The notes: generated from the letters alone by a model not told the origin. Counted from the stretch's first letter, positions 1-45,817 are shown. The stretch is DNA of 45,817 nucleotides from Archaeoglobaceae archaeon (GCA_026986375.1 JALSOQ010000010.1:90998-136814), one strand, 5' to 3'. Program-made: numbers and translations.

Positions 1-284
1 AGTTCGCGGAAGTGGGAAGCATAGCCACTGTTTGGCTAAGAGACGTAAGCGAGGTTATAGTAAAGTTCAGCCTCCACAAAGGAGCGATAACCACGCCTTA
101 CAAGATGGTAACTTCCGGAGATACTGAGTTCGAGGTTGGGGAGAGAATAACGATAGACAACCTCAGGTTCAGGATTACGAGGATGAAGCTGATAAACGGA
201 AAACTTCTGAAGAGAACGGGAGAGAGGGCTAAAGCGAAGGAGATAAAGAGGATATACGCGATGTTCGAAAGGAAGCTGAGATGA
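1..284 (+). CDS. C-terminal part of archaeal zinc-finger-family protein (HVO_0476/COG1326-like), cut by window edge
   Basis: The reading frame is open from base 3 to the stop at 282-284 with no convincing start, so the gene begins outside the window. The visible 94 residues are rich in beta-strand-like segments and end in a basic helix-like tail with the pattern ERAKAKEIKRIYA. From memory this tail matches the C-terminal domain of uncharacterised archaeal zinc-finger proteins of the HVO_0476 type; the zinc-binding cysteines would lie upstream and cannot be seen. Its TGA overlaps the ATG of the next gene by 4 bases (ATGA), which suggests translational coupling. Function is unknown. Confidence 0.55.
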   Translation, partial: FAEVGSIATVWLRDVSEVIVKFSLHKGAITTPYKMVTSGDTEFEVGERITIDNLRFRITRMKLINGKLLKRTGERAKAKEIKRIYAMFERKLR

Positions 285-1228
285 TAAGGCACAGGGATTT
301 TATAAGGGTAGGCGATTTTTATTTTTCGGCAGTCGGATATTCCCGCGGAAGTTCCGTAAGATGCCTTCTCAGATACGTTCCGAGCGATGAAGGGGACAGG
401 CTGAATTCGGAAGGGAGGAGATACAAAAAGCTGAGTCATGCCGAAGCTCTGAGGTACCCTTTGTTCGAAGAGTTCAAGAGAAATGGGGTCTTTTTCGTTC
501 CGATGGACGTTGTGGACGAGATATACAGGCCGGACGAAAGGCTGGAAGAAGTTTGTGAGAGGGATGGAGTAGTGGCGAGGCTTGCGGACTTCTTCAGGCT
601 GAGGAGGATGGGCGTCACCGGTTCGAGGCTCATAGGGTTGAGTAAGGGCGATTCGGATGTAGATTTCGTCGCATACGGATTCAAGAACTTCGAAAAGGGC
701 AGGTTGAAGATAAAGGAGGGATTTGAGGAGGGGACTCTGGATCCTCCGGATTTGGTCAAAGTTTACGAGAGGAGGAAGGTGAACCTGCCGTTCGAAGTTT
801 TCAGAGTCCATGAGGAGAGGAAGTTCAACAAGGCCAAGATCGACGGGGTAAACTTCGACCTCCTGTTCGTGAGGGAAAACGAAACCCCTCCGATTCCGGA
901 GGAGATGGGGGTTAAGATGGGAACGGCCACGATTTTAGCTGAAGTGACGGATTCAAGATTCGCTTTCGATTATCCCGCCTGCTACTTCGTCGATCATCCC
1001 GAAATCGAGGCGGTCTTGAGCTACACCCACACTTTTATTGGGCAAGCGTTCGAGGGGGAGGTTTTGGAGGCGAGAGGTGTTTTGGAGGAAATAGATGGAA
1101 AGCTCTACCTGATAGTAGGAACTTTGAGGGAATCCGAAAACGAATACATTGTTTCGATGAATTTATTAAAAAGTTTTAATCTCGAACGAGAATTCGCGAT
1201 TTGGAAGGTAAAAACTTTTAAACGTTAG
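281..1228 (+). CDS. Nucleotidyltransferase-fold (Pol beta superfamily) protein
   Basis: This 315-residue protein carries a nucleotidyltransferase signature near residues 112-131: a GSR turn followed by a GLSKGDSDVDFVAYG segment, where the two acidic residues of SDVD are the expected metal ligands. The N-terminal about 100 residues and the C-terminal about 80 residues (beta-rich, probably a nucleic-acid or substrate-binding domain) have no motif I can name. It may add nucleotides to an RNA or protein, but the substrate cannot be told. It is coupled to the upstream zinc-finger-family gene by a 4-base ATGA overlap, so the two probably act together. Conserved archaeal family of unknown role. Confidence 0.72.
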   Translation: MIRHRDFIRVGDFYFSAVGYSRGSSVRCLLRYVPSDEGDRLNSEGRRYKKLSHAEALRYPLFEEFKRNGVFFVPMDVVDEIYRPDERLEEVCERDGVVARLADFFRLRRMGVTGSRLIGLSKGDSDVDFVAYGFKNFEKGRLKIKEGFEEGTLDPPDLVKVYERRKVNLPFEVFRVHEERKFNKAKIDGVNFDLLFVRENETPPIPEEMGVKMGTATILAEVTDSRFAFDYPACYFVDHPEIEAVLSYTHTFIGQAFEGEVLEARGVLEEIDGKLYLIVGTLRESENEYIVSMNLLKSFNLEREFAIWKVKTFKR

Positions 1229-1260
1229 TCTCGACCCGATCTTTGGGGGTGGTCTTAGGG

Positions 1261-1845
1261 ATGGGGGGATTACAGTTGGTAGGAGAGGCTTTGTTTAAGT
1301 TTCTCGACACGATCGAAAAGCACGTAAGAGAAGTCAGGAAAGAGCTCGACTTGAGGCAGGTTGAGGAGTTGATAAAGGCCATAGACGAGGCCAAAAGCGT
1401 TTTCGTATTGGGAGCGGGAAGGAGCGGTTTCGTCGCGAAAGCCTTCGCGATGCGTCTGATGCACCTCGGATACAACGTCTATGTCGTTGGAGAGACGGTA
1501 ACTCCCCGAATAAGGAAAGAGGACTTGCTTATAGCCATTTCCGGTTCTGGAGAGACAACTTCTGTAGTTAGCATAAGCAGGAAGGCGAAGGAGTTGATAG
1601 GTTCGAAGCTCGCAGTTATAACCCAAAACAAGGATTCCACTCTGGCGAAGATGGGTGACGTAGTTGTGGTTTTGAAAGGGAAGAGTAAAACTGAGAAGAA
1701 CGAGGAGATAGCCAAGATAGCCCCCTTAGGAACTATGTTCGAGTTGACGGCACTAATATTCCTCGACGGGTTGACCGCGGAGATAATGAACAGGAAGAAC
1801 TTAACCGAGAAAGATTTGGAGGCGAGGCATGCAGTTTTGGAGTGA
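1261..1845 (+). CDS. hxlB: 3-hexulose-6-phosphate isomerase (SIS domain)
   Basis: A single SIS sugar-isomerase domain of 194 residues. GAGRSG at residues 51-56 and SGSGE at 94-98 are the phosphosugar-binding loops typical of 6-phospho-3-hexuloisomerase, which interconverts hexulose-6-phosphate and fructose-6-phosphate; in archaea lacking the oxidative pentose pathway the reverse ribulose monophosphate route supplies ribulose-5-phosphate. I chose ATG 1261 because a GGGGGTGGT ribosome binding site lies just upstream; a TTG at 1243 would place that site inside the gene. A TATA-like stretch lies at about 1216-1225. The partner hexulose-phosphate synthase is not adjacent. The stop codon abuts the stop of the converging NAD kinase with no spacer. 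Confidence 0.85.
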   Translation: MGGLQLVGEALFKFLDTIEKHVREVRKELDLRQVEELIKAIDEAKSVFVLGAGRSGFVAKAFAMRLMHLGYNVYVVGETVTPRIRKEDLLIAISGSGETTSVVSISRKAKELIGSKLAVITQNKDSTLAKMGDVVVVLKGKSKTEKNEEIAKIAPLGTMFELTALIFLDGLTAEIMNRKNLTEKDLEARHAVLE

Positions 1846-2610
1846 TCAACGTATCAGCTTCAGCTTTTCAACGATTTTGCCTATTCTGTTTTCCACTTTA
1901 AAGAAAACCGCCGGCGCTTTCGACTTCCTCAGGATTATTTCGGACTCCTCGTTCGCCGACGTCGATCCGTGTCCGTCCGCGACGACGAAAGCTTCGCTCG
2001 AAATCTCCACCTCTATCACCCTTCCGCTTTGAACGACCCAAGGTTTCCATCCCAACTTGAACGGAGCTACCGGAACGATGAGAATGGACTCCAAATTGGG
2101 ATCGATTATCGGCCCCCCGGTGGAGAGGGCGTATGCGGTGGATCCGATCGGCGTAGAGAAAAGCATCCCGTCGCACCTAATATCCTCAACTTCTACACCG
2201 TCCACGAGCACCCTCACCTCTATCATTCTTGCCGGCTTTGCAGTGAGAATGGCGATTTCGTTCAAAGCCAACAGCCTTTTTCCATCCACGACGCACTCTA
2301 TCCTCATGAACTCTTCGGTTTCGAAGTTTTCGATAGCTTTTGAGAGGTGCTCTCTGAAATCGATCCCGCAGTGCGTGAGCAGTCCGACCTTTCCGGTGTT
2401 TATTCCGAATATCGGAGGAGTTTTTGCGTCAATGAACTGCAACAGTCTTAAGATAGTCCCGTCCCCTCCGACGCTCACTACGAAATCGAAGTTTTTGGCT
2501 CTCCTCCAGTCCTCCAGTATCTCCGCAGATACTCTCAACTCGGAAAGGAAATTCAGAACTTCCTCCGCGATCTCAGCCGAATCCGGCTTGTGAACAACGC
2601 AGGCTTTCAT
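1846..2610 (-). CDS. nadK: NAD kinase
   Basis: A 254-residue ATP-NAD kinase that phosphorylates NAD to NADP in the cytoplasm. The diagnostic GGDG loop is at residues 48-51 (VVSVGGDGTILR), the NE pair at 117-118, and the nucleotide-binding CDG plus STPIGSTAY segment at 146-160. Length and order agree with archaeal and bacterial NAD kinases. Its start overlaps the stop of the upstream phosphatase by 4 bases (ATGA), so the two form a small leftward operon. The same pairing is chemically interesting because NAD kinase and inositol-phosphatase-fold enzymes (which can dephosphorylate NADP) occur linked or fused in some archaea. Confidence 0.93.
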   Translation of the reverse strand: MKACVVHKPDSAEIAEEVLNFLSELRVSAEILEDWRRAKNFDFVVSVGGDGTILRLLQFIDAKTPPIFGINTGKVGLLTHCGIDFREHLSKAIENFETEEFMRIECVVDGKRLLALNEIAILTAKPARMIEVRVLVDGVEVEDIRCDGMLFSTPIGSTAYALSTGGPIIDPNLESILIVPVAPFKLGWKPWVVQSGRVIEVEISSEAFVVADGHGSTSANEESEIILRKSKAPAVFFKVENRIGKIVEKLKLIR

Positions 2611-3377
2611 CCGATCAACTCCAAAAGCTTGCGATGCAGTTCGGGATTCGCAACGACCAACGTCAGCCTTTCCTCCATGCTAAATTTCTTGCCCCTCACA
2701 TCCCTCCCGTAGATGTCCGTCACCTTAGCTCCGGCGTTCTCGGCTATCAACACGCCAGCGGCGACGTCGTATATTCTCAGGAATCCTTCCCCTTTCCCCT
2801 TCCTAACGTCCACGAAGCAGTCCATAGCCCCTTCAGCCACAAAACAAAGCTCTAAAGCCGCGCTACCGTAAATCCTGAGCCTCTTGAATCCGTAGTCCTT
2901 GTAGGGATAATAGAATATCGCATCGCAATCCCCTACATCCTCGGTCTTCGAAACCTCTATCTTCTCCCCGTTCTTGAAAGATTTACCGTTCATGGCGTAG
3001 TATTCGTCTCCCGTCGCTAAGTTCATCACGTAGCCGAAAAAGGCGGAACCCAAATTACCCTTAGAGAAGCACAGGGATAGCGAGTATATCGGAATTCCCC
3101 TCGTAGCGTTGAAAGTCCCATCTATAGGGTCGAGCGCGACGTAGATATCACCCTCACCCAAAACCCCCGCCTCCTCGCTTACTATCACGACATCGTAGTT
3201 CTTCAGAATCGATACGGCCACATCTTCGGCGATCTTGTCGATCTTTTTCGTAGGAGTTCCGTCCTTTCCTATTCCTACAGTCTCCCCGCTCTCCTTTTTC
3301 CCGGCGATCTTGATAACGGCCTTCCTAACGCTTTCGGCAACCTCCCTCGAAATCTCCAAAGCATCTTTGGAGTTCAT
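2607..3377 (-). CDS. suhB: Inositol monophosphatase / fructose-1,6-bisphosphatase family (SuhB type)
   Basis: A 256-residue metal-dependent phosphatase. The EE pair at residues 68-69, DPIDGT at 83-88 and the Asp of the YDVAAG segment (about 204) are the metal-binding positions of the inositol monophosphatase superfamily. Archaeal members usually act on both inositol-1-phosphate and fructose-1,6-bisphosphate, so gluconeogenesis and inositol-phosphate solute synthesis are both possible; some relatives also act on NADP, which fits the translational coupling with nadK. The frame is open up to 3509, but the first 44 residues are unlike the family, so I place the start at ATG 3377. Confidence 0.85.
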   Translation of the reverse strand: MNSKDALEISREVAESVRKAVIKIAGKKESGETVGIGKDGTPTKKIDKIAEDVAVSILKNYDVVIVSEEAGVLGEGDIYVALDPIDGTFNATRGIPIYSLSLCFSKGNLGSAFFGYVMNLATGDEYYAMNGKSFKNGEKIEVSKTEDVGDCDAIFYYPYKDYGFKRLRIYGSAALELCFVAEGAMDCFVDVRKGKGEGFLRIYDVAAGVLIAENAGAKVTDIYGRDVRGKKFSMEERLTLVVANPELHRKLLELIG

Positions 3378-3463
3378 GTTTCGAATTGCGACATCGATGT
3401 AATTTAAACAATCGATATTTTTGGGCTCACGCTGAAGGCACTGGACCGAACGGTGAGAAGAAC

Positions 3464-3472
3464 ATAAATATA
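3464..3472 (+). promoter_or_regulatory. TATA box of the hydE-hydF-aspA operon
   Basis: ATAAATATA centred about 25 nt before the GTG start at 3493, in the short divergent gap before suhB. No ribosome binding site precedes the GTG, so a leaderless transcript is likely. Position and sequence are seen; function is inferred. Confidence 0.55.
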
Positions 3473-3492
3473 CGATTACAGTATTACCTTGT

Positions 3493-4554
3493 GTGATAGA
3501 ACTTATCAAAGGTGATATAACTTACTACTTGGAAACCAACAATTCTGAAGAGATTTCGGAACTATTCAGGTTGGCGGATAGGATCAGAGAGAGATACGTA
3601 GGTAACAAGGTCTACCTTAGGGCTATAATCGAGTTCTCGAACATCTGCAGAAACAACTGCAAATACTGCGGTATAAGGAGAGATGCAAATATTAAGAGAT
3701 ACGCCATGAAGCCCAAAGAGATCGTTAAATGCGCTCAATACGCTGAAGATTTGGGTTACGGGACGGTGGTTTTGCAGTCTGGAGAGAACAGCATATACGA
3801 CGATAAAATGGCCGACATCGTTCGGGAGATCAAAGAAACCACTAAGTTGGCGGTCGTTCTGTCGATAGGCGAAAAGACTTACGGACAGTATTTGGAATAC
3901 AGGATTGCTGGGGCGGACAGATACCTTTTAAAGCATGAAACCTCGAATCCCAAGCTCTTCTACGAGCTAACTGGTAGAAATCTCGAAAACAGGCTTCAAT
4001 GCTTGAGATGGTTGATAGATTTGGGTTATCAGGTGGGCTCGGGCAACATAGTCGGTTTACCGGGGCAAACGATAGAGGATCTGGCGAACGATCTGCTCAT
4101 GTTCAAGGAGTGGGACTTCGACATGCTCGGCATAGGGCCGTTCATACCATGCCACGGCACCCCCTTAGAAAACCACCCGCCGGGCGATCCTATCTTAACA
4201 CTCAAGGTTATAGCTCTGGCGAGAATTCTGACGAAAAACGCCCACATTCCGGCAACCACAGCTATAAGAACCGTTTTAGGTGACGACAAAGCCCATCTGA
4301 TCTTCAGGTGTGGTGCAAATGTGGTGATGGGGAACGTTACTCCTCTGGAGTATCGAAAGCTTTACAGAATCTATCCCGGAAAGGTCTGCAACTTCAAAGA
4401 TCCTGAAAGCTGGCTGAACGACATAAAAGAGCAGATAAGAGAGGCTGGATTAAAGCCGAGCGGAGAAGTTGGACACAGCCTAAAGAGGAGGTGGAGGCTG
4501 AAAACTCTAAAATTAAAACATAATAATAAAAATTTTGATCTTAAAAAGTGTTAA
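3493..4554 (+). CDS. hydE: [FeFe]-hydrogenase maturase HydE (radical SAM)
   Basis: A 353-residue radical SAM enzyme with the canonical CX3CX2C cluster motif at C52, C56 and C59 inside IEFSNICRNNCKYCGIRR, the block characteristic of HydE. Further HydE-like segments are the GxNIVGLPGQT stretch, GIGPFIPCHGTPL, and the C-terminal RCGANVVMGNVTPLEYRKLY. In known systems HydE acts after HydG, processing a cysteine-bound Fe(CO)2CN synthon toward the diiron subcluster of the hydrogenase H-cluster. Relatives to exclude are PylB, BioB and the methanogen HmdB; gene order with hydF favours HydE. It is the first gene of a three-gene operon. Start is a GTG without a ribosome binding site, consistent with leaderless expression. 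Confidence 0.88.
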   Translation: MIELIKGDITYYLETNNSEEISELFRLADRIRERYVGNKVYLRAIIEFSNICRNNCKYCGIRRDANIKRYAMKPKEIVKCAQYAEDLGYGTVVLQSGENSIYDDKMADIVREIKETTKLAVVLSIGEKTYGQYLEYRIAGADRYLLKHETSNPKLFYELTGRNLENRLQCLRWLIDLGYQVGSGNIVGLPGQTIEDLANDLLMFKEWDFDMLGIGPFIPCHGTPLENHPPGDPILTLKVIALARILTKNAHIPATTAIRTVLGDDKAHLIFRCGANVVMGNVTPLEYRKLYRIYPGKVCNFKDPESWLNDIKEQIREAGLKPSGEVGHSLKRRWRLKTLKLKHNNKNFDLKKC

Positions 4555-4579
4555 ATTCATTCGAACGCAACTTAAGGCG

Positions 4580-5827
4580 ATGAAGGGGTTTAGGACGAGG
4601 ATAGGGATCTTCGGAAGAACGAACGTTGGAAAGTCGAGTTTAATCAACGCTCTGACGAATCAAGATATTGCGATAGTATCCGATGTTCCGGGCACTACGA
4701 CGGATCCAGTTTCAAAATCAATGGAACTCTTACCCCTCGGCCCGGTTACGCTCATAGATACACCCGGTTTGGATGATAGGAGCGAGCTCGGAAGGAAGAG
4801 GATCGAGAAAGCTTTAGAAACGCTCGAAGATCTGGATTTAATATTGCTCGTATTCGATGCGACGAGGCTCGACTTCGATTTGGAGGAGAGGATAATAGAG
4901 ATGGCCAAATCCAAGAACATTCCGATAATGGGAGTGATAAACAAGATCGATCTGAAGGAGATTCCAGATGAGAAGTTGAGGGAGTTGAGCGAGAGGTTCG
5001 GTATACCTTTCGTCAAGGTGAGTGCTAAGACTAAGGATGGTTTGATAACGTTAAAACGTGAGATAGTCTTGAGGGCGAATGTCGAGCAAGAGGTTCCGCT
5101 GATAGCGGATCTTTGCAAGGGAGGGGAAGCCGTTCTGTTCGTTCTTCCGAAGAAAATAGATTTCCCGAGGGGCAGGTTACCCCTGACTTGGATAAGAGCT
5201 TTTAGAGAGACGATAGATCAGGATGCTTACTGCGTCGTCGCGAGGGAGGACAACGTTAGGGAAACGCTCGAATATCTGAACAGAGACGTCAGCTTTGCAG
5301 TTGTGGACACGAAGGCTTTCGATAATGCATACTTGCCGGAAGTTCCCGTGACATCCTTTTCCGTCCTTGAGGCGAGGTTTAAGGGAGATCTGACGGTCTT
5401 CGTGAAGGGTGTAAGGGTTTTCGACGAGTTGAGCGGGGATAAAGTCCTGATAGTTCAGTGTTGCAACGATAGAAACAACCCCGACGATCTATTCCTCGAA
5501 TTGGTAGTTGAGGAACTTAAAAAGAGAAATTGCACGGTTGATTTCGGAGATGTGAATGATCTGGAAGGGCATAGGCTGGTAATTCACTGCAACGCGTGCA
5601 AGCTTAGGAGGGACGAAATGCTCGAAAGGATAGAGTTCGTTAGGAGTAGGGGAAGTTGCATAACCACCTTAGGCTTACTCGCCTGCCACATTAAGGGATA
5701 CCTTGGAAGGTTTTTGGAGATGTTTCCGCTCGAAAGGATGGTTTTGGAAGGTGCGGAGGTTAGGGAGATTCCGTATGAGCTTATGAGAGGTGCCAGGGTA
5801 TGTCCGATGAACGCTTGGAAGTATTGA
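4580..5827 (+). CDS. hydF: [FeFe]-hydrogenase maturation GTPase HydF
   Basis: A 415-residue protein: N-terminal small GTPase domain with GRTNVGKS (residues 12-19), DTPG and NKID; a middle dimerisation region; and a C-terminal cluster-binding domain. Cysteines at 294/295 and the HCNAC pair at 337 and 340 match the three Cys ligands of the HydF [4Fe-4S] cluster, followed by the ITTLGLLACHIKGYL region typical of HydF. HydF is the scaffold that assembles and transfers the diiron subcluster to apo-hydrogenase. The usual CxH after the first ligand Cys is here C-C-N-D. ATG 4580 preceded by AAGG is preferred over an earlier ATA-like start; the gap after hydE is 25 bases. Confidence 0.9.
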   Translation: MKGFRTRIGIFGRTNVGKSSLINALTNQDIAIVSDVPGTTTDPVSKSMELLPLGPVTLIDTPGLDDRSELGRKRIEKALETLEDLDLILLVFDATRLDFDLEERIIEMAKSKNIPIMGVINKIDLKEIPDEKLRELSERFGIPFVKVSAKTKDGLITLKREIVLRANVEQEVPLIADLCKGGEAVLFVLPKKIDFPRGRLPLTWIRAFRETIDQDAYCVVAREDNVRETLEYLNRDVSFAVVDTKAFDNAYLPEVPVTSFSVLEARFKGDLTVFVKGVRVFDELSGDKVLIVQCCNDRNNPDDLFLELVVEELKKRNCTVDFGDVNDLEGHRLVIHCNACKLRRDEMLERIEFVRSRGSCITTLGLLACHIKGYLGRFLEMFPLERMVLEGAEVREIPYELMRGARVCPMNAWKY

Positions 5828-7236
5828 GAAAGGAGAGGGACTTTTTGGGGGAAAAGGAGATTCCGGCTAATGTTTACTACGGTATACATACCGCAAGGGC
5901 TAAGGAGAACTTTCCGGTAACTTTCAGATTGGGCTACAGAATCCATCCGGAACTCATCAGAGCTTACGCGATGGTTAAAAAAGCGTGCGCCTTGGCTCTG
6001 ATGCAGTTGGGATATCTGGAGGTGGATAAGGCGAGGGCCATAATAAAAGCTTGCGACGAGCTTATAGAGGGGAAGTGGCACGAGCATGTGGTTGTGGATC
6101 CCTTCCAAGGAGGGGCTGGGACTTCGCTCAACATGAACATAAACGAAATAATAGCGAACAGGGCGAGCGAGATTTTAGGCAAAAAAGTTCACCCGCTCGA
6201 CGATGTGAACAGGATGCAGTCCACGAACGACACATTTCCGACCGCCGCAAGGATCGCGGCGATATTTCTGCTGAGGCAGTTGACGGCTGTTGTGGGAGAG
6301 TTGCAACAGGCTTTGGAGGACAAGGAAAGGGAATTCGCCGGGGTGCTTAAGCTCGGAAGGACAGAAATGCAGGATGCCGTTCCGATAACTCTCGGACAGG
6401 AGTTCAGCGCTTACGCGGATGCGATTGCGAGAGATAGATGGAGGCTTTACAAAGTTGAGGAAAGGCTCAGACAGATAAATTTGGGAGGAACGGCGGTCGG
6501 AACGGGCTTAAATGCGGACCTCAGGTATATACACCTTGTAATCCAAAGGTTGAGGGACATAACCGGCTTGAATCTTGCAAAAGCCGACAATCTGATAGAT
6601 CCTACCCAGAACTGGGATGTATTTGCAGAGGTCCACGGACTGCTGAAGGCTTTGGCCGTGAACCTATACAAGATCTCCAACGACCTAATACTCATGAGCT
6701 CCTTCAAGGAGATTCAGCTTCCCGCGGTTCAGGCTGGTTCATCGATAATGCCGGGCAAGGTAAACCCCGTAATTCTGGAGTGTGTCAAGCAGGTGGCGGT
6801 TAGGGTAATCTCGAACGATGTTGCAATAAATTTCGCAACCGCACACGGACAGCTCGAACTCAACGCTTTGGCTCCTCTGATAGTCCACACGATGCTCGAA
6901 TCCCTCGAAATTCTAACCAACGCCGTAGAGGTTATGGTTGAGAAGTGCATAAGGGGGATAAAGGCGAACGAAGAGATGTGCAGATACTACTTGGAGAGGA
7001 GTCCGGCTTTGATAACGCCGCTGGCACCGTATTTGGGATACGATAAAGCTGCAGAGATTGCGAAGGAGGCGATGGAGAAGGGCAAAACTATTAGGGAAGT
7101 GCTGAAGGAGAAGGGGCTGTTCAGCGAGAATGAGCTCGAAGTCCTGCTCTCACCTCAAGAACTCGTAAAGCCGGGAATTGCCGGAGAGGGGAAGGTAGAT
7201 AGGAAGATCGTTAGTAGGGAGTATAGGGATTACTGA
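5800..7236 (+). CDS. aspA: Aspartate ammonia-lyase
   Basis: A 478-residue member of the fumarase/aspartase superfamily, the same length as typical AspA. QGGAGTSLNMNINE (residues 103-116) and STND (141-144) are of the aspartase type rather than fumarase, which usually has QTGSGT; the catalytic-loop signature GSSIMPGKVNP is at 313-323. The predicted reaction is aspartate to fumarate plus ammonia. It overlaps hydF by 28 bases, so the two are translated from one message. From memory, aspartase genes also accompany hydEF/hydG in several bacterial maturation clusters, which suggests a supply of ammonia or a linked amino-acid fermentation, but no mechanism is established here. Confidence 0.9.
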   Translation: MSDERLEVLRKERDFLGEKEIPANVYYGIHTARAKENFPVTFRLGYRIHPELIRAYAMVKKACALALMQLGYLEVDKARAIIKACDELIEGKWHEHVVVDPFQGGAGTSLNMNINEIIANRASEILGKKVHPLDDVNRMQSTNDTFPTAARIAAIFLLRQLTAVVGELQQALEDKEREFAGVLKLGRTEMQDAVPITLGQEFSAYADAIARDRWRLYKVEERLRQINLGGTAVGTGLNADLRYIHLVIQRLRDITGLNLAKADNLIDPTQNWDVFAEVHGLLKALAVNLYKISNDLILMSSFKEIQLPAVQAGSSIMPGKVNPVILECVKQVAVRVISNDVAINFATAHGQLELNALAPLIVHTMLESLEILTNAVEVMVEKCIRGIKANEEMCRYYLERSPALITPLAPYLGYDKAAEIAKEAMEKGKTIREVLKEKGLFSENELEVLLSPQELVKPGIAGEGKVDRKIVSREYRDY

Positions 7237-7237
7237 A

Positions 7238-7315
7238 ATGGAGTTTTATCTCCTTACTAACTGTAGTTCCCATCAAAAGCAATATAAAAATAATTTTTGA
7301 TCATATTTTATTTGA
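7238..7315 (+). terminator. Possible transcription terminator after aspA
   Basis: A small inverted repeat GGAG-TTTTAT-CTCC (7240-7253) just after the aspA stop is followed by A/T-rich tracts to about 7315. Archaeal termination mainly needs T-tracts, so this is plausible only. Confidence 0.3.
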
Positions 7316-7491
7316 CTCTTGCAGTACCATCGATTGCGGGAGTTACAGACTGGAGAAGTTCTTCGTTTTACCTCTCTTGGTCGACTTGTAACGGCTACCC
7401 CCTCTAATGGGTCTGAATACTTTTAGGACACTTTCTATATCCTACCAAAGCGAGATATTTACCGTACGCCAAACACTCTACCTTTCTTCGA

Positions 7492-7851
7492 TCACTCTTC
7501 AAGTCTAATTCTTTTGATCCCGAGCTTGTCGAAGACGGAATCGGAGCTTATTATAGTTCCACCGCAGTAGGCAGCGTGGAATGCATCGAACACATTAGCT
7601 CCGTAATCTTTGACGTAGATTGCAGCTTTCAACAACCTCTCGTCGTCTATGTTGCAAATCGCCATGACGTCAGCAGTTACTCTAATGGGATCGATATTGT
7701 AGCGTTTGCACAGTAGCATTAGCTCGATGAACGTAACTACAGATGTGGTTATCCTTCCTTCATACTCCTTCTTTATCTTCTTAGCTCTCTCCTTCAGCCA
7801 ATCTTTAGGCTTTAGCAATGCTAAAAAGAAATCAGTATCTGCGTATATCAT
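7492..7851 (-). CDS. vapC: VapC-type PIN-domain toxin
   Basis: A 119-residue PIN-domain ribonuclease. The first acidic ligand is in the N-terminal YADTDFFLALL segment, others are in the TFIEL segment and in the C-terminal NVFDAFHAAYC and SSDSVFD segments, which together form the four-acid metal site of VapC toxins. Its start overlaps the stop of the upstream AbrB-type gene by 4 bases, the usual antitoxin-toxin order. By family it would cleave RNA (often tRNA or rRNA) when not neutralised. It lies in an accessory stretch between conserved operons. Confidence 0.85.
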   Translation of the reverse strand: MIYADTDFFLALLKPKDWLKERAKKIKKEYEGRITTSVVTFIELMLLCKRYNIDPIRVTADVMAICNIDDERLLKAAIYVKDYGANVFDAFHAAYCGGTIISSDSVFDKLGIKRIRLEE

Positions 7852-8090
7852 TCAATCTCCTCCATCGCTTGCCTCAATATTTCCTCCCTCAACACCCCTA
7901 TCGGCTTGTCCGGCAAGTCCTTACCAACCTCTTCGAGATCCTTCACCGGATCCCTCGGCTTCGGAACAATTACAACCCTCCCACCGATTTCAACCAGATA
8001 TACTTCATCTCCACTCAACTTCTCTCTGATCTTCTTCGGTATGTACAGCCTACCCTTCGAGTCTATTCTCCCAATCACCTTTACCACCAC
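7848..8090 (-). CDS. AbrB/MazE-type antitoxin (swapped-hairpin DNA-binding protein)
   Basis: About 80 residues with the SpoVT/AbrB core VIGRIDSKGRLYIPKKIREKL, which folds into a swapped-hairpin beta barrel that binds DNA, followed by a C-terminal tail that would wrap the toxin. A TATA-like AT-rich palindromic stretch at 8102-8125 lies about 25 nt before GTG codons at 8090 and 8087, so I start there; an open frame continues to 8141, and GTG 8078 is also possible. It overlaps the vapC start by 4 bases. As in other modules it probably represses its own promoter. Confidence 0.75.
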   Translation of the reverse strand: MVVKVIGRIDSKGRLYIPKKIREKLSGDEVYLVEIGGRVVIVPKPRDPVKDLEEVGKDLPDKPIGVLREEILRQAMEEIE

Positions 8091-8571
8091 ACCTAAATTA
8101 GTGGGAAAAATATTAAATATTTTTCCACTTTGATGCCCCATCTCCCTCTCTTAACCGGTTTTATCCCAATATACTATCAAATCTTCCCAATCAGATCGTA
8201 ATTTAACTGACTGTGAAAATATAAGGCATTTAGGGACTATCTCACAGCTTTTTGGTAGGTTGTATCATAATAGGTTTATCGATTAGGCAGATAGAGGCAA
8301 TTTATGTTTGGTGAGATTTTACCTAAATTGTCAGTTCAGAGGGGTTGAGAGAAGTTGAAAAGTAGTGTTTCCGAGCGTAAAGAGTTTAAGTTGGACGAGT
8401 TTTTTCGAAGATGTTGCGATAGACGACTTAAACGGTAGAATAATGTTTCTTTCTCGTAGCAGTAGATGTAAAAAAGAAAATTATCAAAATACATCTCTAA
8501 TAATTTCACATTTAAACCGATTTAAATAACGTTAAAATTTTTTATTGTGTTGTAATAATTCAAAAAACATC
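8091..8571. other. About 480 bases without a supportable gene
   Basis: AT-rich sequence between the antitoxin promoter and the 3' end of folP. Only short frames occur: for example a 54-codon rightward frame at about 8363-8527 that resembles no family I know, and a 27-codon frame from TTG 8355. I see no tRNA, no clear inverted-repeat ends and no recognisable transposase. The left part (8091-8130) holds the antitoxin promoter. It may be decayed mobile or gene material. Confidence 0.4.
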
Positions 8572-9375
8572 TTATACTTTCACACGGTCAGACTTTATCA
8601 TGAACTCAGCTATAGCCTTTGCCATCTCTACGGCCCATCTTGTCTCCAAGACGTTGTGCGTTCGGATGTAGTCTGCACCCTTCACAGAGGCAATAGCTTC
8701 AGCAACGACGGAGCCTATAAGCCTGTCCTCTGGATCTTCCAAGTTAAGGATTTTCCCTATAAAGGATTTTCTCGAAATTCCGACTAAAATGGGAAATCCC
8801 ACCTCAGCCTTTATCTTATCCAAATTTGCTATAACCATGCAATCCCTGACGAACCACTTAGCCTTACGCCAGAATCCTATAGCCGGATCTACTATTATCT
8901 TGCTCTTTTCCACGCCAATTCTCAAACACCTCTCCACTTCATTTCTCATCGCCCTTATCGTCGTTTCAATTACGGTACTCTCGTTCCAGTCGATCTCGTT
9001 CGCGACCACTATTATCGGAACACCGAATTCCTTCGCAACCTCCACAATCTCATCGTTAGGTTTTACAGCGTTTATCACGCTCGCTCCGGCTTCAATCGCC
9101 ATCTCCGCCACTCTCGTCCTCGTGGTATCTATCGAAATCGGAATGTCCAACTTGGAAAGCTCTTTTATCACGGGAATTACCCTTCTAAGCTCCGCCTCCT
9201 CGCTGATCCAAGTTCTCTTGTACGGTGCGGTGGACATCCCTCCGATGTCTATCATGTCAGCTCCTTGCCTTACCATCTCCTCAGCCCTTCTCAACGCACA
9301 TTCCAAATCCATGCAAACCGATCCGCTGTAGAAAGACTCTGGACTGAGGTTGATCACGCCGACGAACTTAACCAT
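8572..9375 (-). CDS. folP: Dihydropteroate synthase family protein
   Basis: A TIM-barrel pterin-binding protein of 267 residues. Family landmarks are the N-terminal GVINLSPESFYSGS (normally NVTPDSFSDGG), the DIGGMST segment (normally DIGGESTRPG), SIDTTRTRVAE, and a C-terminal GISRKSFIG, the pterin/sulfa-site lysine-serine block. It should condense hydroxymethylpterin diphosphate with p-aminobenzoate or an arylamine derivative for folate or tetrahydromethanopterin; the altered DIGGMST leaves the exact acceptor open. ATG 9375 has a G-rich ribosome binding site; a TTG at 9390 is the alternative. It overlaps the upstream CofE paralogue by 8 bases. Confidence 0.8.
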   Translation of the reverse strand: MVKFVGVINLSPESFYSGSVCMDLECALRRAEEMVRQGADMIDIGGMSTAPYKRTWISEEAELRRVIPVIKELSKLDIPISIDTTRTRVAEMAIEAGASVINAVKPNDEIVEVAKEFGVPIIVVANEIDWNESTVIETTIRAMRNEVERCLRIGVEKSKIIVDPAIGFWRKAKWFVRDCMVIANLDKIKAEVGFPILVGISRKSFIGKILNLEDPEDRLIGSVVAEAIASVKGADYIRTHNVLETRWAVEMAKAIAEFMIKSDRVKV

Positions 9376-10120
9376 GCAACATCCCCCCAAACAACGGCCT
9401 ATAAAGACATTCCATCGGCTCTATCGATAGATCCTCATCGAATTCTCCGAATTCGACGTTCAACCCCCTTAAAATCACTACCGGCGTTAGCTCACTACTT
9501 TCACCCATCAGAAGTTGCGAGGCGCATGCGATCATGTCCGCCAGATTTCTGAAAGTGCTTTTTAGGGGTTTTCCGAATATGTCCGATTTTCCTCTCTCAT
9601 CTACCAGAGCTTTAAAGCCCGAATACGCCAGAGCGATCCCGCAAACTCCCCTTCTGAGCGGTAGAATCCTGCTGTCCGTTATCACAACTCCAACATCGTT
9701 GACATAACGCTCCAAACACTTTCTGAGCAAATCTGCTGATTTCTTTGGATTTTCGGGATAGAGAACAGCGAAACCTTCCGGAGCGTTTGAAGTGTCTATT
9801 CCGGCGTTGGGACAGAGCATGCCGAACTTCAAAGTCAGCACGAATCCATCAACGCATCCCAAAATCTCGTCCGCCTCCTTTATTATCAACTCGCAAAGCT
9901 TTGGATCGAGTTTGCAAATTCGAGAGAGTTCCAAGGCATTTTCAGAAGGCTCAACATCCGATAAATTCACGACCCTCCCTTCGCAATAAGAAATCACTTT
10001 GCTCGAAATCGAGACGACATCCCCGCTTTCAACGAATTTCGAAACAGATTCCGCAAAATTCTTCAAACCGAACCCGATGGGAACGGGGTTTTCGAACCTG
10101 ACGGGTATGAGTCCAATCAT
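9368..10120 (-). CDS. Divergent CofE paralogue (F420-0:glutamate ligase superfamily)
   Basis: A 250-residue CofE-fold protein: SGDVVSISSKVISYCEGRVV, the CPNAGIDTSNAP loop and a VVITDSRILPLRRGVCGIA segment align with CofE. However the usual TDT-x-GRxxRRG becomes TDSRILPLRRG, and GVSGI becomes AYSGF. A second, canonical CofE is at 36213-36971, so this copy probably has another acceptor. It overlaps folP by 8 bases, which suggests it ligates glutamate to a pteroate-type product in place of FolC or acts in tetrahydromethanopterin assembly; this is inference from context. A TATA-like TTATTTATG on the minus strand at about 10143-10150 lies 27 nt before the ATG. Confidence 0.75.
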   Translation of the reverse strand: MIGLIPVRFENPVPIGFGLKNFAESVSKFVESGDVVSISSKVISYCEGRVVNLSDVEPSENALELSRICKLDPKLCELIIKEADEILGCVDGFVLTLKFGMLCPNAGIDTSNAPEGFAVLYPENPKKSADLLRKCLERYVNDVGVVITDSRILPLRRGVCGIALAYSGFKALVDERGKSDIFGKPLKSTFRNLADMIACASQLLMGESSELTPVVILRGLNVEFGEFDEDLSIEPMECLYRPLFGGMLHG

Positions 10121-10150
10121 AATAACATATAAGTGGTTTCGGCATAAATA

Positions 10151-10960
10151 ATGTTACAGATGCTGGTAGGATTGAACATAAACGGGGACGCCCCTGAAGA
10201 TTTGCTTACTGATAGGGCGAAAGTCTGTGATAAGCTCGGGATTCCTATATGGATAGGTGAGACAAACAGCCTTAATCCGTTCAAAACTGCAGAATCTCTT
10301 GCGGAATACGCAGAATCCAAGATGTTCTTGTTCTGTTCACCGAGCAGAAGGAGCTTACAGGAGATAATCGGAAGCCTCAACGAATTGAGAGAAAAATTCG
10401 ACAACGAATTTTCCGTCGTTTTCGTCATGGGCAGGAGCAGGAGTGTAAAATCGTTCGTAGAGTTCGTCAGGGATTTTAAGGAGAAAGTCGGGGGTGTTCT
10501 GGTCGGCTGTAACGGTTATAGGGTTTTCGAAGCTGTTCACGGGGTTGCGGACGGTTTTGCTTTCAACTACGGCGTTAAATTCAGCACCAACAAGTTCAAA
10601 GCTTGCTACGCTCCGGCTCTGGTTTTCCCGAGCGAGATGACGAACGAACTCCTTATGTCATCCGCAGTTATATCGGGAATGAACATCGACTTCGAGTTCA
10701 TATCCAAGAACAGAGATCGCCTCGAAGTTCCGAAGGACATTGCCGAGAAATCGGAGGTGCTGTTGAGATACGCTATCTGCGGGGATTTAAAGGAGGTCGT
10801 AGCGAAGATAACCGATGCTTTGAGGTTTTACGATCACATAATATTGGGAAATCCGTTTTTCAGAGATAGCAGATCCGTCAGAGCTTTGAAAAGGATAGTG
10901 GAGGTGCTGGAGGGTGATAAAGGTCTTCGTGCTGGGAAGCAGGTGCAACATGAGGTGTAA
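10151..10960 (+). CDS. Luciferase-like / Mer-like TIM-barrel protein (divergent)
   Basis: 269 residues with the general pattern of F420-dependent luciferase-family proteins: N-terminal VGLNINGDAPEDLL, a repeated beta-alpha layout, and a C-terminal RFYDHIILGNPFF motif resembling the GxPxG-type end of methylene-tetrahydromethanopterin reductase. The usual reductase signature loops are not clear, so I do not assign Mer. It is divergent from the CofE paralogue (30-base gap) and overlaps the following radical SAM gene by 47 bases, an unusually long overlap. Start may be ATG 10151 or ATG 10160; a TATA-like CATATAAG is at 10126-10133. Role unknown; cofactor or C1 metabolism is a guess from neighbours. 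Confidence 0.6.
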   Translation: MLQMLVGLNINGDAPEDLLTDRAKVCDKLGIPIWIGETNSLNPFKTAESLAEYAESKMFLFCSPSRRSLQEIIGSLNELREKFDNEFSVVFVMGRSRSVKSFVEFVRDFKEKVGGVLVGCNGYRVFEAVHGVADGFAFNYGVKFSTNKFKACYAPALVFPSEMTNELLMSSAVISGMNIDFEFISKNRDRLEVPKDIAEKSEVLLRYAICGDLKEVVAKITDALRFYDHIILGNPFFRDSRSVRALKRIVEVLEGDKGLRAGKQVQHEV

Positions 10961-11555
10961 GTTCTGCATGAGCGAGGAGAAGGATCTGAAACCCGAAATT
11001 GTGTTCGACGAAATCTCAAAAATGGAAGGAGGTATGGTGGTATTTGCGGGAGGAGAGCCTCTGCTCTACGATGAGCTAAAGAACTACCTCGAATTTGCGA
11101 AGAAGAAGGGTTTAAAGACGAAGGTGCACACAAATGGCGTCCTGCTCGATTCGGTGGACTACTTGGATCTGATAGACGTGCTAAACCTTCCGTTGGACGG
11201 AACTAAGGAGATCCACAACAGAATGCGCGGAAAAGGACATTTCGACGTGGTGATGAGGGCTTTTGAGCTCGATAAGGAGTTCACGATAACGACAGTCCTG
11301 ACGAAGATCAACATCGGGAACATAGAGGATCTGGCAAGATTGATAAACGAACTCTCGGAAAGCGTTAGAATTCTAAACTGGAAGATATTCAAGTTCAAGC
11401 CAAAGGGTAGGGGGAGAATTTACAGAGATATGTTCGACATAGCGGATGATGAATTCTATAACGCCGTGAGAATTGCAAGAGAAATTTCGAACGTCAAGAT
11501 TTACGCCGTAAAAGACCCGGATGTCATGAAAACCACCGTCATAAAGTCGTGTTGA
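10914..11555 (+). CDS. Short radical SAM protein
   Basis: A 213-residue radical SAM domain protein. The CX3CX2C motif is in SRCNMRCKFCMSEE at the very N-terminus, followed by AGGEPLLYDEL (the GGE SAM-binding motif), a KVHTNGVLL strand and a PLDGTKEIHNRMRG strand typical of MoaA/SPASM-like enzymes. It lacks a full C-terminal auxiliary-cluster domain and ends with a lone KSC, so it is shorter than most relatives. GTG 10914 is inside the upstream luciferase-like gene, in another frame. Substrate unknown; the coupling to a luciferase-like protein suggests one pathway. Confidence 0.75.
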   Translation: MIKVFVLGSRCNMRCKFCMSEEKDLKPEIVFDEISKMEGGMVVFAGGEPLLYDELKNYLEFAKKKGLKTKVHTNGVLLDSVDYLDLIDVLNLPLDGTKEIHNRMRGKGHFDVVMRAFELDKEFTITTVLTKINIGNIEDLARLINELSESVRILNWKIFKFKPKGRGRIYRDMFDIADDEFYNAVRIAREISNVKIYAVKDPDVMKTTVIKSC

Positions 11556-11608
11556 AGTCGAGATGCTTTGAGAAATTGTTATAACGTTAGATCTTTTTGA
11601 TGCTTGAT

Positions 11609-12088
11609 TTATAAGTCTAACCATTCTTGAGCGGGATTTACGACTTTTACGTCGTATTTTTTACCGATTTCGAGAAAGTGCCTATCCAAAGAGTAAATAA
11701 CTTCGACGTAGTTCTTCAAAGGAACGAAGCACAGAAAGTCCCAGATGTGTATGCCAGTTTCTATACTTGCCATGAGAGACTCAACTACGTGTTCAGCTAA
11801 AACTGGAACTTTGATTATGCTATCATCTTTCATTAGACCGTCAGCTATTGCGAAAGCTTCGTTTAACGGGACTCTGTGCCCTCTAAAGGCTAAGACGTGA
11901 AAGACTTCCGCTATCTGATGCAGAGTCATGTATATCCTCAAGTTATCGAATTCCTTCTCAAAGAACTCTCTACAACTCTTATGTATCTTCAAAGCCCTCC
12001 TGTAATCTTTAGAAGACTTGAACTTCTCTCTAACCGGCTTCTTCTTAGCTAAAACCCATATCTCAGTATCTACGAAAGCTTTAATCAA
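11609..12088 (-). CDS. vapC: PIN-domain toxin (VapC family)
   Basis: A 159-residue PIN-domain protein with the N-terminal FVDTEIWVLA acidic motif, an HQIAEVFHV segment holding the second acid, and C-terminal HIWDFLCFV and SLDRHFLEI segments. It is longer than usual VapC because of a basic KFKSSKDYRRALKIHKS insertion near residues 22-38. Overlaps its antitoxin gene by 8 bases in the expected order. Predicted RNase toxin. Confidence 0.82.
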   Translation of the reverse strand: MIKAFVDTEIWVLAKKKPVREKFKSSKDYRRALKIHKSCREFFEKEFDNLRIYMTLHQIAEVFHVLAFRGHRVPLNEAFAIADGLMKDDSIIKVPVLAEHVVESLMASIETGIHIWDFLCFVPLKNYVEVIYSLDRHFLEIGKKYDVKVVNPAQEWLDL

Positions 12089-12308
12089 CGTCTTCCCCTC
12101 CGTATTCCCTCAAATCCTCCGGCCCAGCTCCTTCACACGGCTTCAAAATTAGCTCCTTAACCTTCGATTTCTCCCTCTTACTCGCAAGATAATTCAAAAT
12201 CGCATCTATAATCGCTTCTTTCACCGTCTTGCCTTCTTCAACCGCCCTCTTCTTCAACTCAGCGTAAAGCTCCCTAGGCAAAACTATACTCGTCTTTACT
12301 TCACTCAT
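12081..12308 (-). CDS. vapB: VapB antitoxin (ribbon-helix-helix)
   Basis: 75 residues beginning SEVKTSIVLPRELYAELKKRAVEEGKTV (read in two parts: a beta strand plus helix), the ribbon-helix-helix DNA-binding pattern, followed by an acidic C-terminal tail that should bind the PIN toxin. ATG 12308 is 27 nt downstream of a minus-strand CCTTAAATA box (12331-12339), so a leaderless autoregulated transcript is likely; an upstream ATG at 12317 is less well placed. Confidence 0.8.
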   Translation of the reverse strand: MSEVKTSIVLPRELYAELKKRAVEEGKTVKEAIIDAILNYLASKREKSKVKELILKPCEGAGPEDLREYGGEDVD

Positions 12309-12516
12309 ATTATGCATAACTGTAAAAATGTATTTAAGGCTATCTGTATTTATGAAATTAGTTAGCCCAAAAGTGAGAACGATATTTCTAATGAAACAAG
12401 CGAAAAAGAATTCAGCCGGGCAGAAACATATAATATATTCGTAACGTCAAAAAATATTTTAGATGTGTGTGATTTAACTACAAGTAAGCTCATAAGTAAT
12501 TGGGGGTGGATATGTG

Positions 12517-13099
12517 ATGGATATTTTGAATGTTGATGAAGAGGAGATTAAAAAATTTGTTGAAGAACACTATAGAGAGTATGGATACGGAGAATTCATA
12601 TATTTTCGATGCATAAATGATATTAGGAACGTAGATCCGTGTAAGCTTAAAGAAGAAGACGTTAAGGGTCCAATTCGTGTATTTTTAATAAATTGGATGA
12701 TGGGTAGAGTTCTTGGGGGAATATATATAAGGTTGGGAAAATAGATTGTTAAGATCATTAACGAATAAGGATATCTGCGAAACGCTTAACAAGTTAAGAA
12801 AAGTAAGATCGGATATTGAAAGGTGTTATGATGAAATCAGGAAAATCGTTGGCCCCACATCCGCCAGTAAACTATTACACCTATTGTGCTCTAACTTCTT
12901 TCCACTATGGGATCAAAATATAAGAAAGAAAGTGGGTGTCAGAGACAGTAAAACTGATTACTATAACTTCATGTGTATAATTCAAAAATTTATTAAGAAA
13001 CACGACAAAGTCTTATCTGAACTTAGCAAAAAACACAAATGCAGCAAATTGAGAATTGTGGATAAATATCTTTGGTTGAAATGTAACAAATCCGAATAA
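12517..13099 (+). pseudogene. Frameshifted hypothetical protein (two adjoining frames)
   Basis: An AT-rich gene with a G-rich ribosome binding site before ATG 12517. The first frame ends at TAG 12742-12744 after an IYIRLGK tail. The second frame, open from 12731 to 13099, continues with ENRLLRSLTNKDICETL and contains VGPTSASKLLHLLCSNFFPLWDQNIRKKVGV, a block I recognise from uncharacterised archaeal/bacterial proteins with a helix-hairpin-helix glycosylase-like look. A single one-base slip within 12731-12744 joins them into one protein of about 195 residues. Either a pseudogene, a programmed slip or a sequencing error. Codon and base use differ from neighbours, which points to transfer. Function unknown. 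Confidence 0.6.
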
Positions 13100-13191
13100 A
13101 ACGGTTGTGATATCTCACCGTGCACAGTCCAAATAGGTTATCAACAGTGTTGCTTTACTGAAAATTTAATTTATACTTTTATTTTAACCAT

Positions 13192-14445
13192 TCATATAAA
13201 AGGAGCTTCTCCTGAATCGAACGAGTAGTGAACCTTAGTGAAATCCCTTCTGAACTCCGCCACCTTCTTAGCAATAGATTTCGGATCTTTTCCTCTAAGC
13301 AAGACGTCCGCCATGAACTTCGCTATTTCTTTCATCTCGTCCTCCTTCATCCCAAGTCTCGTAACCTCCTGCACTCCCAATCTGATTCCGGAGGGATCTC
13401 TGAAATCTCTACCTCTCTCCTTGTCCCAAGGCAGGAGATTTCTGTTGACGAGTATGCCAGCCTCTTCGAGCATCTTCTCCGCCTTGAGCCCTCCGATTTC
13501 GGGTAAATCTACCAACACCTGATGGGATTCGGTGAATCCCTTGTGTTCGGCGACGACTTTGAATCCTTCCTCTGCGAGAGCATTGGCCAAAGCCTTGGCA
13601 TTTCTGATTATCTGTTTCGCGTATTCCCTTCCGAACTCCTTCATCTCCAGCAGTGCAATGGTTAGAGCCGCTACGTGGTGGAGGTGGTGGTTGCTTACGA
13701 CTCCGGGAAAAACAGCCCTATCCACTATTTCAGCAAACTCCGACCTGCAGAGGATTATGCCGTGCTGAGGGCCAGGGAACGTTTTGTGTGTGGAAGAGGT
13801 CACGATTTCAACGCCTTCCTCAAAAGGTCTCTGAAACTCCTTGCCGGCTATGAGGCCTAAAACGTGACTTGCATCATAGGCTGTTACTGCTCCAACCTCC
13901 TTCGCAACATCCCTCAGCTCTCTTACTGGATGAGGAAAAAGGAAAACGCTCCCGCCGAAGAACACGAGCTTCGGATTCACTTCCCTAATGAGCTTCTCTG
14001 CTTTATCGACATCTATGTTGAACTCCTCAGCATCGAACGGGAAGTTCACCACGTTCAACCCGATCCTCCCCGCCAAGCCGACTCTGTTCATCGTTATGTG
14101 CCCGCCGTCCTTAACGCTTAGGGTCATAATGGTATCACCCGGCTTCGTGAAGGCCACATATAGCGCGAGGTTGGCAACACTTCCAGAAGTCGGCTGAACG
14201 TTAGCGTGCTCAACTTTGAAAACTTCCTTCGCCAATTCTATCGCTTTAAGCTCTATTTCGTCTATGAACCTGCATCCGGCATAAACCCTCTTTCTTGGCA
14301 GTCCTTCAGCATACCTATGCCCGAAATCGCTGACCAAAGCTCTTCTGGCGGTCAAGCTCATCACGTTCTCGCTCGCTATCAGCGGTATGACGGAGCGTAT
14401 AAACTCCTCGTGCCTTTCGAGAGTCTCTAATATATCCTGAAGCAT
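13192..14445 (-). CDS. glyA: Serine hydroxymethyltransferase
   Basis: A 417-residue PLP enzyme. The PLP lysine is K221 in TSSTHKTFPGPQ; DASH is at 191-194, and IASENVMS, HRYAEGLP and QPTSGSVANLA are diagnostic N-terminal blocks. It converts serine and a tetrahydropterin to glycine and methylene-tetrahydropterin; in archaea of this type the carrier is usually tetrahydromethanopterin. ATG 14445 is preceded by GGAGGGTGAT, a strong ribosome binding site. Monocistronic between the frameshifted gene and the corrinoid ABC transporter. Confidence 0.95.
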   Translation of the reverse strand: MLQDILETLERHEEFIRSVIPLIASENVMSLTARRALVSDFGHRYAEGLPRKRVYAGCRFIDEIELKAIELAKEVFKVEHANVQPTSGSVANLALYVAFTKPGDTIMTLSVKDGGHITMNRVGLAGRIGLNVVNFPFDAEEFNIDVDKAEKLIREVNPKLVFFGGSVFLFPHPVRELRDVAKEVGAVTAYDASHVLGLIAGKEFQRPFEEGVEIVTSSTHKTFPGPQHGIILCRSEFAEIVDRAVFPGVVSNHHLHHVAALTIALLEMKEFGREYAKQIIRNAKALANALAEEGFKVVAEHKGFTESHQVLVDLPEIGGLKAEKMLEEAGILVNRNLLPWDKERGRDFRDPSGIRLGVQEVTRLGMKEDEMKEIAKFMADVLLRGKDPKSIAKKVAEFRRDFTKVHYSFDSGEAPFI

Positions 14446-14525
14446 GCTCTATCACCCTCCGCCTTTCCAAAGCTTTATTGAGCTCTTCGATCAGGTAATA
14501 TGCTTCATTAGTCTGTCGTTCGTTT

Positions 14526-15701
14526 TTAATCGCCGAAATAATCACGATTTTTTTGTAGTGATTTAATAAATTCTGATAGATCAATCGGTTTAGCCTCAAT
14601 CCCAAGTCTATTCAGTTCGTCATCACCTCTGAGGCTATAGGAGCTCTCAGCCTGTTCAAGCAATTCTAAGTTTTTCACATTTAACTTTCCGATCGGAAAT
14701 CCAGTATCCAATACGATTCCAATCCTTTTCACCAATTCGAGTGCTTTTTTAAATGAATCTTCACGTATTTCGTCGAATGCTCTTTCTACCACTACCTCAA
14801 ACGCACACCTCCTTGCCACATAGCAGTCGATATCGTTTTCGTGAATCACTCCAGTAGTAAACGGTATCCCCTTCCTAGCTAAGACCCTCATAACCTTTGC
14901 GCCGCTTCCGCCACCACATACCAAGTGAACGAGCGGTTTTCCCTCACATTTAACTTCGAAAGTTCCCAAGATTGGATCGAACTCTGCAAGATCTAATTCG
15001 TAGAGGTTGGTTATTTCCTCGCAGTTCAGATCTTCCGGCTTAATTTCCGTTAAGATCCTACCGTTCTTTACCATCACTATTCTATCGCATACTCTCAAAG
15101 CCAATTCTAAATCATGTGTCGTCAAAATCACCGCTATCCCTTTCTCGATCGCAATTCTCCTTAGGAGTAGCGATATCTCTATTCTATGCTTTGCATCCAA
15201 AAAGCTCGTCGGTTCGTCGAGGATCAAAACTCTCGGTTCTTGTGCTAAAGCTCTTGCTATCAGTATCTTCTGTCTTTCCCCGTCACTCATCTCGAAAAAC
15301 GGTTTATTTGCAAGATGTTCGGCGTTCACAAGTCTCAGCGATTCCATGATCACCTCGACATCACGCTCGTTCAACCTTCCGAACGCATCGGTGTATGGAT
15401 ATCTACCCAAGCTGACGACCTCAAATCCTGTCAGAAATCCTACATCCGGTCTTTCCGTTGTTGTGATTGCCATAGCTTTTGAAAGCTTTGAAGGCGACAT
15501 TTCATGAACGTTCTTTCCGTCCAAATAAACCACTCCCGTTACAGGCTTCAGCAGAGCAGATATCGTTTTTAGCAGTGTAGATTTTCCGCTCCCGTTTGGG
15601 CCTATTATTCCAACTACCTCGCCCTTCTCCACCCTAAAGCTGACACCGGAAATTACCACCTTCGAATATCCCGCCGAAAGATCCTTAACGACGATCATCA
15701 T
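14526..15701 (-). CDS. btuD: Corrinoid/iron-complex ABC transporter ATPase with C-terminal extension
   Basis: 391 residues. Residues 1 to about 235 are a FecE/BtuD-type ATPase: Walker A GPNGSGKST (34-42), signature MSDGERQ, Walker B VLILDEPT and the switch-histidine segment TTHD. Residues about 240-391 form an extra domain with a glycine-rich VHLVCGGGSGAKVM segment, a GIPFTTGVIHEND block and VLDTGFPIG, absent from ordinary transporter ATPases but known in some archaeal BtuD proteins. It may bind a nucleotide or corrinoid intermediate; that is inference. The start overlaps the btuC stop, with GGAGGAGG upstream. Context next to cobalamin genes favours corrinoid over siderophore transport. Confidence 0.85.
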   Translation of the reverse strand: MMIVVKDLSAGYSKVVISGVSFRVEKGEVVGIIGPNGSGKSTLLKTISALLKPVTGVVYLDGKNVHEMSPSKLSKAMAITTTERPDVGFLTGFEVVSLGRYPYTDAFGRLNERDVEVIMESLRLVNAEHLANKPFFEMSDGERQKILIARALAQEPRVLILDEPTSFLDAKHRIEISLLLRRIAIEKGIAVILTTHDLELALRVCDRIVMVKNGRILTEIKPEDLNCEEITNLYELDLAEFDPILGTFEVKCEGKPLVHLVCGGGSGAKVMRVLARKGIPFTTGVIHENDIDCYVARRCAFEVVVERAFDEIREDSFKKALELVKRIGIVLDTGFPIGKLNVKNLELLEQAESSYSLRGDDELNRLGIEAKPIDLSEFIKSLQKNRDYFGD

Positions 15702-16669
15702 ATCCTCCTCCTCTTTATCACCAAGTATATGACGATCGGAGCACCGAACAGGGATGTGGCGACGCTAATCGGCAATTCCACGGGATTAAGCAGAGTTCTC
15801 GAAATCACGTCGCATAAAACCGTTACGATCCCGCCTACAAGTGCGGTGGACGGTATTAGAACTCTGTGGTCAGACGTTCTAAGCAAGAGTCTTGCGATGT
15901 GGGGGACGGCAAGGCCTATAAACGCAACTATTCCAGCGAAAGCAGTCACGAGGGCTGTTAGTAAACTCGATATGGACACGATGGCGACTCTAATCCTTCT
16001 TACATCAACACCCATACTTCTCGCATAGTCTTCTCCGAGTAATAGCGCGTTAAGCGGTTTCGAAAGCAAGAAGGCGATCGCCATTATAGGAACTCCCGCT
16101 AAGGTTATGGTTTTTAAATTCGACCAAGTTATTCCAGAGAAGCTTCCGAAGGTCCACAAAACGAATACGTGAACTTCACGGCTCTCAGCAAACGTAATGA
16201 GAATCTTTTCCAGTGCGGAGAAGATGTATCCAAGCATCAATCCGGCAACGAGCAACGTTACGGCACTTCTAACCTTCGCCGCAAGGGTGATTACTATAAA
16301 AGTAGCCACCATGGCTCCCAAGAATGCCGACCCTACTATACCCAAGCTGTGAGCTCCGATTCCGGCTAACATGCAGAGTGCTACAGCCAGCGATGAGGCG
16401 GAGGAAATTCCCAAGACGAACGGGCCAGCCAAAGGATTTCTGAAGTAAGTTTGAAGAAGTAAGCCGCTTAAGGCGAGGCACGCCCCTCCCAAAAAAGCCG
16501 CTAAAGTTCTCGGAATTCTGATCTGCCAGAGTATATACCCCTTAACATCCTGATGACCGCTTAGATAGCTAATCAAATCTGGGACTCCGACGTTAACCGA
16601 ACCCACGAATATTCCTATAAGAATCGACGCTATCGAAAGGAGTATTAGGAGCGTAAAAATCCACCTCAT
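15698..16669 (-). CDS. btuC: Corrinoid/iron-complex ABC transporter permease (FecCD family)
   Basis: 323 residues with about 9-10 hydrophobic membrane segments. FecCD landmarks are RIPRTLAAFLGGACLALSG near residue 53, QTYFRNPLAGP shortly after, and the C-terminal GIVAFIGLAVPHIAR and VELPISVATSLFGAPIVIYL. It forms the membrane channel of a BtuCDF-type importer. It overlaps both neighbours by 4 bases, so btuF-btuC-btuD form one leftward operon. Confidence 0.9.
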   Translation of the reverse strand: MRWIFTLLILLSIASILIGIFVGSVNVGVPDLISYLSGHQDVKGYILWQIRIPRTLAAFLGGACLALSGLLLQTYFRNPLAGPFVLGISSASSLAVALCMLAGIGAHSLGIVGSAFLGAMVATFIVITLAAKVRSAVTLLVAGLMLGYIFSALEKILITFAESREVHVFVLWTFGSFSGITWSNLKTITLAGVPIMAIAFLLSKPLNALLLGEDYARSMGVDVRRIRVAIVSISSLLTALVTAFAGIVAFIGLAVPHIARLLLRTSDHRVLIPSTALVGGIVTVLCDVISRTLLNPVELPISVATSLFGAPIVIYLVIKRRRI

Positions 16670-17763
16670 GTCAGCCTCACGAAGAACCTTGGCTTGTAAT
16701 CCTTAAACAGGTTGGGGTGAAGTATCGCCGCAAGATCCCTTATAACCACATCGGTGTGAAGCAATCCGAGTTGCCAGTAGTCTTCGGTTATCGCGTAAAC
16801 CCTTCCATCTCTAAATGCCTTTATCTCCTTGAGCCTAGGCTCAAGCTCTTCCAAATCCTTCAGACTCTTGGCCGTATAACTCGGAACTATCAGAACATCT
16901 GCATTCTTCACCCTCAGAATCAGATCCTCGATGTTCACGATAGCGTATCCAGTTCCGTTCAGATCGTCGAATACGTATTTTCCTCCGGCGTATTCTTCGA
17001 TCATCCTTGCAACGTAGCTGTTCCCTCTTGGAACGTAAATCTTGCCCTTCCATATCCAAGCCCAAACCACTTTCGGTTTGCTTTTAGCCTTCTCAACGAT
17101 TCTTTTAGTTTCCTCAACGTTCTTCACAATCTTATCGAAATATTTTTCAGCCTGCTTCTCTTTACATAGCAAGGCTCCGAAGAACTTCACCCATTCCGCC
17201 CTCGCCAGCGGATCCTTCTCCAGCCACTCGCTGTCGACGATGTATGGAATTCCGAGCTCCTTGAGTTTCTCCCTGACCTTCTCCGTTCCCATACCGGAGG
17301 ATACAAATATCACGACCAGATCGGGATGCAATTCCAAGAGCCTCTCGTAATCTGGAGCGTTCGGAGGGCCTAAATCGACTATGCTTCCGTTGTTCAACCT
17401 TTTAACTATGTCTGGGAAGTATATCCTGTATCTGTGACCCCACATTATTCCGACGATTGCGTTGGTTCCGTTTATAGCTTCGAGCTGTGCTATATGCGTT
17501 GAGGACATGACGACCAGCCTTTTTACGGGAACCTTTATCGGTGTTCCCTCAACACCGCTCGGAGGCTTGTCTTTGTAGAGGATGTATGTTTTCCAATTTC
17601 CGTCTTCTCTCACCTTCAGGATCGTATAGCCCTCATGAGGTATTATCTGAAAGTTTTCGGCAAACTTAACGATTCCCGAACTTTGCTTCGGTGTTTCGTG
17701 TGCGACGCAACCAAACGTCAAAACCGCTAAGCATAATACCACGAACATCTTATCAAGTTTCAT
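16666..17763 (-). CDS. btuF: Corrinoid/iron-complex binding lipoprotein
   Basis: 365 residues starting MKLDKMFVVLCLAVLTFGC, a signal peptide with a lipobox-like end (LTFGC) that suggests membrane anchoring through the cysteine. The mature part is a class III periplasmic-binding-type protein: VPVKRLVVMSSTHIAQLEAI, a YERLLELHPDLVV segment, a long linker helix of charged residues, and NADVLIVPSYTAK. ATG 17763 is 28 nt from a minus-strand GATTTAAATTC box, and the frame upstream to 17811 is outside a plausible signal peptide. Its start codon overlaps that of divergent cbiA. Confidence 0.87.
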   Translation of the reverse strand: MKLDKMFVVLCLAVLTFGCVAHETPKQSSGIVKFAENFQIIPHEGYTILKVREDGNWKTYILYKDKPPSGVEGTPIKVPVKRLVVMSSTHIAQLEAINGTNAIVGIMWGHRYRIYFPDIVKRLNNGSIVDLGPPNAPDYERLLELHPDLVVIFVSSGMGTEKVREKLKELGIPYIVDSEWLEKDPLARAEWVKFFGALLCKEKQAEKYFDKIVKNVEETKRIVEKAKSKPKVVWAWIWKGKIYVPRGNSYVARMIEEYAGGKYVFDDLNGTGYAIVNIEDLILRVKNADVLIVPSYTAKSLKDLEELEPRLKEIKAFRDGRVYAITEDYWQLGLLHTDVVIRDLAAILHPNLFKDYKPRFFVRLT

Positions 17764-17796
17764 GGATTCAAAATCAAATAATCTTGAATTTAAATC
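17732..17796. promoter_or_regulatory. Interleaved divergent promoters of btuF and cbiA
   Basis: On the minus strand GATTTAAATTC (17786-17796) is centred 28 nt from the btuF ATG (17763). On the plus strand CATAATAC (17732-17739) is centred about 26 nt from the cbiA ATG (17762). Each box therefore lies inside the first codons of the opposite gene. The boxes are seen; activity is inferred. Confidence 0.45.
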
Positions 17797-19075
17797 TAAC
17801 GCGGTGGTCATCGGCGGTGTGAGAAGCGGTGTCGGAAAGACTATCGTCGGGTTATGTATAGCTTCAGCCTTAAAAAGAAGAGGTTTGAGGGTTCAGCCGT
17901 TTAAGGTTGGCCCTGATTTCATAGATCCTACGCATTACTCGTTTTGCGATCATGCGGTGAACTTGGATGCATTCATGATGGGGGAGGACGGCGTTTTAAA
18001 GTCGTTCGTCAGGTGGATGAGGGAAAAGGACTTCGGCGTGATTGAAGGGGTAATGGGTCTCTTCGACGGATACAGATTTACGGATTATTCCTCAACATCC
18101 CATATCGCAAAGCTGATAGGAGCGCCGGTTATACTGGTTATGGATGTCAGAGGAGTTTCGCTATCAGCAGTTGCCATGTTCGAAGGCTTCAGGAATTTCG
18201 ATGAAAATTTGAATATCGCCGGCGTGATATTCAACAATTGCACCGATAATCTCTTTCAGAAGCTTAGAAGGGTTTTCGAGGAGAAAGGTTACGAGGTGTT
18301 CGGTTACTTACCAAAGAAAAAAGAGTTGGAAATCGAGAGCAGACATCTGGGACTGATTTTGGGTTGCGAAGCGAAGATGGATTGGAAAAGGTTGGCGGAG
18401 ATAGGTGAGAGCTACATAGACATCGGCAGAATTTTAGAGATTTCGGAAGTTAAGCTTAAAGCCGTGGACTTAGACAAATTCGATCGTTCGGATAATAGGA
18501 GAATAGGAATACCGTTCGATGGGGCGTTTGCGTTCTACTACAGAGACAATCTGGAAATTCTGAGAAAATTCGGGGAACTCGTATTCTTTTCTCCGCTCAA
18601 GGGTGAATGGATGGAGTGCGACGCTTACTACTTGGGAGGAGGTTATCCGGAATTGTATCCAGAGCTTCGCAAGTTCGGGCGGTTCATTAGGAAGGAGGCT
18701 GAAGATGGTAAACCGATATACGCGGAATGTGGGGGAATGATGTTTCTCTCAAGGGGGATAGATGTGAACGGTAGAAGGATCGAAATGGCGGGGGTTCTCG
18801 ATATGGATATAGTGTTTACGGAAAGGCTTCAGGCTTTGGGCTACGTTAAGGGAGAGGTTATAAGGAGCAATCCCTTCTTCGTCGGAAATTTCAGAGGTCA
18901 CGAATTCCATTACAGCTACGCTTTGCCCGATGAAGATGTGAAATTTGCATTCAAAACGGATGGAAAGGGGATCAAGAATGGATTAGACGGTGCTTTGGTA
19001 TACAATACGCTGGCCGGATACACCCACATTCACTTTTACTCGGCCGAACTGATACTTGGGAGGTGTCTTTCATGA
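17762..19075 (+). CDS. cbiA: Cobyrinate a,c-diamide synthase
   Basis: 437 residues: an N-terminal P-loop domain with GGVRSGVGKT near residues 18-27 and KVGPDFIDPTHY, and a C-terminal class I amidotransferase-like domain with YAECGGMMFLS holding the nucleophilic cysteine. It amidates the a and c side chains of cobyrinate using glutamine and ATP. First gene of a rightward cobalamin operon. ATG 17762 gives a 14-residue N-terminal extension and is matched by a TATA-like box; GTG 17804 is the alternative that fits the family length better. Overlaps cbiT by 4 bases. Confidence 0.92.
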   Translation: MDSKSNNLEFKSNAVVIGGVRSGVGKTIVGLCIASALKRRGLRVQPFKVGPDFIDPTHYSFCDHAVNLDAFMMGEDGVLKSFVRWMREKDFGVIEGVMGLFDGYRFTDYSSTSHIAKLIGAPVILVMDVRGVSLSAVAMFEGFRNFDENLNIAGVIFNNCTDNLFQKLRRVFEEKGYEVFGYLPKKKELEIESRHLGLILGCEAKMDWKRLAEIGESYIDIGRILEISEVKLKAVDLDKFDRSDNRRIGIPFDGAFAFYYRDNLEILRKFGELVFFSPLKGEWMECDAYYLGGGYPELYPELRKFGRFIRKEAEDGKPIYAECGGMMFLSRGIDVNGRRIEMAGVLDMDIVFTERLQALGYVKGEVIRSNPFFVGNFRGHEFHYSYALPDEDVKFAFKTDGKGIKNGLDGALVYNTLAGYTHIHFYSAELILGRCLS

Positions 19076-19557
19076 AGGCTACGAAGGATGAAGTTATCGG
19101 AGTTCTGTTCGCGAAGTTAAAGCCGAGAAAGAAGGATGTATTCGCAGATATAGGTTGTGGAAGCTGTGCTGTGTCGAACTTCTTTGCAGATTACGTTTCC
19201 AAAGTTTACGCTGTCGACATCGATGAGAAAGTAATTAGGAGTGCTAAGGTTAAGGAAAACGTCGAATTACTACACATGCACGGTTTAGAATTCCTAAGGA
19301 ACTACGATTACGATATAGTCTTCTTCGGAGGGACAAAAGACATCGAGGAGATGATCAGAGTTGCAAGCAGAAAGGCCGAAAGATTAGCCGTAAACCTTGC
19401 GAGAATCGAAATGGCTTGTAGGACCATCGGGGTCATGAAGGAATTAGGAGTTTTTAAGGAGGCTTTGATCGTTAACGTTTCAAAGAGCTACGAGTTGGCT
19501 GGACTCACGGCTTTCAAGCCGATAAATCCCGTATTTATCGTTGTGGGGGGTGTGTGA
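19072..19557 (+). CDS. cbiT: Cobalt-precorrin-6B C15-methyltransferase (decarboxylating), CbiT
   Basis: 161 residues with a class I SAM methyltransferase fold: motif I DIGCGSCAVS near residue 26, VYAVDID for motif II and the FFGGTKDIEEM segment typical of CbiT. It methylates C15 and removes the acetate side-chain carboxylate at C12. ATG 19072 follows GGGAGGTG, and its first bases overlap the cbiA stop. CbiT is a separate protein here, as usual in archaea, with its CbiE partner fused to CbiC further downstream. Confidence 0.9.
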   Translation: MKATKDEVIGVLFAKLKPRKKDVFADIGCGSCAVSNFFADYVSKVYAVDIDEKVIRSAKVKENVELLHMHGLEFLRNYDYDIVFFGGTKDIEEMIRVASRKAERLAVNLARIEMACRTIGVMKELGVFKEALIVNVSKSYELAGLTAFKPINPVFIVVGGV

Positions 19558-20153
19558 TGTTATTCGGCGTTGGTTTGGGGCCGGGAGATCCAAAGCTGAT
19601 TACTCTGAAGGCGATTGAGGTTCTCAAAGCGGTGGACGAGGTGATAGTTCCGGGAAGGCTCGCGGAATCCCTCGTCAAAGATGTCGTAAAGCCCCGTATA
19701 GTGGAATTCCCGATGGGTAGGAGTAGGGAGGTAACGATTAAGCTTGCAAGGGAACTTGCGGAGAGATGCGTTGATGAAGACGTAGCGTTTGCGTGCTTGG
19801 GTGATCCGATGTTCTACTCCACATTCCAGCATCTCGCAGAGGAGGTTCTCAAGATGAATCCAAAAATCGAGATCGAGATCGTTCCGGGAGTGCCGAGCTT
19901 TACGGCTGTATTTTCAAAGATAAAAAGGTTCGTGGACGTTTCGATGCTCGTAACCACGCTTAAAGAGGAGATCGGTTGTGTAGTCGTCTTGAAAGCTACG
20001 AAGCCTAAGGAGATATGTGAACGCCTAAGGAGTATGGGTATGAACGAAATTTATCTGGCGGAAAGGATGTTCATGGACGGAGAGAGAGTCAAAAAGCTTG
20101 ATGATCTTCCAAATAGGGCTGATTACTTCACGATCATCGTCGGTATGAGGTGA
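19557..20153 (+). CDS. cbiL: Cobalt-factor II C20-methyltransferase
   Basis: 198-residue tetrapyrrole methylase with the family GVGLGPGDPKLITLKA start, a CLGDPMFYSTFQHL segment specific to C20-methyltransferases, and EIVPGVPSFTA. It transfers methyl to C20, the first committed ring-contraction step. Shorter than bacterial CbiL (about 235) mainly in the C-terminal half. ATG 19557 is favoured over GTG 19554 because a G-rich site sits just before; it overlaps cbiT by one base. Confidence 0.9.
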   Translation: MLFGVGLGPGDPKLITLKAIEVLKAVDEVIVPGRLAESLVKDVVKPRIVEFPMGRSREVTIKLARELAERCVDEDVAFACLGDPMFYSTFQHLAEEVLKMNPKIEIEIVPGVPSFTAVFSKIKRFVDVSMLVTTLKEEIGCVVVLKATKPKEICERLRSMGMNEIYLAERMFMDGERVKKLDDLPNRADYFTIIVGMR

Positions 20154-20866
20154 TCGCTCTGAAGGTATACTTCGTAGGTTTTGGGCCCGGTAACCCAGAA
20201 CTGCTAACGCTTAAGGCATACAAGATACTCAAGCGGGCCGATCTGATAATCTACCCCGGCTCATTGATAGACGAAAGATTCTTGGATGAGTTCAGCGGAA
20301 AGAAGGTCAACAGCTACGGGATGAAGCTCGAAGAGATAATTGAACTGATCGAAAATAACGTTAAAGCTGGGAAGATCGTTGCGAGAGTTGTAAGCGGTGA
20401 TCCGTCCATATTCTCCGCCTTAAACGAACAGATAGTTGAGCTTGAAAAGAGAGGAATCGAATGCGAGGTAATCCCTGGAGTCAGTAGCGTTTTTTCCGCT
20501 TCCGCAGTTCTAAAGACTGAGCTTACGATACCCTCTGTCTCACATGCGGTTGCAATACTCCGACCAGCTGGGAGAACCCTCGAAAGGGATTATCTGGAGG
20601 ATTTTGCGAAAATTCCATGCACACTCGTAATCTTATTGGGAGTTGATAAGATTGAAGAAATAGCGGAAAGAGTTGGCAGGATTAGAGGCTGGGACGAGCC
20701 AGTTGCGGTGGTTTATCATGCTTCGAGAGAGGATGAGATGGTTATAAAGGGAACGCTCAGAGATATAGCGGAGAAGGTTAAAAAGGCTGGAATTAGGAGT
20801 ACTGCGGTCATAATAATAGGTAAAGTTTTAGAAAGAAAGGGTAGGAGGTCTGTCCTATACGCGTAG
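20150..20866 (+). CDS. cbiF: Cobalt-precorrin-4 C11-methyltransferase
   Basis: 238-residue tetrapyrrole methylase: VYFVGFGPGNPELLTLKAY, ADLIIYPGSLI, ARVVSGDPSIFSALNEQ and EVIPGVSSVFSASA match CbiF/CobM closely. It methylates C11 of cobalt-precorrin-4. GTG 20150 overlaps the cbiL stop (GTGA). The 3' end carries an AGGAGGT site serving cbiG. Confidence 0.93.
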   Translation: MIALKVYFVGFGPGNPELLTLKAYKILKRADLIIYPGSLIDERFLDEFSGKKVNSYGMKLEEIIELIENNVKAGKIVARVVSGDPSIFSALNEQIVELEKRGIECEVIPGVSSVFSASAVLKTELTIPSVSHAVAILRPAGRTLERDYLEDFAKIPCTLVILLGVDKIEEIAERVGRIRGWDEPVAVVYHASREDEMVIKGTLRDIAEKVKKAGIRSTAVIIIGKVLERKGRRSVLYA

Positions 20867-21549
20867 CGGTTTTGGGATTTGAAAAAGATCTTGAAAAGCT
20901 TAAAAAGATAGCAGAATTCTTAAAAGCGGATATCGTGCTCTATCGTCCCGGAATATTTGGAGAACTCATAGATTATGACTGCATAGTAGCTTACATGCCC
21001 ACTGGTATAGTTGTCAGAGCTATCTGTCCCTATTTGAAGAGCAAGTGGGTTGATCCGGCTGTTGTTGTTGTGGATAAGCTCATGAAGTTTGCAATTCCCT
21101 TAATCGGAGGACACCATGGAGCAAACATCGTTGCAGAAAGGCTTAAGGGTTTGGGGTTAACGCCAGTCATAACGACTTCTGCGGAGTTTTCGGAAGGGCT
21201 TTGCATTGGAATAGGTTGCAGAAAGGGAATCAGCTCGGAAGAAGTCTTGAAAGCCATTAATTCAGCGTTGAATGAGATAGGAGCAAGTTTGGATGACGTC
21301 AGATTAATAGCCACCGTTGATTTGAAGAAAGATGAAAAAGGATTAATCGAAGCTGTTGACAGAATTAAGAGGCCTCTGATGTTCGTTCCGGCCGAGGAAA
21401 TAAACAAAATGGATGTCAAGGAAACCAAGGCGGTTATGGTTGGTGTGAAGAACGTTGCAGAGGCTTGTGCTCTGTTTTATTCCAAAAAGAAGGAGCTAAT
21501 TTTACCGAAAAAAGTTTACGGAGGTGTTACGATTGCGATCGCGAGGTAA
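20857..21549 (+). CDS. cbiG: Cobalt-precorrin-5A hydrolase, apparent ATA start
   Basis: About 230 residues; GIFGELIDYDCIVAYMPTGIVVRAI, the DPAVVVVD and LIGGHHGAN blocks and the C-terminal GIGCRKG are CbiG. It opens the delta-lactone and releases acetaldehyde during ring contraction. The usual N-terminal strand, here RVAVLGFEKDLEKL, begins at ATA 20857, exactly 7 nt after an AGGAGGT ribosome binding site (20843-20849). The nearest conventional start, TTG 20872, would remove that strand and sits 22 nt from the site. I therefore annotate ATA, with the reservation that a base error could hide an ATG. Overlaps cbiF by 10 bases. Confidence 0.85.
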   Translation: MRVAVLGFEKDLEKLKKIAEFLKADIVLYRPGIFGELIDYDCIVAYMPTGIVVRAICPYLKSKWVDPAVVVVDKLMKFAIPLIGGHHGANIVAERLKGLGLTPVITTSAEFSEGLCIGIGCRKGISSEEVLKAINSALNEIGASLDDVRLIATVDLKKDEKGLIEAVDRIKRPLMFVPAEEINKMDVKETKAVMVGVKNVAEACALFYSKKKELILPKKVYGGVTIAIAR

Positions 21550-22282
21550 GCTTTACGTCGTTGGGATTGGACCCGGCGATGTAGAACTGCTAACGCTCAA
21601 GGCTAAAAGAGCACTCGAGGAGTCCGAATTCGTTTTAGGTCATAAGACCTACGTTGAGAGAATTCGCCACATCGTTAAAGGCAAGATAATCGAAAGCAAG
21701 ATGGGAGAGGAGGTTGAAAGAGTTAAAAAAGCAGTTCAGCTTGCCAAATCACACATAGTGAGCCTCGTGAGCGGTGGAGATCCGTCCATATACGGCATGG
21801 CTTCGCTCGTCGCTGAATACGTTTATTCTACCAGAGCGGATGTAGACTTCGAGGTGATTCCCGGAGTTACGGCTTTGTGTTCGGCCTCACCTCTCTTAGG
21901 CTGTGCTGTAAGCGGAGATCATGCGGTCGTAAGCCTGAGCGATCTACTCACACCGTGGGAAACCGTAGAAAAGAGACTTAGAAAGGCGTTAGAGGGTGAT
22001 TTCGTAGTGGTGATATACAATCCTTCGAGCAGAAGGAGGGTCGATAAGCTCGTGAGGGCTATGGGGATCGTGCTCGAAGTTAGGGGGAACGTTCCGATCG
22101 GTGTGGTTAAAAACGCCACAAGAGAGAAAGAGAGCGTTTTCGTAACGACACCTAAGGATATAATCGAAGATCCGAGCAAGATCGACATGCATACGATTTT
22201 ATTCATCTCGAATTCTGAAACGATGATTGTAAACGGAAAAATGATCACACCGAGAGGGTATTCGAGGAAGTACAGGTGGTAG
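21533..22282 (+). CDS. cbiH: Cobalt-factor III C17-methyltransferase
   Basis: 249-residue tetrapyrrole methylase: LYVVGIGPGDVELLTLKA, EFVLGHKTYVERI, SLVSGGDPSIYGMA and VIPGVTALCSASPLLG, then VVIYNPSSRRR, all diagnostic of CbiH/CobJ, which methylates C17 and drives ring contraction. TTG 21533 lies 6 nt after GGAGGTG and is preferred; GTG 21524 lies inside that site. Overlaps cbiG by 17 bases. Confidence 0.92.
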   Translation: MRSRGKLYVVGIGPGDVELLTLKAKRALEESEFVLGHKTYVERIRHIVKGKIIESKMGEEVERVKKAVQLAKSHIVSLVSGGDPSIYGMASLVAEYVYSTRADVDFEVIPGVTALCSASPLLGCAVSGDHAVVSLSDLLTPWETVEKRLRKALEGDFVVVIYNPSSRRRVDKLVRAMGIVLEVRGNVPIGVVKNATREKESVFVTTPKDIIEDPSKIDMHTILFISNSETMIVNGKMITPRGYSRKYRW

Positions 22283-22284
22283 GT

Positions 22285-23442
22285 ATGATGGGCGCTCGTG
22301 GGGATGAGGCGAAGAACATCGTTAGAAAAAGCCATGAGATCGTTAAAAAATTCGTGAAGGGTAATAGTCCTGAGGATCTAATTCTGAAGAGGTGTATAAT
22401 CGCTACTGGCGATCCGTCGGTAAAGGATTTGATAGTTTTTAAGGGAAATCCAGTCGATGCAGGAATAAAGGCGTTGGAAAGGGGTGCTAAGATCGTGGTG
22501 GATGTATCCATGGTTAAGGCTGGGATAAGGTATCACGATGTCGTTGTTGCGGTGGAACACGCGGATTTAGATGCGGACGTGAGGGTTAGAGATGGATTTT
22601 ACAGGCTTAGGAATCTGATCGACGGAAACATCGTGGCAATCGGGAACTCACCAGCAGGAGCTATGGCCGTATACGATCTATGTAAGGAGGGATTCAAACC
22701 CGCTCTCATAATCGCAACACCCGTTGGATTCGTGAATGCGGATAGAGCTAAGGAATTGATCAGATCCCTCGACGTTCCTTCCATAACGACGGTCGGTAGC
22801 AGAGGAGGTAGCAATATCTGCGTAGCCGTACTCAACACTATCATCGATATCGCCCGCGAAAGGGGTCAAATTAAAAGAGGGAGAGGGGTTGTAATCGTCG
22901 GAGTCGGAGCATCTCAAGGCTTTCTCACGGAAAGAGCCATTGAGGAGATAAGGAGAGCGGATGTAATATATGGGAGCAGAAGAGCGATCGAGCTCGCCAA
23001 GAAGTATGTAAGTGGTAAGGTGGTCGAACTCAAGTCGTTCGGGAAGGATGTTTATAGGAGGATAGAGGAGGACGGTAGAAGAAGGAGAGTGGTCGTCCTG
23101 TCAACCGGAGACCCGATGGTCGTCGGTTTGGGTAAGAAGATAAGAGGAGAAGTGATTCCGGGAATCTCGTCCGTTCAGCTGGCGTTGGCCAGATTGGGTG
23201 TGGATTTAACGGAAGTGGTAGTAATAGACGGACACGCGAGGGATTGTATCGACGAGGTTAAGAAAGCATTCAAAATCGGTAGGTATGCTCTGATAGTGGC
23301 GGATTCGAATTTTAACGTCAAAAGGTTAATGGATTTCGCGAACGTAACCGTGCTGGAGAATTTGGGATATATGAACGAGAGAATATGCGAGAATTGCGAA
23401 ATAAAATCGGATCTCGTCATTTTATTTGCGAAGAGGAGGTGA
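22285..23442 (+). CDS. cbiCE: CbiC-CbiE fusion: cobalt-precorrin-8 methylmutase plus C5-methyltransferase
   Basis: 385 residues in two domains. Residues 1 to about 195 are Cbi[25 protein letters not shown] and TVGSRGGSN, the methyl-migration enzyme that makes cobyrinate. Residues about 200-385 are Cbi[45 protein letters not shown] and [16 protein letters not shown]. The normal GxGPG SAM loop of tetrapyrrole methylases is GVGAS here. ATG 22285 follows GGTGGTAGG. CbiE normally partners CbiT, which is encoded separately in this operon. Confidence 0.9.
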
Positions 23443-23446
23443 TACT

Positions 23447-23827
23447 GTGAGGGGTTTGGTTATAGTCGGGCATGGGAGCAGGTTGCCGTATTACAGGGAG
23501 GTTATGGAGTTGCATAAGGAGAGGATAGAGAGGACTGGGCTTTTCGATGAGGTGAGGCTGGCATTTGCAGCGCACAACAGAAGGCCGACTGTGGATGAGG
23601 TTATAAGGGAGATGAAATCCGAGGTTATTTACGTTGTTCCGCTGTTCATAGCTTACGGGGTCCATACGACCGAGGAGCTTCCAGAAGCTTTGGGTTTTAA
23701 GGGAGGAACGGGCGTAATAGAGGGCGAATTCGATGGAAAGAAGGTGATACTGTGCGAACCGATAGGTAAGGATATCTTCGTAACTTATGCGATTCTGAAC
23801 GCTGTGTTCAGGATATGCCAGCGTTGA
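23447..23827 (+). CDS. cbiX: Sirohydrochlorin cobaltochelatase, short form
   Basis: 126 residues, the size of the single-domain archaeal CbiX-S that works as a homodimer. The two metal-site histidines are in [12 protein letters not shown] near the N-terminus and in [14 protein letters not shown]. It inserts cobalt into sirohydrochlorin, the entry step of the early-cobalt pathway. GTG 23447 follows GAGGAGGTGAT. Overlaps cbiP by 13 bases. Confidence 0.9.
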
Positions 23828-25230
23828 TGATCGCCGGAACGTCGAGTCATGTCGGCAAGAGCGTAATAGTTGCGGCTTTGTGCAGGATACTGAGCAAAAT
23901 GGGCTACAACATAGCCCCTTTCAAAGCGCAGAATATGAGCCTAAATTCGTTCGTAACGAAGGATGGGAAAGAAATAGCTATAGCTCAAGCTTTTCAGGCT
24001 AAGGCTTGCGGGATCGAGCCTAATGAGCTCATAAATCCAATTCTGCTCAAGCCTAAAGGAAATCTCCTCTCCCAATTGATAGTGCTCGGTAAGGCTGTGA
24101 AAGACGTTTCAGCGTTGGAATACTATAAGGAAGTCGGATGGTTGCGTGAAGTTGTTGAGCGAGCTTACAGAGAGCTTGAGAAAGAGTTCGATGTAATAGT
24201 GATTGAGGGGGCTGGAGGGTTAGCTGAGATAAACCTCTACGACAGAGATCTAGCGAATATAGGAATCGCGAGAATTGCCAAGCCTTCCATTTTTATCGTA
24301 GGGGACATCGATAGGGGAGGCGTCTTCGCATCCCTCTACGGCACGTATAAGCTCTTGCCGGAAGATGTAGCTTCGATGGTTAAGGGTTTCATAATAAACA
24401 AGTTCAGAGGTGACGTGAGATTGCTAAAAGGTGGGATCGACAAGCTTAAAACCCTTACGGGTATTGAAGTCCTTGGAATTATTCCCTTCGTCAACCTAAC
24501 GTTTACGCCAGAAGATTCTGTTAGCTTGGAAGAGTGGAGCGATAGAGACGCAAGAATCGGCATAGTAAGGTTTCCGAGGATTTCGAATTGGACTGATTTC
24601 GAGCACCTAAAGCCCTTTGGAATAAAATTCATTTGGAAAAGAGACGATCTATCTGAGTTTGACGTGATAATTCTACCGGGAACGAAGAATACAATCGCAG
24701 ACTTAAAAGAGCTTAAGTCGGCTGGGGTTGATGAAAAGCTCGGAAAAATCGCTGGGAAGGTCCCAATTATAGGCATCTGCGGCGGATATCAAATGCTCGG
24801 AAAGGAGATAATCGATAAGGGTGTTGAGCACGATTATGTAAGGGTTAAGGGCTTGGGATTGCTCGATGCAATTACGATCTTCGACGAATTCAAGAAAAAG
24901 ACCGTTCAGGTTGTAAAAACCGTAACGGGGGATGCGGTAATATTGGATAAGATCAAGGGTCAGAAGGTCTGGGGCTACGAAATCCATAAGGGCAAAACCT
25001 TCGCAAGCAATCCGATTTTCGAAGACGACGGCTGTGCGAGCGACGACGGAATGGTATGGGGAACTTACCTCCACGGATTGTTCAGCAACGATAACGTCCT
25101 GAAAGCCATCGCGGGGTATCTGAACGTCAAATTCGTTAAACCGAAAAGTTGGATCGACGAATTCGCCGAAGTCGTGAAAAATTCGCTTGACATTGAATTC
25201 ATCCTAAAAACGATTGATCTGAACTCATAA
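23815..25230 (+). CDS. cbiP: Cobyric acid synthase
   Basis: 471 residues: [16 protein letters not shown]-loop, [38 protein letters not shown] spread over the ATPase domain, then an amidotransferase domain with [10 protein letters not shown] (nucleophile Cys) and the C-terminal GTYLHGLF. It amidates the b, d, e and g side chains of adenosylcobyrinate diamide. Last gene of the rightward operon; its stop is 3 bases from the stop of converging cobN. Confidence 0.93.
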
Positions 25231-25233
25231 AGC

Positions 25234-28200
25234 TCAAAAGTCCTCAAGTATCCCCTCTATCTCCGTGTAGATCTCCTCTATCTTTTCTATGGTTCTTTGA
25301 TCTGCATTCCACAGTCCCCTCTTATACGCCTCGAGCAGTCTCCTCGCTATCTCCTCCACAGCATAGGGGTTGTTCTCCTTAAACCACTCCCTCATATCAT
25401 CATCGAGCACGAACCTCTCGGCGATCTCGTCGAATATCCAATCCTTCACAACCTTCGTCGTTACCTGCCATCCGTAAACGTTTACGATCTTCTTCATGAT
25501 GTCTCCAGCCCCCTTGTATCCGTGCCTCTTCATACCCTCAATCCAGTCGTCGTTCAGTAGGGTCTTTCTCACAACCCTCTCGATTTCTTCCTTTGCATCT
25601 ACAATCTTCGCTGACTCTGGATTCCTCGTATCCCCTATGAGAACTTTCGGTCTCTTTCCGGTCAACTTCTCCACCGTTAACGCCAAACCTCCTTGGAATG
25701 CGTATGGACAGTCGTCGTCCGTTATGTCCCATTCGTCGGTGTAATGATTTCTCACGACGGCCTCAACTCTCTTAAGGCCGAGCTTAAATTCCTCCTTAGC
25801 TTCCACACCGAACGCATCCTTTCCGTAGGCGTAGCAACCCCAGTTTATGTATATCCCCGCAAGCTCTTCCTCGCTCTGCCAATGTGAGGAGTTTATAGCA
25901 TGGTTTACACCAGCCCCATATGCTCCGGGCTTATCTCCAAAAATCCTGTGTCTCAAGCCTTCGAGATAGTGCTTTCTGACGTAGTTCATATCAGGAGGTT
26001 CGTCCAAGCCCGCAACCTTTGCAACAGCTGTATCTATAAGTTCCACGAGGTTCATGAATGTATCTCTGAAGAGACCGCTTATTCTAACTATCACGTCTAT
26101 TCTCGGCCTTTTGAGGTCTTCGAGCGGAATCACACTCAGCCCAACCATCTTATCCCCTTCCCAAACGGGTTCGACACCCAATAGGTAGAGAATCTGCGCT
26201 ATCTGCTCTCCATCCGTATTCATGGGATCGCTACTCCATTCGACGAACGCTATCGTTTCGGGATATTTCCCGTTCTCCTTCACCATTTTATCGATCAGCT
26301 GTTCGGCCAACTTCTTTCCAACTTCCCAAGCGCTCTTCGACGGAATGGCTCTCGGATCCACCGAATAGAAATTGAATCCGGTGGGTATAACCTCTATCCT
26401 TCCTCTCGTCACATCTCCGGATGGGGCAGGTTCGATAAATTTGCCCTCCAAGGCTCTCAAAAGATTTTCGATCTCCCTTATGTTCATTATCCTCCTTCTT
26501 ACATCCATTCGCATCTCTTCGATTTCGGCTTTTGCTTTTTCCATCGCATCCTTTAAGAATTCCGGAATGTCCCCATCTCTGATCGAGTTAACGATCTCGC
26601 TTAAAGTGTATCCGTTTACAACCTTAAACGGATTTCTGAGGTATTCGGCGTAATCTACACCCATCTCCTTCAGCACGAACCTTTCGGGCTTGACTATGGA
26701 ATTCACGAAGTCATCAAGAGTGGATTCATCTATCCTGCCGAACACGTGGAGGCCGTAGCAGTAAAGGGATTCGTTTTGCTCAACTATCTTGGTGTGCAAA
26801 TCCTCCAAATCCTTGAATTCGAAGTTGAGCTTCTTCGCAAGCTCGATGATCCTCCTTTTTGCAATCTCCCTCTGTTCTTTCAGCCCCCTCTCCTCAGCTT
26901 TGAAGTATTCGTTTAGGGCTATTTCGAGTTCTTCGTAGCGGTTCGATCTCTTCATGGGTGGTGGGAGATGATCTATTATCGTCGAATACCCCCTCCTTTT
27001 CGCCTGTGTTCCCTCTGCAGGGTTGTTGACTATGTAAACGTAAACGTTCGGGATGCTACGCAGACATAAGTCCGGATAGCATTCTTCGGACAAACCTACG
27101 CTCTTTCCGGGCAACCACTCCACGCTTCCGTGTTTACCTAAATGAATTACCGCATCGAAGTTTTCGTTGAGGAATCTGTAGAATGCGTAGTAGTGATGGG
27201 GGATAGGTAAGGTTGGATTGTGTATCAGCTTGTGAAATTCCTCAGGATCGAAAGTTTTAGCCCTTGGAGGCTGAACAGTTACGAGGACGTTTCCGAACGA
27301 AATTCCCGGAATCCCTACATCATCGAATTCCCCCCAAGTTTCGAACATCGATTTTCTGATCCTTTCAGGCAACTCCTCGAACCACCTTGCATACGTTTCC
27401 TTCGAAATCTTGAAAGCGTAATTCGGACTGTAGTTCCATATCCCCTCCCACATCTGTTTATTCTCTAAAAACATCTTGGCAAGTTCCCTTCCGTCTTTGG
27501 GTATGTTTTTGACGTCATAGCCAGCCTTTTTCATAGCTCTGAGTATTTCCACAACGCTTTCGAACGTATCCAAACCTAAGGCGGTTCCCACGTTAGCTTC
27601 GGTATTGCCTATGTCCGAGATGTGCAGAACTATTGCTACCTTCTTTTCCGAATTCTTCATCCTCCTAAGCTTAAGCCATCTCTCCACCTGCTCAACGATT
27701 CTCCTAATTCTTTCCTCTATTGGAACGGACTTCAGAACGGTTTGAGTTCTGATCTCACCCGAAAACACCGTCGGATTTATCACACCGTTGAATTCCGGAA
27801 GAGCTACCGCAAACGAAACCATGACCGGATTTAATCCCTTCGGATCTTTCATCCACTCCTCAGGACTTTTTGCGTAGATCTCTATAGCGTTTATAACGGG
27901 CACGTCCAACTTCTTGAGGATTTTCAAGTCGTCGCAGACCTTGAAGTATAATCCCCAGATTAGTAAGGATATGATGGGCCGATCGTTCATGAAGAAGTAT
28001 TTCCTTATCGCTTCATCCACTCCCGGTGCTCCTAAATCCTTATCCGGAAACGTGAGCGTAAAGACTGGAATTACACCTACACCCCTTCTCTCAAGCTCCT
28101 CTATCAACATGTCGATGTGAGCCGTATTCCTGAACAGAAACCTCGCCCTATAGAAAAGCAAACCTACGAGATCGCTATCGTTCAACTCGTACCTCTTCAA

Positions 28201-28653
28201 ATAATCCCTCAGTTCTTCGAACAGTCCACCCTTCGGATGGTATATACCGTTCCAAGGCATCGGCTTTGGATCTTCGACATTCACACTTTTATCTATTAAC
28301 CGCATGCAGAACTTAACGAAGTTCTTCAGATTCTCCAATCCGTCGTAAGCCAGATATCTCTTCAGAGTTTCGTAATCTTTTTTCGATACGTTAGAATGTT
28401 CGTCAACGCTCGAATTGAACGCTATGAAAATCTTATCCTTAGCTTTTTCAACGATTTCTTTTTCCCAATCTCCTCTCCCCATCTGATTGATCACCACTAT
28501 ATCGTATTTCGAGAGATCTGGAAGTTCGTTCGTTCTATTCAAAGTCTGAACGTCTAAAACATCTATTTTAAAACTTATTGCTTCCTCGGTCAGATCCTTC
28601 ACAGCTTGGTGGATGTGCTGGGAGTTCCAAGCTATTATGAGCATAGAACGCAT
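25234..28653 (-). CDS. cobN: CobN-type cobaltochelatase large subunit
   Basis: 1139 residues from ATG 28653 (ATG 28644 is also possible; the frame is open to 28701). CobN/BchH landmarks include VIHLGKHGSVEWLPGKSVGLS, IPNVYVYIVNNPAEGTQAKRRG, a WEVGKKLAEQLIDK region, FVEWSSDPMNTDGEQIAQIL, VRISGLFRDTFMNLVELID and AYGAGVNHAI. In aerobic bacteria CobN with CobS and CobT inserts cobalt into hydrogenobyrinate diamide. This genome also has cbiX and the early-cobalt enzymes, and no AAA or MIDAS partner subunit lies nearby, so the true job is uncertain. Converges on cbiP. Confidence 0.9.
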   Translation of the reverse strand: MRSMLIIAWNSQHIHQAVKDLTEEAISFKIDVLDVQTLNRTNELPDLSKYDIVVINQMGRGDWEKEIVEKAKDKIFIAFNSSVDEHSNVSKKDYETLKRYLAYDGLENLKNFVKFCMRLIDKSVNVEDPKPMPWNGIYHPKGGLFEELRDYLKRYELNDSDLVGLLFYRARFLFRNTAHIDMLIEELERRGVGVIPVFTLTFPDKDLGAPGVDEAIRKYFFMNDRPIISLLIWGLYFKVCDDLKILKKLDVPVINAIEIYAKSPEEWMKDPKGLNPVMVSFAVALPEFNGVINPTVFSGEIRTQTVLKSVPIEERIRRIVEQVERWLKLRRMKNSEKKVAIVLHISDIGNTEANVGTALGLDTFESVVEILRAMKKAGYDVKNIPKDGRELAKMFLENKQMWEGIWNYSPNYAFKISKETYARWFEELPERIRKSMFETWGEFDDVGIPGISFGNVLVTVQPPRAKTFDPEEFHKLIHNPTLPIPHHYYAFYRFLNENFDAVIHLGKHGSVEWLPGKSVGLSEECYPDLCLRSIPNVYVYIVNNPAEGTQAKRRGYSTIIDHLPPPMKRSNRYEELEIALNEYFKAEERGLKEQREIAKRRIIELAKKLNFEFKDLEDLHTKIVEQNESLYCYGLHVFGRIDESTLDDFVNSIVKPERFVLKEMGVDYAEYLRNPFKVVNGYTLSEIVNSIRDGDIPEFLKDAMEKAKAEIEEMRMDVRRRIMNIREIENLLRALEGKFIEPAPSGDVTRGRIEVIPTGFNFYSVDPRAIPSKSAWEVGKKLAEQLIDKMVKENGKYPETIAFVEWSSDPMNTDGEQIAQILYLLGVEPVWEGDKMVGLSVIPLEDLKRPRIDVIVRISGLFRDTFMNLVELIDTAVAKVAGLDEPPDMNYVRKHYLEGLRHRIFGDKPGAYGAGVNHAINSSHWQSEEELAGIYINWGCYAYGKDAFGVEAKEEFKLGLKRVEAVVRNHYTDEWDITDDDCPYAFQGGLALTVEKLTGKRPKVLIGDTRNPESAKIVDAKEEIERVVRKTLLNDDWIEGMKRHGYKGAGDIMKKIVNVYGWQVTTKVVKDWIFDEIAERFVLDDDMREWFKENNPYAVEEIARRLLEAYKRGLWNADQRTIEKIEEIYTEIEGILEDF

Positions 28654-28859
28654 GATCAATTTATCTTGACTTCGAAACAAAAATCTTTGTATTAGTAGCA
28701 AAAGTGGCCTATAAGGTGTTTAAGATTGGGAGTTTTCTCTGCTGGACTTTGAGGAAGAGTGTGACGCGTGGCAGTAGACATAATGCTTATACGGCACTCT
28801 GGAGGCGTAGGTCCCGTAATTATTATTTTGTCAGCTTTTCTTCCCTTTTATGAGGTTAC

Positions 28860-29501
28860 TTAAACGAACTTAACCCCCAAATCTCTCATCCCGTTGTTAA
28901 CTGCTATGTTTATCAGTAGGGGAGTTAGGCTCTCCACTATCCTCGAATTGCTCAATCCTCCGGCATCCAAAGCCCTAAGCCCTTTGATTTCGTTCGTTAT
29001 CCCCATCACAACCTCCTTCGCATCCTCGTCGTCCCCGCAAACCGCCACGTCCCATTCGAACTCCGCATTAAGATCGGCGAACTTCTTCGCTGGAATGTTG
29101 TGATAGGCGGAAACTATCCTGCTCTCCTTTAAAATCGACGCCAGCCTTTCCGCCGCGGAACCTTCCGGCAAAGAAACGTAAACGAAACCCTTATCTGTTT
29201 TCTCCATCGGAACTACGGGAGAGACGACTATCTTTCCGGCAAGAACATCCTTAAGCGACTCCGCCGTGTCGAAAGCGTGCTTCCAAGGGATCGTGATTAT
29301 TGCCATGTCGCACATCTTGGCCGCGTTTCTGTTGTCCGCTCCTCTAATGTCCGTTCCCAAAATCCTCCCGTATTCCTCCGCTTTGGAGTTCGCCTTCTTT
29401 TCATCCCTCGAACCGACTATAACATCATAACCCAAGCTCGCGAGCCTCAAAACCAGACCCTTACCCAAGCTTCCGGTTCCACCGAGCACAGCAATCTTCA
29501 T
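28860..29501 (-). CDS. fno: F420H2:NADP+ oxidoreductase
   Basis: 213 residues, the size of characterised archaeal Fno. The Rossmann motif is MKIAVLGGTGSLGKG at residues 1-15, followed by a SRDEKKA segment that recognises the NADP phosphate; IITIPWKHAFD, SAYHNIPAKKF and CGDDEDAKE are family blocks. It moves hydride between reduced F420 and NADP+ to feed biosynthesis. ATG 29501 is exactly at leaderless distance from the AAAATATTTT box; the open frame to 29714 runs through the promoter and birA and is not coding. Confidence 0.92.
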   Translation of the reverse strand: MKIAVLGGTGSLGKGLVLRLASLGYDVIVGSRDEKKANSKAEEYGRILGTDIRGADNRNAAKMCDMAIITIPWKHAFDTAESLKDVLAGKIVVSPVVPMEKTDKGFVYVSLPEGSAAERLASILKESRIVSAYHNIPAKKFADLNAEFEWDVAVCGDDEDAKEVVMGITNEIKGLRALDAGGLSNSRIVESLTPLLINIAVNNGMRDLGVKFV

Positions 29502-29519
29502 CGACGGACGTGAAATCTC

Positions 29520-29529
29520 AAAATATTTT
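29520..29529. promoter_or_regulatory. Symmetric bidirectional TATA box for fno and birA
   Basis: A perfect palindrome AAAATATTTT whose centre (29524.5) is 23.5 nt from the first base of the fno start (29501) and 23.5 nt from the first base of the birA start (29548). One element can therefore serve two divergent leaderless transcripts. Sequence and distances are seen; function is inferred. Confidence 0.6.
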
Positions 29530-29547
29530 ACCGTGTCGTTGTTAAAC

Positions 29548-30450
29548 ATGGAACTCGATGCGATGGTGAGGCTAATAGAGATGCTCGAGGAAGGAGCTTC
29601 TGGGCAAAGAATTGCTGAAGAGCTCGGAATCAGTAGGACGTCGGTTTGGAAGATGATCAGAAAGCTTGAGGAGATGGGATACGTCATTTCTGCGAAAAGG
29701 AAAGTGGGATACAAGCTATTGAAGAGGCCGGATCTCTCCCCCTACGAAGTCGCGAGGGTTTGTAAGAATTCTAAGATAGTTAAGGAAATCCGCTACTACC
29801 GAACTACGGATTCGACGAATGAAAGGGCCAAGGAGATAGGAAAGACGGGAGTTCTCGTAATAGCCGAAAGACAGACTACCGGAAAGGGAAGGTTCGGAAG
29901 GAGATGGATCAGCGAACCGGGAGGACTTTACTTCTCCCTAACCCTCGATCCTCTCCCCATAGAGGACGTTCCCAAGCTGACCCTTACTGCAGGAGTTGCC
30001 GTGGCGGAGGCGATAGGTGGGAAACTGAAGTGGCCGAACGACGTTCTGATAGAGGGAAGGAAGGTCTGCGGAATTCTGTGCGAGTTAACTGGGGAGGTTG
30101 AGAATCCGATCGTAATCGTCGGAATAGGAATAAACGTCAACAATCCCGTTCCGGAATACGCGATATCCCTGAAGGAAGTTCACGGGAAGGATCTGAACCG
30201 CTCGCAAGTTTTGGGGAGGGTTATAGAGAGGTTCGAGTTCTACTACGAAAAGCTTTTGGAAGGAAAGTGGGAGAAGGTGAGGGAGAGGTGGAAGAAGCTT
30301 TCCGACACCTTAGGAAAATTCGTGGTCGTAAGGGTTGCGGGGAAGGAGTTCAGAGGACTTGCCAAGGATTTGGCAGAAAACGGAGCACTCATCCTGAAAA
30401 GGGATGGAGAGGAGATAAGGGTGTTTTCGGGCGAGTGCTTTTACATTTAA
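29548..30450 (+). CDS. birA: Biotin operon repressor / biotin-protein ligase
   Basis: 300 residues from ATG 29548. An N-terminal winged helix (ASGQRIAEELGISRTSVWKMIRKLEE region, residues about 18-40) is followed by the ligase domain with TTDSTNERAKE, the biotinyl-AMP loop GKGRFGRRWISEPGG, KWPNDVLIEGRKVCGIL and GIGINVNN, and a C-terminal SH3-like domain. It activates biotin and attaches it to carboxylase carrier proteins and may also regulate biotin genes. GTG 29533 is an alternative start but falls too near the TATA box. Confidence 0.93.
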   Translation: MELDAMVRLIEMLEEGASGQRIAEELGISRTSVWKMIRKLEEMGYVISAKRKVGYKLLKRPDLSPYEVARVCKNSKIVKEIRYYRTTDSTNERAKEIGKTGVLVIAERQTTGKGRFGRRWISEPGGLYFSLTLDPLPIEDVPKLTLTAGVAVAEAIGGKLKWPNDVLIEGRKVCGILCELTGEVENPIVIVGIGINVNNPVPEYAISLKEVHGKDLNRSQVLGRVIERFEFYYEKLLEGKWEKVRERWKKLSDTLGKFVVVRVAGKEFRGLAKDLAENGALILKRDGEEIRVFSGECFYI

Positions 30451-30453
30451 ATA
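30446..30453 (+). promoter_or_regulatory. TATA box of hisD
   Basis: TTTAAATA centred 26.5 nt before ATG 30476 and overlapping the birA stop codon; hisD has no ribosome binding site, so a leaderless transcript is likely. Confidence 0.5.
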
Positions 30454-30475
30454 CAATGCACTCCGTGCTAACCGT

Positions 30476-31741
30476 ATGATAGTTCCACTCGATGATTTGC
30501 TGAAACTCGAAAACAGGAAGATCGATTGGGACGAGTTCATGGAGAAGGTAAGACCGATTGTGGAGAAGGTGAGGGAGGAGGGAGATAAAGCCCTCTTGGA
30601 GTTCACGAAGAAGTTCGACGGGGTCGAGCCGGAATATCTCAAGGTTCCGAAGGAGGAGATAGACAGAGCTTACGATCTGATCGACGACGATTTGATAGAC
30701 GCCCTCGAAGTGGCGAGGGAGAACATAGACAGGTTTCATTCTATCACAGCAGTGGAGAGGGACATGAAGATAGACTTCGGAGATTGCGTTATGGGGAGGA
30801 AGTTCACGCCCCTCGATTCCGTCGGCATCTACATTCCCGGAGGAAGGGCGAGTTATCCTTCGACAGCGTTAATGGCCGGAGTTCCGGCTAACATAGCCGG
30901 AGTCGAGAGAATAATAGCGTGCACGCCTCCGAACGAGAAAGGGAGGGTAAATCCCCTAACCCTCGTTGCATGCGACATAGCTGGAATTGGAGAGATATAC
31001 GCCGTAGGAGGAGCTCAGGCCATCGCAGCTATGGCATACGGAACGGAAACGATTCCGAAGGTTGAAAAGATAGTGGGGCCGGGAAACGTTTACGTTACGG
31101 CAGCTAAGCTGATAGTTCAGAAGGACGTGGCGATAGACATGCCCGCCGGTCCATCGGAGATACTCGTAATAGCTGATGAGACGGCAAATCCCGAGTTCAT
31201 AGCCCTGGACTGCGTGGCACAACTCGAACACGATCCGATGGCTCTTGCGATAGTCCTGACCACTTCGAACGAGATAGCCAAGGCCGTAGATGAGATAGCC
31301 AAGAGGATAGCGGACGAAAGGATAAACCTGAACAACCTCAAAATAGCGGTCGTGGAAAGCATAGACAAGGCCATAGAGGTGTCGAACAGAATAGCCCCGG
31401 AACACCTCGAACTAATGTTCGAGAACGCCGAATGGTATCTGGACAAAGTTAAGCACGCTGGGAGCGTTTTCGTCGGCGAGTTCAGTCCCGTAGCTTGCGG
31501 TGATTACGCGAGCGGAACCAACCACATACTCCCCACTTCCGGATACGCGAAGGTTTTCTCCGGGCTAAGCGTTGAAACTTTCATGAAGCACGTGACGTAT
31601 CAGATTCTGAGCGAGAACGCTTTGAGGAGAATAGGTAACGCGGTCGTAAAGCTCGCCAAAGCCGAAGGGTTGAGATTTCACGCGATGTCGGTTGAGAGGA
31701 GGCTCAGGCCGGAGTCTTCATCACCCGTCAGCCGGGACTAA
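30476..31741 (+). CDS. hisD: Histidinol dehydrogenase
   Basis: 421 residues with PLDSVGIYIPGGRASYPSTA, VGGAQAIAAMAYGT, KIVGPGNVYV, DMPAGPSEILV and a QLEHDPMA segment with zinc-site His, then SGTNHILPTSG. It oxidises histidinol to histidine in two NAD-dependent steps. Stands alone; no other his gene is in the window. Confidence 0.96.
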   Translation: MIVPLDDLLKLENRKIDWDEFMEKVRPIVEKVREEGDKALLEFTKKFDGVEPEYLKVPKEEIDRAYDLIDDDLIDALEVARENIDRFHSITAVERDMKIDFGDCVMGRKFTPLDSVGIYIPGGRASYPSTALMAGVPANIAGVERIIACTPPNEKGRVNPLTLVACDIAGIGEIYAVGGAQAIAAMAYGTETIPKVEKIVGPGNVYVTAAKLIVQKDVAIDMPAGPSEILVIADETANPEFIALDCVAQLEHDPMALAIVLTTSNEIAKAVDEIAKRIADERINLNNLKIAVVESIDKAIEVSNRIAPEHLELMFENAEWYLDKVKHAGSVFVGEFSPVACGDYASGTNHILPTSGYAKVFSGLSVETFMKHVTYQILSENALRRIGNAVVKLAKAEGLRFHAMSVERRLRPESSSPVSRD

Positions 31742-31762
31742 TCTCATCATCGCCCATTACGT

Positions 31763-31770
31763 TAATATAT
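31763..31770 (+). promoter_or_regulatory. TATA box of aspS
   Basis: TAATATAT centred 26.5 nt before ATG 31793. A GGTGGGGA stretch between box and start could also act as a weak ribosome binding site if the transcript has a short leader. Confidence 0.5.
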
Positions 31771-31792
31771 CCCGCGCATTTTGGTGGGGAAG

Positions 31793-33085
31793 ATGAGAAA
31801 GTGGACGAGCGAGATCGGAGAGGAGGATGTCGGCAAGGAGGTTCTGCTGTTCGGTTGGGTTCACGAAGTCAGGGATTTGGGGGGTCTCGTCTTTCTCATA
31901 CTGAGGGATAGAGAGGGATTCATACAGATAACCCTTCCGAAGAAAAAGGTTCCGCCCGAAACTTTCGAGATCGCAAAGAAAATTCATAGGGAGAGCGTGA
32001 TCAAGGTAATCGGAGTTGTCAAGAAGGAGCCAAAGGCTCCGGGGGGTTACGAGGTCATTCCGAAGGAGATAGAGGTTCTGAACGAGGCTGCGGTTCCTCT
32101 GCCTTTAGAGGTTACGGAGAAGGTTCCGGCGGAGCTCGACACACGTTTGGATCACAGGTTCATGGATCTCAGAAAACCGAAGGTTCACGCGATATTCAGG
32201 ATAAGGCATCAGGTGATGCAGAGCGTAAGGCAGTTCTTGAGCGAGGAGGGATTCATAGAGGTTCACACGCCTAAGATAGTTTCGACCGCCACGGAAGGAG
32301 GAACGGAGCTCTTTCCGATCAGCTACTTCGAGAAGGAAGCTTTCCTCAACCAGAGCCCACAACTCTACAAGCAGATTTTAATGGGAGCGGGATTCGAGAG
32401 GGTTTTCGAAATAGGGCCGATCTTCAGGGCTGAGGAGCACAACACCACCCGTCATCTTAACGAGGCGATATCGATAGACATAGAGATGAGCTTTACCGAT
32501 CACGAGGGGGTAATGAACGTTCTCGAAAGGCTGATAAGGAGGGTTTACGAGGACGTAGCGGAGAACTGCGAGAAGTTCTTGGAGTGGCTAAACGTAAAGC
32601 TTGAGATTCCCGAAATTCCTTTCGAAAGGATAACCTACGACGAGGCTCTGGAAATTGCAAAAAGGAAGGGGGAGGAAATTCCTTGGGGTGAGGATCTGAG
32701 CACTCCGGCTTTGAAGGCCATAGGAGAGGAGATCGAAGGCCACTACTTCATAGTGGACTGGCCGACCGAATCGAAACCGTTCTACGCGATGCCATACGAA
32801 GACAAACCCGAAATATGCAAGAGCTTCGACCTCATGAAAGGGGCTTTAGAGCTCGCGAGCGGAGCTCAGAGAATTCACAAATACGATCTGCTCGTGGAGA
32901 GGATAAAACGGTGCGGATTGAGTCCGGAGAGCTTCGAATTCTACTTGGAAGCTTTCAGATATGGGATGCCACCTCACGCCGGCTGGGGGCTTGGAGCGGA
33001 GAGGCTCTTGATGTCCATGCTGGGGTTGAAAAACATAAGAGAAGTCGTGCTCTTTCCGAGGGACAGGAACAGGCTCGTTCCTTGA
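31793..33085 (+). CDS. aspS: Aspartyl-tRNA synthetase (archaeal type, probably non-discriminating)
   Basis: 430 residues: N-terminal OB-fold anticodon domain and class II catalytic domain with ATEGGTELFPISYF, LNQSPQLYKQ, FRAEEHNTTRHLNE (motif 2) and GWGLGAERLLM (motif 3). It charges tRNA-Asp. In the anticodon domain GWVHE (His24) and the APGGYE segment carry the His and Pro reported for non-discriminating archaeal enzymes, which also charge tRNA-Asn for later amidation; this reading is from memory. ATG 31793 is favoured by the TATA spacing over TTG 31781. Confidence 0.94.
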   Translation: MRKWTSEIGEEDVGKEVLLFGWVHEVRDLGGLVFLILRDREGFIQITLPKKKVPPETFEIAKKIHRESVIKVIGVVKKEPKAPGGYEVIPKEIEVLNEAAVPLPLEVTEKVPAELDTRLDHRFMDLRKPKVHAIFRIRHQVMQSVRQFLSEEGFIEVHTPKIVSTATEGGTELFPISYFEKEAFLNQSPQLYKQILMGAGFERVFEIGPIFRAEEHNTTRHLNEAISIDIEMSFTDHEGVMNVLERLIRRVYEDVAENCEKFLEWLNVKLEIPEIPFERITYDEALEIAKRKGEEIPWGEDLSTPALKAIGEEIEGHYFIVDWPTESKPFYAMPYEDKPEICKSFDLMKGALELASGAQRIHKYDLLVERIKRCGLSPESFEFYLEAFRYGMPPHAGWGLGAERLLMSMLGLKNIREVVLFPRDRNRLVP

Positions 33086-33090
33086 ATTTT

Positions 33091-33222
33091 TTATTCGTAT
33101 TCGAAGACTATCTCTCTCTTTTCGACTCTGAACCCCTTAGCCTCGAGCTCCCTCACTATTCTCTCCACATCCCCCTTAACGAAAGTCTTGGCGGTGACCA
33201 TCCACACCTTTTCCCATTCCAT
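33091..33222 (-). CDS. Small 43-residue conserved-looking protein
   Basis: A complete frame from ATG 33222 to TAA 33091: MEWEKVWMVTAKTF at the start, then VKGDVERIVRELEAKGFRV and a charged EIVFEYE end. The pattern strand-helix-strand and codon usage look like a real small domain. An ATTTATATATG box on the minus strand is centred 27 nt upstream of the ATG, the same spacing as at other leaderless genes in this window. It sits in the gap after aspS on the opposite strand. I do not recognise the family; the fold could resemble a small alpha/beta regulatory domain. Confidence 0.7.
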   Translation of the reverse strand: MEWEKVWMVTAKTFVKGDVERIVRELEAKGFRVEKREIVFEYE

Positions 33223-33243
33223 GACGACTCGTGTTGACTTCGA

Positions 33244-33254
33244 CATATATAAAT
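33244..33254 (-). promoter_or_regulatory. TATA box of the 43-residue gene
   Basis: Minus-strand ATTTATATATG centred about 27 nt before ATG 33222. Supports transcription of the small gene. Confidence 0.5.
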
Positions 33255-33323
33255 TTATCTTTCGATTTTTGACGAATTCAGTTGAAGGGTTTTTCGGAAA
33301 AATAGATCGTTTGTCGAAGATAA

Positions 33324-33333
33324 AAATTTTAAT
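33324..33333 (+). promoter_or_regulatory. TATA box of the MBL-fold gene
   Basis: AAAATTTTAA-type box (33324-33333) centred about 27 nt before ATG 33356. Confidence 0.45.
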
Positions 33334-33355
33334 CGAATTAATCGTGATTTATTTC

Positions 33356-34168
33356 ATGATTCAACTGAAGATCGAAAAGTTCACGATTTTTAAGGGTAGA
33401 TTCGGCGTCAACACTGTTCTCTGGAAAGATGCAGTTTTCGATCCCAACGTCGGAAGGAACGTTTACGACGGTGTTAAGGAAGTCTTCATTACGCACGGAC
33501 ACGCGGATCACTTCGGAGACGCTCACTTCATAAGAGCGAAGGTAATAGCCCCGAAGCTCGAATCTAACATGGTGGAGGATCCGACCATAAACTGGCGCGG
33601 TCTCTTCAACTGGGCGTTTCTTCCCGAGGACTTCGTTACCCCCTATTTCAGGGGAAAGGGAGTTAGGGTGGACGATTACGCGGAAAACTACCCCTTCTGT
33701 ATTCCTTTACCCGGGCACACCTACGCTCACGTCGGATACCTCGTAGAAAACGCTTTGATCGCTGGGGATTCCGTGTATCCGGTTGAGTATTGGCGGGAGT
33801 TCGGAATCCTCTACTACACGGATCCGGAGATGATGATAGAAAGTTTATACAGGATGTTAAAACTCGACTGGGATTACCTCATTCCGGGGCATGGAGAGGT
33901 TTTCGATAGGAGGGAGGGAACGAAGGTCATAAGGGAAAACATAAGGATGATCGAGGAAATCGACAGGACTATATTTTCCCTAATACCCGAAGAGGGGATT
34001 AGAGAGGACAAGCTCGTAGCTGAGATGGCGGAGTTGATGAAGGTGAGGAACGTTAAGTCCATAATAGTGCTCAGACCTCCGATAAGCGGGCACCTCTCGT
34101 GCCTCTACAGAAGGGGACTTATTAAGGCCGAGGAAAGGGAGGGATACGTGGTTTGGCGAAGGTTTTAG
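33356..34168 (+). CDS. Metallo-beta-lactamase-fold hydrolase
   Basis: 270 residues. HGHADH at 47-52 is the metal-binding HxHxDH motif; H121 in LPGHTYAHVG and D138 in AGDSV complete the site, with LIPGHGEVF nearby. The C-terminal part (MIEEIDRTIFSLI to the end) looks like a winged-helix-type segment (VRNVKSIIVLRPPISGHLSCLYRRGLI read across it), similar to MBL proteins with a LACTB2-like tail. Substrate unknown: thioesterase- or glyoxalase-like hydrolase is likely. The frame extends to 33188 but TATA spacing supports 33356. Overlaps the next gene by 16 bases. Confidence 0.85.
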   Translation: MIQLKIEKFTIFKGRFGVNTVLWKDAVFDPNVGRNVYDGVKEVFITHGHADHFGDAHFIRAKVIAPKLESNMVEDPTINWRGLFNWAFLPEDFVTPYFRGKGVRVDDYAENYPFCIPLPGHTYAHVGYLVENALIAGDSVYPVEYWREFGILYYTDPEMMIESLYRMLKLDWDYLIPGHGEVFDRREGTKVIRENIRMIEEIDRTIFSLIPEEGIREDKLVAEMAELMKVRNVKSIIVLRPPISGHLSCLYRRGLIKAEEREGYVVWRRF

Positions 34169-35247
34169 TCGTCGGAGGAGGTCCGGCGGGAAGTCTTTCC
34201 GCAATCGCCCTGAAAGATCACGAAGTCTTGATGGTGGAGGAACACCAGTCCGCCGGATTTCCAATGCAGTGTGCCGGTCTCATAAGCGAGGAGTGTTACG
34301 GAAGACTTAAGAGGTATTCGGACTGCAAGCTGAACGAAATTAGGGGGGCGTTCTTCATAGCTCCGAGCGGGAAATTCGTTGAACTCGAAGGGAAGAGCAA
34401 AGCGGTGGTAATAGACAGGAAGATCCTCGACAGGGATCTGCTCGAAAAAGCGTCGGAATTCGCGGAAGTTTGGGTTAAGTCGAAGTTTATGAAAGCGCAC
34501 GGACGTAGGGCGGAGATCATGAAGATGGGGGAAAGGACGTTCGTGGAGTTCGACTACCTCGTGGGTGCTGATGGGGTGTATTCCAGAGTTGCAAGGTGCT
34601 TCGGATTCGAGAGGCCGGAAGTTCTTTCGGCCGTTCAGGTGGAATGCAGATACGAAGCTCTGAGCGATGATATGGTCGAGCTCTTTTTCGGCTGTTCCGA
34701 CGGATTCTTCGCCTACGCCGTGCCCATAGACGAATACGCAAGAGTGGGTGTCGTATCCAAGTCGAACCCGCTCTGCTATCTCAAAAATCTGCTTAGGAGA
34801 ATTTCGGATAGAATTTCGGGGAAGATATTGGAGTTGAACGTCGGAGCTATTCCCATAGGTTTGGTGGAGTTCGTGAAGGAAAAAGTCTTTCTCGTGGGAG
34901 ATTCGGCCGGAATGGTCAAGCCCTACACCGGAGGGGGTCTTTTCTACATAACCGAAGCTACCGAAATTTTGGCCAAAACCTTTCCGAACCTTGAGGAGTT
35001 CAGGAATCGATTCGTCGAAGATATAGGGAGAGAAATAGAGTTCGGAATGAAGATATACAGACTGTATTCGAAGCTCGACGATGAGGACTACGACTTCCTC
35101 ATAGAGCTCGCAAGGGATAACGTCGAAATTGCTAAGGATCTGCACATGGACAGACCAACTACCCTCCTCAAAGTCCTTCCGAGTTTGATAAAAATTGTGA
35201 GGAGGCCTAAGCTCCTGAAGAAGCTTCTGAGCGTTCTTGCAACTTAG
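34153..35247 (+). CDS. Geranylgeranyl-reductase-family flavoprotein
   Basis: 364 residues. N-terminal FAD-binding motif KVLVVGGGPAGSLSA, then HQSAGFPMQCAGLIS (the family Cys motif), DYLVGADGVYSRVARCFG, and FLVGDSAGMVKPYTGGGLFY, all typical of the geranylgeranyl reductase family. Archaeal members saturate isoprenoid chains of membrane lipids or quinones using F420H2 or another donor; this one may be one of several paralogues so the exact lipid is open. TTG 34153 follows a GGGAGGGA stretch. Its 3' end overlaps the converging TPR gene by 41 bases. Confidence 0.85.
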   Translation: MAKVLVVGGGPAGSLSAIALKDHEVLMVEEHQSAGFPMQCAGLISEECYGRLKRYSDCKLNEIRGAFFIAPSGKFVELEGKSKAVVIDRKILDRDLLEKASEFAEVWVKSKFMKAHGRRAEIMKMGERTFVEFDYLVGADGVYSRVARCFGFERPEVLSAVQVECRYEALSDDMVELFFGCSDGFFAYAVPIDEYARVGVVSKSNPLCYLKNLLRRISDRISGKILELNVGAIPIGLVEFVKEKVFLVGDSAGMVKPYTGGGLFYITEATEILAKTFPNLEEFRNRFVEDIGREIEFGMKIYRLYSKLDDEDYDFLIELARDNVEIAKDLHMDRPTTLLKVLPSLIKIVRRPKLLKKLLSVLAT

Positions 35248-36196
35248 CCAGAAGCTCGTTGTAGACCTCGTTGGCCCTCTTCATGTATTCCTCCGCTTTG
35301 TCGAAATCGCCCATGTCCCTATACAGCCCGCTCAGATACATAAGAACGTCCGCTACCGCGGAGTTGTAGAAGACGTCCTTTTCGGTAAGCTTTTTGAATA
35401 TGTCCAAAGCTTCTCTGTAAAGCTTTTCGGCCTTTTCGAACTCCCTTATTACCCTACAAAGTGCCCCGTAGTTGCACAGAACGACGGCCAAGTCGATTAC
35501 GTAGTTCTCGTCCTTCTCAACGAGCTTTCTGTATATCTTTTCGGCTTCGTCGAACAGTTCGTCTGCCTTGTCGTATCTCTTGGTATCTTTGTAAAGCGAA
35601 GCCAAGTTGTTGAGAGTTTGGGCGAGCATAGGAAGGTAAGCCTCGTTCTTCTCCGCCAACTCCCTTCTTATCTTCAAAGCTTCCTCCAAATAATTCTCTC
35701 CCTTCTCCTTCTCGTTCGTTTCGACGTATATTATTCCCAAGTCGTTCAGAACGTCCGCCAGTTCCTTCAAAAACGATTCGTCCTTTTTGACCAGATCCCT
35801 CAAGAGTTCCTCCGCCTTCAGGTAGCACACCTCCGCCCTATCCCTCATCCCCATCAGTGTCAAGCCTTTGGCACCGTTCAGCAGGAAAATAGCTTCGAGT
35901 TCTGGAATACCGAGCTTTTTCGCGAGCTTTGCAGCGGTCAGCGACGACACGACTCTCCCCACGATACCCTGCTTCGTCGTGAACTGAGAGGAGTAGCGTG
36001 ATATGTGAGCGTAGTATATCAGAGCCAAAAGATCCGCCCAAACGCCGTCGAGGGACTCTATAATGTTGGGATCGTCGAACAACTTTTTGGCCTTCTCCTT
36101 TACCTCCTCCGGAGCTTTTGCTATTAAAGCGTTTAAAGCGTCCACGGCCGTTCCGTTCCGAATTAAAAACGCGACTTCCCTAATCAGTTCGTCCAT
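35207..36196 (-). CDS. Tetratricopeptide-repeat protein
   Basis: 329 residues. After an N-terminal helical region (1 to about 115), four to five TPR-like units of about 42 residues run to the end, with repeated cores such as LADVLNDLGIIYVETNE, LAQTLNNLASLYKDTKR, LAVVLCNYGALCRVIRE and VADVLMYLSGLYRDMGD. The 42-residue spacing resembles kinesin-light-chain-type repeats. It is probably a cytoplasmic protein-binding scaffold; no signal peptide or membrane segment. Families of such proteins are common in Archaeoglobales. A minus-strand CATATAAATA box (36217-36226) lies 25 nt before ATG 36196. Confidence 0.85.
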   Translation of the reverse strand: MDELIREVAFLIRNGTAVDALNALIAKAPEEVKEKAKKLFDDPNIIESLDGVWADLLALIYYAHISRYSSQFTTKQGIVGRVVSSLTAAKLAKKLGIPELEAIFLLNGAKGLTLMGMRDRAEVCYLKAEELLRDLVKKDESFLKELADVLNDLGIIYVETNEKEKGENYLEEALKIRRELAEKNEAYLPMLAQTLNNLASLYKDTKRYDKADELFDEAEKIYRKLVEKDENYVIDLAVVLCNYGALCRVIREFEKAEKLYREALDIFKKLTEKDVFYNSAVADVLMYLSGLYRDMGDFDKAEEYMKRANEVYNELLAKLQERSEASSGA

Positions 36197-36212
36197 ATCG
36201 GGGGTTGTCGAG

Positions 36213-36971
36213 TTAGTATTTATATGTTTTGAATGCCCTCAGGCAAGTCCTTATAATGTCCTCCTCCTCGCTCCTATACACGTCGTTCATGCTCCCCTCT
36301 CCGAGAACGTCCAAGCCCCTGAAAACCACTGCCGGAATCCCCCAGTCCCCCTCTCCCATGATCAGGTTGGCGAAGGCCGCGATCTCGTCTGCAATGCATT
36401 CGACCGTCTTTTCAAGCTCCTTTCCGTGTAAATCCTTTTTTCCCTTCCAGTCCCTCATCGCCTTGATCCCGGAAACACCTATGGCGAATCCCACCACTCC
36501 CCTCCTGAAACACCTCCCGTTCGTGTCGGTTATCACAACCCCTACCCTTTTCCCCGTAAGCTCCTCCAACCTCCTCCTTATCCTCTCCGCACTTCTGTCC
36601 GGATCCTTCGGGGGAAGGAGAACCTTTCCCTCTTCAACGTTAGACCTGTCGATTCCGGCGTTGACGCACACGTTTCCGAACTTAGCCTTAACTAAAAGGA
36701 AGGGATATTCGACGAGAACCTCCTCGCTTTCGTCCAGAACCGCCTGAACGAATTCCGGCTCCAAGTTCAGCTTCTCAGCCATTCTTTTCGCCTCCTCAGA
36801 CGGTTCGTAATCGTTCAAGCTGACCATTCTTCCCTCGCTCTTAGAAACTACCGTGGAGCATATCGCGACGACATCTCCGTCGATGAGTTCGAAGGTATCC
36901 GCTATCAGTTTCGCCAGATCGTCTCCCGGTTTGATCAGGGGTAGTTTTATGGGGTAAACTTCGACCTTCAT
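36213..36971 (-). CDS. cofE: Coenzyme F420-0:L-glutamate ligase
   Basis: 252 residues. GDVVAICSTVVSKSEGRMVSL, VKAKFGNVCVNAGIDRSNVE, VVITDTNGRCFRRGVVGFAIGVSGI and NLIMGEGDWGIPAVVFRG are the conserved CofE blocks. The enzyme adds glutamates to F420-0 in a GTP-dependent way. It is the canonical copy; a divergent paralogue sits beside folP at 9368-10120. ATG 36971 is the start; the longer frame to 37232 crosses rio1. A minus-strand TTCAATTATTC box near 36995-37004 is 29 nt upstream. Confidence 0.92.
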   Translation of the reverse strand: MKVEVYPIKLPLIKPGDDLAKLIADTFELIDGDVVAICSTVVSKSEGRMVSLNDYEPSEEAKRMAEKLNLEPEFVQAVLDESEEVLVEYPFLLVKAKFGNVCVNAGIDRSNVEEGKVLLPPKDPDRSAERIRRRLEELTGKRVGVVITDTNGRCFRRGVVGFAIGVSGIKAMRDWKGKKDLHGKELEKTVECIADEIAAFANLIMGEGDWGIPAVVFRGLDVLGEGSMNDVYRSEEEDIIRTCLRAFKTYKY

Positions 36972-36996
36972 AATGTTAGATTGCCGGCTCGGTTGA

Positions 36997-38101
<1,105 letters not shown>

Positions 38102-38166
38102 GATACCGTATGCCATTTCGATACGGTTAAAACTTGTGGAATTGAATGGATGTAAGAGGTGAAAGA

Positions 38167-38700
38167 ATGGAGATAGAACTCGCGATTCCAGAGGACAGGA
38201 TAGGCGTTTTGATAGGTAAGGAGGGCGAAATTAAGGAGAGGATAGAGAATGAAACGGGATGCAAGCTAAGGATTGACAGCAAGACGGGAGTCGTTAGAAT
38301 TCAGTGTGAAGATCCGATAAGCTTCATGAGAGTGCAGGACGTGATAAAGGCGATAGCGCACGGATTCAATCCCGAGGTTGCGATGAAGCTTCTGCAGGAC
38401 GACATGATGGTTTTGGAAATAATAGACCTCTCCACCTACGTCTCCCCCAAGCACCTCGAAAGGATAAAGGGGAGGATAATAGGGAAGGAGGGAAAGATGA
38501 GGAAGTTCATAGAAGACGTTTTAAACGTAAACGTTTCCGTTTACGGAAAGACCGTAGCGATAATAGGGGCTGCCGAAAGCGTCGGAATAGCGAGGGAAGC
38601 TATAGAGATGCTCGTCGAGGGTGCTCAGCATTCGACGGTTCAGAGGTTCTTGGAGAGGAAGAGGAGGGAGTTGAAGATGAGGGGATTAGACTGGTTCTAA
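38167..38700 (+). CDS. Archaeal Pno1/Krr1-like KH-domain protein
   Basis: 177 residues with two KH domains: the first contains RIGVLIGKEGEIKERIENETG, the second RIKGRIIGKEGKMRKFIEDV, each with the GxxG RNA-binding loop. A basic C-terminal helix ends RELKMRGLDWF. This architecture is the archaeal relative of eukaryotic Pno1 (Dim2), a small-subunit rRNA assembly factor, and it commonly neighbours rio1 and eIF1A. ATG 38167 is placed by GAGGTGAAAG upstream; ATG 38146 is the alternative. Its stop overlaps the converging thiI stop by 15 bases. Confidence 0.9.
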   Translation: MEIELAIPEDRIGVLIGKEGEIKERIENETGCKLRIDSKTGVVRIQCEDPISFMRVQDVIKAIAHGFNPEVAMKLLQDDMMVLEIIDLSTYVSPKHLERIKGRIIGKEGKMRKFIEDVLNVNVSVYGKTVAIIGAAESVGIAREAIEMLVEGAQHSTVQRFLERKRRELKMRGLDWF

Positions 38701-39777
38701 TTTCTCCTCTATCTCAAGAACCTTTTCAAGCTTCGCCTTCGTAGTCGGTTTCTTCGGAACCGCCTTGCATTCCGTGGCGGGCTTTGTGGATACATCAAAA
38801 GTCCCTATCCTCCTCGCCATCTCCTCTATTTCGAGCTTGTCCAGTCCTATGAGGGGTCTGTATGTAGGGAGATCGCATGCGTCATCCAGAACCATGAGGT
38901 TGTCCAAAGTTTGAGACGCCACCTGCCCCAGAGATTCTCCCGTCACCAGACCCTTAGCCCCCTCCTCCCTCGCTATAGCCTCGGCAACCCTCAGCATCCT
39001 CCTCTTACAGAGAACGCACGTGTAACTTTCGAGCCTCATCTCCTTCAGAACGTCCTTTACCTTTCTCAAAAATTCTCCGTGTTCAACCACTCTAAGCTCG
39101 AAGTCCGGCCAATACTCCTTAAGAACCTCGGCAACCTCCTTCGCTCTCCTCAAAGTGGATTCGTCCGTGAAGGGGGAGCAGTCGAAGTAAACCGGTATCA
39201 CTTCGCAACCCCTCTTCATCATCATCCAAGTCGCGACGGGCGAATCTATTCCGCCGGAAAACAGAGATACGAGCTTTCCCTCAACCCCTAAGGGAATACC
39301 TCCCGCCCCTTTCACTATTTCGCCGAATATGTAGCAGTCCTCTCCCCTTATCTCGACGTATATCGTTTTTTCTGGATTTTCCAAGTCCACCTTAAGATGC
39401 GGGAAGTTCCTTAGGATTAAAGCTCCAAGTTCGGCCGCCTTCTGTTGGGAAGTGAAATCATGCTCACCTACCCTCTTAACCCTAACGGCAAAGCTCTTAG
39501 CCTTATCGATTCCGATTTTTCTGCAGAAATCCAAGACCGCTCTTTCGAGTTCGTGAAGCTTGCAGTGAACGCATTCGGAAAATGAGACTATCCCGAACAC
39601 CTTCCTGAGCTTTTCCCTCGCGTTCTCATCTTCCGTTATAACCCATATCCTTCCCCTCTCCCTCCTCACCCTACATTCCAAGACCTTCTTTATGTTCCTA
39701 ATCAGCGTGTTCTCCCACCTCCTCCTCACAGGCTCTGACTTGAGAAACACCTCGGAATACCTAACGAGGAACAGCAT
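38686..39777 (-). CDS. thiI: tRNA 4-thiouridine synthase ThiI (no rhodanese domain)
   Basis: 363 residues: N-terminal ferredoxin-like region, THUMP domain with HDFTSQQKAAELGALIL, and PP-loop ATPase with SLFSGGIDSPVATWMMMKRG. YTCVLCKRRM and TGESLGQVASQT are ThiI blocks. It makes 4-thiouridine in tRNA. As in most archaea the C-terminal rhodanese domain is absent; the CVLC cysteines and an upstream pair (CVHC) could carry sulfur or a cluster. ATG 39777, after GGTGGTGG, overlaps the preceding radical SAM gene by 17 bases; the frame is open to 39840. Confidence 0.93.
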   Translation of the reverse strand: MLFLVRYSEVFLKSEPVRRRWENTLIRNIKKVLECRVRRERGRIWVITEDENAREKLRKVFGIVSFSECVHCKLHELERAVLDFCRKIGIDKAKSFAVRVKRVGEHDFTSQQKAAELGALILRNFPHLKVDLENPEKTIYVEIRGEDCYIFGEIVKGAGGIPLGVEGKLVSLFSGGIDSPVATWMMMKRGCEVIPVYFDCSPFTDESTLRRAKEVAEVLKEYWPDFELRVVEHGEFLRKVKDVLKEMRLESYTCVLCKRRMLRVAEAIAREEGAKGLVTGESLGQVASQTLDNLMVLDDACDLPTYRPLIGLDKLEIEEMARRIGTFDVSTKPATECKAVPKKPTTKAKLEKVLEIEEKLEPV

Positions 39778-40765
39778 TTCCACCACCGACCAGTTCCGGA
39801 ATCTCGGAAGGGAGAACATGCAGATACCTCTTTCCCTCATAAATCACCGCCACAACGAGTCTCGCTCTATCCCTGTTTATTCCGAAGTATTCCCTGAACG
39901 GAGCTTCGTCGTATCTCAAATCACCTCTCGAAAGAACGTCCTCCTCGAACTCCTTCGAATAATCGTAGAAGTCCATTTTTCTCCCCTCTCTATCGACTAT
40001 TTCCACGTCCATAACGTATTTACGCCCCTTCCTCCAAACGCAGTAATTCGGGGCGTGATTTATTCCCAAAACCGGATTTGCCTTAACGTTATCCTTCGAT
40101 TCCAAAAAGTCGAACAGCCTTACGAACCCCTCTATCTGCCCGAAAAAGAGTTTGGAAGGTCTATCGGAAAGCCACTCGAATTGCTCGGGATTTACGCCTT
40201 TAAAAGATACGTCGAAATCTATTTCGATTTCGAAATCGAGGATAGGTGTCAAATCGAGCTCCCTCAACCTGATCCCGTTGGTCTCCACTATCACCTTGCA
40301 TTCGTGTGCTATCTCCGCCGAACTGCAATCGATCCCCCTTCTCTCGCAGATCTCCGTCAACCTTTCGATGTCGTTCAGAATCTCCATTACTTTTATCAGA
40401 TGATCCCACTGCAGTGTGGGTTCGTTTCCCGTTATCCTTATAACCCCGAACTCGAACTTCGACCTCCTCACAAACTTATCGTTGACGGTTCTATCTATTC
40501 TGCACAGGATGTCCGAAACGACTTCCTCGGGAGTCTTCCTTATGTCCTTCGATAGATGCCTCATCTTCCAGCACCAGCAGAACTTGCAGTTCAGGTTGCA
40601 TCCCTTAACGTCCAGGACCACTTCGAGCATCGAATCTATCAAACCGCACGAAGCTACGCATTCGTGTTCCTCGTAGAGTTCGTTGCACCTGTGCCATCCC
40701 AACCCCCTCCTCCTAAGCGGAACCCATCTCGTCGGGTAATACATGTTAGAATAGACGCCGATCAT
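39761..40765 (-). CDS. Uncharacterised radical SAM protein
   Basis: 334 residues. The cluster motif is GCNLNCKFCWCW near residues 55-66 (CX3CX2C), preceded by an N-terminal region with several cysteines (HRCNELYEEHECVASCG). RITGNEPTLQW replaces the usual GGEP SAM motif, and VETNG follows. The C-terminal 130 residues are a specific domain with VLGINHAPNYCVWRKG. Resembles archaeal pyruvate-formate-lyase-activase-like proteins of unknown role. Overlaps pyrF and thiI; the thiI link may mean RNA modification, but that is only context. Confidence 0.8.
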   Translation of the reverse strand: MIGVYSNMYYPTRWVPLRRRGLGWHRCNELYEEHECVASCGLIDSMLEVVLDVKGCNLNCKFCWCWKMRHLSKDIRKTPEEVVSDILCRIDRTVNDKFVRRSKFEFGVIRITGNEPTLQWDHLIKVMEILNDIERLTEICERRGIDCSSAEIAHECKVIVETNGIRLRELDLTPILDFEIEIDFDVSFKGVNPEQFEWLSDRPSKLFFGQIEGFVRLFDFLESKDNVKANPVLGINHAPNYCVWRKGRKYVMDVEIVDREGRKMDFYDYSKEFEEDVLSRGDLRYDEAPFREYFGINRDRARLVVAVIYEGKRYLHVLPSEIPELVGGGNAVPR

Positions 40766-41382
40766 AGCTCCGAGAGCATCCTCACCACTTCCTTAGGATC
40801 TTCCGCCTCGTATATGGATCTCCCAACGATTATGGCATCCGCACCCGCCTCAACAACCGCTTTGGCATCTCCCCCCTGCACACCAATTCCCGGGCAGAGG
40901 ACTTTCAAATCTCCGACGATCCTCTTCAGCTTTGCCACCTTTTCCGGCCTGTTTCCCGGAGCTATTATCCCGTGACATCCCAGTTCCTTCGCCATCACCG
41001 CTATCTTCTCCGAAATCCCTTCGAAGAATTCGCAAGAGCTCGTCAGTTCGGTAACAACGTAAACCTCCCCTCCAAACTCCTTAGCAACGTTGAGAACCGC
41101 CTTAACAGTCTCTCTTCCCGAGAATCCGTGGACTATCACCGCTTCCGCCCCATGGGAGAACGCTATCTCCGCTATGAGAGAGCTCGTGTATGGTATGTCC
41201 GCTATCTTGAAGTCCGCTATGACCGGCCTTACATCCCTAAGCTTCTCAACTATTCCGATACCCGCGGAAAGGACGAGGGGGTAGTTGACCTTCACCGCGG
41301 ACACGAATTCGGACACATCCTTCGCTATCTCTACCGCTTTTCCGGCATCCGTAACGTCTAAAGCTAAAATTATCTCAGCCAT
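40762..41382 (-). CDS. pyrF: Orotidine 5'-phosphate decarboxylase
   Basis: 206-residue TIM barrel. ILALDVTD at residues 5-12, the catalytic DFKIADIPYTS segment (Asp-Lys-Asp array), and C-terminal LCPGIGVQGGD and AIIVGRSIY phosphate-binding loops match archaeal PyrF. It makes UMP from OMP. It overlaps the upstream ATP-grasp gene by 8 bases and the downstream gene by 4. Confidence 0.95.
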   Translation of the reverse strand: MAEIILALDVTDAGKAVEIAKDVSEFVSAVKVNYPLVLSAGIGIVEKLRDVRPVIADFKIADIPYTSSLIAEIAFSHGAEAVIVHGFSGRETVKAVLNVAKEFGGEVYVVTELTSSCEFFEGISEKIAVMAKELGCHGIIAPGNRPEKVAKLKRIVGDLKVLCPGIGVQGGDAKAVVEAGADAIIVGRSIYEAEDPKEVVRMLSEL

Positions 41383-42301
41383 CGAGAACCTCCTTGACGA
41401 TGGCGTAACCGTCTAAGACGACGAACCCCTCCTTCCCCTCCACCTTCCTCAACCTCATCCTCCTCTTCGGAGTGAATTCGGGAATCTCCTTTCCTTCGTA
41501 ATTTCTCATCAGAAGCTTCGCCAAGTTCATTCCGTAAACGTCTCTGAAGAGGATGGAAGGTGTGGTTACCCTCGCGTTCACCTCAAGAACGTAAACGTCC
41601 TCTTCGGAAACTACCATGTCCACGCCGACATATCCGAAAAGACCCTTTATCGATTCTGCAACTTTTAAGGCGGTTTCCATGATGTCCTCCCTGAAATCGA
41701 AAGGAACCACCGCCCCTCTGTATTTGAACGATTCTATTATCTGTCTGTTCACGCTCAGAACCTTTATTTCATCACCTACTATCAAACTCACACTTACGTC
41801 CATTCCCTTCACGAACTCCTGAGCCAGATAACCGTCTGGAACTTCGTCCGCTATCCTTATCCCCTCCCCGCCACATCCCACCCTCGGCTTGACAAGGAAG
41901 GGGGGATCGATGGGCCTGAGGGAAGTTTTAGGCATCCTCACCTTGCCCTTGAGCCTTCGATAGAGCTCCCACTTGTCCGAAGTCACCTCTATAGCCTTAG
42001 AAGAGCTTCCCAAGTTCGGGATACCGCTCTTCTCCACGAGCTTGGTAAGCTTTAGGAGGTTCCAGTCCGTTTCCGGCGCTATTATTAAAGCGAAATCGGA
42101 TCTCTCAAGATGGCAGAGAAACTTGTCCTCGCATTCGAAGGTCAGAACGTCGAAATCGCAGTCAAGACTGAGAAAGGATACGACTTCGCAGAAATCGATG
42201 AATCCCTCGTAAAGGGCTTTGAACATGCCCAGTCCTTCCACCGCTATCTCCGCCGGCAATCCTCCGAAGCAAGTTGCGAACTCGAAAAGGAAGACTTTCA
42301 T
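41375..42301 (-). CDS. mfnD: ATP-grasp ligase, probable tyramine-glutamate ligase of methanofuran synthesis
   Basis: 308 residues: an N-terminal MKVFLFEFATCFGG with AVEGLGMFKALYEGF, then an ATP-grasp domain with DKWELYRRL, PPFLVKPRVGCGGEGIRI, YLAQEFVKGMDVSVSLI and VDMVVSEEDVYVLEVNARVTTPS (metal-binding Glu and Asn in EVNAR). From memory the layout matches the COG1821 family that includes MfnD, which joins glutamate to tyramine. Other peptide-like ligations are possible, so symbol is tentative. Overlaps the NYN-protein gene by 4 bases. Confidence 0.68.
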   Translation of the reverse strand: MKVFLFEFATCFGGLPAEIAVEGLGMFKALYEGFIDFCEVVSFLSLDCDFDVLTFECEDKFLCHLERSDFALIIAPETDWNLLKLTKLVEKSGIPNLGSSSKAIEVTSDKWELYRRLKGKVRMPKTSLRPIDPPFLVKPRVGCGGEGIRIADEVPDGYLAQEFVKGMDVSVSLIVGDEIKVLSVNRQIIESFKYRGAVVPFDFREDIMETALKVAESIKGLFGYVGVDMVVSEEDVYVLEVNARVTTPSILFRDVYGMNLAKLLMRNYEGKEIPEFTPKRRMRLRKVEGKEGFVVLDGYAIVKEVLDG

Positions 42302-42828
42302 GCTCTTATCTGCTCTCCAACCTCTTCCTCCTCGAAATCCTCCTCGTTGAGAACTATCGCTATGTCTGCGGAGTTCTTCAGTGCTGCCGAAAAGCCCGGC
42401 TCCGCCCCTATTATTATCGTCTCCTTTCCCATCTCCATCGCCTTCTTCAAAACCGCCTTGAAATCCGCATCCCTCGTAACCAAAGCCAGCACGTCTATGG
42501 AATCGTTGTATATCAACTCCATAGCCTCCACCGCCATCCTAACGTCCACGTCTCCGGAAGTCACTATCGGCTCGAATCCCTGATTCTCTATAGCCTCGAC
42601 GAGCTTCTCGCTCGCGTATTGGTTCAGGAAGACTTTTGCAACTTTGATGTCCCCGTATTCCGAAAGAATCTCCCTTATCTCGCTGAGGTTTATGTTGAAC
42701 TCCTTTCTCAGCATGTTCGGGCCATCGACCAAAACGCCTATCTTCTTCCTGTTTTCCGATTTTCGCGATGAAAGCAACTTCTTTATCTTCTGTATCTTGG
42801 AAAGGCTGATCTTCTTCTTTAAGGGCAT
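42298..42828 (-). CDS. NYN-domain protein (LabA/DUF88 type)
   Basis: 176 residues. A basic, coiled N-terminus (1-30) precedes an NYN domain: KIGVLVDGPNMLRKEF, GDIKVAKVFLNQYAS, VDVRMAVEAMELIYND and LVTRDADFKAVLKKAMEMG hold the conserved acids of this PIN-like nuclease fold. Belongs to an archaeal family of unknown target, probably an RNase or RNA-binding protein. It starts 2 bases after leuA ends, and its end overlaps the ATP-grasp gene, so it is expressed with biosynthetic genes. Confidence 0.85.
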   Translation of the reverse strand: MPLKKKISLSKIQKIKKLLSSRKSENRKKIGVLVDGPNMLRKEFNINLSEIREILSEYGDIKVAKVFLNQYASEKLVEAIENQGFEPIVTSGDVDVRMAVEAMELIYNDSIDVLALVTRDADFKAVLKKAMEMGKETIIIGAEPGFSAALKNSADIAIVLNEEDFEEEEVGEQIRA

Positions 42829-42830
42829 GA

Positions 42831-44327
42831 CTACCGCCCCTTCCTCTTCTTGAGCATCAAGTAGTTGACCGCATTTATAACCGCATCTATCGACGCCATC
42901 ACTATGTCAGGTCCGGCGGATCTTGCGGTAAACGTTTCCCCGCTCTCGTCTTCGATCGTTACGTAAACGTCGGCCAAAGCGTCGCTTCCACCGGTTATGG
43001 CGTCCATCCTGAATTCCGTTATCTTTATCCTTTTACCGAGCAGTTCAGTGACCGCTTTGAGCGATGCATCGACCGGCCCGACTCCTATCGCGGACGTGAC
43101 CTTCTTCTCCCCCATAACTTCGGCGTTTATCACCGCGGTTGGAGTAATCTTGTTGCCCGTTATTACCGTAACCTCCTCCAAATTTACCGCCCTCTCCTCC
43201 CTCCTCACTTCCCCGAGCACGACCTCCGCTATCGTGAAGAGATCGAGGTCCGTCACCTTCTTACCCTTGTCCCCCAACTCCTTGACCTTCTCGAATATCT
43301 TGTTCAGACTTTCCTCGTCAACGACGTAGCCGGCATCCTCCAAGATCTTCTTTATCTGATGCCTGCCGGCGTGCTTTCCTATGACTATCCTACGCTTGTG
43401 TCCTACCATTTCGGGCGTTATGACTCCCGGCTCGAAAGTCCTCGCGTCCTTCAGAACTCCGTGGGCGTGGATTCCGCTTTCGTGACTGAAAGCGTTTTCA
43501 CCAACTATGGGCTTGTTGGGAGGTAGCCTTACCCCCGTCAGCCTCTCCACGAGTCTGGAGGTTTCGACGAGAAACTCCATCCTTATGTTCGTCTTGAAAC
43601 CCTCCGCGTAGAGTAGGGCGACTACCTCCTCCAAAGCCGCGTTTCCAGCCCTCTCCCCTATCCCGTTCACCGTCACCTGAACCTCGTCCGCTCCCGCCAA
43701 AACAGCGGCATAAGTGTTCGCGGTGGCCAATCCGAAGTCGTTGTGGCAGTGGACGTCTATGGGAACGTCGAGGTGCTCCCTTAGCTCCTTTATCATGTCG
43801 TAGAACCTGAAGGGCGTTGCTATACCTACGGTGTCCGGCACATTTATGATGTCCACTCCCGCCTCCTCTACGGCTTTGTAAATCCTCTTGAGAAACTCCA
43901 TATCCGTCCTCGTAGCGTCCATCGCGGAGAACATGCATTTAAGCCCGTGATCCTTCACGTATTCAACGCATTCGACGCTGATCTTTACGATCTCATCTTT
44001 ACTCTTCTTTATCGTGTGCTCGACTTGTATGTCGGAAGTGGGGATGAACACGTGAACCATGTCCACATCCGCCTTGATGGCCGCATCTATATCCCCCTTT
44101 ACCATCCTCGCGAGACCGCATATCGTAGCGTTCAACCCCAAATTCGCTATCTCTTTTACCGCTTCGAACTCTCCTTTAGATGCGGAAGGGAATCCCGCCT
44201 CTATGACGTCCACACCGAGTTTGTCGAGTTGTTTTGCGATCTGGATCTTGTAATTGGGAGGAAGAGAAACGCCCGGCGTCTGCTCACCATCCCTAAGCGT
44301 AGTGTCAAATACCTTAACTTCCCTCAT
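42831..44327 (-). CDS. leuA: 2-isopropylmalate synthase family (LeuA)
   Basis: 498 residues: HMGL-like TIM barrel with FDTTLRDGEQTPGVSL at the start, HCHNDFGLATANTYAAVLAGAD metal-binding block, GIGERAGNAALEEV and ENAFSHESGIHAHGVLK, then a C-terminal LeuA regulatory dimer domain with VGPVDASLKAV. It condenses acetyl-CoA and 2-oxoisovalerate. Citramalate synthase and homocitrate synthase are close relatives, so specificity is not proved. Heads a six-gene leftward operon; minus-strand TATA at 44347-44357 and AGGGTGAT before ATG 44327. Confidence 0.88.
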   Translation of the reverse strand: MREVKVFDTTLRDGEQTPGVSLPPNYKIQIAKQLDKLGVDVIEAGFPSASKGEFEAVKEIANLGLNATICGLARMVKGDIDAAIKADVDMVHVFIPTSDIQVEHTIKKSKDEIVKISVECVEYVKDHGLKCMFSAMDATRTDMEFLKRIYKAVEEAGVDIINVPDTVGIATPFRFYDMIKELREHLDVPIDVHCHNDFGLATANTYAAVLAGADEVQVTVNGIGERAGNAALEEVVALLYAEGFKTNIRMEFLVETSRLVERLTGVRLPPNKPIVGENAFSHESGIHAHGVLKDARTFEPGVITPEMVGHKRRIVIGKHAGRHQIKKILEDAGYVVDEESLNKIFEKVKELGDKGKKVTDLDLFTIAEVVLGEVRREERAVNLEEVTVITGNKITPTAVINAEVMGEKKVTSAIGVGPVDASLKAVTELLGKRIKITEFRMDAITGGSDALADVYVTIEDESGETFTARSAGPDIVMASIDAVINAVNYLMLKKRKGR

Positions 44328-44346
44328 TCGATCACCCTACACAAAA

Positions 44347-44357
44347 TCAATATATTA
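44347..44357 (-). promoter_or_regulatory. TATA box of leuA
   Basis: Minus-strand TTAATATATTG-type sequence centred about 25 nt before ATG 44327 and overlapping the flpA stop. It suggests that leuA and following genes can be transcribed independently of flpA. Confidence 0.45.
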
Positions 44358-45002
44358 ATTTACCTTTCTAACGTGAACGTAAATGTGATCTTTGTGGAAC
44401 GGTTCGAGCGAGCCGTGGGCTACTATTTCGAGCCTCTCCCCCAACTCCTCGATAACCCTATCGAATACCACCTCCGGCTCTGCTGTGGAGTCTATGCTCC
44501 TCGCCTTTACCATTATAACTCCCTCTCCTCCCTTCTTCAGAAACATGTCTATGTTCGCGAAGAATATCTCTATCTGGTTCTTCTGGGCTATGTCCTGATA
44601 AACGAAGTCGACCTTCTCGACTATTCCGTTATACTTCCACGGGGTGGATGCGTCTTCGAGTAGGGGTATTATGTTCCTTCTCTCCTCTGCGAGTTGCAGA
44701 AACTTAACGAAAGGCTTTGCGGAGTATTCTACGGCGTAGATTATCCCCTCATCCACTATGTCCGCCAAATGGCTCACAGTGGTTCCGCTCGCCGCTCCCA
44801 AGTATAGAACCTTCCAGTCCGGCTTTATGTCTATCACGTGCCCCTTAAGAATCATCGCGGCAAGTTTGCTCCTGCTCGGTATCCACTCCCTGAACTCGCC
44901 TATCTTCCTCTCCCCGTAGTGGGAACCGTATTTACTCTTCGTTACGAGTATCTCCTTACCTTCCCTATCCATCAAAAACACGTTGTGAATTATCTCCTTC
45001 AT
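44355..45002 (-). CDS. flpA: Fibrillarin-like rRNA/tRNA 2'-O-methyltransferase
   Basis: 215 residues. SKYGSHYGERKIGEFREW near the start, VLYLGAASGTTVSHLAD as SAM motif I, AVEYSAKPF, DASTPWKYNGIVEKVDFVYQD and the VMVKARSID segment are archaeal fibrillarin. With L7Ae, Nop5 and C/D guide RNAs it methylates ribose in rRNA and tRNA. Usually encoded next to nop5, which is not seen here. Start ATG 45002 has AAGGAGTGTGATG upstream and a minus-strand GCTTAAAG box near 45031-45040. Confidence 0.95.
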   Translation of the reverse strand: MKEIIHNVFLMDREGKEILVTKSKYGSHYGERKIGEFREWIPSRSKLAAMILKGHVIDIKPDWKVLYLGAASGTTVSHLADIVDEGIIYAVEYSAKPFVKFLQLAEERRNIIPLLEDASTPWKYNGIVEKVDFVYQDIAQKNQIEIFFANIDMFLKKGGEGVIMVKARSIDSTAEPEVVFDRVIEELGERLEIVAHGSLEPFHKDHIYVHVRKVN

Positions 45003-45199
45003 ATCCCATCACACTCCTTGCAGATTGGAAGCCTTTAAGCCCGCTTATTGAATTCGGTCATTGTTTAGCGTTTAAGTCTCTATCGATGACTTATATTGTT
45101 TGTGAAACCATCTTTTGGAGAGTCGCCCCGCGATGACACCAACCGAAGGTAATGACAAATTATAGTGATCAGATTTGGCAAGGACTTTCTCAGTGAAAA

Positions 45200-45614
45200 C
45201 TTTCAATCCTCTTTTCATCGGGAGAGAGTATCTACAGGGGTAAACCCGTCGAAAGCGTATAGATCTTTCAATCCTCTTTTCATCGAGTTCTGCCCGTTTT
45301 TATCAGCACGGGGGGGATTCCCGCCGTCCCCCACTTTCAATCCTCTTTTCATCGAGGATTGGGAGTTTAAGTATTTAGATGAGCTTGAAGATATAATCTT
45401 TCAATCCTCTTTTCATCGAGTTACTTATTGGTTGAATTCCCAATTTCCTAATGCCGAACTCAGCTTTCAATCCTCTTTTCATTGAGTTGGTGCTATTGAA
45501 ATCCCATCTAAAGTTTACAGGACACTAACTTTCAATCCTCTTTTCATTGAGTGAGTAAAGTGGAAAATAAGAGGTTGGAGGTATTGGAGAACTTTCAATC
45601 CTCTTTTCATCGAG
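45200..45614 (-). CRISPR. CRISPR array, 7 repeats of 23 nt, 6 spacers
   Basis: Repeat CTTTCAATCCTCTTTTCATCGAG on the plus strand at 45200, 45265, 45334, 45398, 45464, 45529 and 45592; spacers are 42, 46, 41, 43, 42 and 40 nt. Read on the minus strand the repeat ends in ATTGAAAG, the usual 8-nt crRNA handle of archaeal type I/III systems, so transcription is leftward. The repeat at 45200 ends GG instead of AG and is the degenerate trailer end. Repeats at 45464 and 45529 share a C-to-T change (ATTGAG). Bases next to the 23-nt core are not conserved, so the repeat is truly short. No cas genes are in the window. Confidence 0.95.
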
Positions 45615-45817
45615 GGTAGTGTTCGAACATGGTTTAAGGTTAGTGCGGCTATATAAGTTTTTCTCTCGGAACCCCTTTCTCGAACATTACCCTTTGATCG
45701 AAACACTTATAACCGAAATGCAATGTTGTTCGAGAAAAAATTTATATACTACCGATCAACTCCCCACTCTCTCGGCAACCCCTTTATAAACATGTTCGAG
45801 AAGTTCAAAAATATTGG
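45615..45817 (-). promoter_or_regulatory. CRISPR leader with two tandem promoter modules
   Basis: No gene is supported. Minus-strand TATA boxes are at 45650-45657 (CTTATATAG region), which would start transcription about 45626, 12 nt before the first repeat, and at 45741-45748 (TATATAAA). Each is preceded by AAAGGGGTT(G)CCGAGAG (plus-strand coordinates 45663-45678 and 45769-45785). TGTTCGA-type motifs occur at 45620-45629 (perfect palindrome TGTTCGAACA), 45677-45686, 45727-45736 and 45793-45802. The window ends here. Confidence 0.6.

Follow-up and report, generated by a model that had tools for sequence, protein, structure and literature searches.

The window, i.e. the whole stretch of 45,817 nucleotides of Archaeoglobaceae DNA that we analyzed, contains a compact operon of three genes on the plus strand: hydE, a hydF-type gene and aspA. 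Inspection of the sequence revealed a TATA-like box (ATAAATATA, positions 3464-3472, +) approximately 20 nt ahead of the GTG start codon of hydE at position 3493, a putative promoter whose spacing would be compatible with a leaderless transcript. The first gene, hydE (3493-4554, +), encodes a radical SAM maturase and is separated by 25 nt from the hydF-type gene, which in turn overlaps aspA (aspartate ammonia-lyase, 5800-7236, +) by 28 bp. The hydF-type reading frame was first called at 4535-5827 (+); the start common to its relatives in alignment is the ATG at 4580, and the gene is given here as hydF2 (4580-5827, +). The hydE-hydF-aspA operon is real, and the tight packing reported in a preliminary description of this DNA stands, with the single TATA box kept as a putative promoter. 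Outside the operon, the window encodes a serine hydroxymethyltransferase (SHMT; 13192-14445, -; PRK00011, 489 bits, over the cut-off), which is a possible one-carbon donor. An Rfam search of the window returned no match.

The product of hydE scores 315 bits against TIGR03956 (cut-off 254.6) and carries the CX3CX2C radical SAM cluster motif at C52, C56 and C59. In phmmer searches it matches the HydE of Thermotoga maritima at an E-value of ~1e-98, compared with only 4e-30 for PylB, and it falls far below the cut-offs of the PylB (150 vs 348), HmdB (79 vs 321) and BioB models. On these matches it is identified as a genuine HydE, and PylB and HmdB, named in the preliminary description as identities that would overturn the assignment, can be set aside. 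The radical SAM and BATS domains and the cysteine motif are common to the window protein and T. maritima HydE, and no notable difference between the two was found. AspA is placed in the PRK12273 aspartase subfamily (639 bits, cut-off 510), and misses the cut-off of the narrower TIGR00839 model (554 vs 681). Both enzymes had been named correctly from the outset.

The source genome is that of a hot-environment member of the Archaeoglobaceae (1.46 Mb, 99.94% complete, 0.12% contamination), and the window belongs to a contig of 136.8 kb. An F420 ligase, an F420-dependent oxidoreductase, a pterin-binding enzyme and a relative of archaeal-type LeuA are encoded in its flanks and mark the window as archaeal. 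The operon had been described as lacking hydG and a hydrogenase gene, which is correct for the window and not for the genome, where a search for HydG and for HydA H-cluster motifs placed these genes on other contigs, as one of the two explanations first offered had anticipated for an archaeon. Contig C21 carries hydG (485 bits, cut-off 312), an adjacent second hydF encoding HydF1 (502 bits), an HdrB-like gene and hydA1 (644 aa). Contig C25 carries hydA2 together with genes for a small subunit with a Tat signal, a cytochrome b561 and a Fer4/FlpD protein. The two hydA genes score 298.6 and 204.5 bits, and their products contain the H-cluster motifs TSCSPAW, MPCTAKKFE and EFMACPGGC (HydA1) and TSCCPAW, MPCTAKIFE and EVMACPGGC (HydA2). 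We considered whether the TSCSPAW motif would render HydA1 inactive and rejected this, as a solved HydA1 (7Q4V) carries TSCSPGW. HydE, HydF, HydG and HydA are thus all encoded by one genome, and the predicted system is a dispersed but otherwise ordinary [FeFe]-hydrogenase maturation system, complete in the genome and spread over three loci. The surroundings of the two hydrogenases differ in type, that of HydA1 being Hdr-type and HydA2 being a membrane-facing form that goes with cytochrome b and a small subunit bearing a Tat signal. The hydA2 sequence of this genome contains a one-base gap.

The nearest named records are those of Archaeoglobus sp. and Archaeoglobaceae metagenome-assembled genomes. 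HydF exceeds its cut-off in 7 of 59 genomes of the class, six of which also have HydA, and an AspA orthologue (81-90% identity) is confined to the same seven of the 59. HydE, which was sought in 15 genomes of the class, is over its cut-off in five of the seven, the source genome included; the gaps in HydE and HydA are restricted to genomes that are 68-76% complete. Among 393 genomes sampled from the phylum, HydG was detected in these same seven. The hyd system was not found in the remaining four members of the genus of the source genome, an absence that, like the others, rests on draft assemblies. Misbinning of the contigs with hydG and hydA is unlikely given the recurrence in seven genomes. 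In FastTree phylogenies, the archaeal HydE, HydG and AspA each form one clade separate from the sampled bacterial sequences, a set limited to loci from one pattern-based scan, and their best bacterial identities are 52-60%. This pattern is compatible with a single acquisition of bacterial genes that were later inherited vertically or passed on within the family, the transfer presumably running from bacteria to archaea.

The description of the window HydF as full-length held in that it scores 348 bits against TIGR03918 (cut-off 325.6) and retains the order of GTPase, dimerization and (weakened) cluster domains. Its Pfam scores for HydF_dimer and HydF_tetramer (60.5 and 50.7 bits) are well below those of HydF1 (118 and 144), and the residue changes described below identify it as a divergent paralogue, HydF2, rather than the working-type HydF. 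Both copies are present in all seven genomes, at 470-502 bits for HydF1 and 228-358 bits for HydF2. A single hydF was found in each of the 50 hydF-bearing bacterial genomes examined, a comparison set from one pattern-based scan that is biased to sequences resembling HydF2 and could miss HydF2-like genes with changed motifs. In all seven genomes hydF2 directly adjoins aspA, and hydE, where found in the relatives, sits away from this pair. The HydF1 and HydF2 clades are each monophyletic with full support (100/100). Their grouping together against the bacterial sequences has moderate support (93/82; 0.55-0.8 in a second analysis) and carries a long-branch warning; the placement of either group is unchanged when the other is dropped from the tree. 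A duplication of HydF within the archaeal lineage is likely, though not proven. Our literature search, which lay largely outside subscription papers, turned up no account of another family of HydF proteins.

In HydF, the diiron unit has been placed near T241-Q244, F262, S263, D306, I307 and Y376, with S243 and S263 reported to be important for [2Fe] binding and D306 for synthesis of the bridge (PMC13360658). Using T. melanesiensis numbering anchored on 5KH0, we found that T241, S243, Q/H244, H300, N375 and Y376 are invariant across 77 bacterial HydFs and the seven HydF1s (except for a single S at position 244), but are changed in all seven HydF2s; most or all of the latter also differ at I307 and G308. 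The window HydF2 has V, T, K and L in place of T241, S243, Q/H244 and Y376, and because of these altered pocket residues we do not classify it as a functional HydF scaffold. It keeps D302/D303 and the three-cysteine [4Fe-4S] site (C295/C337/C340). The three cluster cysteines, S263 and D306 are kept in five of the seven HydF2s and entirely lost in the other two (genomes G041 and G042); the HydF2 of G044 keeps the cysteines, but the histidine next to them is gone. The dimerization domain is still recognized, also in G041 and G042. The GTPase motifs G1-G5 of the window protein are all present (GRTNVGKSS, GTTTD, DTPG, NKID and SAK), as they are in all seven HydF2s, and dN/dS is 0.058 for G040-G043, the only usable pair, most others being saturated in dS. 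These two observations indicate that HydF2 is maintained, and its interpretation as a pseudogene is disfavored by the intact reading frames and by the low ratio in this one pair. A predicted structure of the window HydF2 (AlphaFold; pLDDT 81.9, pTM 0.67) has three solved HydFs as its top Foldseek matches (T. melanesiensis 5KH0, T. maritima 5LAD and 3QQ5), which supports the assignment at the level of the fold. Domain order is common to these canonical proteins and HydF2, but whole-chain TM-scores reach only 0.43-0.47, and how the domains of the model are arranged is uncertain.

The bridge of the H-cluster is thought to require an aminomethyl-lipoyl H-protein. The nitrogen and carbon of this dithiomethylamine bridge come from ammonium and serine via SHMT, the T-protein and the aminomethyl-lipoyl H-protein (PMC11736057; PMC12752695). 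AspA is able to provide the bridge nitrogen in vitro, aspA is often located near hydF, and the GTPase of HydF is stimulated by ammonia (PMC11736057). GcvT was not found in any of the 10 Archaeoglobi tested, and searches for GcvH in the Archaeoglobi examined gave only weak matches, so that of the glycine-cleavage route to the bridge we detected SHMT and neither GcvH nor GcvT. The weak GcvH matches in relatives were rejected as H-proteins: they contain AMKMENE, the biotin motif, or a closely similar sequence and are biotin carriers. Of the 16 bacterial isolates with hydF that were checked, GcvT together with full-length GcvH was present in 13; the exceptions are Desulfofundulus thermobenzoicus, Pelotomaculum propionicicum and Heliobacterium mobile, each with an ordinary single hydF adjoining aspA. 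The lack of glycine cleavage is therefore not specific to genomes with HydF2.

We consider it probable that this complete, dispersed system uses HydF1 as its scaffold and has HydF2 and AspA as an accessory ammonium or bridge module, and our confidence in the whole reaches this moderate level since the make-up of the system is all but certain. Following the established pathway, the HydG encoded on C21 would make the Fe(CO)2CN synthon, and the HydE of the window would convert it to a diiron precursor. HydF1, in which every known scaffold residue is present, probably carries the [2Fe] unit to HydA1 and HydA2. HydF2 would no longer be the main scaffold; it may act as a GTPase, possibly paired with HydF1 via the retained dimerization domain, and together with its invariant neighbor AspA it may supply ammonium for the dithiomethylamine bridge. 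Only tentatively do we propose that HydF2 is a GTPase partner coupling AspA-derived ammonium to bridge building. It is doubtful that, in archaea without glycine cleavage, HydF2 and AspA form a substitute apparatus which produces the aminomethyl/ammonium portion of the bridge or hands it to HydF1; if they do, H-cluster assembly there would follow an undescribed route. Since aspA is common beside canonical hydF in bacteria, adjacency to aspA does not by itself call for a new role of HydF2.

The main rival to an accessory module is that HydF2 serves as a second working scaffold dedicated to either HydA1 or HydA2, its pocket having been re-tuned and not lost. The co-occurrence of two HydA types and two HydFs in the lineage is consistent with this, as is the purifying selection on HydF2 seen in the one close pair. 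The change of S243 to T retains a hydroxyl group, and this, together with the five HydF2s that have kept the cysteines, S263 and D306, makes some residual scaffold function possible. We nevertheless judge a second working scaffold to be unlikely: eight otherwise near-fixed positions are altered in HydF2, the HydF cluster is essential to in vitro maturation (PMC12752695), and G041 and G042 keep two HydAs although their HydF2s are without the cluster cysteines, S263 and D306. It is improbable that HydF2 is a superfluous copy in decay, itself functionless and retained through linkage to aspA. Its long branches would suit decay, as would the stepwise erosion of the C-terminal cluster site seen in G041, G042 and G044, but the frame is open in all seven genomes with every GTPase motif intact, the HydF2s have a conserved C-terminal tail (NAWKY, NAWNY or NxWKW), and the single informative dN/dS value speaks against it. 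The second explanation in the preliminary description, in which the window's HydE and HydF would act on some other cofactor, of Fe-CO/CN or dithiolate type, with no HydG involved, drew on the absence of hydG and hydA from the window; it is now very improbable, as hydG and two hydA genes are present in the same genome and, across the class, HydF, HydG, HydA and AspA are shared by one set of seven genomes, among which only incomplete ones show gaps, and five of the seven have HydE. A bacterial genome, or a contaminating or misassembled contig, is hardly credible: HydE, HydG and AspA are bacterial-like in origin, but the flanks with their F420 and pterin enzymes are archaeal, the contig is long, genome contamination is very low, and the orthologues from seven genomes form one archaeal clade.

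[FeFe] hydrogenases have been reported in Micrarchaeia and Nanoarchaeia (PMC11094006), and the Archaeoglobaceae share with these archaea a Group-A-like HydA. Within the same literature scope, largely outside subscription papers, no earlier report of [FeFe] hydrogenases in Archaeoglobi was found, and the genome described here clearly adds a complete [FeFe] system for the Archaeoglobaceae. With intact HydA, HydE, HydF and HydG and neither H- nor T-protein, this lineage offers a direct test of how general the H-protein route is, and the HydF2-AspA pair provides a concrete candidate for one component of a substitute for glycine cleavage. The HydF2s are also natural HydF variants with a re-modelled [2Fe] pocket, which may help to separate the GTPase, scaffold and bridge-building roles of HydF. 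As in bacterial hyd operons (PMC11736057), aspA adjoins a hydF-type gene, and HydE, HydG and HydA are encoded in the genome. In bacteria, however, aspA usually lies upstream of a single canonical hydF, whereas here it lies downstream of hydF2, the divergent copy, and the canonical gene is the neighbor of hydG.

In three bacterial genomes (G394, G402 and G408; loci L082, L119 and L154), aspA adjoins hydF, and hydE and hydG are likewise adjacent at loci L082 and L119. GcvT and full-length GcvH are both absent from these three bacteria, and so in bacteria, too, the H-cluster bridge may not always be made by way of glycine cleavage.

Downstream of the hyd operon of the window, a PIN-domain protein lies beside a MazE/AbrB-type protein 3' of aspA (7492-8141, minus strand), and these neighbors are likely a toxin-antitoxin pair. 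Further along (13192-28701) are genes for SHMT, a BtuCD-like transporter with its binding protein, and cobalamin biosynthesis, the latter including CobB-type, CbiC and CobN-type chelatase subunit genes.

The second [FeFe]-hydrogenase gene of this genome, hydA2, is split into two frames (locus L008 on contig C25, 12104-13692, minus strand; also locus L002, about 2415-2490), apparently through one missing base. Its frame is unbroken, at about 470-483 aa, in the relatives G040, G041, G042 and G044; the split is either a sequencing error or a genuine frameshift. Encoded near hydA2 (L008, 11310-15032) are an iron-hydrogenase small subunit with a Tat signal, a protein of the cytochrome b561 type and a Fer4/FlpD protein, a setting that suggests an archaeal membrane hydrogenase of the [FeFe] type that faces outward. 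The surroundings of hydA1, the other hydrogenase gene, contain HdrB-like, HdrA-like and FlpD (MvhD-like) genes (locus L059 on contig C59 of G040, 1-5300, and locus L007, 12446-15163), and this context looks as if an [FeFe] hydrogenase stood in place of MvhAG within an Hdr-type electron-bifurcating complex.
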